DNA from: a virus
Strand: one strand, 5' to 3'
Virus record (IMG/VR): IMGVR_UViG_3300029986_000023
Span: 1-56,139 of that record
DNA length: 56,139 nucleotides
Numbering within the stretch: position 1 is the first letter of the stretch; each line of letters begins with the position of its first letter. Below the pieces are notes generated by a model that was not told where the DNA came from, did no database searches, and saw nothing but the letters and a program-made list of their open reading frames with translations. Made by a program: the position numbers and the translations under genes. Positions 1-56,139 of the stretch are shown piece by piece.

Positions 1-21
1 CTGAACGAGTGCGAGGGTCAT
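1..21 (-). CDS. Partial small virion-region protein (N-terminus only)
   Basis: Seven codons (MTLALVQ) run off the left edge of the window. Bases 1-116 match 38013-38128 exactly, so this is the start of a second copy of the 74-residue gene at 37809-38033. If position 1 follows position 38012 in a circular genome, the gene is complete across that joint. Function unknown. Confidence 0.6.
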
Positions 22-193
22 AGAAGGATTTTAGGAGTAAACAGGGATATATCCGACGGTCGCTCCACCCGTGATCACCTTGATAAATCCTTGTGGGTTA
101 GAGGTCGTTGCTCCAGACGTCCAGGTCGTCGCTGGGGTCGAGGTGGTCGCGGTGTAGGTGATATTGGCTGTCGTACTTCCAATGCCCGAAAGA
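1..193. repeat. Left-end repeat R1 (copy of 38013-38204)
   Basis: The first 116 bases are identical to 38013-38128, then one substitution (position 117) and similarity up to about 190, where the two fibre genes diverge before becoming similar again further on. The repeat covers the start of the 74-residue gene and the fibre C-terminus. It marks one boundary of the arc common to arms A and B. Confidence 0.9.
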
Positions 194-1932
194 TCAATAC
201 CTCCCGTGAAGCGAGACAAGCCAGCCTTCACGTTGATGGCGTAGGCGTTGGTGAGCGTCGCGTTCGTGCCTGCGATGGGTGCGCCACTGATAGTTACCGT
301 TGATGCAACGGTAAAAGTTGAAGCGGCGGCGGCGGCAAACGTCGGGGCATTAAATAAAACGTAATCTGCTTCTGCAACGGTACCTGTGGCCCATGTCATC
401 GTAGACGTGACCATGTTCAGCTGTGGAGCGTTGTTTGTGGCTGTGATCGACGAGAAATTCGGTGGAGTGATGGAAAGCGAAGCTGGGGCCGAACTTGTAT
501 TGGTAGGCGTGATGGTGACTGATCCTGTGGGTGTAAGAGCAAGGTGAGTTAGCCCACCACCCGCACTCAAAATCATTCCACCGCTATTCTTGGCCCATAA
601 GTTGAGCTGACCAGAATTGCTCCAAATTTGAGCATTGTTCGTCGTAGCCGTCGAAGCACCGCCTGTGAATCCAACAGCACCACCAGCGATGTTTAGAGCA
701 TAACCCTGTGTGATGGTCGCATTCGTTCCCGCGATCGGAGCACCAGAAATAGTTACGGTCGAAGCCACAGTAAAGGTAGAAGCAGCAGCAGCAGCAAAAG
801 TAGGGGCATTAATTTGCATGTAATCAGCCTCTGCAACCGTACCTGTCGCCCACGTTTGAGTAGACGTAACGAACAAGAATTCTGGAGCGTTCACTGTGGT
901 CGTTATACCCGTATTATTTGGCGGCGTCCATGAAGAAAAAGCAACTGCCCCAGATGAAGCTGCAGACCCGTTCCATACTTGTGAGCCAGTGGCTGCAACC
1001 GCTAAAGCAATTGTAGTGTTGTTCACAATAAACTGAAGTGTCGCATTATTCGGTACAACTCGAAAGACCCCTGCACGACCGAAGGTGCCATTATTTTCAG
1101 TAAAACCAACAATTAAACCATAACTACCTGCAACACCACTATTAACTGCAAAATAGGATTCATTGGATGTACCTGAACTCGACGTACTTATTTGTAAGAC
1201 TTGCGTTACATCATTAGTGATGATTGCTTCACCCGAACCATTAGCTCGATGAAAAAAAGCCGTACATAAACCCATACTAAGGTAGCCTGTTGACACGGAG
1301 GCGTTTACTTGAAGCTGACCATCTAAACGAGTTACACCGCCTTTAGACCATAAACAATACCCATTCGTAATTGTAGCATTCGTACCAGCAATTGGAGCAC
1401 CTGAAATAGTAAACGTAGCCGCAGAAGTAATTGTCGAAGCTCCCGCGAACGCCAAAGTGGGCGCATTGAATTGAGCGTAATCGTATTCAGCCAATGCACC
1501 TGTCGCGTAGGTTTGCGTTGAGGTTGCAAGTATAAATTGCGGCGCGTTTGTCGAGAGCGTGATTGCTGTATTGGATGCTGGCGTAAACAAGGCTGTGATG
1601 GGCACGCCTGATGAAGATGCTGTTTGCGCTACGGAAAGAGTAGCCGTTGGCGAAGCTGTGCCAATCCCTAAACGAAAGTTCGTATCGTCCCAAAAGAACT
1701 TGGCATTGTCTTGGGCAAGGACACCGGCTGGACCAACAAATAAAACAGAACCCTGTGTCGCACTAGTAATCGTGTCACCAATGGCTAGTGTTAAAGAACC
1801 AGTCACGGATAAAAGGAGCCGACCGCTTGAATCAACTTGAACTGGACACACCAAACCAGTCGTTGCATCAACCGCTAAAAGGGTTGGACGTGAGTTTGCA
1901 TCTCTTGGCGCGTTTCCATCGGGTGCTGCCAT
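31..1932 (-). CDS. Repeat-containing tail fibre (arm A)
   Basis: A 633-residue protein rich in Ala, Thr, Ser, Gly and Asn, typical of trimeric phage fibres that bind the host surface. Residues about 1-45 resemble the 92-residue protein encoded next to it (motif DANSRPTLLAVDATTG then a QVDSSGRLLLS strand), suggesting an attachment domain. The shaft carries three related units of roughly 85 residues, each with NAPQ/NAPE, ATGTVAEADY and ISGAPIAGTNATIT. The C-terminus (ITGGATVGYIPVYS) is the same as in the fibre at 38043-39380, which has only two units and a different N-terminus. Fibre identity rests on composition, repeats and position; receptor unknown. Confidence 0.75.
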   Translation of the reverse strand: MAAPDGNAPRDANSRPTLLAVDATTGLVCPVQVDSSGRLLLSVTGSLTLAIGDTITSATQGSVLFVGPAGVLAQDNAKFFWDDTNFRLGIGTASPTATLSVAQTASSSGVPITALFTPASNTAITLSTNAPQFILATSTQTYATGALAEYDYAQFNAPTLAFAGASTITSAATFTISGAPIAGTNATITNGYCLWSKGGVTRLDGQLQVNASVSTGYLSMGLCTAFFHRANGSGEAIITNDVTQVLQISTSSSGTSNESYFAVNSGVAGSYGLIVGFTENNGTFGRAGVFRVVPNNATLQFIVNNTTIALAVAATGSQVWNGSAASSGAVAFSSWTPPNNTGITTTVNAPEFLFVTSTQTWATGTVAEADYMQINAPTFAAAAASTFTVASTVTISGAPIAGTNATITQGYALNIAGGAVGFTGGASTATTNNAQIWSNSGQLNLWAKNSGGMILSAGGGLTHLALTPTGSVTITPTNTSSAPASLSITPPNFSSITATNNAPQLNMVTSTMTWATGTVAEADYVLFNAPTFAAAAASTFTVASTVTISGAPIAGTNATLTNAYAINVKAGLSRFTGGIDLSGIGSTTANITYTATTSTPATTWTSGATTSNPQGFIKVITGGATVGYIPVYS

Positions 1933-1937
1933 ATAGT

Positions 1938-2216
1938 TTAGCTAAATGTTCCTAAAAGATTTCCAGTCGAATTTTCAATCAAACATGCTTGCGTAGTACC
2001 GGAAGGATTTTGACCAAGCATTGATCTAACATCATTTGCATCGCTGGCTGCATTCGTTTGAGTTACCGTGATAGACCCAGAAGCCGCTACAATGCTCGCC
2101 AATAGATAGCCCGTTGCATGGTCGATTTGAAGTGGAACAACTGTACCGCTGGGATTCACTCCTTTAGCTGGTGGTACGCTGTTCGCATCGGGAGCGAAAT
2201 TATCTATTTGTGGCAT
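1938..2216 (-). CDS. Small fibre-adaptor-like protein
   Basis: A 92-residue protein just upstream of the fibre gene. It contains two copies of a motif of the form DAN(S/D)-x-GxNPSGT-x-I-x-TGxLL, at about residues 10-40 and 58-90. A third, more distant copy forms the N-terminus of the fibre itself. The shared module suggests that this protein and the fibre pack against the same partner, for example as an adaptor between tail and fibre; that is inference. It overlaps the end of the coiled-coil gene by 17 bases. Arm B has an unrelated protein here (39392-39736). Confidence 0.6.
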   Translation of the reverse strand: MPQIDNFAPDANSVPPAKGVNPSGTVVPLQIDHATGYLLASIVAASGSITVTQTNAASDANDVRSMLGQNPSGTTQACLIENSTGNLLGTFS

Positions 2217-2922
2217 ATTTGGTTTTCATTAGATCGAGGGCCGATTTTAACTTCTGACGATCATCAGCGATCTTACTTTCAAGGACTTTCAATTCCTTTC
2301 GTTTCTCATCCACCAGAAGTTCTTGAGCATTCAAATCATCTCGATCGTGATCTAAGGCTTGATATTTACGTTCTAACTTCTCCTCCTCATGGGCTACTGC
2401 ATCACATCGTACTTGTGTTTCTTCTCTTAACTTTTTAGCTTCCGCTTGAGCAAGCTTTACTTTTTGCTCTGCGCTTGTCTTGAGAGAAATAGCATTGGCT
2501 TTTTCTTTCGAGGCAACCGCCAATGATGTTTTGGCCTCACGTAAGGTTTGTTCTACTTGTTCGTGAAGTTGGCTTGTTTGAAACTCCTTAGATGCGATCT
2601 CTTGCATCCTAACCTCCAACCACTCGGCTTTCGCCTTTAGACTTGTCTCAAACTCTTGTAGAGGCTCAAGGGCTTTAGATTTACGTTTCTCAAGCTCCCA
2701 AACAGTCGTTTCGAGGGCATTCTTGCTTATAGTTAGAGGTTCTATGAAGGCTTTATAATCACGTTCATTCGTGAGTTTCTTTAGTTTCAATTCATCATTG
2801 AGGCGGTTCAGATCGTTCGTCTTTTCAGCAAGAGCCTTGGTAATTTTTACCGTCTCCAAAATTACAGCGGCCTTTTGCTCGTCGTAATCTTTTTGAACTT
2901 CTTTCTTGCTGAAAAGTTGCAT
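2200..2922 (-). CDS. Long coiled-coil protein
   Basis: A 240-residue protein that is almost entirely heptad-rich, charged alpha helix (many Glu, Lys, Leu and Ala) with no visible enzymatic motif. It starts MQLFSKKEVQKDYDEQK. The arm B counterpart at 39740-39934 starts MMKLFQKSDLRKAQQEQ but is only 64 residues, so the coil has been extended or shortened about fourfold. It lies between a connector-like gene and the fibre genes and is probably a structural or assembly factor. Function otherwise unknown. Confidence 0.65.
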   Translation of the reverse strand: MQLFSKKEVQKDYDEQKAAVILETVKITKALAEKTNDLNRLNDELKLKKLTNERDYKAFIEPLTISKNALETTVWELEKRKSKALEPLQEFETSLKAKAEWLEVRMQEIASKEFQTSQLHEQVEQTLREAKTSLAVASKEKANAISLKTSAEQKVKLAQAEAKKLREETQVRCDAVAHEEEKLERKYQALDHDRDDLNAQELLVDEKRKELKVLESKIADDRQKLKSALDLMKTKYATNR

Positions 2923-2932
2923 AAGACTTCTA

Positions 2933-3499
2933 TTAAGTTGTTACGCCTTCAAACTCTTCTGACTGCTTCACCCCTACAACTGCTTTAGGTGGACGTCCCA
3001 TACGTTTCTTTGGGACCGAAACCTCATCTACAACTGGAGCCGGCAGAGCCACACCAGCTAACGATGAAGGAATCGTCAGAGCTTTCATTGTGTACTGTTC
3101 AACCAAATTGGGGTGGCGTGTGTCCCAAATTTGCGTTTTACCTTTTCGAGCCAAGCGTGGATTGCTTTTCAGACCAATATAATGAATAGCGATATCACGA
3201 GCAAAGTGTCGTGGAATACTTTCGTTCAAGAGCAAACGGCCCATCTCGTCATCATCATCGGAATCGATTGAAACGCGATAGACGCAACCTGCCTTAAACG
3301 TGTAGTTACGACTGTCCCATTTACCGGTGAAATCGTGATCCATGTAGTTATAGACCACTTGATTTTTAGGATAGACAGGACGAGCTTGTTTCTTTCCATT
3401 TACCATGGTTGTTGCAACGGTCGGTGATTGACCGCTCATTTTATTCATGGCTTCGGCAACTTGCTTTTGAATCTCGGCATTCATTTCTTGAGGTGTCAT
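2933..3499 (-). CDS. Conserved structural-region protein (homologue of 39931-40395)
   Basis: I chose the internal start MTPQEMN, preceded by AATAAT like its neighbours, giving 188 residues. An upstream in-frame ATG at 3553 would add 18. The central part (DHDFTGKWDSRNYTFKAG, then an LLLNESIPRHFARDIA segment) aligns by eye with the arm B protein at 39931-40395 (DRTFTWQWNSVSYTFKPH, then LAEHFAKHLI). Gene order around the two is the same, which supports a common role in head completion or the head-tail region. The C-terminus is a basic, AT-hook-like stretch (KKRMGRPPK). No recognised family. Confidence 0.6.
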   Translation of the reverse strand: MTPQEMNAEIQKQVAEAMNKMSGQSPTVATTMVNGKKQARPVYPKNQVVYNYMDHDFTGKWDSRNYTFKAGCVYRVSIDSDDDDEMGRLLLNESIPRHFARDIAIHYIGLKSNPRLARKGKTQIWDTRHPNLVEQYTMKALTIPSSLAGVALPAPVVDEVSVPKKRMGRPPKAVVGVKQSEEFEGVTT

Positions 3500-3599
3500 A
3501 TTATTCCCTGAATAATCTCCCGATGTTAGCAAGGTGGCAGGGATGCGGGACATCCTTTTCGAGGATCAGTCTAGCCACCTTGTATTTCCTTCTTGAGAA

Positions 3600-4355
3600 C
3601 TAGCTCAAGTTGAGGAAAGCCATTTGATAATCTGTCGAGGTAAGCGTCTGCATGGCGTAGCCGACGTTTACGAGCGTGGAAGCCCATGTCTTCAGCGCAC
3701 CTGCAGTCGCACCGGAAGGAGCAAGAGCAAGACCAACGGCTGTGCTGGAATCGTTCAACACGTTGCATGGTCCTTTAACCTGCAACCAACCGTAGTAAAG
3801 TTGAGTGCCAACTACAGAAGCCGAGAGAGGATAAATACACACACCTGCTGGAATGCCAGTAGCGGTCGTTGGGGAAACAATCGTGCCCGAGAATGGGTTC
3901 AAGATCATATCGACAACCGAACTAGCTGTAATCGCAACTTGCAAAGGATCAGCCAGCGTCAAGACAACAGTGGTTGAGAGAGCAGCCGCTGGATGAGAAG
4001 CGATCTTGTAGGAGTAACCTTGACCTGGTGCCGAGATGACGGACAAGAAACCTTCCGAATATTGGTTGGCAGTAATCGCGTTCGTACCACCAAGAGCAAC
4101 GCTCACCTGTGTAGCGCCGATTGCGGCCGCGACTGGTGTCAAACCTTGTTCGGTCGTTACCTGAACAGGGCCTTGTTGAAGTTTGCCTGGAATACTCGCT
4201 ACGGTGCCATTTTGGCAATAACGAAATTCCGAACCGTTGTTTGAATACATCTTGGTGCCAAGGGCAACAAGTTCTGTAAGGTCTTGGTTGAATGGGCCGT
4301 TAGATGGCGCGGTCAACGCGGGACCTGTGAAAGCTGTAGCTGGAGCAATAGCCAT
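3600..4355 (-). CDS. Probable capsid-associated beta-rich protein
   Basis: 251 residues from MAIAPATAFTG; a longer form from 4433 would overlap the upstream gene, so I use the inner start. It is Thr/Ala/Val-rich with many short beta-like stretches. The arm B counterpart is 40478-41203, with the same order of features: a GTKMYSNNGSEFRYCQ-like segment, a GGTNAITANQYSEGF-like segment, and an NVLNDSSTAVGLALAPSG-like segment near the end. It follows the capsid and another beta-rich gene, so a decoration or head-fibre role is plausible. Function not established. Confidence 0.6.
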   Translation of the reverse strand: MAIAPATAFTGPALTAPSNGPFNQDLTELVALGTKMYSNNGSEFRYCQNGTVASIPGKLQQGPVQVTTEQGLTPVAAAIGATQVSVALGGTNAITANQYSEGFLSVISAPGQGYSYKIASHPAAALSTTVVLTLADPLQVAITASSVVDMILNPFSGTIVSPTTATGIPAGVCIYPLSASVVGTQLYYGWLQVKGPCNVLNDSSTAVGLALAPSGATAGALKTWASTLVNVGYAMQTLTSTDYQMAFLNLS

Positions 4356-4375
4356 AAAATAAACTTTTGTGTGAA

Positions 4376-4963
4376 TTAGGAAATTGGAGTAGCGAGCGTT
4401 CCTGAACCGTAGATCGTTCCCGTTACAAACCACTGGGTCGTAGAGAGGCCGATATAGGTTAAGATCGTACCGATCAAACCACCAGTGGTTGTACCGCTCA
4501 TGGTAATTGTCGAGTTTGATGTACCGTTGGCCGCGAAACCAGCCGGAGATGCTGTGGCGATGCTAAGCACCTCAACGGCACCCAAAATGAATTGGGAACC
4601 GGTCGCGAAAGTTGCGACGGAATCACCAACCGATGTGACCGAGGTGGTAACCAGGAAAGTAAACTCGAGACCTTTCGCTGCTGTCGGCAGGACGTATGCC
4701 TTTCCAGCAGCAGTATCAAACAGGAAGATTTGACCGCTTTGAGCAGCCGTGAGAGCCAAGCCGGCGGCTGAACCATTAACGGCGTATGTGCCCTGAGTGG
4801 TACCATTGATAGTTGTGCCAGCAGGAAGTTTTACGCTTGTAACAGTTGAGAAATCTACTAACGAACCAGTGCTCGTAATAGTACCGGTCGTTGTAGCATT
4901 CTTGGCCGTGTTCCAACCGTCCCACATTCCAGGAGGTAAGACGTTTTCTGTTAATAGAGACAT
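4376..4963 (-). CDS. Probable head decoration or head-fibre protein
   Basis: 195 residues, directly downstream of the major capsid gene. It is rich in Thr, Gly, Ala and Ser. The N-terminus (MSLLTENVLPPG) and the stretches LTAAQSGQIFLFD, NGTSNSTITMSGTTTGGLIGT and SGTLATPIS are nearly shared with the arm B protein at 41223-41804. Position and composition suggest a protein displayed on the capsid. I see no catalytic motif. Homology between the two arms is clear; the role is inferred. Confidence 0.6.
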   Translation of the reverse strand: MSLLTENVLPPGMWDGWNTAKNATTTGTITSTGSLVDFSTVTSVKLPAGTTINGTTQGTYAVNGSAAGLALTAAQSGQIFLFDTAAGKAYVLPTAAKGLEFTFLVTTSVTSVGDSVATFATGSQFILGAVEVLSIATASPAGFAANGTSNSTITMSGTTTGGLIGTILTYIGLSTTQWFVTGTIYGSGTLATPIS

Positions 4964-4994
4964 AGCGAAGTTGTTATGCGCCTTGCGCTATGAA

Positions 4995-6032
4995 TTAGAT
5001 ACCTGCCGAGATCGCGTTGAGCTGGGCGTTATAACGTGGGTTTTTGTAGATCATGTTACCCGCAAGCACTGTGAAACCGGACATAATCATCTGGTTTACA
5101 GGGCGTACAAATTCAGTCCAGTGGAAACCGTATTCACGAGCCAATTCTGGGTCTGGTTCACCATCCATGATATCGGCTTCGGCAAACTTCACTGGCTTAC
5201 CTTCTGGCCATTCTGGGAGATATTGAAACTCCATCGACATGTCGTTGATAAACCACATGACGTTCGCAGGAGCGATCATATCAGCCCATACTGACGCATT
5301 GTTGAATTGCAACGCTTTGGTACCACCAAGGCCCAAGTTATAGCTGCGTCCCGCGGCGTTCGTTGGGACTTCAAAACGCATGATAGGATCAAGCAACTGT
5401 TGATAATCCGTGCGCACGGCTGTCGTGGTAAAGATATGATTTACCATTTCGACACCCTGCCAGGTGCTGTCGTAGGTCGAATACATCTGGGCAAGCGTCA
5501 ATTTGTTGAGAGTCGCAGCGTTTACCGTCGCATCCAATGCTGGATATGTAGCGCGGGATTGTCCACCGATTGTTGCAACCGTGTTACCGTTATCAACACC
5601 AGCAGCAAGACCAAGCAAATCTTGACCGTTAGAACCTGCGGCATAGAATTGCGTACCAACAAGCTGCGTCAAGTCGCGTGTATCGGAACCGATCTGGCGC
5701 TCAATCAGGTTAGCCACTTCACCTTCTGTTTGGTTCAGGGCTACATCTGTGTAGTTGAGCGTGGTTGCTTGATATAAGAACGCACATTGATAGATAAGTT
5801 TGATCGTGTTATCAACTTGCGAGTTGCTCAAAAGCTGGGCGCCAACGAACGAACCTTGGTTGGTATTTTCAGTCCACTTGAAAGCATAGGCGGCTTGCGA
5901 ACCTTTCCAGGTCGAGGCTGCACCTTTAGAAATAAAGTGACCGGCGGCAATGTTTCCGACAAGGGCACCTTCAATCAAGCGTTGATAAAGGAACTCGAGT
6001 GTCGAATCTGAGACTTTGTTTGTCAAAGCCAT
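4995..6032 (-). CDS. Major capsid protein (arm A)
   Basis: 345 residues, the size expected of a HK97-fold coat protein. It lies between the scaffold gene (upstream) and the decoration-type genes, which is the usual place for the capsid gene. It aligns with the arm B protein at 42513-43562 around LLGLAAGVDNGNTVATIGG, SRATYPAL and the LTLAQMYSTYDS helix. No N-terminal protease or signal sequence is visible. The start has no Shine-Dalgarno sequence; it is preceded by TTAATTAAAACTTT. Confidence 0.8.
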   Translation of the reverse strand: MALTNKVSDSTLEFLYQRLIEGALVGNIAAGHFISKGAASTWKGSQAAYAFKWTENTNQGSFVGAQLLSNSQVDNTIKLIYQCAFLYQATTLNYTDVALNQTEGEVANLIERQIGSDTRDLTQLVGTQFYAAGSNGQDLLGLAAGVDNGNTVATIGGQSRATYPALDATVNAATLNKLTLAQMYSTYDSTWQGVEMVNHIFTTTAVRTDYQQLLDPIMRFEVPTNAAGRSYNLGLGGTKALQFNNASVWADMIAPANVMWFINDMSMEFQYLPEWPEGKPVKFAEADIMDGEPDPELAREYGFHWTEFVRPVNQMIMSGFTVLAGNMIYKNPRYNAQLNAISAGI

Positions 6033-6046
6033 AAAGTTTTAATTAA

Positions 6047-6850
6047 CTATCTCTGTGATTTAAGAAATTGAGTGAGAGACATATTTCGTACTTGATCTCG
6101 TGACAGGAGATTTGGTTTTGGGGATCGTGAAACGACACCCGAACCAGCCATCTTTTTTGCCACTTCGCGGGAAGGATTTACTTTAGGTACAGTCGCTTCC
6201 TGACGCGTTGCCATGTAGATAGCGAAAGCCTTATCTAAATCGGGAATACGATGACCAAATTCGTTAGGTGATTCCGTGAGTAGATTTGCTGTTTCAATGA
6301 TCTTTTTGATCTGCTTAAAATCAGCATTCTTGTCACCATCAGTGAATTTGATACCTGTTTTTTCTTCCCATTCCTTAGTTTTTTCAGCTTGTAATTCTCG
6401 GAATTGAGACAATGATTTTTGTTCATTGGTCTTTTCTTGAATCTCTTGCTGATGTTCAGCTTCCCTAATTTCTTTAGCTTTTGATGTGATCAGCTTGTTG
6501 AGTGAATCAACAGCTTTTGGATCTTTGCCAACGAGATACTCGGCATCGGGGTCTACGGCAGTCGGCTGTGCTGCCTTAGCACTTTCTGCCAGTTTAGCCT
6601 CTAAGTCGGCGATCTTACTTTCAAGAGCTTTGAAGCGAGGGCGTTGATGGTAAGGAATCTTCTCTTTTGGTTCCACTTCTTCTTTAGTTTGTACGTTGTC
6701 CGCGACTTCTGATTCAACAACAGGTTCTGAAACCACTTCCTCGGTCTTTTCAGGCTCTGGTTGTGGTTCTTCTTTTGATGGCTTCAAGCTTTCAAAACCA
6801 TCACTTAACATGTTGTTATTTATTAAATGCGCTGCAATCGAATCTTTCAT
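6047..6850 (-). CDS. Scaffolding protein (arm A)
   Basis: 267 residues, acidic in the N-terminal half (EEPQPEPEKTEEVVSEP) and helical and charged in the middle and C-terminal half, as in scaffolds that co-assemble with the capsid and leave before packaging. It sits between portal and capsid genes. The matching arm B gene is 43581-44360. It ends with a basic segment (MSLTQFLKSQR), consistent with a coat-binding helix. Assigned by composition, size and synteny. Confidence 0.75.
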   Translation of the reverse strand: MKDSIAAHLINNNMLSDGFESLKPSKEEPQPEPEKTEEVVSEPVVESEVADNVQTKEEVEPKEKIPYHQRPRFKALESKIADLEAKLAESAKAAQPTAVDPDAEYLVGKDPKAVDSLNKLITSKAKEIREAEHQQEIQEKTNEQKSLSQFRELQAEKTKEWEEKTGIKFTDGDKNADFKQIKKIIETANLLTESPNEFGHRIPDLDKAFAIYMATRQEATVPKVNPSREVAKKMAGSGVVSRSPKPNLLSRDQVRNMSLTQFLKSQR

Positions 6851-6937
6851 ATAATGGATTCAGCCTTTCGGCCTCATTTAATGACTTACGCAGTGCTGTT
6901 CTTTAATGTCTACAACTCGAGGAAAAGACATGATTTG

Positions 6938-7222
6938 TTACTCTGCTGGCTCCTCTTCTTCGTCTCCTTCTGAATATTCATCAGGATCACAAACTTTGAG
7001 GTCTTCCATCATTCCATCAAGGCATTCTTCCCAATCCATCTCGCCCTCTGCGTATTCTTCCAAATGTTCTTCAATGATTGATTTGACGAGCTTCAGGCCT
7101 TTTTCCCGCTGTTCACTAGACAGCATCTCTTTGACGATCTTTGAACCAGTCTTTTTCTCAACGCCCTTAAGAGCTTCTAAATAGTCTTTCCGTTCTTCGC
7201 TATCTGCGAAATAAGGTGTCAT
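6938..7222 (-). CDS. Small acidic protein between portal and scaffold
   Basis: 94 residues, strongly acidic at the C-terminus (DPDEYSEGDEEEEPAE), with a KDYLEALKGVEKKTGSK helix near the start. It occupies the slot where arm B encodes a 44-residue Lys-rich peptide (44389-44523); the two do not look homologous. Possibly a capsid-assembly accessory factor. Not recognised. The 87 bases between it and the scaffold gene hold only a weak 17-codon reading frame. Confidence 0.55.
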   Translation of the reverse strand: MTPYFADSEERKDYLEALKGVEKKTGSKIVKEMLSSEQREKGLKLVKSIIEEHLEEYAEGEMDWEECLDGMMEDLKVCDPDEYSEGDEEEEPAE

Positions 7223-7230
7223 ATTTTAGG

Positions 7231-9120
7231 TTATTGAATAGGCGGCATTGGGACTGGTGCGGCAGGTCCTGGAGGGCCAGGTGGCGCTGGGGGTGGACCA
7301 GGCGGTGCAGCAGGTGGAGGTGGAGCTGCTGGCTGTTGTGGTGCTGCGGGCGCAGGAGCCTGTTGAGGAGCCATGGCTTGCTGTAACGCTTGCATGGCTT
7401 CTGGTGAAAGCGTCGTATACGCTTGCATATAGGCCATGGGGTTTATCTTGAGCAACATGGCTGCCCCTGCGGTTGCTTTTGGATCGGGATATTCAAGGCG
7501 TTCAAGTTCCGTAACAATGTCTATAGACCCAGAGCCAAATAGATCAACTGCTTCGTTGCGTCGCATCAAAGGATTGCGTGGGAGCATTGAGCCCTCTTCA
7601 ACAGTGATGTTCAAAATCTTAGTCAAATCAGTCTTTGCAACACCCTCTTCATTTGGCTCATCTTGATAGACGTACATCATCTGTGCCATGTAGTTGAAAA
7701 CGAAATCGACCATTTGCTCGATCTGTTCAACGACAGGAGCCGAGCGCGATGTGTCGTCTTGGTTTTTAATGATCTGACCACGCACTGATTCTTCGGAAGC
7801 AGTACCGGAAGGCGTAACACCACGAATCCCGAAGATGTTCTGAATCTCTAAACGTTTATCTTGAATATCCTCGACGATATACGCTGGTAACGCAGGAGCT
7901 TGAAATCGCTGCACAACCTTTGTAATGTCGTCACCTGGTGCCCTGATAGCTCCACCACGTTTTAACGCAGCTACGGCTTGTGTAGCTTGATCCTGATCCA
8001 TCTTGTTAGAGAATACCCAACCGTTATTTGAATCGTCGGCATTCTTGTCGATCTGTTTGGTGCGCTTGTTTAACAAGTCTTGCATCGAGATTGATTGTTC
8101 AATGAACGAAGTGAAGTCAAACGGTCGCTCACCATCATTGAAGAACCACATGAAGCTAAATGGCATTTCAGGATGAATGAAATGGTTAGCTCCAAGAACT
8201 TGTTGTGTCTCGCCAGTCTCCTCTCCATCATCACCTTTAATTGGTTCATCGTAACCATAATTCCAGTGAGGATTCTTATTCTTATCCAAGATATGCCCGC
8301 GCATCTCCCAAAAGACATATTCAGAAGTCCACCACTCACGAAAGCCTAGTACGGTACCTAATTTTCCACCGCATGCACGTGTGAGCCATTCCTTCTGCTC
8401 TGGGAAACGCACGATCAGGTTTTCACCTGAATCAAACACGTATTGACCGATGTAACGACCTGTAAACTTGCCACCATCAAACGTTCCTTTAGGATCAATA
8501 ATAAGTTTCTTTGGATCAACCTTTTCAACGTTGATTGATAAAGTCTTTTGATTCCACGTAACTTTTAGCACTCCGAGTAAGTCAATCAACCAGTCTCGCA
8601 CCGCGGACCGGACTTTAACGCGTAAATGTACTTTGTCTGATACGTCTTCAAGACTACGACCTACAGCGTCGGCTAAAGCAATACCTGTATCTGTATCATC
8701 AGTCTCTACGTTTGGTTCAGGGTCTTCACGGGCTACCATCGGTAACAACGTTTCAACGGCTTGGAAGATTGCGTTATCTACAATTCCATACCCATCACCA
8801 TTGCCTGTGTGACCATTGCTCATTCCGTAATGTTCACCTTTGTAGTATTTGAAGTTCCTTGAAGAACGCATCTTTACTTCCGCGTAGTAACCAGCAAACT
8901 CAGAAGTCCATGTAGAAGTGAGTGTTGATAACTCCTCGTCAGTCATCTCCAAACTAAGAACATCCTCGGGTGAGGTGATGCGCCCTTCTGTTTGGTTATC
9001 AATAGCTTTCTTTGTTTTGTTGAAAGGTGCGAAAAGACCACCCACTTGGTCAATAATGCCCTTAAGTGCAGGGTTGATTCCACCTGTCTCTGATCGTTTG
9101 CGACCGATGCCTGAAGCCAT
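7231..9120 (-). CDS. Portal protein (arm A)
   Basis: 629 residues, the size of podovirus-type portals, which form the dodecameric DNA channel at one capsid vertex. It is homologous along its length to the arm B portal at 44529-46415: shared blocks include VETLLPMVAREDPEPNV, DPKKLIIDPKGTF, GFREWWTSE and NKNPHWNYG. The last 50 or so residues are almost only Pro, Ala and Gln, with runs such as AAPPPPAAPPGPPPAPPGP. The start codon lies right after the T tract of a terminator-like hairpin (9123-9154). It follows TerL, the usual order. Confidence 0.88.
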   Translation of the reverse strand: MASGIGRKRSETGGINPALKGIIDQVGGLFAPFNKTKKAIDNQTEGRITSPEDVLSLEMTDEELSTLTSTWTSEFAGYYAEVKMRSSRNFKYYKGEHYGMSNGHTGNGDGYGIVDNAIFQAVETLLPMVAREDPEPNVETDDTDTGIALADAVGRSLEDVSDKVHLRVKVRSAVRDWLIDLLGVLKVTWNQKTLSINVEKVDPKKLIIDPKGTFDGGKFTGRYIGQYVFDSGENLIVRFPEQKEWLTRACGGKLGTVLGFREWWTSEYVFWEMRGHILDKNKNPHWNYGYDEPIKGDDGEETGETQQVLGANHFIHPEMPFSFMWFFNDGERPFDFTSFIEQSISMQDLLNKRTKQIDKNADDSNNGWVFSNKMDQDQATQAVAALKRGGAIRAPGDDITKVVQRFQAPALPAYIVEDIQDKRLEIQNIFGIRGVTPSGTASEESVRGQIIKNQDDTSRSAPVVEQIEQMVDFVFNYMAQMMYVYQDEPNEEGVAKTDLTKILNITVEEGSMLPRNPLMRRNEAVDLFGSGSIDIVTELERLEYPDPKATAGAAMLLKINPMAYMQAYTTLSPEAMQALQQAMAPQQAPAPAAPQQPAAPPPPAAPPGPPPAPPGPPGPAAPVPMPPIQ

Positions 9121-9122
9121 AC

Positions 9123-9154
9123 AAAAAAGGCGACAAAGAATGAATCTTGTCGCC
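9123..9154 (-). terminator. Intrinsic terminator or attenuator abutting the portal start
   Basis: Read on the minus strand: GGCGACAA, a ten-base loop, TTGTCGCC, then six T, then G and TATGG, where the ATG is the portal start. The eight-pair stem plus T tract is a textbook intrinsic terminator. Arm B has a differently sequenced stem with the same layout before its portal gene, so the structure rather than the sequence is kept. It probably limits read-through from the terminase genes into the portal and capsid genes. Confidence 0.8.
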
Positions 9155-9195
9155 CCTCTCGTTACAAGCTAGGGCTTTCTAGCTAGAATTAAACA

Positions 9196-9336
9196 CTAAA
9201 CTTTTGGATGTGTCAAATATAAATGTTTCTCGCATTTAGAATAGTTACCCAAATCATCAAAGTGAGCGACAAAACTTCCCTGTGTCATATCAAATAATCC
9301 GTCCTGCGCGAAAGCAATGATCTTATCAAAATGCAT
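9196..9336 (-). CDS. Small conserved protein after TerL (arm A)
   Basis: 46 residues from MHFDKIIAF, a start preceded by GTGAT as in many genes here. A longer form from 9438 (80 residues) overlaps the TerL end and is possible. The segment FDMTQGSFVAHFDDLGNYSKCEKHLYL aligns by eye with FDIAEGSVTIHYDSAGCIKKL in the arm B gene at the same place (46480-46677). Function unknown; conservation of place and motif supports a real gene. Confidence 0.55.
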   Translation of the reverse strand: MHFDKIIAFAQDGLFDMTQGSFVAHFDDLGNYSKCEKHLYLTHPKV

Positions 9337-9364
9337 ATCACAATAAGCGTGAAATGCTTCTGAA

Positions 9365-10984
9365 CTAGATGTCACGCCAATCCCTGTCCCGTTCAGGACG
9401 ACGGTTATTGATCCCAACCCAAGAGGTTTTTCCATCATAAGATGTTATTGGCGCTTGAGGGATTGAATTCCAATCAAACGCATTAGGATCAACAAAGTTT
9501 CCGCCGTCTTTGAATCCAAACTTGTCCATTCCCACGCGAAAATAGACGAGTGCGTGGACGAGGTGATCTGGCCCGTTTCGTTGCCATACATATTGCTTTA
9601 CACCTAACTTATCCTCTTCTTCTGTTCGGTAAATGTTAGCAAAGTGCAGCCAAACTTGTTGCCAGTCCTCTCGTGTGCCGTAGATCGGAATGCGCTTGGC
9701 ACTAAACTCATCAATCAACATCTGAATCGTCCTGTTGCGGTCTACAACTACTTTGCCGTACTCGCTTCCTTCTCCCCATTGAATGAGCTGTTGGGTTTTT
9801 CTGTCTCGCCTGTAGTAAGTGAGAAACACGCGGCCATTATATCGCTCTTGCAACTCTCTAATGCCGATAAGGTCGCCTCCCTGATCGCTAACCAGGATAG
9901 ATTTAGGCCAGCGTTTGAGGAGCCGTTCAAGCTCATCATAAGACTCGCAAGATCCCCAATGGAACACTCCGTCTTTATTTCCACAGACGTACCAAATTGG
10001 GAGTCCGGTATCAACACCAATAACAACGGGATCTTCTTCGGTGTGTTGCTCATAATCCTTAAGGTTTTGGAAAAGCTTATCCTCAGTCATCTTGCTGCCG
10101 CTTCCAACGAACGGTTGGCCTAAGACGAAGTTGCTAAAATTCTCGGCTGTCATCGTCCTGTGGGCTTCAATGATCTCTGCCGCACTTACCGAAGGAACCA
10201 TGAGCTGGCTGATCCAGTAACCACTATATTTTGGCTTTACTTCAAATTTTCTGGCATGCCACTCTCCGTGACGTCTATCGTTATCTGATATTTCTTGCCC
10301 ACAAGCTGCACATATAAATCTTTTCTGTTGTTGATCCACGTTATTTGGCCATTGAAGAAACTGTTGCTTTTTGCAAAATCCACAAGTAACAAACCAATGC
10401 TTTTGATCGCTTTCCTGCCAGAATCTATGAACTCCGTTTCCTTCAAAAGAAGGGTTACTAAATCGCCATTGCCACTTCTTTTTCGAGTGTTGGAGGCGCG
10501 AGACATATTGGTCAATTACGGGTTGATTAGACCGATCTTCTTCATCGTGAATGTTTAGATCGCTTGAGAATGATAGGGCTGCGCGTTCAGTCCAGGTACC
10601 ACGCAAGTAGACTGTATTTTGTCCTATACGCTTCTGTTCAACACTGTCCTTATCTCCGCTTATCCAACTCTGTAAAACAGGATTTTCATTGACAATAGGA
10701 TCGAGTTTACCGCTCACCAGATCATGCGCATCAGTAACTGTAGGCATTGTATATACTGCGTTGATTCCAAAGTTCTTTACTGCCCACAACATCTTGAGAA
10801 GAAACGTTGTCGTCTTACCACACTGGGCAGCTGCTAGAACAACTTGGAAGGGTGACCAGTCTTTCAGGATGTCCCAAAGATAAGGGTGTTCATTTAGATC
10901 AAAAGGCTTACCATTCTCTGTCTTGATTTGGTTTGAGTTTATCCAGGCGATAATACTTTGATTTTCAGCATCTTTGAGATTCAT
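9365..10984 (-). CDS. terL: Terminase large subunit (arm A)
   Basis: 539 residues, a GpA-like packaging motor. Walker A is AAQCGKTT at residues 52-59 (Lys57) and Walker B is DLNIHDEED at 142-150. A zinc ribbon follows (CGFC at 201-204, CAACG at 225-229), which is typical of this terminase branch. The C-terminal nuclease domain shows VIGVDTG (Asp325), LVSDQGGD (Asp367) and DHLVHAL (473-479) as candidate metal ligands. It overlaps the upstream zinc-ribbon gene by four bases (ATGA). It cuts and translocates concatemeric DNA together with TerS. Confidence 0.93.
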   Translation of the reverse strand: MNLKDAENQSIIAWINSNQIKTENGKPFDLNEHPYLWDILKDWSPFQVVLAAAQCGKTTTFLLKMLWAVKNFGINAVYTMPTVTDAHDLVSGKLDPIVNENPVLQSWISGDKDSVEQKRIGQNTVYLRGTWTERAALSFSSDLNIHDEEDRSNQPVIDQYVSRLQHSKKKWQWRFSNPSFEGNGVHRFWQESDQKHWFVTCGFCKKQQFLQWPNNVDQQQKRFICAACGQEISDNDRRHGEWHARKFEVKPKYSGYWISQLMVPSVSAAEIIEAHRTMTAENFSNFVLGQPFVGSGSKMTEDKLFQNLKDYEQHTEEDPVVIGVDTGLPIWYVCGNKDGVFHWGSCESYDELERLLKRWPKSILVSDQGGDLIGIRELQERYNGRVFLTYYRRDRKTQQLIQWGEGSEYGKVVVDRNRTIQMLIDEFSAKRIPIYGTREDWQQVWLHFANIYRTEEEDKLGVKQYVWQRNGPDHLVHALVYFRVGMDKFGFKDGGNFVDPNAFDWNSIPQAPITSYDGKTSWVGINNRRPERDRDWRDI

Positions 10985-11346
10985 TGGCTCATCATCTCAT
11001 TACGTCTCTTAATAGTTGAGCGTTTAGGATCGAAATTCGGATTGTTTATTGCATGCTGAAACTTCTCATGCGTACCAATCTCCCAATCAGCATGTCGTGT
11101 TTCCTTCTCAATCCTGCGCTCATGCTCTTGTTCTGCCTTAGTCTTCACACCATAGCCGTAAATCATTCGATAGATTGGTTCTGTTAGACCTTGTGGCTGA
11201 CAGAAGCTCCTCAAATGTGAACGCCAGTAGCGAGACTTCCAACCTCGTGCCTTGTTAATGTCGTCGAGCAAGAAACTATCCTTGTGACCACAATAAATAC
11301 ATACCTCAAGTTGCTCACGTTGGTTGCTGTGGCGAACTCGAAACAT
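10981..11346 (-). CDS. Zinc-ribbon protein upstream of TerL
   Basis: I use the internal start MFRVRHSNQRE, giving 121 residues; a longer form from 11433 would cover most of the upstream gene's end. Only one CxxC pair (CIYCGHK, residues about 16-22) is visible, followed by a basic, aromatic stretch (ARGWKSRYWRSHLRSF). Arm B has a different zinc-ribbon protein near TerS (48690-49010). Its place next to terminase suggests a DNA-linked role in packaging, but this is a guess. Confidence 0.5.
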   Translation of the reverse strand: MFRVRHSNQREQLEVCIYCGHKDSFLLDDINKARGWKSRYWRSHLRSFCQPQGLTEPIYRMIYGYGVKTKAEQEHERRIEKETRHADWEIGTHEKFQHAINNPNFDPKRSTIKRRNEMMSQ

Positions 11347-11635
11347 GTGTAACTTCGCCGACCGGCAACGCGCTTCCTGTGGGACTAACATAATTAGGAT
11401 CAACAGGTGTTGAGTTAAAAATGTGCTCACCAATCGTTTCTTCCGGTGGTGGTTCTACAATCGTAAACTTATCGGAACTCAAAGTACGATCCGTTAAATG
11501 AGCAATCGCGTGTTCGACAGCTTTACTGGCTACTTTACCAACCGTTGTCTCAGTATTTCTGTGCCACGTCTCACCAACAAGAATACCCGTAATGAATCCT
11601 AAGATTGCGGTTGCGGCGGGGGTGAGCCAATCCAT
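11315..11635 (-). CDS. Single-pass membrane protein
   Basis: 106 residues from MDWLTPAATA; the start is preceded by AATAAT. One hydrophobic segment (ILGFITGILVG) lies near the N-terminus, followed by a soluble, Pro/Thr-rich tail. Arm B has a similar-sized single-pass protein upstream of its TerS (49313-49552), without clear sequence similarity. It overlaps the next gene by about 30 bases. A lysis or assembly role cannot be told. Confidence 0.5.
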   Translation of the reverse strand: MDWLTPAATAILGFITGILVGETWHRNTETTVGKVASKAVEHAIAHLTDRTLSSDKFTIVEPPPEETIGEHIFNSTPVDPNYVSPTGSALPVGEVTHVSSSPQQPT

Positions 11636-11636
11636 A

Positions 11637-12125
11637 TTATTCAATTCCAAACGCTTTGCTCATCTCTGCGATGAACGGACGTGGATTAACAGGAGTACGT
11701 GACTTAACACCATCGACAACAGTCTCTTGGGTGAAGTCGTTGAATACTTCTGCTCCTAGCTTTTCAACGAAGCTCTTAACAAGATCATATTTATCATCAG
11801 CTAACTCGACGGAAGCTTTGGCCTTCTCTTCTGTGAATTCAGCGTTGATCTCTGATTGAAACTGTTCAAGCTGTTCAGTGGTGTATTTCTCACCGTCGGC
11901 TAAGACATGGTCCGCGTCCCATTTCGTTTTGAATTCGTACATTGATTCCACAAGGTCTTTACTCTTGGTTTGAGCAGCAAACATCAACTCATCACCAATC
12001 TTGTCTAAACGATTGATAGAACGCACAGCATCTCCCCCTAAGACGGCTACTTTGCGCGTATCAAATGATTTTACAGCTTGTCCTAGAACACTTAATGAAT
12101 TGGCGGTCAATGAGATTGTTTTCAT
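11637..12125 (-). CDS. Hypothetical protein downstream of GroEL
   Basis: 162 residues, acidic and mostly helical (EEKAKASVELADDKYDLVKSF), starting six bases after the GroEL stop and so in the same operon. It has no counterpart in arm B, as with GroEL and GroES, so these three genes may have arrived together. I see no known motif. A client or cofactor of the phage chaperonin is a possibility only by neighbourhood. Confidence 0.55.
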   Translation of the reverse strand: MKTISLTANSLSVLGQAVKSFDTRKVAVLGGDAVRSINRLDKIGDELMFAAQTKSKDLVESMYEFKTKWDADHVLADGEKYTTEQLEQFQSEINAEFTEEKAKASVELADDKYDLVKSFVEKLGAEVFNDFTQETVVDGVKSRTPVNPRPFIAEMSKAFGIE

Positions 12126-12131
12126 ATTATT

Positions 12132-14019
<1,888 letters not shown>

Positions 14020-14052
14020 AGTCCCGCTATGAAAATAATTAGTAATCCACGA

Positions 14053-14481
14053 TCACTTGATCATGGTTTTCTTTAACACATCTTCAAGTTTTGCAAGAGC
14101 CGCTAAGACTTCCGGTGTCTGTTCCACGTTGCTAGTTTTGATTTGTCCCGAGTGTTCTGTTTCTGATTTATCGTGGTAGCCATGCTTGCCCAAAACGAGC
14201 TTGGCGATGTTGGCGTTGTAGTTGCCGGCGAGTCCATGATCTATCAACTTTTCCTGCTGTTTTTGGTTTAATTCATCTAATACGTCGGAAAATTCAGGGT
14301 GAACCTTTGCCCATTCGTAGAGCGTGTCTATGTTCACTCCCAGCCAATTTGCCATGCCAGGAGCCTTTGGTAAGTTTACTATTGGAACCGGTCCGCCTAA
14401 CTTGTCTTTACAATTAACAATATACTCCCGCGCCATACGGCAAGTTTCTTTATTAAACAGTGTTGGCCTTCCTGCTGGCAT
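14053..14481 (-). CDS. terS: Terminase small subunit (arm A)
   Basis: 142 residues. It starts MPAGRPTLFN, then a helix-turn-helix-like region (MANWLGVNIDTLYEWAKVHPEF) that would bind the packaging site, followed by DHGLAGNYNANIAKLVLGKHGY, a block characteristic of small terminases that form DNA-binding rings. The gene is first in the operon behind promoter 14816-14844 and a leader of about 330 bases. It is separated from TerL by GroES, GroEL and three small genes; in arm B the two terminase genes overlap. Confidence 0.8.
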   Translation of the reverse strand: MPAGRPTLFNKETCRMAREYIVNCKDKLGGPVPIVNLPKAPGMANWLGVNIDTLYEWAKVHPEFSDVLDELNQKQQEKLIDHGLAGNYNANIAKLVLGKHGYHDKSETEHSGQIKTSNVEQTPEVLAALAKLEDVLKKTMIK

Positions 14482-14497
14482 AATATTTATTCATTTT

Positions 14498-14530
14498 TTA
14501 TAAATGATCCTTGTGACAGCGGACGCGCAT
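14498..14530 (-). pseudogene. Relic of the zinc-ribbon gene 48690-49010
   Basis: Minus-strand frame of ten codons, MRVRCHKDHL then stop. Arm B begins MRVRCYVCHKDHSW at its zinc-ribbon gene. The relic has lost three codons (YVC, including a zinc-binding Cys) and is then cut by a stop. Flanking bases (CAGCGGACGCGCATAGGCTA) are shared with arm B at about 49000-49016. Confidence 0.75.
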
Positions 14531-14552
14531 AGGCTACTTAAAACGAAGACTT

Positions 14553-14597
14553 TCATATAATAGATTCAAGCTCCGTATCCACTACGTTTCGGTGGTT
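14553..14597 (-). pseudogene. Relic of the C-terminus of gene 49313-49552
   Basis: Read on the minus strand the frame gives HRNVVDTELESII then stop, compared with DRNGVDTELESII then stop at the end of the arm B membrane protein. The nucleotide match (TTCAAGCTCCGTATCCACT) extends on both sides. With the neighbouring relic it shows that arm A once had, or received, the arm B gene order here and lost what lay between. Confidence 0.7.
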
Positions 14598-14815
14598 TAA
14601 TTTCTCCTGTACAGATACCGTGTGAAGGTCAAGTAGATTCCTAGATTAGAAAGTACAAATAACCATTCACACAGTGTCTCTAAAGACGAATCAGGCTAGG
14701 AGGGGCAAGTCAGTTCGAGGACATTATCCATGTGACAATGTGATTGCTTGCCCGCGTGTTGCCTGTACGCTCTCTATCGTGAGTAGCTGGACGATACCAG
14801 TGATGGTATGTGGTT

Positions 14816-14844
14816 AGGTTAGCACAAAAAAGTTGAATTGTCAA
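14816..14844 (-). promoter_or_regulatory. Late-operon promoter, arm A
   Basis: Minus strand: TTGACA, 17-base spacer ending TGTGC, then TAACCT. The -35 box is a perfect consensus and directly follows the stop of the upstream gene. The extended TGC before the -10 recurs in other promoters of this window. Expected transcript start is near 14809. Confidence 0.65.
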
Positions 14845-15225
14845 TTATACAAATTGTATTTTCTTATTGAGCTTAATTGACTCTAGCATAAACTTCGCAT
14901 TTTTCGCTTCGGGGTTTTCGTCGCAGTAATCCTGCAAACCTTTCATAATTCCTTTGCGAGCCGCATCGCTTTTGTAAATCGTACTGTTAATTGTTTCTCC
15001 AGTAATCCCAGTAAATTCTTTAGCTGTTTCTACAGGCCGCTTGTCGGGGTAGCGTTCGTAATACTGCTGGATGGTTAAAATCTCAGCAATGGCTGAACCT
15101 TTTATTTTCTGGCCATCGAATGTTTCAAACCATTGATCGGCATGGATTATTTTTAGTGCCTCGTTTTCTTCGGAACCTATTAAAAGATGTGATCCTGTAA
15201 ACGTGATAATAGCATTGGTTTTCAT
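14845..15225 (-). CDS. Hypothetical protein next to the replication gene
   Basis: 126 residues, starting four bases after the DnaD-like gene, so cotranscribed with it. The middle (AEILTIQQYYERYPDKRPVETAKEFTGITGETINSTIYKSD) resembles a small helix-turn-helix or DNA-binding fold but I cannot place it in a family. Its stop overlaps the -35 box of the late promoter. Possible regulator or replication accessory; unproven. Confidence 0.55.
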   Translation of the reverse strand: MKTNAIITFTGSHLLIGSEENEALKIIHADQWFETFDGQKIKGSAIAEILTIQQYYERYPDKRPVETAKEFTGITGETINSTIYKSDAARKGIMKGLQDYCDENPEAKNAKFMLESIKLNKKIQFV

Positions 15226-15229
15226 ACAA

Positions 15230-15982
15230 TTAGTTTGTTTGAGGTTTTTTAGCTCGTACCGTCATGGATTCAATTGTTTGTTTGTGCGGATCGGTTTTTG
15301 TTTTGCTTTGATGAGCTATTAAGGCTGCGAGCTTGTCACGTAGCTGTACTGGAGTGGTTATGGTTGGCGCGTAAACGTCTCCAGACACGCTTACGGCATA
15401 GTCTATGGCTGCTATGACCTTTTGGATGCCGTAACGCTTTATAAGCGATTCTGCGGCCTTGCGTTGGGTTAGGTTTCCGAATTGTATTTGGGGGTTGAGG
15501 GTATCGTAAAATCTCTTAAAGACTTGATTGACTTCATCGCCGCCAGCGAGAGCTGGCAGTTCAGTATTCTTTACATTCTTATCATTCTTTACATTCTTAT
15601 TTATAGTGTGGCTTTCGTTTCCCCTCCGTTTCCCCTCTGTGTAGGTTTCCGTGTGGCTTTTGTAATTTTCTAGTGTTTGATATTTATCGTAGTTAAGCAA
15701 AGAAATGAACATTCCGCGTGTGGTTTTCCGTGTCCCCAACATACCCTGCTCCTTTGCCCATTTTATGAAACTCTCGATTTGATGCTTAGAAGCCTTGGTA
15801 TATAGCTGAATTTCGTTGTAGGTCAGCAGGACTTCCCCACGTTTGAACTGCTTTTCATCTTTGTAGTTAGCTAACTGGACGAGACAGAACCAAATCTTGA
15901 ACCACTTATCAGGCTTCCAAAAGAACACGTCACTCTCGAGAGTCTTCCTAGACCATATAGACGCGCCAGCAAGTTCGCGCAT
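15230..15982 (-). CDS. DnaD-like replication initiator or organiser
   Basis: 250 residues. The N-terminus has the layout of phage replisome organisers: an aromatic KWFKIWFCLVQLANYKD helix, RGEVLLTYNEIQLYTKASKH as a winged helix, and FISLLNYDKYQ. After a polar linker, a C-terminal domain (QRKAAESLIKRYGIQKVIAAI, then YAPTITTPVQLRDKLAALI) resembles the DnaD tail that binds DNA and helicase. It would start replication by loading the host helicase. It is the only replication gene I can see in either arm, and arm B lacks it. Confidence 0.65.
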   Translation of the reverse strand: MRELAGASIWSRKTLESDVFFWKPDKWFKIWFCLVQLANYKDEKQFKRGEVLLTYNEIQLYTKASKHQIESFIKWAKEQGMLGTRKTTRGMFISLLNYDKYQTLENYKSHTETYTEGKRRGNESHTINKNVKNDKNVKNTELPALAGGDEVNQVFKRFYDTLNPQIQFGNLTQRKAAESLIKRYGIQKVIAAIDYAVSVSGDVYAPTITTPVQLRDKLAALIAHQSKTKTDPHKQTIESMTVRAKKPQTN

Positions 15983-15983
15983 A

Positions 15984-16238
15984 TTATTTTTTGGCCTCTG
16001 GAATCCAGGCGATATCTCCCTTAATCATCACTCCTCCATGCTGTAAAAGATTCTTTTTTAGTTTCTTACCTACTTGGCTCGTGGAATCATGCCTACCAGG
16101 TATGTGGGGTGCGTCTGTTAAGTTCACTTTCTCCCCGACCAAGAGCAAGCGGATGAAAAAAGCTCGCCGTGAATCCATTGGTAGAAAGTCCAACTGCTTA
16201 CCTAAATCCTGCCAAACAAACTTCATGTTTTTAGACAT
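15984..16238 (-). CDS. Small hypothetical protein, first gene of its operon
   Basis: 84 residues, basic (KKLKKNLLQHGG). Its start codon is one base after the T tract of a terminator-like structure (16239-16308) and its stop is two bases from the next gene. The layout suggests attenuated expression of this gene together with the replication gene. Not recognised; possibly a small DNA-binding regulator because it contains a turn-and-helix-like middle. Confidence 0.55.
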   Translation of the reverse strand: MSKNMKFVWQDLGKQLDFLPMDSRRAFFIRLLLVGEKVNLTDAPHIPGRHDSTSQVGKKLKKNLLQHGGVMIKGDIAWIPEAKK

Positions 16239-16308
16239 AAAAAACCGGTAATGTTCCAGCCGTGAAGCCCCACACTAGGTGGCGCGGCCCGAACGCTAAC
16301 GGTTTTTT
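16239..16308 (-). terminator. Attenuator-like structure abutting the start of gene 15984-16238
   Basis: Minus-strand RNA: an arm of A6 then CCGTTA, an inner branched part (a GCCG/CGGC stem enclosing CCAC-loop-GTGG), then TACCGG followed by six T and the ATG of the gene. The outer arms pair over about ten bases with one mismatch. Because the A run pairs with the T run it could also stop plus-strand transcripts. Same hairpin-T-tract-start layout as at both portal genes. Confidence 0.65.
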
Positions 16309-16339
16309 AAAGTCATGGGCTTACATGACAAGCAAAAAC

Positions 16340-16368
16340 ACAATAGCACGTATTTCATCCATTTGCAA
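16340..16368 (-). promoter_or_regulatory. Promoter for the leftward replication genes
   Basis: Minus strand: TTGCAA, 17-base spacer ending CGTGC, TATTGT. Shares the TGC before the -10 with the late and early promoters. Expected start near 16333, ahead of the attenuator-like structure. The -35 box is weaker than in the others. Confidence 0.5.
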
Positions 16369-16377
16369 GGGGATGGT

Positions 16378-16406
16378 TTGACATACTATTTAACAGGTGG
16401 TAGCAT
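16378..16406 (+). promoter_or_regulatory. Early promoter 1, arm A
   Basis: Plus strand: TTGACA, 17-base spacer, TAGCAT. It lies 24 bases before the first rightward gene and back to back with the leftward promoter at 16340-16368, forming the divergent control region of arm A. Confidence 0.6.
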
Positions 16407-16430
16407 GGCCTTGGCTTAAAATGTCAACCT

Positions 16431-16598
16431 ATGAATCATATTGAAATTGCTAAAGCTCAAGCCCGCGAATGGGGTCGTATTGGAGGCATGCAACGCAAGC
16501 AATCAATGAAAAATGGTGGCTATTCAAAGATTGGAAAAGCAGGAGCAGAGAAGCGATGGGGTAAGAAACAGGTTGTGGATAAAGATGCCTTGACTTAA
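16431..16598 (+). CDS. Small basic protein, first early gene
   Basis: 55 residues, MNHIEIAKAQAREWGRIGG and then IGKAGAEKRWGKK. Basic and glycine-rich, with a loose likeness to KGG-type small stress peptides, but I would not assign it. It is the first gene after a consensus early promoter, so it may be the earliest product made, a typical place for host-takeover proteins (inference). Confidence 0.6.
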   Translation: MNHIEIAKAQAREWGRIGGMQRKQSMKNGGYSKIGKAGAEKRWGKKQVVDKDALT

Positions 16599-16618
16599 TA
16601 GCAGGGGGGTGCTAAAGT
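16590..16618 (+). promoter_or_regulatory. Early promoter 2, arm A
   Basis: TTGACT, 17-base spacer ending GGTGC, TAAAGT. The end of the spacer and the -10 (GTGCTAAAGT) are the same as in the arm B early promoter at 50358-50386. The -35 overlaps the last codons of the preceding gene. Drives the zinc-ribbon mini-genes and Bet. Confidence 0.7.
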
Positions 16619-16653
16619 ATATCCATGAGCCTAACAGCTCACTGACGGACAAC

Positions 16654-16699
16654 CCCTCGTACCTACGACCCGGTAATAACTGGCTCTTGCGTACGAGGG
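16654..16699 (+). promoter_or_regulatory. Leader hairpin before the early genes
   Basis: CCCTCGTAC at 16654-16662 pairs perfectly with GTACGAGGG at 16691-16699 across a 28-base loop. It lies in the leader of early promoter 2, 25 bases before the next gene. No T tract follows, so it is more likely a stability or translation-control element than a terminator. Confidence 0.5.
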
Positions 16700-16724
16700 T
16701 GAAGAACCACTAATAACCCACATT

Positions 16725-16847
16725 ATGATCTACCGATACTCTGACTGGAAAGCCCGTGAAGAAGGAAAAAAGATCACGTTTCATCTGCTCTGTGTCGTCG
16801 TAGGAATCATTGGTTACGTCATGCTCGCTCATTATCTAGGCATGTGA
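16725..16847 (+). CDS. Small single-pass membrane protein
   Basis: 40 residues: a charged N-terminus (MIYRYSDWKAREEGKK) and one hydrophobic segment (LLCVVVGIIGYVMLAHYLG). It overlaps the next gene in an ATGTGA arrangement, showing translational coupling. Function unknown. Confidence 0.55.
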   Translation: MIYRYSDWKAREEGKKITFHLLCVVVGIIGYVMLAHYLGM

Positions 16848-16996
16848 AAAAGAAACACACCGCCAAGCCATGTCCTCTGTGTGGAGGGAAACGGTACTGT
16901 AAGCCAGTGAGTATAAAGATGATCACCAATAGTCTGTTTGAACATGAGATGGTAACTACCTGGCGCGAAGTGTGTAAAAAGTGTTCACCAATATGA
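16844..16996 (+). CDS. Zinc-ribbon mini-protein
   Basis: 50 residues with a GTG start inside the end of the upstream gene. CPLCGG near residue 10 and CKKC near residue 45 form a CxxC...CxxC ribbon. Its stop overlaps the ATG of the next gene. Such tiny ribbons often bind nucleic acid or host polymerase, but no role can be fixed. Confidence 0.55.
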   Translation: MKKKHTAKPCPLCGGKRYCKPVSIKMITNSLFEHEMVTTWREVCKKCSPI

Positions 16997-17094
16997 AACC
17001 TATTATTTGTGAGTTCTGTGATGAACCGCTTGATTATTGCACCTGTGAATTGCCGGAAGACGAGCCGGACCGAGACCTTTACGACGATAAGTGA
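16993..17094 (+). CDS. Cysteine-rich acidic mini-protein
   Basis: 33 residues: CEFC and CTC motifs in the first half, then an acidic tail (ELPEDEPDRDLYDDK). Overlaps the upstream gene by four bases (ATGA). Likely binds one zinc ion. Not recognised. Confidence 0.5.
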   Translation: MKPIICEFCDEPLDYCTCELPEDEPDRDLYDDK

Positions 17095-17115
17095 TTTTAT
17101 TCATTAACAGATCCT

Positions 17116-17835
17116 ATGGAAAATACAAAAGCTATCGCAGTGAAGCAACCATGGACGAAAGAACAAATGGCTCTTATCACACGCACGGTCGCCAAAGGTG
17201 CAACGCAGGATGAACTTGGCTTGTTCTTCAACATCGCTAAGCGTTCAGGACTGGACGTCTTCACCAAACAAATTCATTTCGTGAAACGCAAGGTTTGGAA
17301 CAAGGACACACAGCAGAGTGAAGAAGTCGGAACGATTCAAACGGGCATTGACGGCTACCGTTCCATCGCTGAACGCTCTGGGACGCTCGCAGGCATTGAT
17401 GACGTTTTGTACGACACGGAAACCGATGAACACCCGAACAAGGCCAGCGTGACCGTGTATCGGTTGATTGGTGGCACTCGCGTTGCGTTCACCGCCTCTG
17501 CGCGCTGGACGGAATACGCCGCCATTCATCCAAAATCAAAAGAAGTCATGGGCCAATGGAAAAAGATGCCGTATCTCATGCTCGGCAAGTGCGCCGAGGC
17601 TCTGGCTCTTCGCAAGGCGTTCCCCAACGACCTTTCAGGCTTGTACACCCAAGAAGAAATGGATCAGGCACAGGAACCGATCGTGGACGCTACACCGCCG
17701 ACCGTTGCCGCGAAGAAAGTCAAGGCAGAAAAGCTGATGGAACGTCAACCCGTGACCGAAAGCATGACGGAGGAGACACCGATCACCGCCGAAGAGGTGG
17801 CCGAGCTTGATGCTGAAGCAGCCCAACAATCCTAG
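17116..17835 (+). CDS. bet: Bet/RecT-type single-strand annealing protein
   Basis: 239 residues. The family signature is clear: KEQMALITRTVAKGATQDEL near the start, FFNIAKRSGLDVFTKQIHFVKR, QTGIDGYRSIAERSG, then WKKMPYLMLGKCAEALALRK and FPNDLSGLYTQEEM. These proteins coat and anneal single-stranded DNA during phage recombination, fed by a partner exonuclease, here probably the next gene. The acidic C-terminus (EETPITAEEVAELDAEA) may bind partners. It supports concatemer formation and gene exchange. Only arm A has it. Confidence 0.9.
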   Translation: MENTKAIAVKQPWTKEQMALITRTVAKGATQDELGLFFNIAKRSGLDVFTKQIHFVKRKVWNKDTQQSEEVGTIQTGIDGYRSIAERSGTLAGIDDVLYDTETDEHPNKASVTVYRLIGGTRVAFTASARWTEYAAIHPKSKEVMGQWKKMPYLMLGKCAEALALRKAFPNDLSGLYTQEEMDQAQEPIVDATPPTVAAKKVKAEKLMERQPVTESMTEETPITAEEVAELDAEAAQQS

Positions 17836-17836
17836 T

Positions 17837-18595
17837 ATGCCAAAAGAAACAGACATCATCAGTCAGGCATATCACGGAGCCTACGAAATACGATTTTCTC
17901 CAGGCGCGCACCGCTATTGGGTTCGCAAGACGGGCGACGAGAAGTGGGAAAGCATTTCAGGCGTCACGACCATTCTGAACAAAGTCATCCCCAAGAACCT
18001 TGTTCAGTGGGCCGCAGATCAGGCCGTGGCTTCGCTTACGCCGCATTTGGGACAGGAGTTGACACAAACCATGCTGGAGGACGCCAGGAACGCTCACCGA
18101 GTCACTAAAGAGGAAGCGGGTGGCATTGGCAAGGCCGTCCACGCTTGGGTGGAACGATTCTGCCTCGGAAAAGGCAAACCCATCCCGCTGCCTGACGACG
18201 AAAAGGAATTGAACGGCGTCACGGGTTTTCTCAACTGGTGGAACAAGACGGGTGCGGAGATCATCGAAAGCGAGCGGTTCGTGTACCAACCAGAAAAGCA
18301 CTACATCGGAACGATGGATGCCTATGTCAAAATCAAAGACAAGTTCTACGTCGCGGATTGGAAAACGGGCAAAAACTTCTACGCCGACCATTTGCTTCAA
18401 GTGGCTGGGTACAGTTCAGCTTTTCGAATGGAAACAGGGAACCAAATCGACGGCATCATCGTCGCGAAGTTCAATAAAGAGGACGGCACGTTCGAAGAAA
18501 AGATCATCGAAAACATTACGCCGCTCGAACAAGCGTTCGACCGCGCGCTGAGGTTCTCGCGTGATTTGGATGATGCCGTAAAATTGGTTAAATGA
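17837..18595 (+). CDS. RecB/Cas4-type PD-(D/E)XK nuclease
   Basis: 252 residues from MPKETDIIS, one base after the Bet stop. The nuclease core is complete: GKAVHAWVE (His102), GTMDAY (Asp161), DWKTG (Asp174, Lys176) and QVAGY (Gln188, Tyr192). This is the arrangement of RecB-family exonucleases, which act as the end-resecting partner of Bet-type annealing proteins. The tight coupling to Bet supports that pairing. The lead-in SGVTTIL is also typical of phage members. Confidence 0.85.
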   Translation: MPKETDIISQAYHGAYEIRFSPGAHRYWVRKTGDEKWESISGVTTILNKVIPKNLVQWAADQAVASLTPHLGQELTQTMLEDARNAHRVTKEEAGGIGKAVHAWVERFCLGKGKPIPLPDDEKELNGVTGFLNWWNKTGAEIIESERFVYQPEKHYIGTMDAYVKIKDKFYVADWKTGKNFYADHLLQVAGYSSAFRMETGNQIDGIIVAKFNKEDGTFEEKIIENITPLEQAFDRALRFSRDLDDAVKLVK

Positions 18596-18596
18596 T

Positions 18597-19355
18597 ATGC
18601 CCAAACAACTTCCTTCCAACCGCGTGAAAGAAATAACAATGGAAAAAGGTTGCACGACTCAAGAAGCCATCCTCGCCTACCTCGACGAACGCGAAACTGA
18701 AGAGAAGCGTGTCGAAGATGCTACGATGAAATACAACATTGAACTGGCTAAGATGCACAAGTTCTACAACTCAAATAAAGCAACCCCTGTTACGCCATCT
18801 AAGGACGAAGGTAACAAGAATATTTGCCTGCCTGAAACCAAATGTAATTTGTGCGGCATGATGGGAAATCCACCGTGGTATCACCAATGTCCTGGTCTGT
18901 TCAACCAATCACACTGGGGGACTGACCATCCCCAACTTGTCGGTCTTGCTAAAGAGATTGAAAAGATGACGGAAGAAGCAAAGCCCTGTCGCCCAAGTAG
19001 AGTAGCGGCACCGTCAGAAGTCAATGAAAAAGCCAGCCTTGTTGAAAAACTCTTTGCCCGAAAGTGTGAGGCAAAATATAGAGATTTGGTGTCTAATTCT
19101 TCAACTATGACTTGTGGAAAATCACTTCCTTGTCCCGACCATCCCCCTCAACCAAAACCACGCTGGAGACCGAGCCTTGGAGAAACAAGTTATTCCATAG
19201 ATTGGGATGGCGAAATTGTGAAAGACGGCGCATGGGAAGATTTGGAATATGAAAACGCGCGTTGGGCTTTTGGCAATTGCTTCCCGTCCCGTGAGAAAGC
19301 AGAGGCTGCCGCGCAAGCTATCAAGGAGCTGCTAATGAAAATACAAGGAGAATAA
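18597..19355 (+). CDS. Modular early protein with zinc motif and GNCFP domain
   Basis: 252 residues. Three parts: an N-terminal helix region, a Cys-rich middle (CNLCGMMG, HQCPGLF), and a C-terminal domain with KPRWRPS and FGNCFPSREKAEAAAQAIKELL. The last domain recurs as an almost free-standing protein in arm B (50571-50807), so these genes swap domains. Start follows TGAT, one base after the nuclease stop. Function unknown. Confidence 0.6.
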   Translation: MPKQLPSNRVKEITMEKGCTTQEAILAYLDERETEEKRVEDATMKYNIELAKMHKFYNSNKATPVTPSKDEGNKNICLPETKCNLCGMMGNPPWYHQCPGLFNQSHWGTDHPQLVGLAKEIEKMTEEAKPCRPSRVAAPSEVNEKASLVEKLFARKCEAKYRDLVSNSSTMTCGKSLPCPDHPPQPKPRWRPSLGETSYSIDWDGEIVKDGAWEDLEYENARWAFGNCFPSREKAEAAAQAIKELLMKIQGE

Positions 19356-19359
19356 TAAT

Positions 19360-19584
19360 ATGGGACACTGGGAAAGAGAAATTGGATACAGATGTTCTGA
19401 TGATTGTAAACAGTCTGGCTGTCCAGGACATACAATGAAAGTGGAAATCTTTACCGTAACCGATTCTTTAAAGGTTACTCCAGATATTAAAGACGGAACC
19501 GATTTCTTTTACTTGGATACGAATCGTTTTGAAACTCTTAAAAAAGTTCTAAAAGAATGGGATTATAGTGGTTTCAATTTCTAA
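19360..19584 (+). CDS. Small conserved phage protein with Cys-His cluster
   Basis: 74 residues. MGHWEREIGYRCSDDCKQSG followed by CPGH gives four potential zinc ligands; the rest is a small beta fold (EIFTVTDSLKVTP). Short proteins with a CSxDCxxSGCPGH cluster are, from memory, common in phages of diverse hosts, but no function is known to me. The ATG is preceded by AATAAT. Confidence 0.6.
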   Translation: MGHWEREIGYRCSDDCKQSGCPGHTMKVEIFTVTDSLKVTPDIKDGTDFFYLDTNRFETLKKVLKEWDYSGFNF

Positions 19585-19622
19585 CCCCTTTGGCCGCCAT
19601 CCTAACGAATCCTGAATATGAC
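19581..19622 (+). repeat. 42-base block shared with 52610-52651
   Basis: A block containing CTTTGGCCGCCATCCTAACG and ending at the first codons (ATGAC) of the downstream gene is identical in both early regions, although the genes on either side differ. It covers the intergenic gap and start codon, so it may carry a shared translation or recombination signal. Confidence 0.85.
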
Positions 19623-19869
19623 TATCGAGACCGCTTGGAACGAAATAGCAATAGGAATGAAGCAAGATGAGCCTCAAGCAAACTTTGATTTGTTCCAATC
19701 CATCCTCCAACGCTTCGCCCTGGAGTTCGTGGAGGCGAGTGTCGGTGTGAAGCAGAAATGTACGCATCAAGACCCACAGTTTTGCAAGGACGTGAAGTGT
19801 CCGAAGATTCAGTGGAACGCTTGTCGTGAGCAAACCTTGGAGGCGGCACGTAAGATACTTGGCTTATGA
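19618..19869 (+). CDS. Modular early protein (FALEFV...EAARKILG family), arm A
   Basis: 83 residues. ILQRFALEFVEAS in the middle and TLEAARKILGL at the end are shared with the arm B protein at 52647-52901, while the segment between differs. The variable part here has several Cys (CTHQDPQFCKDVKC). The gene end overlaps the next start in ATGA. Function unknown; the variable core between constant ends is notable. Confidence 0.6.
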   Translation: MTIETAWNEIAIGMKQDEPQANFDLFQSILQRFALEFVEASVGVKQKCTHQDPQFCKDVKCPKIQWNACREQTLEAARKILGL

Positions 19870-19961
19870 ACTGCCCACAATGCTCCAAATACATTAGCGA
19901 CTGGCGATGGTGGCCGTTCTATGTGGGGTTCGTGCTTGGCCTTTTACTGGGAACGAAATAA
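19866..19961 (+). CDS. Tiny membrane protein with CxxC
   Basis: 31 residues: CPQC near the start, then a hydrophobic segment (WWPFYVGFVLGLLLG). Overlaps the previous gene by four bases. Arm B has a 29-residue membrane peptide in exactly the same place (52898-52987), which supports both being real. Confidence 0.5.
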   Translation: MNCPQCSKYISDWRWWPFYVGFVLGLLLGTK

Positions 19962-19963
19962 AT

Positions 19964-20173
19964 ATGAGCCAAATCATTCATGGAGATTGCTTGGACTTTA
20001 TTCCAACTCTCTGTGATGAGATTGATAGGCTCAACGCCCTCCTCTCCCAATATCGTGCCTTCAAAGAGGCGGTGGAGAAAGGTTTTATGAATCAGAAGGA
20101 AGGCAACGAATCGTTTGAAGACTTCAAGAAGCGTCGCGACGCCGCCCTGCTCTTAGCCCCTAAAGACGAATAG
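19964..20173 (+). CDS. Small early protein with RRDAALLLAPKDE tail
   Basis: 69 residues from MSQIIHGDCLDF, preceded by AAAT. A helical middle (EIDRLNALLSQYRAFKEAVEKG) and the C-terminal tail DAALLLAPKDE. The same tail closes the much longer arm B protein at 52989-53684 (DAALALAPKNE), and a version lies in the next gene. It seems to be a mobile 3-prime cassette. No known function. Confidence 0.55.
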   Translation: MSQIIHGDCLDFIPTLCDEIDRLNALLSQYRAFKEAVEKGFMNQKEGNESFEDFKKRRDAALLLAPKDE

Positions 20174-20175
20174 GT

Positions 20176-20355
20176 ATGCTCAAATTCATTGACGAGCTTG
20201 CTGACGTATCCGATGCTGATATTGAGGTGATTGAGAAAATGTTACTACGGACGAAGATTGAAAACCACATGGTTTGGATTCATGGAGTGACAAAGAAATC
20301 TCCCCTCGCTCTTAGTCCTAAAGACGAAATGGTATGCACAAACCAAAAACCGTAA
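20176..20355 (+). CDS. Small early protein, extended past a lost stop
   Basis: 59 residues. It reaches LALSPKDE, where related genes stop (GACGAATAG), but here the sequence reads GACGAAATGG, so translation runs on for eight codons into the next gene. This looks like a recent loss of the stop codon. Overlaps the following gene by 22 bases. Function unknown. Confidence 0.5.
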   Translation: MLKFIDELADVSDADIEVIEKMLLRTKIENHMVWIHGVTKKSPLALSPKDEMVCTNQKP

Positions 20356-20474
20356 CGTATTACTGCTACTGCCAAGAGTGCATGGACGAATGCCGCTTCA
20401 CCTTGCAGGGTGCTGAACAAACGCCGCCAGCTCGACCTACCAAATCCGCCAGCCCGACCGTACAAGGTCGCTAA
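20334..20474 (+). CDS. Cysteine-rich mini-protein
   Basis: 46 residues starting MHKPKTVTYYCYCQECMDEC, with four Cys within 11 residues, then a Pro/Ala/Ser tail (TPPARPTKSASPTVQG). The start has GGT before ATG. A 59-base piece of this gene survives as a relic in arm B (51341-51399). Probably binds zinc. Confidence 0.5.
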   Translation: MHKPKTVTYYCYCQECMDECRFTLQGAEQTPPARPTKSASPTVQGR

Positions 20475-20485
20475 CCATCCCTGGT

Positions 20486-20833
20486 ATGAACACCTACTGC
20501 CAAAAGCACGCTAAACAGAAAATCTATCTCACCTGTTTGTGTGCTGTTGAGCATGGGTGTCCAGTTTGTAAACATGAAATACCTGATATGCCACCTATTA
20601 ACGAATTGATCGAGAAGTTGAAGGGATTGGAAACGAGGGCTACGAAAGGGCCGTGGAATGGATTTGGAGACATCCTTGAGTTCGTGATGGCCCTCCGCAA
20701 CGCCTTTCACCAGCTAGTAAGTGAGATTGAACGGTTGCAGGCGATGTGTTTCAAACAGGCGGTTGTTCTTGGCGAAATGCAAACCCAACTAAAGCAAGCC
20801 GAAGCTCTAAGATGTCCACATACGATTGGATGA
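20486..20833 (+). CDS. Modular early protein: HAK-CLC, ATKGPW and ERLQAMC modules
   Basis: 115 residues. Three modules: an N-terminal Cys/His part (CQKHAKQKIYLTCLC), a helix with LKGLETRATKGPWNG, and a C-terminal coil (LVSEIERLQAMCFKQAVVLG). Module 1 recurs in arm B at 54246-54647, module 2 at 52989 and 53687, and module 3 at 53687-53998 with 146 identical bases. The protein is an assembly of exchangeable parts; roles unknown. Confidence 0.6.
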   Translation: MNTYCQKHAKQKIYLTCLCAVEHGCPVCKHEIPDMPPINELIEKLKGLETRATKGPWNGFGDILEFVMALRNAFHQLVSEIERLQAMCFKQAVVLGEMQTQLKQAEALRCPHTIG

Positions 20834-20834
20834 T

Positions 20835-20894
20835 ATGCCTTGCAACCATGATGAAGCTGAACGTGATCGAGCATTGAAACTTAGACCTCTATGA
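20835..20894 (+). pseudogene. Truncated copy of zinc-ribbon gene 54000-54230
   Basis: Reads MPCNHDEAERDRALKLRPL then stop. The first seven codons equal those of the 76-residue arm B zinc-ribbon protein, within the 146-base identical block that ends here. After that point sequence and frame are unrelated. The stop overlaps the next start (CTATGA). Could be a functional 19-residue peptide, but more likely a breakpoint relic. Confidence 0.5.
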
Positions 20895-21145
20895 AATCAA
20901 TCATTATCTCACTCATTACTTGGATATTGTTTTTACTTGCTGCCCGTCGTTCTTATGTGATCTGGTTATATCTAGGCAATTTGTTGGATGAAATAAGCTA
21001 CTACGCCAATAAAGACATTAACAGTAATAAAGACTGGCGATGGCGTTATAAAGAATTTAACAAAGTATCTCAAGTTCAAATGCTTATCAAATTTTGGAAA
21101 CCGTTAAAATCGTTTTGGAAAGACCATTCCTTCCATACAGACTAA
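20891..21145 (+). CDS. Small membrane-anchored protein
   Basis: 84 residues. One N-terminal hydrophobic segment (IIISLITWILFLLAA) preceded by MKS, then a basic, aromatic soluble part (DWRWRYKEFNK, FWKPLKSFWKD). Overlaps the relic upstream by four bases. No counterpart in arm B at this place. Function unknown. Confidence 0.5.
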   Translation: MKSIIISLITWILFLLAARRSYVIWLYLGNLLDEISYYANKDINSNKDWRWRYKEFNKVSQVQMLIKFWKPLKSFWKDHSFHTD

Positions 21146-21190
21146 TATGCTCTGTCTCACCTACTAATCTAATAAAATATCAATAAACAT

Positions 21191-21553
21191 ATGAACTCAA
21201 TCATTATCGACGGAGTAACCTACGTCCCAGAAGGAACAATTAAAGGCCAAACAGCTGTGAACACTGACGGTTTGAAATACTGCATTGTTCGTACTTACAG
21301 TGCTGGTGTATTCGCTGGTTATCTCAAAAGTCTCGTGGGAAAAGAAGGTATCGTTTTGAATGCTCGACGTTTGTGGTACTGGGCAGGAGCCGCTTCACTC
21401 TCTCAACTTGCTATGGAAGGTGTGAGTAAACCAAAAGAATGTAAGTTTCCTTGCGAAGTTAACGAGGTGCAATTATCAGAAGTAATTGAAGTAATCCCAT
21501 GTACCGAAGAAGCTCAAAAGTCCATCGCTAAGGTGGCGAACTGGAGTGAGTAA
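21191..21553 (+). CDS. DUF6948-like conserved phage protein
   Basis: 120 residues. The block YCIVRTYSAGVFAGYLKSLV, then LNARRLWYWAGAASLSQLA, then CKFPC and VIEVIPCTEEA, matches a family of unknown function seen in many phages and prophages (from memory, DUF6948). It is followed one base after its stop by the Gly-X repeat gene. Such pairs occur, to my recollection, in other phages, so the two may act together. Preceded by an A/T-rich leader with no Shine-Dalgarno sequence. Role unknown. Confidence 0.75.
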   Translation: MNSIIIDGVTYVPEGTIKGQTAVNTDGLKYCIVRTYSAGVFAGYLKSLVGKEGIVLNARRLWYWAGAASLSQLAMEGVSKPKECKFPCEVNEVQLSEVIEVIPCTEEAQKSIAKVANWSE

Positions 21554-21554
21554 T

Positions 21555-21821
21555 ATGACCACTACAATCGCGTCAGGCAACGGCTACGGCGACGGCTACG
21601 GAAACGGCAACGGCTACGGCTACGGAAACGGCAACGGCTACGGAAACGGCAACGGCTACGGAAACGGCGACGGCGACGGCTACGGCGACGGCTACGGAAA
21701 CGGCTACGGCGACGGCAACGGCTACGGCTACGGAAACGGCAACGGCTACGGAAACGGCAACGGCGACGGCAACGGCAACGGCTACGGAAACGGAAACGGC
21801 AACGGCAACGGCAACGGCTAG
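21555..21821 (+). CDS. Gly-(Asn/Tyr/Asp) repeat protein
   Basis: 88 residues from MTTTIASGNG. From residue 8 on, every second residue is Gly and the other is Asn, Tyr or Asp. At DNA level the unit is six bases, GGC or GGA followed by AAC, TAC or GAC; the non-Gly codon changes only at its first base, and GGA occurs only before AAC. No fold or motif besides the repeat. It may form a flexible or phase-separating chain, or a polar zipper. The perfect reading frame through about 40 units argues for selection. It lies directly after the DUF6948-like gene. Confidence 0.7.
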   Translation: MTTTIASGNGYGDGYGNGNGYGYGNGNGYGNGNGYGNGDGDGYGDGYGNGYGDGNGYGYGNGNGYGNGNGDGNGNGYGNGNGNGNGNG

Positions 21822-21827
21822 GCTTGT

Positions 21828-21866
21828 ATGTCTTTTTGTCTCACCTGTGGCTCTACAACACTATGA
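21828..21866 (+). CDS. Possible 12-residue CxxC peptide
   Basis: MSFCLTCGSTTL then stop; the stop overlaps the ATG of the next gene (CTATGA), so it could couple translation of that gene. Preceded by TTGT. Present identically in the second copy. Too short to be sure. Confidence 0.25.
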   Translation: MSFCLTCGSTTL

Positions 21867-22099
21867 AAAAGGCATTAGTTGAACTACGAATTCAAATGGT
21901 TATAGATGCGCCGGATTATTCAAATGATCCTGATGAAGAAAACTTAAGTGAATTCTATTTTGAACAACACAAGTGCGTAGAGGATTTGATAGATGAATTG
22001 AAGAAGACGCAAAAGGAAGGAGTCTGTAGGTGTAACGATGCCTCTATCCATTTTCTGGGTTTTGAAGGCGGAGAAAACAAACTGGAACAACCTGAATAA
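21863..22099 (+). CDS. Small acidic early protein
   Basis: 78 residues from MKKALVELRIQM; a TTG start further upstream is less likely. Acidic middle (PDYSNDPDEENLSEFYFEQ), helical CVEDLIDELKKTQKEG, then CRC. Last gene before the 400-base gap; no known family. Identical in the second copy. Confidence 0.55.
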   Translation: MKKALVELRIQMVIDAPDYSNDPDEENLSEFYFEQHKCVEDLIDELKKTQKEGVCRCNDASIHFLGFEGGENKLEQPE

Positions 22100-22500
22100 A
22101 GTAGTATAATGGATTAGCCAATGGTAGCGCGAGCTGGCGAGGTTCCGTCTTCGTCGGTTCCGTCGAGTACATAGTTTACGCGTTGAATGGTTCGATTCCG
22201 CCCTGGTGGGCAACGGGTTCGGCTGTGTACTCAACAGAACGAAAGCTCAAAAACTTGTTCATTTGATTGAGTTCATGAGGCGGCCGAGGAGTCGCTAAAA
22301 GGTGCATAATGAGACACTGGGGAGGCTCAACCAAGGCCGCAAGGCTGTATTACCAAGTGTGTCTGCCCGTCAAAGCGGGCCGTGAACTCTATTGAATGAA
22401 TATGGCTTAGTAATACGCAAGCCTGCGAGTATAAAGATCGTAGAGGATAAGATTCACGACATAATCGCTAAGCCCCACTGGGCCGAATCATTTGAGTGAT
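22100..22500 (+). other. Gene-free 400-base stretch, possible structured RNA (copy 1)
   Basis: Begins with a perfect TATAAT at 22105-22110; the -35 region (CTGGAA) is weak. Downstream, GAGTACATAG (22165-22174) pairs with CTGTGTACTC (22223-22232) over ten bases, enclosing tRNA-like pieces (GGTTCGATTCC). Upstream is AATGGTAGCGCGAG, similar to a tRNA D arm, but no acceptor stem can be formed, so I do not call a tRNA. A GCCCG-loop-CGGGC hairpin lies near 22370. It ends at the NinB-like gene. Could be a noncoding RNA or an origin-like region. Confidence 0.4.
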
Positions 22501-22854
22501 ATGGAAGAGAAACCAAAAATAGATAACAAGAGAACGCTATCACAGAATCGAGCTTTGCATTTATACTTTACTCTCGTTGCCACGTCTTTGAATGCCGCTG
22601 GAATAGAAATCAAGGCGTCACTCCCCGACATGGAGATTCCATGGTCGCCAGAGACGGTCAAAATTCTTCTATGGAAGACGGTTCAAAGAATACTGGTTCA
22701 AAAGGAACACACGGCGGACTTGTCCACAAAGGAAATTGATTTGGTGTATGACGTGGTGAATCGTCATCTGGCATCGCTCGGCATCCATGAGGCATTTCCA
22801 AGCATTGAGACTTTGATGCTGATAAACCCCAGCAAAAGTGATACAATATCCTAA
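22501..22854 (+). CDS. NinB-like conserved phage protein
   Basis: 117 residues from MEEKPKIDNKR, preceded by GAGTGAT. The block TLSQNRALHLYFTLVATSLN, then IPWSPETVKILLWKTVQ and DLSTKEIDLVYDVVNRHLA, is a pattern I know from many phage early regions, often beside NinG-type genes; some are labelled NinB- or recombination-related. Overlaps the NinG-type gene in TAATGA. The function is taken from neighbourhood, so only moderately sure. Confidence 0.65.
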   Translation: MEEKPKIDNKRTLSQNRALHLYFTLVATSLNAAGIEIKASLPDMEIPWSPETVKILLWKTVQRILVQKEHTADLSTKEIDLVYDVVNRHLASLGIHEAFPSIETLMLINPSKSDTIS

Positions 22855-23264
22855 TGAACTACTTCAAAGTAAAATCCAAAAAGAAACCATCAATAAGTCG
22901 TTTGAAAAAACAACTTGAGATTCTAGTAAAACAATTCGTGAAAATAAGGGACAAAAACATTTGTCAGCGGTGCGGCAAGTACGTTACAGGATCAGATTGT
23001 CACGGGTCACACGTCATCCCTGTATCTGCTGGGAATCAATTCCGTTTCGATCCTTTGAACATCAAGACACTTTGTTATCACTGCCACATAAATTGGTGGC
23101 ACAAGAATCCTATTGAAGCTGGTGACTGGTTCCAAGCCAAATTTCCTGAACGTTATGATTACCTATTTGGTAAACCAAGAATGTCAGTAAAATACACGGT
23201 TCAATGGTATCAAGACATGATAGAGAAATATAAAGCACTTTTGAAAACTTTGTCGAAGGAGTAA
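22854..23264 (+). CDS. NinG/Rap-type HNH recombination protein
   Basis: 136 residues. Basic N-terminus (KKKPSISRLKKQLE), VKIRDKNICQRCGK, SDCHGSHVIPVSAGN, then LCYHCHINWWH: the paired CxxC motifs and central His of NinG, a protein linked to Holliday-junction or branched-DNA processing in lambda-like phages. The full HNH-like zinc core is present. Last gene of the rightward early operon before a 475-base gap. Confidence 0.75.
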   Translation: MNYFKVKSKKKPSISRLKKQLEILVKQFVKIRDKNICQRCGKYVTGSDCHGSHVIPVSAGNQFRFDPLNIKTLCYHCHINWWHKNPIEAGDWFQAKFPERYDYLFGKPRMSVKYTVQWYQDMIEKYKALLKTLSKE

Positions 23265-23739
23265 AATATAAACACAGCGCGACATTCCCACATTCGTTTG
23301 TGGGTAGGCACTGATTGGCTATCTATTTCATCACTGTCAGGTGGTGTGCATAGGGTCGTAGCTGAACAGGAACCCGCTCAAATCTTCATAAACATGAATT
23401 GGTGAGGTTTTGAAACTTCCTCGCCCGTTCGTGCGCTTGACCAAATGTAAAGAAAACGGATAGCAAATTGGCCTCAAATGCCAGCTCCGTTTAAGACGTT
23501 GGTTAGGCACACGAGCGTTCGTGCGCTCTGTTCTTTGAAGAACCTTTATCGGAGCGCATCGACCCCAACTCTTCCACGTTGGGCGTTCCGTTTAACTGTC
23601 CGAAATTATCGGACGTTTGAACGGAGCGATTAACGCTCCTCAGAGACGGAATTGGTGAGACGTAAAATCTCGCCCGTTTCGTCCTCATTCGAGCTTGGGT
23701 GTCTTGGGCTAGAGTGAGAACGGAACGAAAGGAGATAAC
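23265..23739 (+). other. 475-base gene-free structured region in the common arc
   Basis: No plausible gene. Several hairpins: CCCACA/TGTGGG (23287-23304); CCGTTTAAC...GAACGG enclosing GTCCGA/TCGGAC (23588-23624); GGAGCG/CGCTCC (23623-23639). A repeated element, AATTGGTGAG-loop-CTCGCCCGTT, occurs at 23397-23429 and 23650-23678 with different loops. It separates the early genes from a single zinc-ribbon gene with a strong ribosome-binding site. Candidates are a noncoding RNA, an origin or a packaging site. Confidence 0.5.
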
Positions 23740-23901
23740 ATGGAAACTGAAGATCCCGTGATCAAGTGGATGAGAAGCACTGTGATGGTTTGTCACAACT
23801 GCCGTCGAAGTACACGCCACGATGTGGGTGTGAAATACGTTGACGGAAAGGAGATAGACATTCGCAACTGTCTGCACTGCAAGACGCTTACGGAAAGCTA
23901 A
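23740..23901 (+). CDS. Zinc-ribbon mini-protein with a true Shine-Dalgarno site
   Basis: 53 residues. CHNC (about residue 18) and CLHC (about residue 45) form a ribbon, with TRHDVGVKYVDGKEIDIRN between. It is preceded by AAGGAGATAAC, the only clear Shine-Dalgarno sequence I find in the window. It lies alone after the structured region and is followed at once by a terminator. Its unusual ribosome-binding site suggests different control or origin. Confidence 0.65.
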   Translation: METEDPVIKWMRSTVMVCHNCRRSTRHDVGVKYVDGKEIDIRNCLHCKTLTES

Positions 23902-23917
23902 CAAGCCTTCCGTTTTT
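23890..23917 (+). terminator. Rightward terminator of the early region
   Basis: ACGGAA, 12-base loop, TTCCGT, then T5. It overlaps the last codons of the zinc-ribbon gene and ends rightward transcription facing the leftward late operon. Confidence 0.7.
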
Positions 23918-23921
23918 CATC

Positions 23922-23942
23922 AAAAAACACCCGTAATGGGTG
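23922..23942 (-). terminator. Leftward terminator of the late operon
   Basis: Minus strand: CACCC, five-base loop, GGGTG, then T6. It starts two bases after the last leftward gene's stop, in convergent arrangement with the terminator at 23890-23917. Confidence 0.75.
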
Positions 23943-23943
23943 C

Positions 23944-24312
23944 TTATTTGTATTCCTCAATAAGTTGATCGTAAGTTTCCCAAGGTATCCCAAGTTTGTT
24001 AGCGATTAAATGCTCCACAACCGTGGCAAAGTCATGGAATGGCGCGTATGGAGCATCAGGGTCGTTGCCCGCTTCTCCAGGCTTACCAGAGGCCAGAAAT
24101 GAGGCATCGAAGGCCGTCACTTGTTCATCCGTCACCCCATTCTTCATGCAAAGGTAAAACTCTACCAATTCATGTACCAAGAGTACAAAGTTCATGTCGG
24201 CATCGCCCAAGTCCACGCCTTTGATGTAACCGCCGTAAGCAGTAGGAATCCAATCGCCTACATCTTCATTCCTGATATCTTTTTTATCCACCGTTTCAAG
24301 AATGAAGCGCAT
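23944..24312 (-). CDS. Conserved phage protein with HELxE motif
   Basis: 122 residues from MRFILETVDKKD; start preceded by TGAT, whose TGA is the stop of the upstream gene. LLVHELVEFYLCMKNGVTDE carries a zinc-protease-like HELVE, and GNDPDAPYAPFHDFATVVEH follows with more His residues. Similar small proteins occur in tail regions of other phages (from memory). It might be a metal-binding or peptidase-like protein; the HExxH His is replaced by a Glu-containing variant, so activity is uncertain. Confidence 0.6.
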   Translation of the reverse strand: MRFILETVDKKDIRNEDVGDWIPTAYGGYIKGVDLGDADMNFVLLVHELVEFYLCMKNGVTDEQVTAFDASFLASGKPGEAGNDPDAPYAPFHDFATVVEHLIANKLGIPWETYDQLIEEYK

Positions 24313-24313
24313 A

Positions 24314-24454
24314 TCAACGGCATTGAGGAGGAATGCCTGAAATCTTGCCACATGCACAGACGCCGCTTCGATCCGTTTGGACGTGCATGTTTCCCACGCA
24401 GTTGTTTTTGCTGAACTTCCTTTTGAACTTGGAGAACCATTGGCGAAGTTTCAT
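24314..24454 (-). CDS. Small basic Cys-containing protein
   Basis: 46 residues: MKLRQWFSKFKRKFSKNNC, then a GVCACGK motif and IPPQCR at the end. Its ATG lies three bases after the ATP-grasp stop (TAGCCTATG) and its stop abuts the next gene (TGATATG), so the three genes form a tight operon. Strongly basic N-terminus with amphipathic character. Function unknown. Confidence 0.5.
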   Translation of the reverse strand: MKLRQWFSKFKRKFSKNNCVGNMHVQTDRSGVCACGKISGIPPQCR

Positions 24455-24457
24455 AGG

Positions 24458-25840
24458 CTAAAAGAGGTTATTTTTTAGGCCGTAAGCGTAGCGTTTCTGA
24501 ATGGCCCCAGGATATGCCTTGGAGAGATAGTCGAGAAGAGGGCGGGTGTATTTGTTTGGAAAGTTGAATCCTTCGAGGTTATTGTAGCAATCCTTCGCCG
24601 CACTCGGAATCGAATCACCAGTACCCGTAACAACCGCAAGCTGATAATCGGCCCCAACCGTCACAAGTTGGTCGCCTTTCATCTTGACATCCATGTTCCA
24701 AACATTGTCTTGGATTTCTTCGTCGTAATCAACATCGGCATCCTCTGGTGTTACGATCTTTCCGTCACTGTTTTTGAAGTTGAAAACTCGAACGCTGGAG
24801 GCGAATTTATGAGGTGCGTTCTCATAAGGATTGCGATGTTCCATCAGAGCCTCGAAAAATTCTTTACACGAACCCACAAGAGCCAATTCGCTATAAAGGC
24901 AATTGAAGCCCGCTCGATTGGAGCAGAATTCGGAAAAGTAAGGCGTACCATCAGTTGGATCAAATAAAATGGATGCGTCAAAAATGAATACGCCCTTATG
25001 TGCCTTTGCCATTTTGTAGACAGCGGGTGGGAAGGCCATTTCATTGATCTGCGCTCCTGGATCCGTTGTGAAGACCAGATCGGCCGAGCAACCTGTCAAA
25101 AAAGAAATATCACCCGCTCCGATCTTCTTCAATTCAATATCAACAGTCGTGGCGACGAGTTTTCCATCGACAAACAATGCTTCGGGGGTGATCTCTACGG
25201 CATTGGCAATCTTTTTTTCTAACAGAAAACCACCACGCTCAAATTCCTTTTGGTTTTTCTCCAACTTTTTTGTGATGTCATCGCGTGCCTTTTCTGGATC
25301 ATCAGAATCAGGTACGGAGGTGGGAGCAGATTCGTCAAATCCTTTGGCGACCCATGCGGAATCGGTATCCTGTAGAAATTGAATAGCGTCGGCTACCTTG
25401 GAAAACTCATGCTCTTCGGCTACCTCTAAACCAGGATAGTTGGCCTCGACAAACTTTTTAGCAGCGGCACGATCTACCTCTAACTTTCGATCTTCCTCCG
25501 TACAGTACAAGCCCATCATCTTACAGTCCTTCAACTGTTCGGCGTACTCAAAAACCAAGTTGAATCCCGCGAAGAAAAACGCCTCTTCAGGTTTCTTGTC
25601 ATTCAAAACCATCTGAACCATCTTTTCAGGAGTGACTTTTTTCACGATCCCGTCGAAAGCAGACATGCGTTTCTTCTTGTCATCACTCTCTTCGTGTTTT
25701 TTTCCGTCAGCCGAGGTTTCCGTGGATCGAATATCAGGCAAAAGAGACACAACAACGTCCACACCTTCACGTTGTAAATGTTCAGCCACGGGAAGACATT
25801 CCCCGAAGAAATCCATGAAATAAGCGCGTTTCAAGGGCAT
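24458..25840 (-). CDS. ATP-grasp ligase-like protein (PurD-like)
   Basis: 460 residues from MPLKRAYFMDFFGECLPVAE; a GTG at 25909 would add 23 residues across the HNH promoter, so I prefer the inner start. The N-terminus resembles a PurD-type Rossmann start (LPVAEHLQREGVDVVV). The centre has ATP-grasp-like elements (SAWVAKGFD, GGFLLEKKI, ALFVDGKLVATTVDIELKK). The C-terminus, TGTGDSIPSAAKDCYNNLEG, resembles the closing domain of glycinamide ribonucleotide synthetases. It may ligate an amine to a carboxylate, perhaps modifying a virion or cell-wall peptide. It is at the 3-prime end of the tail operon, so expressed late. Family assignment is by eye. Confidence 0.55.
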   Translation of the reverse strand: MPLKRAYFMDFFGECLPVAEHLQREGVDVVVSLLPDIRSTETSADGKKHEESDDKKKRMSAFDGIVKKVTPEKMVQMVLNDKKPEEAFFFAGFNLVFEYAEQLKDCKMMGLYCTEEDRKLEVDRAAAKKFVEANYPGLEVAEEHEFSKVADAIQFLQDTDSAWVAKGFDESAPTSVPDSDDPEKARDDITKKLEKNQKEFERGGFLLEKKIANAVEITPEALFVDGKLVATTVDIELKKIGAGDISFLTGCSADLVFTTDPGAQINEMAFPPAVYKMAKAHKGVFIFDASILFDPTDGTPYFSEFCSNRAGFNCLYSELALVGSCKEFFEALMEHRNPYENAPHKFASSVRVFNFKNSDGKIVTPEDADVDYDEEIQDNVWNMDVKMKGDQLVTVGADYQLAVVTGTGDSIPSAAKDCYNNLEGFNFPNKYTRPLLDYLSKAYPGAIQKRYAYGLKNNLF

Positions 25841-25848
25841 AGGTGGTG

Positions 25849-25877
25849 TTGACAAATCTATGAATCCATGATACGCT
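25849..25877 (+). promoter_or_regulatory. Dedicated promoter of the HNH gene
   Basis: TTGACA, 17-base spacer, TACGCT on the plus strand, inside the 5-prime part of the leftward operon. Expected start near 25884, about 20 bases before the structured leader. It would let the HNH gene be expressed against the surrounding late genes. Confidence 0.55.
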
Positions 25878-25905
25878 TTCCGTGCGAAAAGTCCAGCCAA
25901 AAAAG

Positions 25906-25976
25906 TCACTCAAAGGTTGAGAGGTGGAGAAATCCACGCGGTAGCTGGTACCGTCGCACTCTCAGCCTCTGAGTGA
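25906..25976 (+). ncRNA. Three-way-junction RNA leader of the HNH gene
   Basis: An outer stem of 18 positions (5-prime arm 25906-25923, 3-prime arm 25959-25976) with one mismatch and one G-U pair encloses two hairpins: GTGGA-GAAA-TCCAC and CGGTA-loop-TACCG. The outer stem is followed by T5 and the ATG at 25982. It looks like a riboswitch- or attenuator-like leader, or a structured terminator. I cannot match it to a known ribozyme or riboswitch class. Confidence 0.6.
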
Positions 25977-25981
25977 TTTTT

Positions 25982-26467
25982 ATGAAAAAAATAGAATTGA
26001 CAAAAGGGTATCATGCGAAGGTAGATGACGATGATTTTGATCGTATTTCAAAGTCTTCGTGGTATCTACATAGCATGACCAAAAAATCAAAACTGGTTTA
26101 TGCCTCCAGGAAACTACCGAATTATGGAAAAGATGTATCAATGCATCGGATCATAATGGAGGCCGAAAAAGGCCAGCATGTAGATCACATAAATGGCGAT
26201 GGACTCGACAACCGAAAGGAAAATCTGCGTCTCTGCTGTCATTCGGAGAATTTGAGAAACCGAGGAAAGAATGTCAATAACACTTCAGGATTTAAAGGCG
26301 TCGTAAAGCAGAAAAATGGTAAGCCATGGTCGGCGGAAATTACGGTAAATTATAAACACATCCATTTAGGAACATTCAAAACAAAAATCGAGGCAGCAAA
26401 GGCCTACAACGTAGCAGCACTAAAATATCACGGCGAGTTTGCTCGACTAAACGTAATTCCAAAATAA
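25982..26467 (+). CDS. HNH homing endonuclease with AP2-type DNA-binding domain
   Basis: 161 residues. The HNH core is MHRIIMEAEKGQHVDHINGD followed by LDNRKENLRLC; the C-terminal AP2-like part is TSGFKGVVKQKNGKPWSAEI and LGTFKTKIEAAKAYNVAAL. This domain pair is typical of free-standing phage homing endonucleases. It is the only large plus-strand gene inside the leftward late operon, with its own promoter, so it looks like a mobile insertion. I use the ATG; a GTG nine bases upstream is inside the leader stem. Confidence 0.85.
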   Translation: MKKIELTKGYHAKVDDDDFDRISKSSWYLHSMTKKSKLVYASRKLPNYGKDVSMHRIIMEAEKGQHVDHINGDGLDNRKENLRLCCHSENLRNRGKNVNNTSGFKGVVKQKNGKPWSAEITVNYKHIHLGTFKTKIEAAKAYNVAALKYHGEFARLNVIPK

Positions 26468-26468
26468 T

Positions 26469-26540
26469 ATGACCGATATTCTACTTGCCGCAATTCTCGC
26501 AGTGATAATCAAAGTTGCTGTGGATCATCGTAACGATTGA
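26469..26540 (+). CDS. Tiny hydrophobic peptide
   Basis: 23 residues, MTDILLAAILAVIIKVAVDH and three more, starting one base after the HNH stop (TAATATG). A single membrane-spanning helix is likely. It travels with the HNH gene. Toxin-like or accessory role is possible but unsupported. Confidence 0.35.
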   Translation: MTDILLAAILAVIIKVAVDHRND

Positions 26541-26558
26541 ATGTAATCACTAAATGAT

Positions 26559-26615
26559 ATGCTTCAAACATTTCTGATTATCTGTTGTCTCTGGCTACTG
26601 ATTACCAAAAACTGA
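26559..26615 (+). CDS. Tiny hydrophobic peptide at the convergent end
   Basis: 18 residues, MLQTFLIICCLWLLITKN, preceded by TGAT. Its end overlaps the end of the leftward ejection-protein gene by 21 bases. Likely membrane peptide if expressed. Weakly supported. Confidence 0.25.
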   Translation: MLQTFLIICCLWLLITKN

Positions 26616-28331
26616 TACGGCTGCTTTTTTAGCTGCCCCTTTTAAAAGAGGTTTTGCTATGGGAGCAATCGCTTTGGCGAACATTGGGACGCGGGTTGCC
26701 GTCTCACCAACGATTCGTGGAGAAGAGGTAGCTGCCGTCGCTGCCATGCCAGGTATCACATAAGGATTATGGATCATGGACTCAAAGCCACCCATCCCCT
26801 CACTCCCAAGCAAAAACGTAGTTAGATATGATCCAAGACCCTCCGCTGTCCATTTTGACATGAGAAGTCCCGCGATGTCAGACATCAAATCCTTACTGGC
26901 TTTTGCTCCGAGTTGTTCCGTCACGTTTCGATAGACAATCGACTTTGGATTGAAGACGTTGAGTAGTTTACGGGCAGCCGTAGTCGGGGTTTTCGTCTCA
27001 AGGCTCAATGCACTTTTGGCTTGGTCAATAAATTGTGAGGCGGCGGCGTATTCTTTGTTCATCACTCCAACTTCAGGAGCACGCTCCGAGATATAATCCG
27101 AGAGGCCAGAAGAAAGTCCTGTGACGATGGCATCAAAGGATTTGGCAGCTCCGCTTGGAGAAATGCCACCCACACGATAGCTGGAGATGATCTTACGCAA
27201 CTGGTTCATGCCTTTTGGTGTTGTGTCATCCCAATCATAGACGCGTTGAACCAATTCCGTGAGATTGTTCTGATAGGATTTTGGGAGCGTGGCTTTTGTA
27301 AAATCAAGATTGGTTCCCTTTGTCGGAACATTGAAGTCAGTGAGCGTCTGTGTGATGCTCTTTTTTATTCCTTGTGTGGTAAGTGCCTTTTCGGGAACTG
27401 ACTTTTCTACTGCGGCCATGTTTGCCTCGTAAGCATCGCTGCGCGCGGATTTGAGGGCATCGAGAGCATCCTTAGCATCCTGCGTAATTTTCTCTGCGCC
27501 AAGTTCGGGATTCTCGGACATCTTTTTGATCGACGCCTGAACCGCTTCAGGATTTTCAATCGCGTAATTAATGGCAGCCTTCGGGACGCCGCTTAATTTC
27601 GATGCGACGAACGTAGCCGCCTCCTTTGCCATGTTTCCAAAAGGTTTGGACGCCGCAGCCATTACAGGCTCCAGGAGAGGCATAGCAGCCCCCAATGCGG
27701 CTCCATATGCTCCTTGTTTCCATGATCCAGTTTGGGCGGCGGAAAGCGCGCCTGTTTCTGCGGCCTGTGTAGCCATTCGAGGCAGAAGCGCGGCACCAGC
27801 CTCTTCACCCATGCCAGGCACGGCAAATTCAGCCACGTTCGCCGCAAGCGCGCCTGCCTGTTCTGGTAGACCTTTTGGAGCGAAGTCCTGTTGAGATTTT
27901 GTCACGCCCTGCTGGATGCCTTGTTGAACCTCTCCCGCCATCTGTGGAGTAAATCCAAGTTTGCGAGCGACAGGTTGGATGACATCTTTGGCGATGGTTT
28001 TTCCAACAGGAGTTGAGGCCGCCCAGTTTCCAGCCGTCACGCCGAGTTCTGCCGCGTTTGGAACCATTCCAGCGATCTGTTTTCCAGCACCGACGAGAGC
28101 TTCGTTCCCGATGTTGACGGGATTATATTTATTGATTGTACCCATTACATCCTCCGCTTTTTGCGTCCATGTTTCTGGTGCTGGAGTTGGAGCAGATGTA
28201 GTATTCGCCGCTGACGGCATAAACCCCAAATCGGAATACTGATTTGACGAAGCAGGCGCAGCCGTAGTTGGTGCGCTTGTTTTCGGTTGTACCGCAGAAG
28301 GCATGAAGCCCAGCGAGGAGTAGTCATCCAT
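26595..28331 (-). CDS. Internal virion (DNA-ejection) protein 1
   Basis: 578 residues, Ala/Gly-rich and helical. The N-terminus has a repeated short motif, YSSLGFMPSA at residues 4-13 and YSDLGFMPSA at about 32-41, separated by a Pro/Thr linker. Further on come amphipathic helices with Gly patches (AALAANVAEFAVPGMGEEAG), typical of proteins ejected to form a channel across the cell envelope. It is encoded downstream of a second ejection-like protein, as in podoviruses. Shared by arms A and B. Confidence 0.6.
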   Translation of the reverse strand: MDDYSSLGFMPSAVQPKTSAPTTAAPASSNQYSDLGFMPSAANTTSAPTPAPETWTQKAEDVMGTINKYNPVNIGNEALVGAGKQIAGMVPNAAELGVTAGNWAASTPVGKTIAKDVIQPVARKLGFTPQMAGEVQQGIQQGVTKSQQDFAPKGLPEQAGALAANVAEFAVPGMGEEAGAALLPRMATQAAETGALSAAQTGSWKQGAYGAALGAAMPLLEPVMAAASKPFGNMAKEAATFVASKLSGVPKAAINYAIENPEAVQASIKKMSENPELGAEKITQDAKDALDALKSARSDAYEANMAAVEKSVPEKALTTQGIKKSITQTLTDFNVPTKGTNLDFTKATLPKSYQNNLTELVQRVYDWDDTTPKGMNQLRKIISSYRVGGISPSGAAKSFDAIVTGLSSGLSDYISERAPEVGVMNKEYAAASQFIDQAKSALSLETKTPTTAARKLLNVFNPKSIVYRNVTEQLGAKASKDLMSDIAGLLMSKWTAEGLGSYLTTFLLGSEGMGGFESMIHNPYVIPGMAATAATSSPRIVGETATRVPMFAKAIAPIAKPLLKGAAKKAAVSVFGNQ

Positions 28332-28332
28332 A

Positions 28333-31077
28333 TTATTGATTCGTTTGTATCTGAGTGAATCCCTGGCTCAATGCTTTTTGAAGATTTGAAGCTGGCATCC
28401 AACCAGTAGTACCGTCAGGAGATGTAACCTGGACAGGAAGGTTCAAAAGACCCTGTGCGTACATTCCAGCCTGACTGTTAATTGCGTTGATTTTGTTGTC
28501 CACGAACCCCTTCAATTGATTCATATTTGAAGTGAATTGATCGACTGTAAGTGTTGGATCGACCACATCCAAACCAAGTTGGGTTTTCAAATCGGAAGCG
28601 GAACCGTAACCAAGGATTCCAGCTATGTCGTCGCCAAGAAGTTTCTGTGCTTGGGCGAAATTTGCCGCGTTCGTATTTCCGAACTCAACCCCCGATTCCA
28701 GTTGAATGTTATTCAAAGTCTTCGGGCCTTTATAATTTGCGTTCTTTGCGAGATTTATCAACGTGTCAAAGTTTGGATATGCACTGACGATGGCCTGTGC
28801 CTGCGTAATCGTGGCTGGAGTTGTGGCATAACCGTACTGCTTCTGTGCCTCGGCAGCATTGAAATTCGGATTGATTTGAGATGCTCGCATTTCCACCTGA
28901 TTGATTTCGCCAGCTCCGCCACGGCTCATTGATACCTGTGAAGGCGCGATAGTTCCATCAGCGAGAGCCTGTGCCACACTTTCCAAGTTCGGGTTCGACA
29001 AAGGCGTTCCAGTTGACTTCGAAGATGTAGAAGTTGCCGAAGACTTAGCCGCACCGCCCGCTGGGATGTTTGCGATCGTTTTCGTGCCATCGGGTGCGAC
29101 GTAGTAGCTCGTTCCGCTCGCATCCTGATAGTTGGCTGGTTGACCGCTCGCTGTCGTCAAACCAGAGACCGTTGGCGTAGGTGTGACAGCCTTACCTAAT
29201 CCACCCTTCATGGCAGGAGTAGAAGTTGTGGTGCCTAGACCACCGCCCGTTGATGCAGGGGCTGAAGTAGATCCACTTGAGGATCCACCGCTCGATGTCG
29301 CACCACCAGTGCCAGGCTCTGGGCCGTATGAATAGCTGACGGCTCCCGTGGTCGGATCGGTCGTGGAACCCGTACGAACCTCTTTCGGCGCGCCATTCGC
29401 GACCGTGGCTCCCGTCAATGGGTTCACCAACGAAGCACCCGCCGCAAGAGCAACTGGAGCAGGAACGGCGGCGGCGTAGTTCTCCTCCGCAAATTGTTCG
29501 TCCGAAGTAGCCGTATCCAAAGCGGTTGCGCGCTTCGCCTGAAGTTCTTTGAGTTGATCCTCTACGTTCGTTTGTGAAACGCCAAGAGCGGCAGATTGCG
29601 CGTCTGCTTTACGCTGAAGAGCTGCCTGCTGGCCTGTGACGAAAGCTTGTGCAATCGGTTGACCTTCTACATTCACATCGTTCGACAAAAGGGTCGACGT
29701 GATCGCTTCTTGTTCTTCGTTCAATGTGTCTAATGTGTTTTGAAGTGTCGTTTCGTCAGCCGTCGGTGCCTCAGCCGAGATGATCTGACCCTGGAAATAG
29801 GTAATTTGGGCTTTTAGATCTTGAATTGAACCAGCGGGATATCCCGAAGAGCCAGGCATACCGTTGGCCGTGCTCGCCCCTGGAACCTGTGTGGAGACTG
29901 GCGCGCCCGTTGCGCCTCCAGCACCACCTGTGCCTCCTGCTGCGCTTCCAGTTGAACCGAAAGAACTTCCGCCACCGCCAGGTGTCACACCAGGCAGTGC
30001 GTAAATCTGACCATTTGATCCACGAAAAATCTGGCTTTCCGTCAGACCTGCGAGCTGGCTCGGCCCAGTAAGCAAGGTTGATCCTGGCGGCGGGCTCAAT
30101 GTGTTCGAACCAGCGGGACCACCAGCATCAGCGAGTGTGATTGCGGAACCCGATGCGTTCGCGCCAGCCGCGGGCGTGATGGGCGTGCTCGTTCCACCAC
30201 CAGGAAGAACAGTTGAACCGTTACCTCCAGGTGCGGGCGGAGCCGTGGTGCCAGCAGGCGCAACCGACGTACCGCTCGAAGTGGTGCCGCTATTCCCGCC
30301 ATTAGCAGTCACAGGGGGTGGAGTGCTAACTGGTGCTGTCGTTCCATTTACTGCTGGTACGTTACCCGCATTTCCAGCTAGCGCGGGAGATGGAGCCGCA
30401 GCTGTTCCAGCGATCCAGTTTCCGTTTGCGTCTTGATAGGCAATTCCTGTGAGCGGGATGCCGTAATTCGCGGCCACGTTCAGATAGCCTTGAATGCCAG
30501 CGATTTGAGATTGAACCGCTGCTTGCTGCTGTGGGGTATTCTGTCCGTTCGCAAGAATGTTTTGAATGTTGGAATACGCGTTGCTGATGCGATCGGAAAT
30601 CTGACTCTGCGCGTCAGTATAATTTTGTTGTGCGCGGCCAACACCCGATGCTCCTAATGCTTGAATGTTACTGGCTCCAGCTACGCCCATTTGTGCAAGA
30701 GCCTGAAGATATGTTGAAGCATTCGGGTCGGAAGGGTTGTACGGCGTCGATCCATTGATAATACCTTGATACCACGTCAAAGCTGCCTGCTGTGGCGTTG
30801 ATGCCGCAGGAGCTTTTGAAGTGAAGCCAGGTGTGTTTGCCGAGGCTCCAGTCGGCGCGGCCACTCCACCCGCAGGCATTGGTGGGGCTGCGGCAGGGGC
30901 GGGAGCTGGTTGTGTCACGGGCGGTGGTGTCGTTGGAACCACTGGAGCGGGCGGGGTTTGGTTATACGTCGCACTTGAAGCGACTGCTCCTGCTTTATTT
31001 CCAGACGCAGTCAAAGCGGCTTCCTTTTGAAGTTGAAGGGTTGCCGCTGAAGGAGTGGGTGTGATTGGATTTGGCAT
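28333..31077 (-). CDS. Large Ala/Gly/Pro/Thr-rich virion protein
   Basis: 914 residues. Disordered, low-complexity N-terminal third (TPPAPVVPTTPPPVTQPAPA), helical segments (LKAQITYFQGQIISAEAPTA), then a more compact C-terminal 200 residues with LESVAQALADGTIAPSQVS, a module I have seen in other phage structural proteins. The end has TTGWMPASNLQKALSQG. Probably an internal virion or ejection protein because of its place between ejection protein 1 and the tail spike. No lytic domain is visible. Confidence 0.6.
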   Translation of the reverse strand: MPNPITPTPSAATLQLQKEAALTASGNKAGAVASSATYNQTPPAPVVPTTPPPVTQPAPAPAAAPPMPAGGVAAPTGASANTPGFTSKAPAASTPQQAALTWYQGIINGSTPYNPSDPNASTYLQALAQMGVAGASNIQALGASGVGRAQQNYTDAQSQISDRISNAYSNIQNILANGQNTPQQQAAVQSQIAGIQGYLNVAANYGIPLTGIAYQDANGNWIAGTAAAPSPALAGNAGNVPAVNGTTAPVSTPPPVTANGGNSGTTSSGTSVAPAGTTAPPAPGGNGSTVLPGGGTSTPITPAAGANASGSAITLADAGGPAGSNTLSPPPGSTLLTGPSQLAGLTESQIFRGSNGQIYALPGVTPGGGGSSFGSTGSAAGGTGGAGGATGAPVSTQVPGASTANGMPGSSGYPAGSIQDLKAQITYFQGQIISAEAPTADETTLQNTLDTLNEEQEAITSTLLSNDVNVEGQPIAQAFVTGQQAALQRKADAQSAALGVSQTNVEDQLKELQAKRATALDTATSDEQFAEENYAAAVPAPVALAAGASLVNPLTGATVANGAPKEVRTGSTTDPTTGAVSYSYGPEPGTGGATSSGGSSSGSTSAPASTGGGLGTTTSTPAMKGGLGKAVTPTPTVSGLTTASGQPANYQDASGTSYYVAPDGTKTIANIPAGGAAKSSATSTSSKSTGTPLSNPNLESVAQALADGTIAPSQVSMSRGGAGEINQVEMRASQINPNFNAAEAQKQYGYATTPATITQAQAIVSAYPNFDTLINLAKNANYKGPKTLNNIQLESGVEFGNTNAANFAQAQKLLGDDIAGILGYGSASDLKTQLGLDVVDPTLTVDQFTSNMNQLKGFVDNKINAINSQAGMYAQGLLNLPVQVTSPDGTTGWMPASNLQKALSQGFTQIQTNQ

Positions 31078-31093
31078 ATGGTGATTTTAGCAC

Positions 31094-33409
31094 TTAGACC
31101 TGAAGTTTGATAATCGTTCCTGACGCTGCCGTAGCTCCATTTGATCCAGTTGCACCATTATTCGCCGTGCCAGTGGAGAAGTGTGCGCCAGTTCCACCAG
31201 TTCCCCCAGATCCAACGCTGCCCGCTGCTACACTTTCCGTTCCTGTATCGGTAATGGCTGAAAAAACCATGATGATGACGCCTCCTGGCCCAGGCGCGCC
31301 TCCACCGCCTCCACCGCCTCCACCTGCACCTGCTTGGGAAACTGTGCCGACTGTCCCGTTACCGCCGTTACCGCCGTTACCGCCGTTACCGCCAAGTGCT
31401 TGAATCGTGCCTGCATTGACGATGATCCGAGCAAAGATTGGAACGATACCACCTGGCGTTCCAGCACTACCACCACCTCCGCCGCCCCCAGATGATGCTG
31501 AATTGCCGTTGGCGAAGGAAGCAGCTCCATCACCCCCCCCCGTGCCACCAGTGGAACCCGCCGCGACCGTTAGTGGTGTGAGAGATGGGAATAAATCCTG
31601 TAAGAGATAACAAGCTGCCCCCGTGTGGAGGGTATTGAAGATCGTACCTGAAACTGTGCCAGCGGTTCCAACCGAACCTCCCGTGCCATTTGGAGAAGTC
31701 GATCCTCCCGTGGCTGTACCACCAGATGCGCCCTGACCTGCTTTAACGCCTGGATTGCCAGTGATAGCCTTCGTTACCGAAGTTCCAGTCGATGAAGCAC
31801 TAGAGTTTTGACCTGCGCCGTTATTAACGGACACGCCAGTTGCGCCTGCTGTTCCTGCACCACCATCCACCGTTCCATTAACGGAGCCTGAAGCTAATGG
31901 GCCAGGAGATGATCCTGCGGATCCGCCTGTGATGCCTGAAGCGTTGCCACCCGTATTTCCGTTATTCCCATTCCATCGTATAAATGCTCCCGAATTGATT
32001 GTGAGAGTTCCACTGACGAATAAACGGAATCCGTTCGTCACAATGACATCCCCGCTGTTGAGCGTTGCATTCGAATAGAATGTGTCCCTTGTCAAAGTTT
32101 TTGTCCCTCCTCCTCCCGCAAGAGTCCCATCAGAACCGTCACCGAAAATGTCCTCGTTTGTGATTGGGGAACCGTTCACGACTAGCTTTCCCGATGCCGT
32201 GTCGTAGGTGAGGTAATTGCCCGTCGTGATCTGGCCAATGGAAATCCCATAGGTACTTGAAACGAAACCATTGATTCCGTTCAACTGACCAATGCGAACT
32301 TGCTCCGTGACCGAAGACCATGGAGAACCAGTGTGCGTCTGAATGCTCATGTACGGCGCATTGGTTTGATCCACCGTGTTGAAAATGAGGCCTTGTCCTG
32401 ATTGACCATAATCAGCCACTGCCGCGCCCGCGCGGAATGTGGCGTTTGTTCCGTTATTTTTCGTACAGACATATCGGAAGAAAGTCGTTTGATCTGACAC
32501 CGAAGAAACTGTCATCCAATTATCATTTCCACTGCCGTCCTTGATACGAAGAATGTCATTCGCAGCAAACACCTGAATGTGACCAGACGGCGGATCGTTA
32601 ATATCCACATTGAACGTCGTCGGAGATGTTGCCGTCGTAACATCCGCGCGCAATGAGCCACCAGATAGAGCCAGGAGCGTTGACCCAGCCGTTACCTGAA
32701 CGGAAGCATACGAAAGAACCGACGAATGGAATTCGCCGCGCACCAAGATGTTATTGAACTCGGCATTTCCGCTATTTGAAATCGTCCAACCGATTGATCC
32801 TGAAGCGTAGTTGGAAGAGCTGATTGCCGAGGATGTGAACGTGGCCCCTGCAATCGTCCCTGATATAGCAGTTATACTTCCATTTGCCGCCGATATGATG
32901 AAATTCTGCGTGTTTGCCGATAGACCAAATAAACCTGTTTTGTCTATATAAATGCCCGTGCCCGACGAAGGTGAAGTCGGGGGAACCGTCCCAAACGCGA
33001 GCGAAGCGGATGCACCGCTTGTGAGTGTTAGGCCAGTAGATGAGATGGTTGTTGAACCAATGGAGAATCCGCCGATCGTTCCGCTTGTGGCTGTGATGGA
33101 ACCAGAGATGATGGCACCCGTGGCCCGTAAAACACCTGCCATTGTTACCGAGAAAGGCGCGGTGGCAAATGTACCACTGCCGAGATACAGACCTTGGTTT
33201 GTGACGTTGAAGGCGTTTGAGCCTGCTCCAGACGAGAGAGGAACCGTGAGCTGTGACAAAGCTGTTTTGATCATTCCCTGAACGACATCAGCGGTGACGT
33301 AATCCGATGTGTCTGAATTGTCCGAAGAATTATCCGATGAGGAATCCGAAGATATGGGAACATTATTCCCGTCGTAATAAATGTTCAAATCTTCGTACTC
33401 TTCAGCCAT
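31094..33409 (-). CDS. Tail spike/receptor-binding protein with polyglycine tip
   Basis: 771 residues from MAEEYEDLNIYYDG; an ATG at 33451 would overlap the upstream gene. Residues 15-40 are Ser/Asp-rich, followed by a long shaft of short beta repeats. From about residue 450 comes GDGSDGTLAGGGGTKTLTRD, then DTFYSNATLNSGDVIVTNGF, a known tip-associated module. The last 250 residues are Gly-rich with runs such as GGNGGNGGNGGNG and GGGGGGGGG, as in adhesins that form a polyglycine-helix sandwich. Shared by arms A and B, so both would have the same secondary receptor protein. Confidence 0.7.
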   Translation of the reverse strand: MAEEYEDLNIYYDGNNVPISSDSSSDNSSDNSDTSDYVTADVVQGMIKTALSQLTVPLSSGAGSNAFNVTNQGLYLGSGTFATAPFSVTMAGVLRATGAIISGSITATSGTIGGFSIGSTTISSTGLTLTSGASASLAFGTVPPTSPSSGTGIYIDKTGLFGLSANTQNFIISAANGSITAISGTIAGATFTSSAISSSNYASGSIGWTISNSGNAEFNNILVRGEFHSSVLSYASVQVTAGSTLLALSGGSLRADVTTATSPTTFNVDINDPPSGHIQVFAANDILRIKDGSGNDNWMTVSSVSDQTTFFRYVCTKNNGTNATFRAGAAVADYGQSGQGLIFNTVDQTNAPYMSIQTHTGSPWSSVTEQVRIGQLNGINGFVSSTYGISIGQITTGNYLTYDTASGKLVVNGSPITNEDIFGDGSDGTLAGGGGTKTLTRDTFYSNATLNSGDVIVTNGFRLFVSGTLTINSGAFIRWNGNNGNTGGNASGITGGSAGSSPGPLASGSVNGTVDGGAGTAGATGVSVNNGAGQNSSASSTGTSVTKAITGNPGVKAGQGASGGTATGGSTSPNGTGGSVGTAGTVSGTIFNTLHTGAACYLLQDLFPSLTPLTVAAGSTGGTGGGDGAASFANGNSASSGGGGGGGSAGTPGGIVPIFARIIVNAGTIQALGGNGGNGGNGGNGTVGTVSQAGAGGGGGGGGGAPGPGGVIIMVFSAITDTGTESVAAGSVGSGGTGGTGAHFSTGTANNGATGSNGATAASGTIIKLQV

Positions 33410-33413
33410 ATAT

Positions 33414-34994
33414 TTATTGGTTCGTTTCGTCTTCGAATGTCTCGATGTCAATCAAGATTGGGAATAATAACGGTAGAGCAGTTGTGCCTGTCCAAACTAA
33501 TTGGAGGAAGAAATTGTTTTGTGTTGTATTACCAACAATCTGCGGCTGCTTATAGAGAACCTTGCGTTGGGCTGGGTAATTCGTGTTGTTGATTGTCGCC
33601 AACGTAAGTGTCAAAGATTCATCATCGAAATAAATCTTTGGCGTAATCGTAGTATTAGAATCAACCGCTCCCCCAAATGGGATGCGGATTTTTTTTATGT
33701 TGAAGCGTTGACCAATCATTGCCATTGGCAGGTTCAAAACGGATGCGAGAGTGGTAGACCCATAACTATCGGCAGCGAATGTTCCAGTGTCGGCCCAAGC
33801 CTGAATCAACTGATTCGATGCACGCGCGCTCTGAAGAGCAAGCATGAGGGCTGTTATGTTTGGATTGACTATCGATACATCATTCGCGCGCGAAATACAC
33901 TGAAGACCACTGCTTAGATCCCCCCCATCATATCCGTAGGCAAAAACCACTGCCGCGAGGGATGGATAGGTAATTTGTTGACCCCAAACCACGCCCGATT
34001 CGATGTTGTCCACTGCTCCTGCGAGTGGAGGTTGACCATCTTCTAGTGAAACAAGGTCAGAGACGGTGTCGCCGTTGCCCGTGTACTGCGTCAGGCGCAC
34101 GCCTGCGCCCGCGTTACCACTCCAAATGGTCAAATAACCGTCTGCATACGTCAGGGCCGTTGCCATCGGGTCAGGCAGGGCAATCTGACGATAGAAAGTG
34201 ACCGTATTTGTTGGATCCCACAAAAACAGAGCCGCTTGACCCTGATTGATGGCTGCGGAGGTCGATTGGATGGCGATAACCGCGATGTCTGTGCCAAAAT
34301 TACAGATCGAGGTCGGATAGAACCCGTAATTGAGGTCGAGGACGTTATACGCGGAGCCATTGTTGGTATCTCCTTCGTTAGTTCCTTTTGTGGTTGCTAT
34401 TTTGTGGACTAAACCTTGACCATTGATGTAATCGACGAAGTAAAGATTGCCGTCCGAGTGTGCGAATGCCCAGTGGTTAGGCAAAGTCGCCTGATTGAAC
34501 TGCGGATAGGTCGTCGCGGTCAACGCCGTCTGGCTGCCGAGTGTAGAGCCAGTCCAAACACCATCGACAAGCGTCGGTGAATTGTTCAGAGGCCCATACC
34601 GCGACACGTCGTTCTTTGAAGAACCCGTGCCGAAGATATAAATGTAGTTGTTGTAGTACGCCGCGCCTTCTGCGTTCCCGCCAGCGACCGTAGCGACCAA
34701 TGTTTCAGATCCAAGAGCTGCTGTGTACGAGAGTAGGCTTCCATTTTTCAGCACGGCATAGATCAGCGCGTTCTTTGGCGACGTGATCCACTGAATGACA
34801 TAAGAAGTCATCGCACTGCTTGAAAATGACTTGAAACTTGTGGGAACCGCCATGCCTGACGTAAGCACAGAATCTCCCACAGGTAGGTCAGGGTCAATCG
34901 CAATCGAAGCGGTGAATTGACCGCTCTTGGGCATATATTTGGTATCAGCGCGCCCGTTGGCTATGCCGTCGATTGTGATGCGCTTGAGTGCCAT
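33414..34994 (-). CDS. Probable tail nozzle/tube protein (beta-propeller-like)
   Basis: 526 residues, mostly short beta strands with repeated aromatic and Gly motifs (NNYIYIFGTGSS, DGNLYFVDYING, DGYLTIWSGN), like a propeller-bearing nozzle protein of short-tailed phages. Directly downstream of the connector gene at 35014-35913. The start is preceded by AAAAAT. No enzymatic motif. The role is based on size, fold impression and order. Confidence 0.6.
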   Translation of the reverse strand: MALKRITIDGIANGRADTKYMPKSGQFTASIAIDPDLPVGDSVLTSGMAVPTSFKSFSSSAMTSYVIQWITSPKNALIYAVLKNGSLLSYTAALGSETLVATVAGGNAEGAAYYNNYIYIFGTGSSKNDVSRYGPLNNSPTLVDGVWTGSTLGSQTALTATTYPQFNQATLPNHWAFAHSDGNLYFVDYINGQGLVHKIATTKGTNEGDTNNGSAYNVLDLNYGFYPTSICNFGTDIAVIAIQSTSAAINQGQAALFLWDPTNTVTFYRQIALPDPMATALTYADGYLTIWSGNAGAGVRLTQYTGNGDTVSDLVSLEDGQPPLAGAVDNIESGVVWGQQITYPSLAAVVFAYGYDGGDLSSGLQCISRANDVSIVNPNITALMLALQSARASNQLIQAWADTGTFAADSYGSTTLASVLNLPMAMIGQRFNIKKIRIPFGGAVDSNTTITPKIYFDDESLTLTLATINNTNYPAQRKVLYKQPQIVGNTTQNNFFLQLVWTGTTALPLLFPILIDIETFEDETNQ

Positions 34995-35013
34995 ATTTTT
35001 GCTAGGTTAAGCA

Positions 35014-35913
35014 CTAAAGTGTAACAAAAAGGTTAGGATTCGTCTGCACATGGTCATCATCAATAGCAGGATTCATGGTCTTCGTAGAATGATCGTAAAC
35101 GAGCTGTGCGTATTTTTTATCGTACATATCGACTGCTGTGTCGTAGCGATCTTTCTCTGGCTGAACAGTCGCCCAGTACGGCTGCTCCGCTTCGTAGATT
35201 GGAAGATCCTGATACGCTTCGGGAAGTGCGGACATCTGCCCAATAGTGTAAGTGGCATTGGCTGAGATTGTGGTACCAGCATAAGGCCGCGTAAGTGTCA
35301 AGGCCGTCGCTGATTGAACCGATGCAATCTGATACCAAAATTCATCGCCGTTAGTGGTGGCAACATCGCTTGCGTTGATACGGATATAACGGCCAGCCAT
35401 CGCCGCTGTCCATGTCGTGCCTGAACCAGTGAGTGTGAACGCGTTATTCGTTACCGCGCTTACACTGCCTGTCGTGTAATCAGCTCGGCTCAAATCAACC
35501 ACGCGGCGGCGGTAGGTGTAGTTGATTGAATTGCCGTTTGAAGAAGGCGTTGGATAAAAGAGAATTTGCTTGTTAATGATGAAGTACCAATTCTGAATGT
35601 TCGAGGTAATTGTAGTGTTTTGGTTCAACAAATCCCAGAAATCTTTATTCGGTGCTTCGCTTGGAACGTAGGTTGTCGTACCAACAAGAAAATTTACGTT
35701 CTCCAACGTGTCGTAATCGTAGGGCAAATTGTAAGCCTGCTGGCTCGCGACGGTTTGATCGGTAAAAGTTGTTTGCATGAAATCCCAATCACGAGCCGCG
35801 CAGATCTTACGAATCGAATCGTTCATCAGTTCCGCACCGACCGCCAAGTTTGCCGACGATGAATCGTTGGTCAGCGTGCCATATAGTTTTTGGAGGTCGG
35901 TAAAACTTTTCAC
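35014..35913 (-). CDS. Head-tail connector (tail tubular A-like)
   Basis: 299 residues. The N-terminus (LMNDSIRKICAARDWDFMQT, then SQQAYNLPYDYDTLENVNFLV) and the later FYPTPSSNGNSINYTYRRR and YQDLPIYEAEQPYW fit the family of adaptors that bind under the portal in podoviruses. An inserted beta domain (SAVTNNAFTLTGSGTTWTAA) lies in the middle. It is shared, so the same connector would have to fit both portals. Confidence 0.75.
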   Translation of the reverse strand: MKSFTDLQKLYGTLTNDSSSANLAVGAELMNDSIRKICAARDWDFMQTTFTDQTVASQQAYNLPYDYDTLENVNFLVGTTTYVPSEAPNKDFWDLLNQNTTITSNIQNWYFIINKQILFYPTPSSNGNSINYTYRRRVVDLSRADYTTGSVSAVTNNAFTLTGSGTTWTAAMAGRYIRINASDVATTNGDEFWYQIASVQSATALTLTRPYAGTTISANATYTIGQMSALPEAYQDLPIYEAEQPYWATVQPEKDRYDTAVDMYDKKYAQLVYDHSTKTMNPAIDDDHVQTNPNLFVTL

Positions 35914-35924
35914 AGGAGGGGGGG

Positions 35925-36191
35925 TTAGGCTGATGTGGTTGAAGCATCCACTACGGTCGCTGGTGCAGCAGTCGTAGTTGTTACCGTTGTGGCTGTAGGT
36001 GGCGTCGGAAGTCCTATAGGCTCGCCTGTAACGAAACGTAGAATAAGATTCACGATTGCGAGGGCTAACACTGCGTAGCCAATCCAGGCTGTCGGCAGGA
36101 GGCCGTTCTGCTGTACTACCAGGCCGACAATGGCAGCCACGGATGTAAGCCCGTTAATCCAAACTGTTTTTGAATCCCAAAATGCTTTCAT
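35925..36191 (-). CDS. Putative holin
   Basis: 88 residues from MKAFWDSKTVWING; the ATG is preceded by AAATAT. Two hydrophobic helices (LTSVAAIVGLVV and IGYAVLALAIVNLILRFV) and a Thr/Ala-rich tail (TTVTTTTAAPATVV). Size and topology match two-helix holins, and the endolysin candidate is 300 bases upstream. It would time lysis by opening the membrane. Confidence 0.6.
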   Translation of the reverse strand: MKAFWDSKTVWINGLTSVAAIVGLVVQQNGLLPTAWIGYAVLALAIVNLILRFVTGEPIGLPTPPTATTVTTTTAAPATVVDASTTSA

Positions 36192-36195
36192 ATAT

Positions 36196-36480
36196 TTAGA
36201 CGCCCGCAGCGGTCGCGGCGATAGCGTTTTGAGCGATTTGCAAACCTTCGGCGTCCGTGGAAGGAGCGGCCTCTTGGTTGAACCAGACCTCGGCACTTAC
36301 GAGCTGGAAGCCTTGATGCGCCATGAGGGATTGAGCGAGCGCAGGGGATTTAAGGGAGATGCGCGCACCAGAAGTAATTGTGCCAGCTGGATCATTCACA
36401 TTCGAGCTGAATTGGGCAACGTACAAAGCGTCCATGTTCAAAGCGGATTGAATGTCGGCAGGGAGTTGAGAAAACAACAT
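36196..36480 (-). CDS. Hypothetical protein of the lysis group
   Basis: 94 residues, starting MLFSQLPADIQSALNMDALY. A small alpha-beta protein with an Ala-rich C-terminus (AIAATAAGV). It lies between the endolysin and holin candidates, four bases from the holin start, so it is cotranscribed with them. Not recognised. Confidence 0.5.
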   Translation of the reverse strand: MLFSQLPADIQSALNMDALYVAQFSSNVNDPAGTITSGARISLKSPALAQSLMAHQGFQLVSAEVWFNQEAAPSTDAEGLQIAQNAIAATAAGV

Positions 36481-36487
36481 ATTTTTG

Positions 36488-36967
36488 TTATGCGTGAATA
36501 AAGAAACGTCCTCCGTCTATGTTTTTCCAAGTGCCTTTTGCTTGATCGACTTTCTGATACCAGGAATCGGCTACGTTGAAATCATTTCCAAAGATCGGAA
36601 TAGACCAACCGAGGACGAAGTGTGATTTATTGTTCACCCACAGGACGACACCCGTGTTCGTTCCTTGGATAGCAGCTTTGATCGCGACATCATTCTCACC
36701 AACCGTGGCACCCGTATATTTCAGGTTACCTAGTTTGGCGCACAAAGCGTCGTAAATCACCAGACCATCTGGGGTAAACAAGGAGGCATCCGTACACACT
36801 TGATCTGGCGTCCACTTCATTCCTCCGTAGAAATAGTTTGAAAGAGTGATGACCGAACACAGATCACAACCATCATGCCCCACAGTGAGATTTGATGCGC
36901 CGAGTTTCATGTTGGCCCACGGTTGTTCTTGCTGGCCAAGGATGCGAAATTTTGGAAGTGCTGGCAT
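36488..36967 (-). CDS. C39-like cysteine peptidase, putative endolysin
   Basis: 159 residues with a papain-like C39-family layout: QQEQPWANMKLG, then HDGCDLCSVITLSNYF with Cys34 as likely nucleophile, NKSHFVLGWS with His116, and NVADSWYQ with Asp134. Such domains cut peptide bonds, here probably in peptidoglycan. There is no signal peptide, so a holin is needed for release; a candidate lies downstream. Could instead be a virion-associated peptidase. Confidence 0.7.
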   Translation of the reverse strand: MPALPKFRILGQQEQPWANMKLGASNLTVGHDGCDLCSVITLSNYFYGGMKWTPDQVCTDASLFTPDGLVIYDALCAKLGNLKYTGATVGENDVAIKAAIQGTNTGVVLWVNNKSHFVLGWSIPIFGNDFNVADSWYQKVDQAKGTWKNIDGGRFFIHA

Positions 36968-36971
36968 ACCT

Positions 36972-37352
36972 TTAGAGTTTGAAGAATAAAATCTTCAAGA
37001 CAACTCCGATAATCGCTGTGAAGATGACTGCGGCAGTCCCATAGACAGTGTTCCTTACAGGAGCAAAATCACTTGACGTAACGCAATTCTCAACGGAGTT
37101 TTCTATGGTCTTAAACTCTTCTTTTGTGACGTATTTGTTCTCCAGGTTATCGAGTTTATCGTTCACTTTATCGAGAGTATCAGTAATGTATTTGATCTCT
37201 CGTGCCTGAACCGCTGCTGCCGTCGTCAATGTAGCAATGGCACTGGCAGCCGCTGCGTTGATCACGTTTTTTGCTTCTGCCGCGGCTTGGGCCACAACAT
37301 GAGCCGCATCAGCAGCCGCTTCATTGATTTTGGAGACAGCTTCGTCAGGCAT
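36972..37352 (-). CDS. Coiled-coil protein with C-terminal membrane anchor
   Basis: 126 residues from MPDEAVSKINEAAADAAH. A long Ala-rich coiled coil, then KNVEDKLDNLENKYVTKEE-type heptads (near DKVNDKLDNLENKYVTKEEF) and a C-terminal hydrophobic helix (VIFTAIIGVVLKILFF). Topology recalls spanin-like or tail-anchored lysis proteins. Next to the endolysin candidate. Assignment uncertain. Confidence 0.5.
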   Translation of the reverse strand: MPDEAVSKINEAAADAAHVVAQAAAEAKNVINAAAASAIATLTTAAAVQAREIKYITDTLDKVNDKLDNLENKYVTKEEFKTIENSVENCVTSSDFAPVRNTVYGTAAVIFTAIIGVVLKILFFKL

Positions 37353-37356
37353 ATGT

Positions 37357-37797
37357 TTATACGGCTTCTTTGGCCGATTCAAGATCGCAGATCATCTGTT
37401 CGACGTTGATCATTTGGACACCCTCGAATTTGTCTTTTAATTCGGCTGACGACCAATCAATCTTTTTCAACACTTCAATGAACGCATTGACGCCTTCTGC
37501 CATAGCTTCGACCTCGATTGGCAGTTTGTTACCCTTCGTCATTTCTTCCGTGGCTGCTGTGACTTGCGCCATAAATTCCACTGTCACAGGGACGTTTCCT
37601 TTTAGTTGATTGTTCAAGATTGTCAGTTCTTGCGATTTCGATTGAAGTGCTTCTTCCGTCGGTTCAATCTCCGTGCGGATTTTGTGGAGACATTTGATAG
37701 CTTTGCGTTGCGTATCAAGTGACATCCCTTGAAGGCCAAACTTTGAAAAGAAGATGGCAGTCGCGGCTACTGGTTGTGTGGTCGTAAACTTAACCAT
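37357..37797 (-). CDS. Hypothetical helical protein
   Basis: 146 residues, alpha-helical, with NVPVTVEFMAQVTAATEEM and a C-terminal VEQMICDLESAKEAV. Follows the 74-residue gene at 11 bases and precedes the coiled-coil gene at four bases. Possibly a chaperone for the fibre encoded just upstream, since such genes often follow fibres, but nothing in the sequence proves it. Confidence 0.5.
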   Translation of the reverse strand: MVKFTTTQPVAATAIFFSKFGLQGMSLDTQRKAIKCLHKIRTEIEPTEEALQSKSQELTILNNQLKGNVPVTVEFMAQVTAATEEMTKGNKLPIEVEAMAEGVNAFIEVLKKIDWSSAELKDKFEGVQMINVEQMICDLESAKEAV

Positions 37798-37808
37798 ATT
37801 TTGAAAGA

Positions 37809-38033
37809 TTAAACCGTGATTGCATTAGCGAGGCAGAACGCTTCCATCGTTTCACAATCAGCGAGAGCTTGTGTGTTGAGCGCAACGGCGGCGGTTACGA
37901 TAGGTGTTTGTGCCTGTGTATTTGCTTGGATGGCATCAACTTGTACTTTTGAAAATGTCTGAACAGATCCATCGTCGGCAGTGACCTGAAGCGCGTTGTT
38001 TCCGTCGGCATCCTGAACGAGTGCGAGGGTCAT
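37809..38033 (-). CDS. Small protein downstream of the fibre
   Basis: 74 residues, MTLALVQDADGNNALQVTAD at the start, then a helical Ala/Gln-rich part (IQANTQAQTPIVTAAVALN). Starts nine bases after the fibre gene stop. The first seven codons are duplicated at positions 1-21. Function unknown; possibly linked to the fibre because it lies directly beside it in both copies. Confidence 0.55.
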   Translation of the reverse strand: MTLALVQDADGNNALQVTADDGSVQTFSKVQVDAIQANTQAQTPIVTAAVALNTQALADCETMEAFCLANAITV

Positions 38034-38042
38034 AGAAGGATT

Positions 38043-39380
38043 TTAGGAGTAAACAGGGATATATCCGACGGTCGCTCCACCCGTGATCACCTTGATAAAT
38101 CCTTGTGGGTTAGAGGTCGTTGCTCCAGTCGTCCAGGTCGTCGCTGGGGTCGAGGTGGTCGCGGTGTAGGTGATATTGGCTGTCGTACTTCCGATACCCG
38201 AAAGATCTATACCGCCATCAGCGCGTATTGAACCAGATTTGATCCACAGAGCATATTTGTTCGTCAGCGTTGCATTGCTCCCAGCTATTGGCGCGCCCGT
38301 AATTGTCACTGTACTCGCTGCTGTGAACGTAGAGGCAGCAGCAGCGGCAAACGTCGGGGCATTAATTTGCATGTAATCAGCCTCTGCAACCGTACCTGTC
38401 GCCCACGTTTGAGTAGACGTAACGAACAAGAATTCTGGAGCGTTCACTGTGGTCGTTATACCCGTATTATTTGGCGGAGTCCATGAAGAAAAAGCAACTG
38501 CCCCAGATGAAGTTGCAGACCCGTTCCATGCTTGTGAGCCAGAGGCTGCAACCGCTAAAGCAATTGTAGTGTTGTTCACAATAAACTGAAGTGTCGCATT
38601 ATTCGGTATAACTCGAAAGACCCCTGCACGACCGAAGGTGCCATTATTTTCAGTAAAACCAACAACTAAACCATAACTACCTGCAACACCACTATTAACT
38701 GCAAAATAGGATTCATTGGATGTACCTGAACTCGACGTACTCATTTGTAAGACTTGCGTTCCATCATTAGTGATGATTGCTTCACCCGCTCCATTAGCTC
38801 GATGAACAAAAGCCGTACATAAACCCATACTAAGGTAGCCTGTTGACACGGAGGCGTTTACTTGAAGCTGACCATCTAAACGAGTTACACCGCCTTTAGA
38901 CCATAAACAATACCCATTCGTAATTGTAGCATTCGTACCAGCAATTGGAGCACCTGAAATAGTAAACGTAGCCGCAGAAGTAATTGTCGAAGCTCCCGCG
39001 AACGCCAAAGTGGGCGCATTGAATTGAGCGTAATCGTATTCAGCCAATGCACCTGTCGCGTAGGTTTGCGTTGAGGTTGCAAGTATAAATTGCGGCGCGT
39101 TTGTCGAGAGCGTGATTGCTGTATTGGATGCTGGCGTAAACAAGGCTGTGATGGGCACGCCTGATGAAGATGCTGTTTGCGCTACGGAAAGAGTAGCCGT
39201 TGGCGAAGCTGTGCCAATCCCTAAACGAAAGTTCGTATTATCCCAAAAGAACTTGGCATTGTCTTGTCCCAGATTTCCTGAACCGTCTACGAACAAAACT
39301 GATCCACTGGTTCCACTCCCAACGGCATCCCCAATAGCCATGACTCCGCTATTGCCGCCGCTTCCAAAAAAAGCTGACAT
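38043..39380 (-). CDS. Repeat-containing tail fibre (arm B)
   Basis: 445 residues. From GQDNAKFFWDNTNFRLGIGT onward it is nearly the same as the arm A fibre at 31-1932, but it has two rather than three of the 85-residue units and a shorter N-terminus (MSAFFGSGGNSGVMAIGDAV). The attachment part thus differs while the receptor-binding part is shared. The last unit differs (ALWIKSGSIRADGG against AINVKAGLSRFTGG). Recombination has clearly taken place inside this gene. Confidence 0.75.
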   Translation of the reverse strand: MSAFFGSGGNSGVMAIGDAVGSGTSGSVLFVDGSGNLGQDNAKFFWDNTNFRLGIGTASPTATLSVAQTASSSGVPITALFTPASNTAITLSTNAPQFILATSTQTYATGALAEYDYAQFNAPTLAFAGASTITSAATFTISGAPIAGTNATITNGYCLWSKGGVTRLDGQLQVNASVSTGYLSMGLCTAFVHRANGAGEAIITNDGTQVLQMSTSSSGTSNESYFAVNSGVAGSYGLVVGFTENNGTFGRAGVFRVIPNNATLQFIVNNTTIALAVAASGSQAWNGSATSSGAVAFSSWTPPNNTGITTTVNAPEFLFVTSTQTWATGTVAEADYMQINAPTFAAAAASTFTAASTVTITGAPIAGSNATLTNKYALWIKSGSIRADGGIDLSGIGSTTANITYTATTSTPATTWTTGATTSNPQGFIKVITGGATVGYIPVYS

Positions 39381-39391
39381 ACGGGGATGTG

Positions 39392-39736
39392 TTAGGAGTT
39401 AAGCGTCAAATCTTGTGCGTACCAAACAGAACCACTTACCTGTTGAGAAGCCGACAAGTTGAGGACGAAATTGGAGCCATCTGCGAGAACAAACGGGCAG
39501 TGATCGCACGAATCATGTTCCCATCCCATATTGGATGTGAAGTCCATCACGTCCATTATTTTTGTCGCTCCGTTGTACAGCGTGATGTTGTTGCTTACAT
39601 TGCAAAACAAGGTAATCCGATGGATACGGATCGTCTTTCCAGCAACGCCCGTGATGATGGTGTTGTTGCCAGACGTAGCAATCGAGATGTCCGCGCGGAT
39701 AATCTCGCCTTTGTGTCGAAGAAGTTCTTGGGACAT
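39392..39736 (-). CDS. Small beta-rich protein upstream of the arm B fibre
   Basis: 114 residues. Starts MSQELLRHKGEIIRADISIA, then beta strands (GKTIRIHRITLFCNVSNNIT) and a Cys/His-containing loop (HDSCDHCPF). It takes the place of the arm A adaptor-like gene (1938-2216) but is not similar to it. As the N-termini of the fibres also differ, each may fit its own fibre. Inferred. Confidence 0.55.
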   Translation of the reverse strand: MSQELLRHKGEIIRADISIATSGNNTIITGVAGKTIRIHRITLFCNVSNNITLYNGATKIMDVMDFTSNMGWEHDSCDHCPFVLADGSNFVLNLSASQQVSGSVWYAQDLTLNS

Positions 39737-39739
39737 ATT

Positions 39740-39934
39740 TTAGGATAAATCTCTCCGCTTGTTCCGTAAGTCAGTAACGTCGTTGATGAGGCTCTGATGT
39801 TCGTCGCGCAGTTTATTCACGTCCTTGATGAGTTTGGCGATCTCCGATTGAAGTTTCGCTTTCATTTGGGTCAAGGTTGCAAGTTGTTCCTGCTGCGCTT
39901 TTCGTAGGTCGCTCTTTTGAAAGAGCTTCATCAT
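39740..39934 (-). CDS. Short coiled-coil protein (counterpart of 2200-2922)
   Basis: 64 residues, nearly all charged helix (LQSEIAKLIKDVNKLRDEH). The N-terminus and place correspond to the 240-residue coiled coil of arm A. Overlaps the upstream gene by four bases. Probable assembly or structural helper. Confidence 0.55.
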   Translation of the reverse strand: MMKLFQKSDLRKAQQEQLATLTQMKAKLQSEIAKLIKDVNKLRDEHQSLINDVTDLRNKRRDLS

Positions 39935-40395
39935 ACGGCGGCTTCAGTTACGGGAGCGGGAGGAGTGTATTTAGGGCAGCCTTTTTTGTGTCGAACGCCC
40001 TTTGAATCGCATGTGTCGCAGAAAGGAGCTTTGCCCTTAATGCTGGAGCTTGGCTGATCTGGCTGCGGCAAGTGCGGAGGCACTGGCTTGTTCTTGTTCA
40101 AAAGCTCCGTGGTCATTTGGTTCTGGTCAACCTCCTCGGAATCATCTTGCTGGAAGATAATCTTGGCATAGATTTCAGCGCGCACAGGTACGCTATTCGT
40201 GCGAATCTGTTTCTCGGCATCTTTGACGCCAATGTTCATGTGGTTGATCTCGTCGTCGATCAGGTGCTTGGCAAAGTGTTCTGCCAACCAATCCTCCAAA
40301 AAGATTTCCTGGTGAGGTTTGAAGGTGTAACTGACGCTGTTCCACTGCCAGGTAAAGGTACGATCCGTGAAGTTCTTGAACAAGACGCTTTTCAT
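39931..40395 (-). CDS. Conserved structural-region protein with Cys cluster
   Basis: 154 residues. NFTDRTFTWQWNSVSYTFKP and LAEHFAKHLIDDEI match the arm A gene at 2933-3499. Near the C-terminus it has CDTCDSKGVRHKKGCPKY, a possible zinc site absent from arm A. Lies between the beta-rich capsid-associated gene and the coiled coil. Function unknown, place conserved. Confidence 0.6.
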   Translation of the reverse strand: MKSVLFKNFTDRTFTWQWNSVSYTFKPHQEIFLEDWLAEHFAKHLIDDEINHMNIGVKDAEKQIRTNSVPVRAEIYAKIIFQQDDSEEVDQNQMTTELLNKNKPVPPHLPQPDQPSSSIKGKAPFCDTCDSKGVRHKKGCPKYTPPAPVTEAAV

Positions 40396-40477
40396 AAGGG
40401 TTTGGCGGTGGATGAGTTCCGCTATTTGACATCCGACGGGGCTGTTTTAGGCACAGCCCCGATAAGCCTTTGAACAA

Positions 40478-41203
40478 TTAGATGTTCAAGAAAACCAAGT
40501 TGTACTTCGTTGTCACGCCCGTTTGAGCGGCCATGCCGATCTGAACGGTCGTCGCAGCCACCGTCATCACAGCACCAGCGGTGTTGGTTGAAGGGGAAAC
40601 GCCGAGGCCGACGGTCGTACCAGCATCGTTCAAGACAGCGATCAAACCTTTCGTCTGGAGGAAGCCGAAATCTGTCGCAGCGACAGGATAAAGAGCCACA
40701 CCAGCAACGGCGTTGGTTGCGGTCGTAGGATAGATGATGGTGTTCGCGTACAAGTTCGGCATCAAGCTGATGCGCGAGGTCGTGTCGAGCGTCGTGATCA
40801 CAGGATCTTCAATCGTGATGACCACCGTACCAGTCGTGGTGGACTGGGCCGTGTTGGTTTTCACGAAGAAGGTTTGACCAGCACCCGTGCCGTCGTTCAC
40901 GAAGCAATAGCCGTTCGCGTATTGACCGAGTGTCGAGGCGGTGCCGCCGAGCGTTGCGCTGATGGATTGACCACCAGTGACAGTGAACGGTGTGACGCAA
41001 ACCATGTTTTGGTGGTTGGCGACGACAGCCGCGCCTTGATAGACCTTACCTGGAACCCAGGCGGTCGCGCCGACTTGGGCGTAAACGAACTCGCGACCGT
41101 CCGTTGAACGGATACGATCACCGAGGTTCGCACCTTGTGTGGTGTTGTCCGAGAAGGCCAGATCAGGCGCGGTGACCATTCCTGGACAGAGTTTTGTAGC
41201 CAT
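40478..41203 (-). CDS. Probable capsid-associated beta-rich protein (arm B)
   Basis: 241 residues from MATKLCPGMVTAPD; the ATG at 41242 would overlap the upstream stop. Counterpart of 3600-4355: RIRSTDGREFVYAQVG, ATLGGTASTLGQYANGYCF and AVLNDAGTTVGLGVSPS align. Thr/Ala/Val-rich beta protein, likely on the capsid surface or at head completion. Confidence 0.6.
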   Translation of the reverse strand: MATKLCPGMVTAPDLAFSDNTTQGANLGDRIRSTDGREFVYAQVGATAWVPGKVYQGAAVVANHQNMVCVTPFTVTGGQSISATLGGTASTLGQYANGYCFVNDGTGAGQTFFVKTNTAQSTTTGTVVITIEDPVITTLDTTSRISLMPNLYANTIIYPTTATNAVAGVALYPVAATDFGFLQTKGLIAVLNDAGTTVGLGVSPSTNTAGAVMTVAATTVQIGMAAQTGVTTKYNLVFLNI

Positions 41204-41222
41204 AAAATAGGGCTTAGATGAT

Positions 41223-41804
41223 TTATGTAATCGGTGTGGCAAGCGTACCAGAGGCGGCGACCAAACCTGTTACGTTCCACACGGTCGCGGAGATGGCCGT
41301 GAACGTGAGCGTGGTCCCGATCAATCCACCCGTCGTTGAACCGTTCATCGAGAGGGTGTAGTTGCTCGTTCCGTTTGCGAAGAACGCTTTGGTAGTAGCC
41401 GATGCGCTGATAAGCGATTGAACCGCGCCTGAAAGAAAGATGCTTGACTGGACTGCTGTGACGCTGTGCGCGTTGGAGGTAACCGACACGCTCACAATGA
41501 ACGTGAAGATCATCCCCGCAACAGGCGTCGTCGGTAGCGTATACGCGATACCCGTCGCAGCATCCATCAAGAATACCTGACCGCTTTGGGCGGCCGTGAG
41601 CGCAACGGTCGCGCCACCAGAGGCGTTGACTGCGCCTGGAACACCGAGCACGCCGCCAATCGTCGTACCAGCGGGAAGCGTGGTCGCACCCGTAACAGCG
41701 AGCGTGCCCGTAACAGCGAGCGTGCCGCCGAGTACCACGTTCTTGTTCGTGTTGAGCCCCTGGTACTTCACCAGAGGCAAAGCATCTTCGAGTAACATCG
41801 ACAT
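41223..41804 (-). CDS. Probable head decoration or head-fibre protein (arm B)
   Basis: 193 residues. Counterpart of 4376-4963: LTAAQSGQVFLMD, NGTSNYTLSMNGSTTGGLIG and SGTLATPIT are shared. Near the start is an imperfect repeat, TLAVTGTLAVTGATTLPAG, coded by a short DNA duplication. Follows the HNH gene that separates it from the capsid gene. Confidence 0.6.
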   Translation of the reverse strand: MSMLLEDALPLVKYQGLNTNKNVVLGGTLAVTGTLAVTGATTLPAGTTIGGVLGVPGAVNASGGATVALTAAQSGQVFLMDAATGIAYTLPTTPVAGMIFTFIVSVSVTSNAHSVTAVQSSIFLSGAVQSLISASATTKAFFANGTSNYTLSMNGSTTGGLIGTTLTFTAISATVWNVTGLVAASGTLATPIT

Positions 41805-41844
41805 AATCTTGTAGACCCTCCCCCGTAAACGGGGTCAAAGGTGA

Positions 41845-42468
41845 TTATTTTTTCTTAGAAGACCAGAATCGTTTAGAACGTAGTTCACTCACTCGTTTCG
41901 CCTGCCAGTCTTTCATTTCGGGACGATCCCAATGTTCGTGGCTATGCGTCGACTGAGTAAGCAGTTCAAGATTTTCTGGTCGATTATCGTCTTTGAATCC
42001 ATTGATGTGGTGAACAACCTCATGCTCTTCGAGCAATCTTCCAAGTTTTGTTTCCATCACAAGGCGATGTTCTCGAACATATCCATTCGCTAATGCGTTC
42101 GGATGATCTGGCTGTCTCACATAAACGTATCCATCTTTGCTTAAGACCTTTCCGCCTTTCCAAACATTGTTTCCGTTTCCAGTTCCATGATTGAGAGTCT
42201 GAATGACTTTCAAACGATGTTCCTCGGTTAGTTTCTTCCCAAGATGAGCCTGACGCAGCTTTTCTTTGGTTTCTATCGAATGATGATAACCAAGCCGTGA
42301 AAATGGAATCCCTTTAGTTGAGAACGGACGAGCCTTTACTCCGAGCTTTTTCAATCGGCGCGAGATTGACTTTGCGTCGCAGCCGAATTGCTTACCGAGG
42401 ACTGTCATTGACTTTCCTTCGGCGTATTCCTTGACGAGCTGATCTTCGTTGAGAGATGTGGGTTTCAT
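41845..42468 (-). CDS. HNH homing endonuclease with NUMOD-type domain
   Basis: 207 residues. N-terminal helix-turn-helix (GKSMTVLGKQFGCDAKSISR), a NUMOD3-like stretch (SIETKEKLRQAHLGKKLTEE), then the HNH core (REHRLVMETKLG, EEHEVVHHINGFKDDNRPEN). Such enzymes cut an allele lacking the gene and spread by repair. It sits between capsid and decoration genes in arm B only; arm A has 31 bases there. A recent insertion into the late operon. Confidence 0.88.
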   Translation of the reverse strand: MKPTSLNEDQLVKEYAEGKSMTVLGKQFGCDAKSISRRLKKLGVKARPFSTKGIPFSRLGYHHSIETKEKLRQAHLGKKLTEEHRLKVIQTLNHGTGNGNNVWKGGKVLSKDGYVYVRQPDHPNALANGYVREHRLVMETKLGRLLEEHEVVHHINGFKDDNRPENLELLTQSTHSHEHWDRPEMKDWQAKRVSELRSKRFWSSKKK

Positions 42469-42512
42469 AGGCCACTATATTCTCACTTCTGATCTACACC
42501 GTCAAGCAATTT

Positions 42513-43562
42513 TTACACACCTGTCACGCCTGTCAAAACGCCCTGGCGCAACGGGTTGTCGCAGCAGAGTTCGCCACCGAGGTAAATGTGACCGACGACA
42601 GCAGCGGCATCCGAAGGCTTGATCCAGCCGCTCCATGAGAAGCCGAGGCCCAGCACGTTCGAGTAATCGTTGCCTTCGATGTCAACGGACTTGTACTTAA
42701 TGGCTTCCGTCATCGCCATCGGGAGCGCGCGCCACTCAATGAAGTTTTCGTTCAAGAAGTAGAGGTTGCCGACCGTACACTTTTCATCAGCCAAGATCGC
42801 GAAGCCCTTATAGTCCAAGCCAGTGAAGCCTGTACCACCGATGAAGCCCGACTGGGAGTTCAAGCCCTTGTTGTCGTTCTTCATGTTAGCTGGCGTCTTG
42901 TTGATGCGTTCTTGCGGCTGGAGAAGCTGTTCGTACAAAGCCCAGGTCGCGGGATCGGTCACACCGACAGTCGGCTTGATCGTGCCAGAGGTCACGGCGT
43001 TGTAGAGCGTCGCCATTTTCGGCAAGGACAGTGTGCCGCCCGAAGCCGTTTTGGTTGCTTTGATGGTTGGGAAAGTCGTGCGGGACAATCCACCGAACGT
43101 CGCAACGGAAGTACCGTCATCGACGATCGCAGCGAGACCCAAAGGATCTTTGTTTCCGTTGCCCGTGCCATCGAGATAGAACAAGCCACCGACCGAATCG
43201 GCCATGTCTTGTGCGGCACCCTTCACTTCGATCGCAGCGAGGTCGATGATCTGATCATCCGTCGCGTTGGCGGACAATTCATCAAGCGGCAAGGCGACCG
43301 AGATTTGATAGAAAGCAGGATCGAAGGCCAAGAGCTGGCGGTTGTTCGTGGCGGACGTGGAGAACGTATCCATGCCTGCGAACGAGGTTCCCGTGCTGTT
43401 CTTAGAGACTTTCACTGGGTACTTCATTTGGTTACCGCTCCACTTTTTCGCGCGCGATACAGTGCGTGTGAAGAACACGTTGCTTTTAAGCACAGTGTCA
43501 ACCACGAAAGGCATCAGCTTGAAACGTGTGGTAGTGGTAACTCGATTGCCTAATGTAGCCAT
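42513..43562 (-). CDS. Major capsid protein (arm B)
   Basis: 349 residues, HK97-fold-sized. Homologous to the arm A capsid in the middle (LGLAAIVDDGTSVATFGG, SRTTFPTI, LPKMATLYNAV) but diverged at both ends: it begins MATLGNRVTTTTRFKLMPFV and ends with GGELCCDNPLRQGVLTG. Scaffold gene upstream as expected. Confidence 0.8.
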   Translation of the reverse strand: MATLGNRVTTTTRFKLMPFVVDTVLKSNVFFTRTVSRAKKWSGNQMKYPVKVSKNSTGTSFAGMDTFSTSATNNRQLLAFDPAFYQISVALPLDELSANATDDQIIDLAAIEVKGAAQDMADSVGGLFYLDGTGNGNKDPLGLAAIVDDGTSVATFGGLSRTTFPTIKATKTASGGTLSLPKMATLYNAVTSGTIKPTVGVTDPATWALYEQLLQPQERINKTPANMKNDNKGLNSQSGFIGGTGFTGLDYKGFAILADEKCTVGNLYFLNENFIEWRALPMAMTEAIKYKSVDIEGNDYSNVLGLGFSWSGWIKPSDAAAVVGHIYLGGELCCDNPLRQGVLTGVTGV

Positions 43563-43580
43563 AGAGTTGAATGAGTGAGA

Positions 43581-44360
43581 TTAAAACAGGTCGGTTACGT
43601 CTTTTCCTGCGAAGTCCGCAGCGGTCATGTAGTCTTTTTCACCGCTTCCATCACCGCCGCTGTGCGAGGGTGACAGTGAATTGGCGAAGGACTTGCGCGC
43701 ACCCATGCGGGCTGCGTTGGAATTGCCGTTGATTTTTTCCATCAGCGTCAGACCCTTGGCCAGATCGTAGTTTCCGTCTTGATCCATGACTGGATTTTCG
43801 AGCATAAACTTCGCGAGTTCCTGGCGTTGCTCTGGGGTTTTGATACGCCCGCTTTCTTCAAGCGCGGCATACTGATCGTCGATGAAATCATTAGCTTCTT
43901 CAGTTGCTCGCTGCTCCGCAAGTCGTGGAGCCTCTTGTTCGCGAACCAATTCTTCCTTCACGCGCTGACGTTCAGACGCTTGATGGGCTTGGTATGCGTC
44001 CCAAGCGGCCTTGTCGCCTCCAAACCATGCTGGCACCGCCTGATCAGTGCTGGCGGCTGGTGCGGCGGCTTGCGTAGCTTTACGCTCCTGCTCTTCCTTG
44101 AAGGCAAGAAGTTCTTCGTTCTGGCGTAACAGTTCGCGATTGCGGCGCGCAACTTCGCGCAAGCGACCAACTGGTACTTTGTGCGATTCCGCACTCTTAG
44201 GATCAGTGACTTCGCCAGGAGTATTCTCGCCCTCCTGCGATGGCTCGTCTTCCTCTGATTCTTTGTCCGCTAGCGGGGCGGGAGGAGTTGTCATCTCCTC
44301 TGTCTGCTCGACAAACGGATCTTCACCGTCGGTCGGCAGGCTCGCTAAAAAGTCTGACAC
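43581..44360 (-). CDS. Scaffolding protein (arm B)
   Basis: 259 residues. Acidic N-terminus (MTTPPAPLADKESEEDEPSQ), long charged helix (RLREVARRNRELLRQNEELL), and a C-terminal DYMTAADFAGKDVTDLF. Same place and composition as 6047-6850. Acts in capsid assembly. Confidence 0.75.
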   Translation of the reverse strand: MSDFLASLPTDGEDPFVEQTEEMTTPPAPLADKESEEDEPSQEGENTPGEVTDPKSAESHKVPVGRLREVARRNRELLRQNEELLAFKEEQERKATQAAAPAASTDQAVPAWFGGDKAAWDAYQAHQASERQRVKEELVREQEAPRLAEQRATEEANDFIDDQYAALEESGRIKTPEQRQELAKFMLENPVMDQDGNYDLAKGLTLMEKINGNSNAARMGARKSFANSLSPSHSGGDGSGEKDYMTAADFAGKDVTDLF

Positions 44361-44388
44361 AAGGTTTTTGGTTTAATTGTGAATGAAA

Positions 44389-44523
44389 TTACTTACCTGG
44401 CATCGGCTGTGGCGCGGCGGCGGCAGCCTTCAACGCGTCGGCTTGATAGCCCAGTTTCGACTTTTTCTTTTTCTTCATCGGCATCTTTCCTTTCGGCATA
44501 GCTGCGGGCGGGGGAAAAGGCAT
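44389..44523 (-). CDS. Lys-rich 44-residue protein between portal and scaffold
   Basis: MPFPPPAAMPKGKMPMKKKK, then KSKLGYQADALKAAAAAPQPM. A run of five Lys and a run of five Ala. The start is five bases from the portal stop and the frame is open through the gap between portal and scaffold, which argues for a gene. It fills the slot of the acidic 94-residue protein in arm A. Perhaps a DNA- or scaffold-binding peptide. Confidence 0.5.
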   Translation of the reverse strand: MPFPPPAAMPKGKMPMKKKKKSKLGYQADALKAAAAAPQPMPGK

Positions 44524-44528
44524 ACATC

Positions 44529-46415
44529 TTAGGCTAAGGGGTTATTAGAGGCTCCGAGCGCAGGCATCGGGCCTGCTGGAGGTGCTGGGGCTTGTTGCGG
44601 TGGCGGTAGACCCGCTGGGGAACCAGGCGGCGCACCAGGGACACCAGGCGGTGCTGGCGGCGCGGCTGGCCCACCCGCAGGTGATACCTGACCAGAATCA
44701 TCTGGCTTCTGTGGCTGATTCAATTCTGGGAAGAGCGAAGCAGGATTTGATTTCCACAGATACAAGTTCTTCGCGGCCTCGCGTGGGTTCGGGTAATCGA
44801 GGCGTTCAAACAGCGTGATAGGATCGAGCGCACCAGCCGAGAACAATTCCACGGCTTCGTTGCGGCGCGACATCGGATCTTGCGGGATCATCGAACCTTC
44901 CTTGATCGTGACGCGGATGCGGCGGTTCAGATCCGACTTCTTCAGCTCGACGTACTCGACGGCGTTTTCCTTCCCGATGATCGAAGCAGTGTGATCCTCG
45001 GAGTAGTAGACGTAGAAGAGTTGAACCCACCAGTTGTAAATGTTGTCGGCTGCCTGTTCGATGAAGGCTGTGACACCCCCACCGATTCGATCCAATTCCT
45101 GCGAGCGCGCGGCTGCTTGACCCTTCTGCGTCTTGGAATCGCCTTGAGCAGCTTGACCACCCGACAAGACTTTCGTTCCAAATATGCCTTTGAGTTCGTT
45201 GCGATAGTCCAGGAGTGTTTGATAGACCATCGGAGCCAACTCTGGGGCTGCTAGGCGTGCGATGGCTTTATTCACGTCACCGCTTGGAACCCAGATCGTG
45301 TTGCCCTTGCGGACGGCTCCAGCGACGCTGTATGCCTGCTCCTTGGTGAACACGTCGCCCGACACTGCCAAACCATTGTTGGTATTCTGCGCGTTCTTGC
45401 GGATCTGTTTGTTCAGTTCGTTGATGTTCTTTTGGTTTGGAATCGCTTGCTCGAACATGTTCGTATCGTCCACTGGATGCTTGCCCAAGTTGAAGACCGA
45501 CAGGAAGATGAACGGCATTTTGCGCTGCTGGAAGTGGTTCAACCCACGGCGCAAGGCTTTCGGACTGACACCTGGAATGTTCGGATCAGGCGGGATGTCG
45601 TAGTTCCAGTGAGGATTGCGGCCTTTGGAAAGGACTTTCTTCTTCAACGTCGAGAACGTCATGTCGGGCGTCCACCACTCGATGAAGCCGATCTCAGTTG
45701 CATCGTTGTCCTTTGATTCCGTGTCGATTTCCTTGGCCATCGACTTGAACATGCGCTTCATGTCGCCTGCCGTTTCCTTGCGGTGAATGCCGAGGTACCC
45801 GCCCGTGTACTCGCCTTTCTCGTCGATCGTGGCATCAGGGTCGAGGATCATCACCTGTGGACGTTTGACGACCGTCTTGATGTCGTCCGACTGCTCTGAC
45901 CAACCGACCTGCACCACACCGAGGAAGTACATAGCCCAGTAGCGCGTGAGACGCGACAGGCTGATTTTGAGCGACTGACGATCGGCCTGGAAGCGGAGGA
46001 ACTGGGCCACCTTGTCCGCGAGATCAATGCCGTCAGGCGTGTTGTCCGTCGTCACGACTGGATCAGGATTGCGCGCCGATGAGAACGGGATGAAGGTTTC
46101 GAGAGCTTCCCAAAGCGTGTTGTCCGCCATTGGATCGTTCTTCACCATGTCGTCGATGTTGTTGTTGAACGCCTTGCCCAACCAGTATTCATCCGAGGCT
46201 TTGCGACGCTTCTGAAGGCCAGAATCAAAATCCTTCCAGCGATCCTCCCAAGTTTTCGCTGATTTCAAAAGATCAGCGTCATTGGTGTCTGTTTGTAATT
46301 CAGGAAGAGAAGGCGTGAGTGGGCCTTCCATCGTTTCCAGTTTTTCGGGATTCTCAACCTTGTTGATATCTTGGCCAAGGGAGAAGAATCCATCGAGTAA
46401 ATCAGGAGAACCCAT
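44529..46415 (-). CDS. Portal protein (arm B)
   Basis: 628 residues. Homologue of 7231-9120 with shared ALETFIPFSSARNPDPV, VMILDPDATIDEKGEYTGGY, EWWTPD and GRNPHWNYD. It also has a C-terminal tail of Pro, Ala, Gly and Gln (PAGGPAAPPAPPGVPGAPPG), so the tail is kept in kind but not in sequence. Preceded by the conserved hairpin 46418-46462. Confidence 0.88.
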   Translation of the reverse strand: MGSPDLLDGFFSLGQDINKVENPEKLETMEGPLTPSLPELQTDTNDADLLKSAKTWEDRWKDFDSGLQKRRKASDEYWLGKAFNNNIDDMVKNDPMADNTLWEALETFIPFSSARNPDPVVTTDNTPDGIDLADKVAQFLRFQADRQSLKISLSRLTRYWAMYFLGVVQVGWSEQSDDIKTVVKRPQVMILDPDATIDEKGEYTGGYLGIHRKETAGDMKRMFKSMAKEIDTESKDNDATEIGFIEWWTPDMTFSTLKKKVLSKGRNPHWNYDIPPDPNIPGVSPKALRRGLNHFQQRKMPFIFLSVFNLGKHPVDDTNMFEQAIPNQKNINELNKQIRKNAQNTNNGLAVSGDVFTKEQAYSVAGAVRKGNTIWVPSGDVNKAIARLAAPELAPMVYQTLLDYRNELKGIFGTKVLSGGQAAQGDSKTQKGQAAARSQELDRIGGGVTAFIEQAADNIYNWWVQLFYVYYSEDHTASIIGKENAVEYVELKKSDLNRRIRVTIKEGSMIPQDPMSRRNEAVELFSAGALDPITLFERLDYPNPREAAKNLYLWKSNPASLFPELNQPQKPDDSGQVSPAGGPAAPPAPPGVPGAPPGSPAGLPPPQQAPAPPAGPMPALGASNNPLA

Positions 46416-46417
46416 AC

Positions 46418-46462
46418 AAAAAGGCGAGACACCAAAGAATAAATTCTTGAAGGTATCCCGCC
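46418..46462 (-). terminator. Terminator or attenuator abutting the arm B portal start
   Basis: Minus strand: GGCGGGATACC (46462-46452), 18-base loop with an inner hairpin (AAGAA/TTCTT), GGTGTCTCGCC (46433-46423), T5, then GTATGG with the portal ATG. Eleven pairs including two G-U. Differs in sequence from the arm A hairpin but has the same place, tail and outer pairs. Confidence 0.78.
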
Positions 46463-46479
46463 GCTGTATAGGTAGGGAA

Positions 46480-46677
46480 TCAGGAGCAACCGAGTACGGC
46501 TAAGTTGTCTTTACGTTCCAATTTCTTGATACAACCCGCGCTATCATAGTGGATTGTAACACTTCCTTCCGCTATGTCAAAAGCACCCGAAGCAATCAAG
46601 ATGTTTGCCAGGTCAATGTACCGCTGGATCTTGGTGTCAGCCGATACGATCTGGATTGAAAGCAGGGTGGGTGGCAT
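46480..46677 (-). CDS. Small conserved protein after TerL (arm B)
   Basis: 65 residues from MPPTLLSIQIV; the ATG follows the TerL stop as TGATATG. FDIAEGSVTIHYDSAGCIKKL aligns with the arm A gene at 9196-9336. Last gene before the portal hairpin. Function unknown. Confidence 0.55.
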   Translation of the reverse strand: MPPTLLSIQIVSADTKIQRYIDLANILIASGAFDIAEGSVTIHYDSAGCIKKLERKDNLAVLGCS

Positions 46678-46678
46678 A

Positions 46679-48316
46679 TCAATCATCGGTTACCTCGTCC
46701 TCGTCTGGAAACGCTGGCGATGGCGCGTGCGTCTTGCCGAAGATGAGCGATGGCGACGGTCGAAGCTCGGTTGAGTCCTCGCCTGATGACATGAACGAGG
46801 CTTGACCCTTCTGCCCGTATTTCTCCATGCCGACGCGCCACAGCACCGTTGCGTGCGCCCAGTGATCCATGCCGTTTGAAGAGAGCCACTGGAAGATGTC
46901 GTTGGCCCGCGAATCCTTGCCGTTGACCTTGTAGAGCGTGCGCCAGTGTTTGATGTAATCCTCCCAATCCATCAGGTTGCCTTGAAGCGGGATGCGGCGC
47001 GTCAGGAACTCGTCAATCACTAACTGGATCATCGGGTTACGATCCGAGGCCACGGAGCCGAAGTCTTGTTTCTCACCCCATTTTATAAGATTGAAGTTCT
47101 TCTTGTCGCGTGCGTAGTGGTTCAGAAACACTCGACCAGGGAACTTCTCACGCAACTCGCGCGGCCCTGTGATGTCAGGGGCACCATCGACGATCAGAAC
47201 AGCAGTTGAATCGTTGCGAAGATATTGCTCGATCGTCTTCCAGCTTTCCGTCACGCCGTAGAAGTAAAGTCCCTCGGAGTTGCCCATGACGTAGTGCTTC
47301 TTGACGCCACTATCGCAGCCGATGATTGTTCCCTTCTGCGAGTTGACCTGGAGCGTCATGTTGCGCGTGAAGATGTCGTCGCTGATCGACGAACCATCCA
47401 CAGCGTATGGCAGACCGAGAACCGATCCCCAAAAGTATTCGTGTCCCTTGGTGTTGAAGTATCCCAGGATCTCGCGTGCCGTGACCCAGGGAGCCATCAT
47501 CAGGCTCATGTGGTAGCCAGACCATTCACCAACAGCTGTGGGCTTCCAGACGCCAACCCGACGTGTCTCACGGGTGATCTCGGCGTCACAACCGAGACAT
47601 TGGTAACACTCGCGCACCTTGTCGATGGATTCAGGCCAGCGAAGATACTGCTCCTCACCACACTCGGGGCAGGTGATGAACCATTCTTTCTTGTCCGAGA
47701 GTTCCCACGCAACGGAGCCAGCCGCACCCATGTTGCGAGGGTTGGTGAACTGCCACTTGCCTTTGTACTTGGACTGCTGAAGGCGTGAGTCCAGCTTCTC
47801 GATGTTCTCCTGGCTCGACGCGTCGAGTTCGTCGTTGACGTTCAGATCCGACGTGGTGATGAGCGTGTCGGCCAGCGTGTTGGTTCCCTGGTAGTTGACC
47901 ATGTTATCCCCAACCTGCTTCTGTTCGAGCGTGTCTGATGTTTTGATGTACTTCTGAAGCTCTGGGTTGTTTTCGATGATGCGGTTGACCTTGGAGCGAA
48001 CGAAGCCGTACATCGCATCCATCGTCGGCAGTGTGTAGATGATCTCAAACCTTTTATACTTTGCGGCCCACAGAGTCTTGATGATCATCAGCGTTGAGAA
48101 GCCGAGCTGCGCTGCCTTCAGCACGATCTGAAGCGACGACCAATCATCAGCGATATCAAAAAGAAAAAGATGGTCGCGCCAATCGAGCGATTCACCTTTC
48201 TCGTTCTTCACGTTGTAGAGATCAAGCCAAATGGAAAACTCCAACGTCGTCAGGTCGATGAGATCCTGCTTAGTTGGACTTGACGTATTTTGTTCGGACG
48301 TTGGTTTTGATCCCAT
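46679..48316 (-). CDS. terL: Terminase large subunit (arm B)
   Basis: 545 residues from MGSKPTSEQN, overlapping TerS by 47 bases. The ATP site reads KAAQLGFST (67-75): the usual GK Lys is replaced by Phe and a Lys lies upstream, a variant known in other terminases. Walker B is DLNVNDELD (157-165). A zinc ribbon (CPECGEE, CLGCDAE) follows as in arm A. Nuclease candidates are IIGCDSG, VLIVDGAPD and DHWAHAT. Homologous to 9365-10984 over its length. Confidence 0.92.
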   Translation of the reverse strand: MGSKPTSEQNTSSPTKQDLIDLTTLEFSIWLDLYNVKNEKGESLDWRDHLFLFDIADDWSSLQIVLKAAQLGFSTLMIIKTLWAAKYKRFEIIYTLPTMDAMYGFVRSKVNRIIENNPELQKYIKTSDTLEQKQVGDNMVNYQGTNTLADTLITTSDLNVNDELDASSQENIEKLDSRLQQSKYKGKWQFTNPRNMGAAGSVAWELSDKKEWFITCPECGEEQYLRWPESIDKVRECYQCLGCDAEITRETRRVGVWKPTAVGEWSGYHMSLMMAPWVTAREILGYFNTKGHEYFWGSVLGLPYAVDGSSISDDIFTRNMTLQVNSQKGTIIGCDSGVKKHYVMGNSEGLYFYGVTESWKTIEQYLRNDSTAVLIVDGAPDITGPRELREKFPGRVFLNHYARDKKNFNLIKWGEKQDFGSVASDRNPMIQLVIDEFLTRRIPLQGNLMDWEDYIKHWRTLYKVNGKDSRANDIFQWLSSNGMDHWAHATVLWRVGMEKYGQKGQASFMSSGEDSTELRPSPSLIFGKTHAPSPAFPDEDEVTDD

Positions 48317-48683
48317 GTGAGAGGAGAGCCAATTCTTCCAAACGAGCCTGATCAATGTTCACTTGAAGCACTTCAGCCTTAATGGGCGCGTATGTCCCAT
48401 GAACCTTGAAAGTCATGTCAGCAGCCGTCAAACGATCTCGCGCTTTCTCTTCCACATTGGTAAGGATCTCGCTCACAACTCCCTTGGCAGTTTCAGGATC
48501 GAAGCCAAGTATTCTCATTTCCTCTTGGACGCCTTTTGCGGCTATCACACGGCCAGGTGTTGCTTTCGCTGTCGTTTCGTCGTAGCCAGCTGAAACCAGC
48601 ATTGTGTCTAACCTGTCGTAATCCCCATTAGACACTGCCTCGACGAGTTTCTTAGCAAGCCGTTTCTGTCGCAAAGTGGCCAT
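48270..48683 (-). CDS. terS: Terminase small subunit (arm B)
   Basis: 137 residues. N-terminal RQKRLAKKLVEAVSNGDYDR and LVSAGYDETTAKATPGRVIA form a helix-turn-helix typical of small terminases, followed by a helical oligomerisation part (EEKARDRLTAADMTFKVHG). Not obviously similar to the arm A protein, so the two arms probably recognise different packaging sites. Its end overlaps the TerL start. Confidence 0.72.
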   Translation of the reverse strand: MATLRQKRLAKKLVEAVSNGDYDRLDTMLVSAGYDETTAKATPGRVIAAKGVQEEMRILGFDPETAKGVVSEILTNVEEKARDRLTAADMTFKVHGTYAPIKAEVLQVNIDQARLEELALLSHGIKTNVRTKYVKSN

Positions 48684-48689
48684 ATCTCA

Positions 48690-49010
48690 TCATAATAGCT
48701 CGTTACCCTCCTGTTTAGCCAGTTTCGTTGCGAATGGATCGGTGGGAGATCCGTAAACCTTCTCAAACAATCCGTCGGTGTTGCGTTGGAGTAAATCCTG
48801 CCAGTGCCAGTAACGCTGCTCGAATATCTGACGATCAACCTCGGCGGTTCGATAGCTCTGATGTGGTGTCCAGCCCTTACACTTCCAACAAGTAGCGTTG
48901 CCTGCACGAAAGAACCAGTTGTCGGGATTCATGCGTACCCGATCTGGGATGACTGGCAGTCGTCCTTGCCAGGAGTGATCTTTGTGGCAGACGTAGCAGC
49001 GGACGCGCAT
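48690..49010 (-). CDS. Zinc-ribbon protein (arm B)
   Basis: 106 residues. MRVRCYVCHKDHSWQGR and, further on, GNATCWKCKGWTPH give a CxxC...CxxC ribbon with aromatic residues. Lies six bases before TerS. A damaged remnant of its start is found in arm A (14498-14530), so it was once more widely present. Function unknown. Confidence 0.6.
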   Translation of the reverse strand: MRVRCYVCHKDHSWQGRLPVIPDRVRMNPDNWFFRAGNATCWKCKGWTPHQSYRTAEVDRQIFEQRYWHWQDLLQRNTDGLFEKVYGSPTDPFATKLAKQEGNELL

Positions 49011-49013
49011 AGG

Positions 49014-49307
49014 CTATTTGGTTTTCCATTCACCGTTCCAGGTTTCGTCGAAGCCGCCAATCTTTTCTGCCGAACCGATCAATTCTCTCAACGAGGCCTG
49101 GATCACTTCTTCGAGGCGTTCCACATCGTCTTGCCGCATCGTCATCGCCCAGGTGTAGATCTTCGGGATCACTGAACCAGGTTCAAACTCTGTCGGCTGC
49201 TCTTTCAACTTGCCAGCGATTTTATACACAACTGCCTCGGAATCTGGTAATGGAATTGGGCCTTCGAGGTAAATGCCTGGAACGTACATTTCGCCAAAGT
49301 GGGCCAT
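49014..49307 (-). CDS. Hypothetical protein (arm B late operon)
   Basis: 97 residues. MAHFGEMYVPGIYLEGPIPL, then helical DDVERLEEVIQASLRELIG. Cotranscribed with its neighbours (gaps of three and five bases). Lost from arm A, where relics of the flanking genes are joined. Not recognised. Confidence 0.5.
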   Translation of the reverse strand: MAHFGEMYVPGIYLEGPIPLPDSEAVVYKIAGKLKEQPTEFEPGSVIPKIYTWAMTMRQDDVERLEEVIQASLRELIGSAEKIGGFDETWNGEWKTK

Positions 49308-49312
49308 AGAGA

Positions 49313-49552
49313 TCAGATGATTGATTCAAGCTCCGTATCCACTCCGTTTCGGTCGTTCTCTTCGAGCAGCTCGTCGCGCGCCAGGGTTTCGTCGTCCGTG
49401 TCGAGGATAGCCGCCTTGATGCGTGGTACTGCCTGCTGGACGCGGTAGATGATCTTACGAGAGGCTGGCAGCTTGGTTTCGATGACCAAGATAGCCAAAG
49501 AACATCCAAAGGCTATGAGAAGACCCACAATTAGGCCGAGGATGAACATCAT
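49313..49552 (-). CDS. Single-pass membrane protein (arm B)
   Basis: 79 residues. N-terminal helix (FILGLIVGLLIAFGCSLAIL), then a helical, acidic tail ending DRNGVDTELESII. A remnant of that end is in the arm A late leader. Overlaps the upstream gene by four bases. Possibly a lysis or membrane-linked accessory protein. Confidence 0.55.
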   Translation of the reverse strand: MMFILGLIVGLLIAFGCSLAILVIETKLPASRKIIYRVQQAVPRIKAAILDTDDETLARDELLEENDRNGVDTELESII

Positions 49553-49704
49553 GTTGACTCTACTTTATCAGATTTTAGGTGCTTTGTCAATCTTTCCTTG
49601 TGGATTCTTTCTAAGACGCCAAACGGAGGCTCTAGAGATTCTACCCATTGATCTACGAGCTTCTGTTTGTTTTTTTCATCACGGACGAGATCCAGCAAGT
49701 TCAT
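49549..49704 (-). CDS. Small helical protein
   Basis: 51 residues from MNLLDLVRDEKNKQ; longer forms start at 49737 or 49767 but overlap the upstream gene more. Charged, with QKLVDQWVESLEPPFGVLER. Start choice and function uncertain. Confidence 0.4.
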   Translation of the reverse strand: MNLLDLVRDEKNKQKLVDQWVESLEPPFGVLERIHKERLTKHLKSDKVEST

Positions 49705-49936
49705 AAATTCTTTTTGGAAATTCAAACGCCTTGCCATCGCGAAGCATTTTTCCTTCAATAGTTTCAAACGTAACCGTCAATCCCCCTTTGGGAATCGGTT
49801 TCGATTTATCCCAAGAAACCTCTGAACCGCACATCTTACAGGTAGCGGTGATTGTGCTAATGCGATGCGTCGCAGTTGATTCCGTTTCGTGATGGTACGA
49901 CCAGTTGTTTTCCAAACACTTGTTACAAGCTATCAT
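49679..49936 (-). CDS. Zinc-ribbon protein, first gene of the arm B late operon
   Basis: 85 residues from MIACNKCLENNWSYHH, a start preceded by CGAT like others here; a frame from 50053 would give 124 residues with a Ser/Leu-rich lead. CNKC and CKMCG form the ribbon. First gene behind promoter 50298-50326. May be an early-made regulator of the late operon; not recognised. Confidence 0.5.
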   Translation of the reverse strand: MIACNKCLENNWSYHHETESTATHRISTITATCKMCGSEVSWDKSKPIPKGGLTVTFETIEGKMLRDGKAFEFPKRIYELAGSRP

Positions 49937-50232
49937 ATCGGGCAGTCCTGGAAGCGAAGACAAAAGCCCCCGTAAGTTAAGGGATTTAGTTATTGACGTT
50001 GATAGGGTTGTCTCTCCCATCGTCTCACCAGCCTTCTGTACTCGCCCCGCCATGGGGATTGCCTACGTCGATCAGCGTAAGGAGGAACGCTGATCACACG
50101 CTGTTATCGGTTTAGTCACTACCGCCCTGGGGTAGCTCCATCGCTCGACATCAGTTCCCGTGACTTGGCTTGGCATCCAGGGGTGGCTCACGGGATTCGC
50201 CCGACCACGTTCCCAGCCGTCAGCTCACGGGC

Positions 50233-50265
50233 ATAAAACAAATCCCGCTTGATGTTTTGCGGGAT
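50233..50265 (-). terminator. Attenuator in the arm B late leader
   Basis: Minus strand: ATCCCGC, ten-base loop, GCGGGAT, then TTGTTTTAT. A seven-pair stem with an imperfect T tract about 25 bases after the expected late start. Likely stops part of the late transcripts. Confidence 0.55.
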
Positions 50266-50269
50266 ATGT

Positions 50270-50296
50270 GCGAACATGATCCAGCGAACATGATCC
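50270..50296. repeat. Tandem 13-base repeats at the late start site
   Basis: GCGAACATGATCC occurs at 50270-50282 and 50284-50296, a 14-base period. It covers the expected start of the leftward late promoter (about 50291), so it is a good candidate operator for a repressor or activator. Confidence 0.7.
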
Positions 50297-50297
50297 C

Positions 50298-50326
50298 AAA
50301 GTACCACGGAAAAAGACTTCGGTCAA
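50298..50326 (-). promoter_or_regulatory. Late-operon promoter, arm B
   Basis: Minus strand: TTGACC, 17-base spacer, TACTTT. Its -35 lies in the loop and its -10 in one arm of the hairpin 50302-50345. Weak -10 suggests need for an activator. Confidence 0.5.
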
Positions 50327-50345
50327 ACCTCCGTGGTATTTTTTT
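50302..50345 (+). terminator. Strong terminator between late and early control regions
   Basis: TACCACGGA, 19-base loop, TCCGTGGTA, T7 on the plus strand. Nine perfect pairs. It would block rightward read-through into the early genes, and it overlaps the leftward late promoter. Confidence 0.75.
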
Positions 50346-50357
50346 GTGGATAACTAA

Positions 50358-50386
50358 TTGACCCGTGTCCCACTCTGTGCTAAAGT
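50358..50386 (+). promoter_or_regulatory. Early promoter, arm B
   Basis: TTGACC, 17-base spacer ending TGTGC, TAAAGT. Same -10 and lead-in as arm A early promoter 2. The first ATG (50396) is only nine bases after the -10, so the transcript would be nearly leaderless. Confidence 0.7.
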
Positions 50387-50395
50387 AGAGGAACT

Positions 50396-50569
50396 ATGTC
50401 AATCAATTTCAATGAAGGAAAGATCGAGTGCGATGAGTGCGGAGAAAGCGAGATTTTTACTGGCTGCGTTCACTACAAGGAATTTGTCGAGGAAACGAAA
50501 CAAAATGGATGGACGGCCCAACAAGTCGAGGAAACATGGATAAATAAATGCCCGCATTGTTCACAATAA
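50396..50569 (+). CDS. Zinc-ribbon mini-protein, first early gene of arm B
   Basis: 57 residues. CDECGES near residue 13 and CPHC near the end form a ribbon; in between a helix (VEETKQNGWTAQQVEETWI). Start nine bases after the -10 box, so translation probably does not depend on an upstream ribosome-binding site. Role unknown; early position suggests host-directed action. Confidence 0.6.
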   Translation: MSINFNEGKIECDECGESEIFTGCVHYKEFVEETKQNGWTAQQVEETWINKCPHCSQ

Positions 50570-50570
50570 T

Positions 50571-50807
50571 ATGCCCCTTTCCCTGAAACAAGAAATCGTC
50601 CACGCGCCTCCCCCTCAACCAAAACCACGCTGGAAGCCGTCCAAAGAATATTGGTTTGTGAATCTGTATTGTGGTGTCGGTTGGTCAGAGGTTGGATTCG
50701 AACATGAAGAGAAGTTATTTGCTGTCGGCAACTGCTTCCCCACCCGTGAGAAGGCCGAGGCTGCCGCGCAAGCCATTAAAGAATTACTAAATAAACTCAA
50801 CCAATAA
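50571..50807 (+). CDS. GNCFP-domain protein
   Basis: 78 residues from MPLSLKQEIVHA, one base after the preceding stop. PPPQPKPRWKPSKEYWF and VGNCFPTREKAEAAAQAIKE correspond to the C-terminal domain of the arm A protein at 18597-19355, here nearly alone. Function unknown. Confidence 0.6.
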   Translation: MPLSLKQEIVHAPPPQPKPRWKPSKEYWFVNLYCGVGWSEVGFEHEEKLFAVGNCFPTREKAEAAAQAIKELLNKLNQ

Positions 50808-50811
50808 ATGT

Positions 50812-50877
50812 ATGACAAAGACGATCACGATTGATGGAGTGGAATACGTCCGCAGGTCTGATGTTAAAGAAGTTTAA
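50812..50877 (+). CDS. Tiny ITIDGVEYV peptide
   Basis: 21 residues, MTKTITIDGVEYVRRSDVKE. The first half resembles the start of the DUF6948-like protein (SIIIDGVTYVPEG) and of many phage proteins with a short beta hairpin. It may be an independent peptide or a truncated remnant of a longer gene. Confidence 0.35.
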   Translation: MTKTITIDGVEYVRRSDVKEV

Positions 50878-50891
50878 TTGTGAATAGGGAT

Positions 50892-51338
50892 ATGCGAGAA
50901 ATACGATTTAGAGCATGGCACAAAACATGGTCGAAAGAAAAATCAGATGACATTGATGGAAAGATAAACGGTATGCAACGTGTAAGAAGCATCCATGAAA
51001 CGCTATCAGGAAATCAGGAAGTACGACTTTGGAACTGGCAGTCATTTTGTCCTATTGAAGACGTTGAACTCATGCAATTTACAGGCCTCCTCGATACGAA
51101 AGGAAAGGAATGCTTCGAGGGAGATCTAGGAAAAGATTGTTTTGGTAAACTTTGGGAGTTTCGTTGGGATGAAACTCAGGCGGGATTTCGAGTCAGACTC
51201 ATTGGTGACGAAAACCTGCCAATAGAGACAATGACGCGTCCAATCGACGGAAGTATCTCCTACAAGAAACCGAACATGGTCAAGCTGGAAGTCATCGGCA
51301 ACATCTGGGAACACAAACACTTGCTCGAAGGCAAGTAA
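50892..51338 (+). CDS. YopX family protein
   Basis: 148 residues from MREIRFRAWHKTW, preceded by GGAT. FRAW at the start, FTGLLDTKGKECFEGDLGK in the middle and VIGNIWEH at the end are the signature of the phage YopX family, widespread in phages; its biochemical role is not known to me. Arm A lacks it. Confidence 0.85.
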   Translation: MREIRFRAWHKTWSKEKSDDIDGKINGMQRVRSIHETLSGNQEVRLWNWQSFCPIEDVELMQFTGLLDTKGKECFEGDLGKDCFGKLWEFRWDETQAGFRVRLIGDENLPIETMTRPIDGSISYKKPNMVKLEVIGNIWEHKHLLEGK

Positions 51339-51340
51339 AA

Positions 51341-51399
51341 GAATGCCGCATCGCTTTGCAGGGTGCTGAACAAACGCCGCCAGCTCGACCTACCAAATC
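51341..51399 (+). pseudogene. Relic of Cys-rich gene 20334-20474
   Basis: GAATGCCGC, then TTGCAGGGTGCTGAACAAAC and CGACCTACCAAATC match arm A at 20388-20448 almost exactly. The reading frame here gives only MPHRFAGC before a stop. Shows that early cassettes were exchanged and then decayed. Confidence 0.75.
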
Positions 51400-51438
51400 A
51401 GAACGAGGTTAAAAAATGAATTGATAAAGAAATAGGGT

Positions 51439-51927
51439 ATGCAAGAACATCAATTTCGCTTCGTACTCGAAGATAAAGAAAAACTTGTAAGGTTGTTGGC
51501 ATTTACGTGTGGATGGCAACAGGCTTGGCTATCAAGACAGCGTGAGTCATTAGAGAATCTTTATGGAAGAAAAGCTGATTTGATGGATGCGGCTGTTGAA
51601 ATGATAGATTATAGGTCTTATCCAGTTGACGATCACAGCTGTCTTGACCATTCGTTTTTACAGGCATTCTTCTCTAGGTTCCCACAAATTGAAATCTTGG
51701 TTAGACCAGACCTAACTTTCGTGGATGCGCCTGTTCCCGCGCTGATGGCCGAAAGCTACAGATACGAAGACGCTTGGAAACATCACGCGCAGGTAATGGT
51801 GTTGATGGAACCGAAAGAGCGCATCAAATATCTTTACTCATACGTCCCTGAATCTTTCAAAAAGTCCTTGAAGGAGCGTCAAGAGAAGGCGCGAGTCAGA
51901 ATCAATGAAATGGCAAAGGATTACTAG
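51439..51927 (+). CDS. Hypothetical early protein
   Basis: 162 residues, mixed alpha-beta: HQFRFVLEDKEKLVRLLAFT at the start, FSRFPQIEILVRPDLTFVDA in the middle, and a basic, helical end (SLKERQEKARVRINEMAKD). No counterpart in arm A and no motif I know. Start preceded by GGGT. Confidence 0.55.
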   Translation: MQEHQFRFVLEDKEKLVRLLAFTCGWQQAWLSRQRESLENLYGRKADLMDAAVEMIDYRSYPVDDHSCLDHSFLQAFFSRFPQIEILVRPDLTFVDAPVPALMAESYRYEDAWKHHAQVMVLMEPKERIKYLYSYVPESFKKSLKERQEKARVRINEMAKDY

Positions 51928-52006
51928 CCATCCCGCGCCTCTCATCTAAATCCCCGCCAGCCATCCATCCCTGGTAGCAAAGTGGTGAATGACAAAATAA
52001 TAATTT

Positions 52007-52171
52007 ATGACATTCGCAACAAAATACAAAAATCTAATGAGCTTGTGGGACATGCTCCCCCAAATTATAAAGACAATAGAGCGTCTGGAGACAGAAAATA
52101 AAGCATTAAAATTAGAACGAGATCAAGTACGAAAAGATGTAGCACGCCTGCTCGAACTCGCTAAATCTTAA
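52007..52171 (+). CDS. Small coiled-coil protein
   Basis: 54 residues. IIKTIERLETENKALKLERD continues into a leucine-zipper-like stretch ending VARLLELAKS. Probably dimerises. It lies before the inverted repeat and the ribbon-helix-helix gene. Similar to linkers in the 52989-53684 protein (IERLEKENE). Confidence 0.5.
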   Translation: MTFATKYKNLMSLWDMLPQIIKTIERLETENKALKLERDQVRKDVARLLELAKS

Positions 52172-52181
52172 TCCAACTTGT

Positions 52182-52269
52182 GGGATGTGATGGATGATTG
52201 AAGGATGCTGGCTCTCGTAAGAAGTCAGGTTTTAAACGGATTCATCCATTCAATCATTCCTTTCATCCC
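52182..52269 (+). repeat. Long imperfect inverted repeat before the RHH gene
   Basis: Arms 52182-52207 and 52243-52269 pair over about 23 of 26 positions (GATGATTGAAGGATG against CATCCATTCAATCATT), with a 35-base loop. The distal arm ends 11 bases before the ribbon-helix-helix start. Candidate operator, RNA hairpin or relic of a mobile element. Confidence 0.7.
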
Positions 52270-52279
52270 GCAACTAACT

Positions 52280-52444
52280 ATGAAACTTCAACTCCATCAA
52301 AAGACCGAGCGCATCATCGGTGCGTTGCGTATTGAAGGCCCCGTGTTCGACAAGATAGAACGCATCGCTAAGAAGCAGAAGACCAGCAACCAAACCGTCA
52401 TTCGTGCCATCTTAAATCAAGTGATTGATTCGGTGGAAGAATAA
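52280..52444 (+). CDS. Ribbon-helix-helix-like DNA-binding protein
   Basis: 54 residues from MKLQLHQKTERI. IEGPVFDKIERIAKKQKTSN then VIRAILNQVIDSVEE has the helix-turn-helix part of Arc/CopG proteins: a short strand, then two helices. It may repress its own promoter through the inverted repeat just upstream. The only clear regulator candidate in arm B. Confidence 0.55.
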   Translation: MKLQLHQKTERIIGALRIEGPVFDKIERIAKKQKTSNQTVIRAILNQVIDSVEE

Positions 52445-52445
52445 T

Positions 52446-52613
52446 ATGAACCTTAAACAAGTCCTAGGATATGGCATTTTATCAGTTCCCTTTGTCTTGC
52501 TTGTTCTTGGGTTATTTTTGACAGAGGGATGGAGAAAGGGATTGACCATTCTCCTTGTCGCCTCGACCGCGGTCGTCTGCATATTAGTTGGAACCTGGTT
52601 GCTTAATTCCTAA
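52446..52613 (+). CDS. Small two-helix membrane protein
   Basis: 55 residues. ILSVPFVLLVLGLFLTEG and LTILLVASTAVVCILVGTWL are two membrane helices. Begins one base after the RHH stop (TAATATG). Size of a small holin or exclusion protein, but early location argues for a membrane-acting host-control protein. Confidence 0.5.
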   Translation: MNLKQVLGYGILSVPFVLLVLGLFLTEGWRKGLTILLVASTAVVCILVGTWLLNS

Positions 52614-52651
52614 CCCCTTTGGCCGCCATCCTAACGAATCCTGAATATGAC
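52610..52651 (+). repeat. 42-base block shared with 19581-19622
   Basis: Identical copy of the block ending in GAATATGAC, again just before the FALEFV-family gene. Confidence 0.85.
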
Positions 52652-52901
52652 CATTGATGAATGTTTCCAAGCCATAGATAAAGGTGAAGGTTTGTTCTTT
52701 TATCCCGACGACATAAAAGAAATCCTCCAACGCTTCGCCCTGGAGTTCGTTACGAGTTGTTTACCAGTAGAAATGAAGATGACGTTAGTGCGTGGAACCG
52801 TTGATCCAGACGATTATTACCGCGATGAATATTACGTCGATGGATTTAACTACTGCCGCACCGCGACGTTGGAGGCGGCGCGTAAGATACTTGGTGTATG
52901 A
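52647..52901 (+). CDS. Modular early protein (FALEFV...EAARKILG family), arm B
   Basis: 84 residues. ILQRFALEFVTSC and TLEAARKILGV are the same as in 19618-19869; the middle differs (DPDDYYRDEYYVDGFNYC). The ends overlap with the next start (ATGA), as in arm A. Confidence 0.6.
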   Translation: MTIDECFQAIDKGEGLFFYPDDIKEILQRFALEFVTSCLPVEMKMTLVRGTVDPDDYYRDEYYVDGFNYCRTATLEAARKILGV

Positions 52902-52987
52902 ACGATTCTTGGTACATTGGTTTCATGGTCGGTTTCATGACAGCTGTTGTGATCCTCGGGATTGCTATTACTATCATTACGTATTGA
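52898..52987 (+). CDS. Tiny membrane protein
   Basis: 29 residues: MNDSWYIGFMVGFMTAVVIL, then GIAITIITY. One membrane helix. Same place as the 31-residue membrane peptide of arm A (19866-19961), without the Cys pair. Confidence 0.5.
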   Translation: MNDSWYIGFMVGFMTAVVILGIAITIITY

Positions 52988-52988
52988 T

Positions 52989-53684
52989 ATGCCCATCCAC
53001 GACACAATCGAAGAGTTGAAGAAACTGGAAGCGAAGGCGACGAAAGGACCTCGTGATGGCGCACGAGCAATCCTGACAAACATTAAAATTGAAGGAGTTG
53101 AGACAACCGAATTGAATCAAGATGAATTGAAGTTTATATCGGCTGTATTGGCGGCCTTCCCCTCCCTCATCGCCGAGTTAGAGCGGTTGGATCGCAGCAA
53201 CAAGGCCAAAGGCGAGTTCGCTGATAAACTCTGTGATGAACAGGAAAAAGTAAAGCGGTTGGAAGAAGAAGTCCAATACCTTCGAGCAGCATTTGTAGAG
53301 GATTCAAAAACGATTATCAACTGCAAAGGAAGCGAATTTCAAAAAACCAAAACGATAGAGCGGTTGGAGAAAGAGAATGAGAAATTGGTGAAATGGCACG
53401 AAGGAAACAAAATCCTGTCCGAAAGTTATAGAGGGCAGAACGAAGAACTCACCCGTCTCCGCGAAACGATAGAGCGGTTGGAGAAAGAGAATGAACAGAA
53501 AACGGATGCGATTTCAGTTTACGCGATTTGGAAGAAAGATTGGGAATCCCGTGAAGCTAAGTGGCAGAAATACTCAGAGAGTGTAGAGAAGATTCTCAAT
53601 GCTTTCTACGGTTCGTGGGTTTTAGGTCAGAAGTGGATAGACCAACGTGACGCCGCCCTCGCTCTTGCGCCTAAAAACGAATAG
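52989..53684 (+). CDS. Long modular coiled-coil early protein
   Basis: 231 residues from MPIHDTIEELKKLEAKATKG. An ATKGP module, then coiled coil with two copies of ETIERLEKENE or KTIERLEKENE, coded by near-identical DNA (GATAGAGCGGTTGGAGAAAGAG twice), and the tail DAALALAPKNE also seen in arm A (20173). The internal duplication shows growth by tandem copying. Confidence 0.6.
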   Translation: MPIHDTIEELKKLEAKATKGPRDGARAILTNIKIEGVETTELNQDELKFISAVLAAFPSLIAELERLDRSNKAKGEFADKLCDEQEKVKRLEEEVQYLRAAFVEDSKTIINCKGSEFQKTKTIERLEKENEKLVKWHEGNKILSESYRGQNEELTRLRETIERLEKENEQKTDAISVYAIWKKDWESREAKWQKYSESVEKILNAFYGSWVLGQKWIDQRDAALALAPKNE

Positions 53685-53686
53685 AT

Positions 53687-53998
53687 ATGCTCGACCTCCA
53701 AAAACTGAAAGACCTCGAATCAAAGGCGACGAAAGGGAAATACGAAGTTGATGAAGATACAGTTTCCGTCAATATAAACTCGTTGATGGAAACAGGTGAT
53801 GTCTATTTTATCGCGGACGACTTCTTCACTCGTGAGGATGCCGATTTCATCGTCGCCCTCCGAAATTCATTTGGCCAGCTAGTAAGTGAGATTGAACGGT
53901 TGCAGGCGATGTGTTTCAAACAGGCGGTTGTTCTTGGCGAAATGCAAACCCAACTAAAGCAAGCCGAAGCTCTAAGATGTCCACATACGATTGGATGA
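53687..53998 (+). CDS. Modular early protein: ATKGK and ERLQAMC modules
   Basis: 103 residues. LQKLKDLESKATKGKYEVDE, a variable part, then FIVALRNSFGQLVSEIERLQ and the CFKQAVVLGEMQTQLKQ coil. The last 44 residues are the same as in 20486-20833 through 146 identical bases. Unknown function. Confidence 0.6.
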   Translation: MLDLQKLKDLESKATKGKYEVDEDTVSVNINSLMETGDVYFIADDFFTREDADFIVALRNSFGQLVSEIERLQAMCFKQAVVLGEMQTQLKQAEALRCPHTIG

Positions 53999-53999
53999 T

Positions 54000-54230
54000 A
54001 TGCCTTGCAACCATGATGAAGTAAACCTAATCCGTTCTGGTGGTGGTGATCCAAATCCATTACCTATTTGCAAGAATTGTGGAGCTATCATTGTTCAATT
54101 AAAAAGACGCACCCCCGAAGAGATACAGGTCTACTGGATGGAACGTGAGGCGAAGTGGCAAGTGTTCGCCTCTCAATTTGAACGCACAATGTTACCTGAA
54201 GACCCACGCATGAAACTAAAACCAAACTGA
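54000..54230 (+). CDS. Zinc-ribbon early protein
   Basis: 76 residues from MPCNHDEVNLIRSG; start preceded by TGAT. CNH and CKNCG give a ribbon; then a helical part with VYWMEREAKWQVFASQFERT. The arm A copy (20835-20894) is cut after seven codons. Reads like other phage HNH-less ribbons of unknown role. Confidence 0.6.
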   Translation: MPCNHDEVNLIRSGGGDPNPLPICKNCGAIIVQLKRRTPEEIQVYWMEREAKWQVFASQFERTMLPEDPRMKLKPN

Positions 54231-54245
54231 TATATCGGTATCAAT

Positions 54246-54647
54246 ATGTCATCTAAAACGACACATTGCGAGAAACACGCCAAAGACAGATTTATTACAA
54301 CTTGCCTCTGTAATCCGTCTCATTGTGCCTCTTGCGCTCATCCAATGACGGGATTTGAAAAGGACTTTATGACACACTTAAAATCCGTATCACTTGAGAC
54401 AAAAGTCTCTGTGAAGATACCAAGGAACCAAAAGGAAATGGATAAAATCATTGAGAAAATTAAACATGACACATTCTGCAAGCCAGACCATAACGTTGAA
54501 TCCGACGGAATGGTTGCCTTAAAACTTTCGAGGGCAGATGTTGCTGGACTTATTGTAGCCGTTCAATACCATATAGACGAAAACGAGGACGGACGGGTCG
54601 AGCTAAAGCGTATTCGTACCCACTTGGAAAAAGCTTTGAAGTACTAA
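54246..54647 (+). CDS. Modular early protein with HAKD-CLC zinc module
   Basis: 133 residues. CEKHAKDRFITTCLCNPSHC followed by ASCAHP repeats the N-terminal module of 20486-20833; the rest (KIPRNQKEMDKIIEKIKHD, then helices) is different. Followed by the R2 repeat. Unknown. Confidence 0.55.
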   Translation: MSSKTTHCEKHAKDRFITTCLCNPSHCASCAHPMTGFEKDFMTHLKSVSLETKVSVKIPRNQKEMDKIIEKIKHDTFCKPDHNVESDGMVALKLSRADVAGLIVAVQYHIDENEDGRVELKRIRTHLEKALKY

Positions 54648-54693
54648 TATGCTCATGTCTCACCTACTAATCTAATAAAATATCAATAAACAT

Positions 54694-55056
54694 ATGAAAT
54701 CAATCATTATCGACGGAGTAACCTACGTCCCAGAAGGAACAATTAAAGGCCAAACAGCTGTGAACACTGACGGTTTGAAATACTGCATTGTTCGTACTTA
54801 CAGTGCTGGTGTATTCGCTGGTTATCTCAAAAGTCTCGTGGGAAAAGAAGGTATCGTTTTGAATGCTCGACGTTTGTGGTACTGGGCAGGAGCCGCTTCA
54901 CTCTCTCAACTTGCTATGGAAGGTGTGAGTAAACCAAAAGAATGTAAGTTTCCTTGCGAAGTTAACGAGGTGCAATTATCAGAAGTAATTGAAGTAATCC
55001 CATGTACCGAAGAAGCTCAAAAGTCCATCGCTAAGGTGGCGAACTGGAGTGAGTAA
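54694..55056 (+). CDS. DUF6948-like protein, copy 2
   Basis: 120 residues, the same as 21191-21553 except Lys instead of Asn at residue 2 (one base). All key blocks are kept (ARRLWYWAGAASLSQLA, CKFPC). Followed by the second Gly-X repeat gene. Confidence 0.75.
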   Translation: MKSIIIDGVTYVPEGTIKGQTAVNTDGLKYCIVRTYSAGVFAGYLKSLVGKEGIVLNARRLWYWAGAASLSQLAMEGVSKPKECKFPCEVNEVQLSEVIEVIPCTEEAQKSIAKVANWSE

Positions 55057-55057
55057 T

Positions 55058-55324
55058 ATGACCACTACAATCGCGTCAGGCAACGGCTACGGCGACGGCT
55101 ACGGAAACGGCAACGGCTACGGCTACGGAAACGGCAACGGCTACGGAAACGGCAACGGCTACGGAAACGGCGACGGCGACGGCTACGGCGACGGCTACGG
55201 AAACGGCTACGGCGACGGCAACGGCTACGGCTACGGAAACGGCAACGGCTACGGAAACGGCAACGGCGACGGCAACGGCAACGGCTACGGAAACGGAAAC
55301 GGCAACGGCAACGGCAACGGCTAG
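55058..55324 (+). CDS. Gly-(Asn/Tyr/Asp) repeat protein, copy 2
   Basis: 88 residues, same as 21555-21821 in number and order of units. For a six-base repeat prone to slippage, exact agreement implies very recent common origin of the two copies or an assembly copy. Confidence 0.7.
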   Translation: MTTTIASGNGYGDGYGNGNGYGYGNGNGYGNGNGYGNGDGDGYGDGYGNGYGDGNGYGYGNGNGYGNGNGDGNGNGYGNGNGNGNGNG

Positions 55325-55330
55325 GCTTGT

Positions 55331-55369
55331 ATGTCTTTTTGTCTCACCTGTGGCTCTACAACACTATGA
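55331..55369 (+). CDS. Possible 12-residue CxxC peptide, copy 2
   Basis: Same as 21828-21866, overlapping the next ATG. Weak evidence. Confidence 0.22.
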   Translation: MSFCLTCGSTTL

Positions 55370-55602
55370 AAAAGGCATTAGTTGAACTACGAATTCAAAT
55401 GGTTATAGATGCGCCGGATTATTCAAATGATCCTGATGAAGAAAACTTAAGTGAATTCTATTTTGAACAACACAAGTGCGTAGAGGATTTGATAGATGAA
55501 TTGAAGAAGACGCAAAAGGAAGGAGTCTGTAGGTGTAACGATGCCTCTATCCATTTTCTGGGTTTTGAAGGCGGAGAAAACAAACTGGAACAACCTGAAT
55601 AA
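55366..55602 (+). CDS. Small acidic early protein, copy 2
   Basis: 78 residues, the same as 21863-22099. Ends at the second copy of the gene-free stretch. Confidence 0.55.
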   Translation: MKKALVELRIQMVIDAPDYSNDPDEENLSEFYFEQHKCVEDLIDELKKTQKEGVCRCNDASIHFLGFEGGENKLEQPE

Positions 55603-56003
55603 AGTAGTATAATGGATTAGCCAATGGTAGCGCGAGCTGGCGAGGTTCCGTCTTCGTCGGTTCCGTCGAGTACATAGTTTACGCGTTGAATGGTTCGATT
55701 CCGCCCTGGTGGGCAACGGGTTCGGCTGTGTACTCAACAGAACGAAAGCTCAAAAACTTGTTCATTTGATTGAGTTCATGAGGCGGCCGAGGAGTCGCTA
55801 AAAGGTGCATAATGAGACACTGGGGAGGCTCAACCAAGGCCGCAAGGCTGTATTACCAAGTGTGTCTGCCCGTCAAAGCGGGCCGTGAACTCTATTGAAT
55901 GAATATGGCTTAGTAATACGCAAGCCTGCGAGTATAAAGATCGTAGAGGATAAGATTCACGACATAATCGCTAAGCCCCACTGGGCCGAATCATTTGAGT
56001 GAT
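55603..56003 (+). other. Gene-free 400-base stretch, copy 2
   Basis: Same as 22100-22500, with TATAAT at 55608-55613 and the ten-pair stem at 55668-55677 and 55726-55735. No protein-coding gene seen. Confidence 0.4.
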
Positions 56004-56139
56004 ATGGAAGAGAAACCAAAAATAGATAACAAGAGAACGCTATCACAGAATCGAGCTTTGCATTTATACTTTACTCTCGTTGCCACGTCTTTGAATGCCG
56101 CTGGAATAGAAATCAAGGCGTCACTCCCCGACATGGAGA
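56004..56139 (+). CDS. NinB-like protein, copy 2 (cut by the window end)
   Basis: First 45 codons of the gene seen complete at 22501-22854, starting MEEKPKIDNKRTLSQNR and cut within the ASLPDME stretch. No difference from copy 1. Confidence 0.6.
   Translation, partial: MEEKPKIDNKRTLSQNRALHLYFTLVATSLNAAGIEIKASLPDME

Follow-up and report, generated by a model that had tools for sequence, protein, structure and literature searches.

A candidate transcription attenuator with a co-occurring small gene before the portal genes of phages that probably infect candidate-phyla bacteria

Why should a terminator-like hairpin stand directly before the start codon of a portal gene? The question is raised by an IMG/VR record of 56,139 bases (the whole of which was analysed and is called the window here), in which two podovirus-like late modules, A and B, lie on the minus strand and have the gene order terminase large subunit, small ORF, hairpin, portal in common (Table 1). 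The initial annotation had placed hairpins at 9123-9154 and 46418-46462, each with a T tract touching the portal start, and had offered two ideas: that portal and capsid expression depends on read-through or antitermination, or that terminase is insulated from the structural genes. On the minus strand its coordinates and description are correct. The answer that we favour, and consider rather probable from comparative sequence analysis, is that a small RNA-binding protein encoded by the phage relieves transcription attenuation of the portal and capsid operon.

Table 1. Features of the two terminase-portal junctions in the window
Feature	Coordinates	Strand	Details
Terminase large subunit A	9365..10984	-	phrog_675, E 1.2e-91
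Small ORF A, family 1	9196..9438	-	80 aa; candidate regulator
Promoter-like site A	9188..9216	-	TTGACA (9216-9211), 17 nt, TTTAAT (9193-9188)
Antiterminator-like bipartite hairpin A	9152..9175	-	GCCCT-ag-CTTG-taa-CGAG-a-GGGGC, -9.4 kcal/mol; overlaps terminator 5' arm
Terminator-like hairpin A	9123..9155	-	stem-loop 9155-9129, T6 9128-9123
Portal gene A	7231..9120	-	629 aa; phrog_156, E 1.1e-9
Terminase large subunit B	46679..48355	-	phrog_675, E 1.5e-60
Small ORF B, family 1	46480..46677	-	65 aa; candidate regulator
Promoter-like site B	46553..46580	-	TTGACA (46580-46575), 16 nt, TACAAT (46558-46553); 11/12 matches
Antiterminator-like bipartite hairpin B	46456..46478	-	TCCC-ta-CC-tatacagc-GG-c-GGGA, -5.4 kcal/mol; overlaps terminator 5' arm
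Terminator-like hairpin B	46418..46462	-	stem-loop 46462-46423, T5 46422-46418
Portal gene B	44529..46415	-	628 aa; phrog_156, E 5.4e-9

The two portals are 34% identical, and the N-terminus of portal B, MG..LLDGFFSL, is the conserved N-terminus of the portals of relatives. The record itself looks like two related phages joined, with 21141-22636 equal to 54643-56139 at 99.9% and with 1-201 and 770-1713 recurring at 38013-38213 and 38323-39266 (98%). Since A occurs by itself in other records (34 kb), as does B (36 kb), and one 44 kb record holds both, a chimera and a real tandem are both possible. Module A also carries GroEL (12132-13718, minus strand) and a Cpn10 co-chaperonin (13720-14019, minus strand); groEL is close to terminase in the relative MW202566 as well.

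At site A the stem, GGCGACAA/TTGTCGCC, has eight Watson-Crick pairs and is followed by T6, GT and ATGG; at site B the stem, GGCGGGATACC/GGTGTCTCGCC, has 11 pairs, encloses a small inner hairpin and is followed by T5, GT and ATGG. Depending on the segment folded, the energies are -12.9 to -15.2 kcal/mol for hairpin A and -20.8 to -22.2 kcal/mol for hairpin B. The ATG after each T tract is the start of the portal ORF. Both sites therefore have the sequence hallmark of an intrinsic terminator, a GC-rich stem-loop directly before a T run. A simple terminator scan of the window listed neither site, and no Rfam family matched in the window at the gathering score; four weak Rfam matches below the cut-off (mir-43_2 and CsrC among them) were taken as chance.

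Relatives were collected as several hundred loci from scans of viral contigs and genome contigs. A portal was present in 297 loci, of which 281 were complete enough for use, with the portal N-terminus and 150 nt of upstream sequence, and they formed 134 clusters at 90% portal identity, 132 of them with a usable start. Leader analysis used the 62 clusters that have a hairpin of dG -9 or lower with its T run no more than 36 nt from the ATG. Gene associations were counted in the 144 clusters, out of 148, whose upstream sequence came to at least 420 nt, and the portal tree held 143. The hosts are probably candidate-phyla bacteria, tiny parasites, because TM7 phage DolZOral124_53_65 is the closest of the named phages (27% portal identity) and four of five genome-contig matches are in Patescibacteria or Parcubacteria-type MAGs, the fifth being in an Ignavibacteriae MAG.

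Of the 132 clusters, 54 have a hairpin of dG -12 or lower and a T run no more than 120 nt from the portal ATG, against expectations of 0.3 by dinucleotide shuffles and 1.0 per 132 random windows from the same loci. The hairpin is thus conserved before the portals of many relatives, and the earlier suggestion, made from sites A and B, that structure is kept where sequence is not, is right. With no rule on T imposed, the lowest-energy G-C-closed hairpin was followed by at least five T in six positions in 38 of 47 small-gene clusters, and the same test gave 2 of 137 in windows inside portal genes. The share of T is 60-87% at the first seven positions after the hairpin and 9-26% at the ten before it. 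Since the T run is conserved and falls on the 3' side only, the portal-proximal hairpin looks like an intrinsic terminator of the late strand. Contact between T tract and start codon, as the initial annotation described it, is common and not required: the T run starts 7-31 nt from the ATG in 66 of 70 terminator-bearing clusters and 51-87 nt from it in the other four, and in a few clusters the terminator lies 148-260 nt from the portal ATG. In a survey of 439 starts of ORFs of at least 110 aa, covering the window and 20 pieces of 11 phage records (in two of which sites A and B recur), the ORFs that begin with a close hairpin and T run are mostly portals. The one other strong case is in L449 (G001), where, around 7653-7709, a promoter-like sequence, a long hairpin (-28.4 kcal/mol) and a T run precede the ATG of a 279 aa ORF.

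Terminator features as strong as these are also what the main simple rival calls for, namely a constitutive terminator that does no more than insulate terminase from the structural genes, the portal being expressed by limited read-through or from another promoter and the small gene being unrelated packaging cargo. We consider this unlikely, though the best placed of the alternatives, and the sequence upstream is one reason. Sigma70-like promoters that score at least 10 occur in the 75 nt upstream of the hairpin in 22 of the 62 clusters (1.35 in shuffled sequence), and those that score at least 11 in 10 of 62 (0.1 in shuffled sequence). Sites A and B each have a promoter-like site; that at B is inside small ORF B and about 75 nt before the competing fold described below, farther than in most relatives. 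By these predictions the terminator sits in a leader with promoter-like sites just upstream, as in an attenuator. An insulator is poorly served by a promoter placed before the terminator and not after it, and in most clusters the T tract is too near the ATG for a promoter to fit between them.

The leader was then examined for structure that might compete with the terminator. Simple counts of leader motifs gave a modest excess, and a separate mini-hairpin upstream of the terminator was rejected (14 of 62, against 12.9 by shuffle). A fold signal emerges only when the 5' arm of the terminator may take part: leader and arm can then form a bipartite hairpin, which is a candidate antiterminator. The fold as scored has a lower stem of 3-7 pairs, an internal loop of 2-3 nt on the 5' side and 1 nt on the 3' side, an upper stem of 2-5 pairs and a loop. 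A score of at least 16 is reached in 26 of the 62 clusters, the same sequences from which the pattern was drawn, against 3.0 when leaders were shuffled with the terminator arm fixed; at the level of the family, an antiterminator-like fold that shares a strand with the terminator, as in an attenuator, is therefore present. None of the other internal-loop geometries that were scored showed an excess (0-5 vs 0.7-3.3), and terminator-like sites elsewhere in the same 132 loci reached that score in 38 of 579 cases. Among the 70 loci outside the 62, fold and terminator together (score at least 17) were found up to 260 nt upstream in five; as controls, windows elsewhere gave 3 of 420 and shuffled sequences 0 of 70. 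Internal loops of two nucleotides (aa, ga, ag) go mostly with a 3' A, and those of three (taa, caa, cca, aac) mostly with a 3' C.

Within the window, fold A scores 20.55 (p 0.03 against shuffled leaders), the highest among the terminator-like sites there, and fold B scores 15.8, which is not significant alone (p 0.16). A small hold-out of 16 new clusters, in which six had a terminator and one of those six the fold, weakly supports an antiterminator-like structure. RNAalifold, applied to a MAFFT alignment of 32 selected leaders, returned no pairs and no consensus structure; stems of different length are put out of register in the alignment. The specific geometry of the competing fold is not something that a plain insulator would explain; on the other side, 30 of the 62 clusters, about half of this terminator-bearing set, lack the fold at a score of 14, as an insulator would allow.

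A gene-content comparison of four records with the terminator and three without it gave the small gene between terminase and leader as the sole lead confined to the former. The two small ORFs of the window are 30% identical over 53 aligned positions, and an HMM grown iteratively from them and one relative (family 1) finds the gene, about 65-80 aa long, in 48 of 148 clusters. A close terminator is present in 45 of the 47 clusters with a family-1 gene and in 25 of the 97 without one (Fisher 1.4e-16); L117 and L148 are the exceptions, and by eye each has a hairpin whose T run is interrupted. Records of 17 terminator-less clusters, several of them partial, contain no family-1 gene, whereas all three terminator-bearing control records do. 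A widened small-gene table gives 55 of 60 against 15 of 84 with a close terminator, but it is post hoc, family 3 (see below) and the distant family-1 genes L176 and L203 having been added from terminator-positive/antiterminator-positive loci without a small gene; the 45/47 and 25/97 table is the cleaner one. The median gap between terminase and portal is 49 nt where small gene and close terminator are missing and about 310 nt where this cassette is present.

Both traits have changed many times across the portal tree (Fitch 35 and 22), and a Pagel-type test prefers the dependent over the independent model (LR 54.9, p 3e-11). That small gene and terminator change together speaks against small-gene cargo beside a plain insulator, while the 15 of 70 terminator-bearing clusters without a recognised small gene speak for it. 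Of the two ideas in the initial annotation, then, read-through or antitermination fares better, though the annotation missed the upstream promoter, the competing fold and the small gene; insulation agrees with the strong terminator and leaves the competing fold and the co-occurring small protein unexplained.

No known protein is a convincing relative of family 1, by sequence or by fold. Its AlphaFold model (pLDDT 89.9) has two helices and two strands; neither PDB nor BFVD yielded a match to it at E <= 0.001, and a single row was obtained at Z 2.1, null results that do not establish a new fold. Family 1 is a new family of small proteins that probably bind RNA; we infer RNA binding from the position of the gene and from the occurrence of Com in the same slot. 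Terminator-bearing loci without family 1 have there family 2 (four clusters in all) or a Com-like zinc ribbon (five in all), and L128 and L132 share a third protein type (family 3); comparing the profiles of the three families revealed no homology among them. Four of the five Com-class proteins (L375 is the fifth) were scanned with Pfam PF10122 (cut-off 22.9): L392 is above it (26.8), L410 just below (22.1), and L127 (15.2) and L108 (12.5) are weak matches below it. The small ORFs of the window themselves have no Com match in Pfam.

As outlined in PMC6483171, the Com protein of phage Mu recognises CC(N)2-3GAG in a hairpin loop, acts on a hairpin adjoining an inhibitory structure at mom, and activates mom translation. 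A stem-closed CC(N)2-3GAG is found in the leader, near the start of the target gene, in four of the five Com clusters and in 8 of the 139 others (Fisher 1.4e-4), with 0.2 of five expected by shuffling. This match concerns the Com-class relatives, 5 of 144 clusters only, and not sites A and B of the window. A protein type whose target is known thus usually has that target in the leader, which is the best hint that proteins encoded in this slot act on the leader. For families 2 and 3, an automatic parse gave ga/a internal loops in five of six leaders; the sixth, L273, was parsed as tcg/g, and a ga/a fold can be drawn there by eye.

Attenuation relieved by the small protein would run as follows, with termination, binding, the direction of the effect and its timing read from the features above. 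Polymerase would start at a promoter in or just after the small gene behind terminase, or read in from terminase, transcribe a short leader and halt at the T tract immediately ahead of the portal ATG. Alternatively, the leader could fold into the bipartite hairpin, whose 3' strand is the 5' arm of the terminator, and as the two folds share this strand they would be mutually exclusive. In the 32 clusters with a score of at least 14 the competing fold has a mean energy of -6.1 kcal/mol and the terminator one of -18.1 kcal/mol, so that the weaker fold would need a partner or kinetics to prevail. That partner is most likely the small protein encoded directly upstream, which, once accumulated, would bind and stabilise the competing fold and so permit read-through into portal, scaffold and capsid.

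The main regulated rival is a translational switch like that of Mu com and mom, in which the hairpin blocks initiation at the portal and the small protein opens it. We judge it improbable, more so than the insulator. It draws on the Com-type proteins in the slot of five clusters and on the action of Mu Com on translation, and in many cases the hairpin lies so close to the ATG that one ribosome footprint would span both. Shine-Dalgarno sites are few among the genes of the window (at least 5 nt in 1 of 44 and 4 nt in 3 of 44), which leaves scope for local structure to influence initiation; for the same reason, hairpin and T tract at the start codon displace nothing. A translational switch has no need of the T tract, which is conserved all the same (38/47 against 2/137, as given above), and the hairpin is 77-148 nt from the portal ATG in L125, L132 and L273. 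As a counterpoint, the hairpin abuts the ATG of an inserted small ORF in L128 and L375.

The locus resembles several known systems without being identical to any. In the RAT leaders of BglG, LicT and SacY, as outlined in PMC3369936, a short stem interrupted by an asymmetric internal loop has one strand in common with the terminator, and a small RNA-binding domain stabilises the antiterminator. RAT has two asymmetric internal loops, a CAT-domain protein and sugar genes as targets, whereas the fold here has a single internal loop (2-3/1 nt), the target is a phage portal operon, and Pfam gave no CAT or PRD match for seven small proteins. ANTAR systems (AmiR, NasR, EutV) likewise use a protein-stabilised antiterminator overlapping a terminator, but their leaders, by the account in PMC3369936, have two hairpins with critical A1 and G4 in the loops, in contrast with the single bipartite hairpin and variable loops of 3-9 nt found here. 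In its predicted logic the locus is close to RAT and ANTAR leaders but a member of neither. Mu com and mom resemble it in that a Com-like zinc ribbon is encoded just upstream of the target gene in the Com clusters, with the hairpin motif in most of their leaders, and differ in that the target here is portal, not mom, and the inhibitory structure looks like an intrinsic terminator.

Far less probable is a small RNA of about 60-130 nt, bounded by promoter and terminator, with a role elsewhere (say in packaging or on host RNAs); by prediction the locus does have a promoter, a terminator and a short transcript between them, but sequence outside the stems is poorly conserved among leaders, the element stands before portal in the records examined, and the strand common to the two folds would go unexplained. 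Late or structural genes under antitermination by lambda Q, AlpA or gene-transfer-agent factors are likewise kept off by a terminator near the promoter; those factors load on promoter DNA and polymerase, whereas the variable part here is an RNA fold that competes with the terminator. That polymerase is made to ignore the terminator by a cis-acting RNA of the HK022 put kind, or by a factor loaded on DNA in the manner of lambda Q or AlpA, is scarcely credible, since, although a promoter with an immediate terminator is the AlpA layout as sketched in PMC9371919 and put RNA also has two stem-loops by the description in PMC9378689, the put stem-loops form together while the two folds here share a strand, and a Pfam scan of the 20 other window proteins found no known antiterminator and no Q-like or AlpA-like gene.

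Relief of attenuation at sites A and B may be one instance of something broader. Tentatively, and with a little less than even confidence, we propose that in phages of candidate-phyla bacteria a modular cassette at the terminase-portal junction, made of a gene for a small RNA-binding protein and a matching attenuator leader, gates particle assembly and has been repeatedly gained, lost and swapped. It would come with at least four protein types (families 1, 2 and 3 and Com, among which no sequence homology was detected), each with its own leader type, and many lineages without it would start portal mRNA at or near the ATG. To our knowledge, gene timing in phages of uncultured candidate-phyla bacteria is almost unexplored. 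Literature searches on phage portal attenuation and on Patescibacteria with phage and leaderless returned nothing related, which does not prove absence from print. The cassette would be a well-defined switch, open to experiment, between the genes for packaging and those for assembly; standard reporter assays could test each protein with its RNA target, and the phage need not be grown. Com-like proteins may also have a part to play outside mom.

Relatives without the cassette, which the initial annotation missed, often have a -10 box near the portal start. Of the 70 clusters without a close terminator, 24 have an exact TATAAT among the 40 nt that precede the ATG, against 5.9 in shuffled sequence. 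Because its spacing from the ATG is usually 6-9 nt, the portal mRNA of these terminator-less relatives is suggested to be leaderless or nearly so. TATAAT or a near match can be seen 6-9 nt before the portal ATG in L062, L063, L159, L165, L019 and others. In two terminator-less relatives a tRNA-Met(CAT) gene lies upstream of the portal, at 2641-2713 in L066 and at 3602-3674 in L151.

Follow-up and report, generated by a model that had tools for sequence, protein, structure and literature searches.

A 56-kb virus record, probably an assembly chimera of two co-occurring tailed phages, with early-region blocks that point to recent exchange

The early regions of lambdoid phages contain short identical stretches near gene ends that separate non-homologous genes. 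That mosaic junctions originate at such boundary sequences is an established proposal (PMC3029335), and general recombination has been proposed as the route by which the lambdoid ones are exchanged (summarised in PMC3029335). On short homologies of the kind described below, Rad52-like phage annealing enzymes outperform RecA, and RecT-family and Red-beta proteins have been found to recombine short and diverged sequences well (PMC3945230). Mosaic phages also leave their mark on metagenomic assemblies, in which the common stretches of co-occurring phages branch the assembly graph and give rise to fragmented or chimeric contigs (PMC10563150). The DNA analysed here touches on all three of these subjects.

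The window, by which we mean the whole analysed stretch of 56,139 nucleotides, is the complete IMG/VR record IMGVR_UViG_3300029986_000023, which is classed as linear. It holds two terminases (38% identical), two portals (32%) and two major head proteins (28%), as well as two tail fibre genes that are 91% identical over 377 aa. The original prediction had described exchangeable cassettes in two early regions of this DNA. Beyond the short blocks on which it was based, the window contains larger repeats, namely 21141-22636, which recurs as 54643-56139, the pair 770-1713 and 38323-39266, and the pair 1-201 and 38013-38213 (98% identical). These larger repeats, together with the doubled terminase, portal and capsid genes, indicate that each arm comes from a phage of its own, A or B. 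The layout is as follows:

1 to 21140: phage A part, with tail fibre (R2), head genes, terminase, GroEL/ES, RecT and exonuclease, and early cassettes
770 to 1713, minus strand: R2, tail fibre gene of phage A, 98% identical to 38323-39266, with a longest identical run of 431 b
21141 to 23257, plus strand: R1, largely common to A and B, with a gene at 21191-21553, the NG/YG/DG repeat gene, a NinB-like gene and NinG
23258 to 54642: phage B part, with tail module, tail fibre (R2), head genes, terminase and early cassettes
38323 to 39266, minus strand: R2, tail fibre gene of phage B, 98% identical to 770-1713
54643 to 56139, plus strand: second copy of R1, B-like for its first ~55 b and A-type from there on

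Both phages are also found on their own. Phage A alone is represented by a record of 34,418 b (3300030508_000050, G005), which is 100% identical to the window over 21,323 b (window 1-21323) and then continues into a different tail module, followed by R1. This record is nearly closed, its two ends lying in one gene region at ~135 b from each other. Phage B alone is represented by a record of 35,775 b (3300029953_000096, G007) that covers the phage B part (23258-54642) at 99.85% and is likewise nearly closed, its ends being ~80 b apart. The window itself follows A up to R1, runs through a whole round of B and then enters R1 again. Contigs of both A and B occur in samples 3300029911, 3300030688 and 3300037278. 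Among 14 more distant related records, ten contain a terminase match, one per record, and none contains more than one. We conclude that two distinct tailed phages that occur together, A (~34.5 kb) and B (~35.9 kb), were very probably fused into the window during assembly by way of their common stretches. The early-region blocks are real and were very probably left by recent, homology-bounded exchange between the two.

The joins can be placed within R1. Large parts of this region are 98–100% identical between phages that are otherwise ~30% identical, and the last 1,497 bases of the window repeat its first copy at 99.9%. Difference painting locates the A-to-B join at 22825-23152, the sequence being A-like at 22824 and B-like from 23153. 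A and B are identical over 328 bases around this change and over 388 around the return from B to A at the contig end, so that both joins lie in A/B-identical sequence longer than the graph word. The last difference between A and B before the common stretch is at position 22509; past this difference, the window, G004 and G007 end after exactly 127 b and G008 after exactly 99 b. De Bruijn assemblers of short reads commonly use words of 127 and 99 bases. The graph branches at these contig ends, which implies that both forms were present and thus that the window's sample probably contained both phages. A further A contig, G006, passes through the 147-bp early-region block described below into 26 bases of B, and hence that block can itself cause misjoins. 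In G008, which comes from another sample, the B early region also continues into A-type R1, so that some B genomes may truly carry it there, a point against the misjoin. Because the end of the window follows A-type R1, the window lacks the recombination cluster of B.

R1 also contains an 18-base tandem-repeat gene (21546-21821 and 55049-55324) encoding NG/YG/DG units. The array differs in length and make-up between the phages, with 91 aa in A and 83 aa in B (G007).

At R2, four head-tail pairings were found: A with A (G005), B with B (G007), A tail with B head (G002) and B tail with A head (G001). The switch from A tail to B head in G002 lies between 1254 and 1686, and in G001 the change from B to A falls between 1056 and 1113, in a run of just 56 identical bases. 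The joins could therefore be read as true recombinants, produced by a natural swap of whole tail modules through homologous crossover in R1 and R2, with the window partly such a product (A early region plus B tail). The presence of all four pairings, the near identity of much of R1 between such diverged phages and the crossover in G001 speak for this reading, as 56 identical bases are shorter than a 127- or 99-base word and a simple repeat jump does not explain the switch. However, the other crossovers fall in 328–431 identical bases, where short-read assembly can misjoin, and the contig ends k bases into the common stretch show a branched graph at that point. Moreover, haplotypes at 98% identity can be mixed by bubble collapse, which could also have made the switch in G001. 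On balance, we regard true recombinants as unlikely, although this is the most serious alternative to a chimera. Somewhat more doubtful still is a wider proposal, in which A and B form a natural pair with diverged genomes whose near-identical R1 and R2 flank the tail module and are used to swap whole tail modules, all four pairings coexisting. If the head-tail pairings were real, two fixed stretches of homology would be the route by which host-range modules move within a natural community.

We next turn to the early regions, for which arm A (14500-21140) was compared with arm B (49300-54642). The main features are:

17073 to 17124, plus strand: 52-bp leader block of phage A, whose end reaches the first codons of recT; an identical block lies before the 292-aa gene of B (G007)
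19142 to 19340, plus strand: GNCFP C-terminal module, common to 50609-50795, with a 26-bp exact block and a 53-bp block at 87%
19576 to 19622, plus strand: 42/47-bp block of phage A, reaching from a gene's stop codon to the start of the following gene, 97.9% identical to 52605-52651
20388 to 20446, plus strand: 59-bp block of phage A, 95% identical to 51341-51399, in a small, apparently coding reading frame
20690 to 20856, plus strand: 147-bp block of phage A, 167 b at 96.4%, covering a gene 3' end, the stop and the bases after it
51341 to 51399, plus strand: 59-bp block of phage B, a start-less relic of an A-like reading frame, after the YopX gene
52605 to 52651, plus strand: 42/47-bp block of phage B, pairing with 19576-19622 and also in G007
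53855 to 54021, plus strand: 147-bp block of phage B, pairing with 20690-20856 and in G007 too

The original prediction held that identical blocks of 42 and 146 bases and a 59-base relic lie inside otherwise different genes, and all of them are present, the longest comprising 147 rather than 146 exact bases (20710-20856 and 53875-54021, the core of the 167-bp block). The 42-bp core is exact at 19581-19622 and 52610-52651, inside the 47-bp match of 97.9%, and the longest exact run of the 59-bp block measures 44 bases. The protein modules HAK-CLC, ATKGPW, ERLQAMC, DAALALAPKDE and GNCFP were recovered as well; the GNCFP-module proteins of A and B are 54% identical over 69 aa. As predicted, similarity is not uniformly low but confined to sharply bounded blocks, with background similarity reached within a few bases of their edges. 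The two early regions share seven exact same-strand matches of at least 16 bases (21, 26, 17, 42, 29, 44 and 147 bases), whereas Markov-resampled sequences gave a mean of 0.02 such matches and a longest match of 16. No exact 16-mers are common to the head modules of A and B, or to their tail modules. In the 147-bp block, 40 consecutive codons are identical at every position, including the third, while the rest of those genes differs. A gene start or stop lies inside six of ten blocks, compared with a random mean of 2.0 (p = 0.006, for one genome pair with hand-picked blocks and predicted genes). Each phage truly possesses the blocks, since they turn up separately in G005 and G007. The 146-, 42- and 52-bp patterns, searched in other virus contigs, had matches in A and B contigs only, which gives no sign of a wider family of blocks.

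The idea of exchangeable early cassettes is accordingly retained in part. Sharp, recently exchanged blocks exist, with identical third positions and two blocks out of order, but they do not reflect shuffling within one genome, as the two arms are two phages. The domain graph of the modules in related phages proved empty: two module-bearing proteins had no match in the 14 more distant related records (some of them fragments) or in INPHARED, and a search of INPHARED with the early-region DNA returned nothing. A further 45-bp block (89%) pairs 14553-14597 with 49313-49357; in A it precedes the small terminase gene, and in B it lies inside a gene 3' end.

The blocks might instead represent no transfers at all, but parts of anciently related early regions, such as regulatory or binding sites, that were conserved by selection. 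Between A and B most blocks keep their order, several include a start or a stop codon, and some of the neighbouring genes are homologous (45–58% aa identity), all of which would fit such an origin. We nevertheless consider it improbable. Selection of this kind is difficult to reconcile with 40 consecutive codons identical at third positions in phages whose homologous structural genes lack any 16-base match. Furthermore, B retains the 59-bp block as a relic with no start codon, and both this block and the 52-bp leader are out of order between the two phages. Exchange between A and B during co-infection is the most likely origin of the blocks. Finally, the window as one real genome, either a tandem prophage pair or a fused phage with two head modules, would account for a single contiguous 56 kb record with R1 and R2 directly repeated, but it is extremely improbable and was rejected: each parent is seen by itself as a nearly closed circle, no host gene, tRNA or recognised integrase was seen between A and B, the contig ends at exactly k bases and none of the 14 related records has more than one terminase.

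Both phages carry genes that could have taken part in such exchange:

17116 to 17835, plus strand: RecT-type annealing protein of phage A (PF03837, 2.9e-26; phrog_2449, 5.1e-41)
17807 to 18595, plus strand: phage exonuclease of phage A (phrog_298, 7.3e-26)
L028 (G007:C1) 1449 to 2324, minus strand: 292-aa gene of phage B (phrog_10048), carrying a topoisomerase-type zinc ribbon (PF01396) at its C-terminus

In A, the predicted RecT-family and nuclease genes are adjacent, an arrangement that resembles a RecT/exonuclease pair. R1 contains NinG (PF05766, 2.8e-11) and a NinB/Orf-like gene with a weak match (phrog_72, 0.0014). In B, the next large gene after the 292-aa gene resembles an exonuclease family (phrog_10477, 2.2e-13) and weakly matches Gam-like proteins, and a relative of the 292-aa gene adjoins exonuclease and single-strand binding protein genes in Acinetobacter phage Silvergun. 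B, as seen in G007, probably possesses a recombinational gene cluster of its own that differs from that of A, and the 292-aa protein is a candidate for a new annealing protein; its single-sequence fold reached a pLDDT of 37 and was unusable. It would seem that the same 52-bp leader is followed by different recombination genes in A and B. The block pattern is explained by recent exchange, bounded by short homologies, between phages infecting the same cell. These exchanges could have been made by phage single-strand annealing involving RecT and the exonuclease in A, the other cluster in B and NinB/NinG in R1, which is a plausible mechanism, and the identical blocks may in turn serve as landing sites for further exchange.

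Phage A also encodes GroEL-like and GroES-like chaperonins (12132-14019) close to the terminase genes (PF00118, 5.8e-61; PF00166, 6.1e-13). Relatives of the GroEL protein, at 41–46% identity, occur in MAGs of Bacteroidetes, Deltaproteobacteria, Hydrogenedentes and others, and no host can be assigned by this route. The terminase matches in INPHARED are about 22–26% identical among the matches listed, and those name no host. Promoter and terminator scans of the early region gave counts not clearly above those of shuffled sequences. Among the 79 predicted genes of the whole window, a Shine-Dalgarno-like sequence precedes the start codon in six, and a T stands at position -1 before 65% of the start codons.

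These results correct the public record, in that a 56-kb virus entry rests on a probable misjoin, as does any statement that a single phage has two heads or a pair of early regions. They also provide a clean co-occurring pair in which recent exchange can be measured, with near-identical blocks set against cores that are ~30% identical.

The overall picture is reminiscent of lambdoid early regions, where, as in A and B, non-homologous genes are set apart by short stretches of identity close to gene ends (PMC3029335). However, the present case concerns one uncultured phage pair, its blocks also occur inside genes, and the collections searched show no conservation of them in a larger group of phages. 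With respect to the Rad52-like annealing proteins Red-beta, RecT and Erf (PMC3945230), phage A is predicted to encode a RecT-family protein and an exonuclease, and R1 putative NinB/Orf- and NinG/Rap-like proteins, whereas the candidate recombination gene of B falls, by sequence comparison, into the unnamed family phrog_10048. As in the chimeric contigs of mosaic phages (PMC10563150), common stretches of co-occurring phages branched the assembly graph, but here the contigs end exactly 127 and 99 bases into the common stretch, and clean parental contigs exist. The blocks themselves are ordinary, known phage mosaicism, found in new phages.
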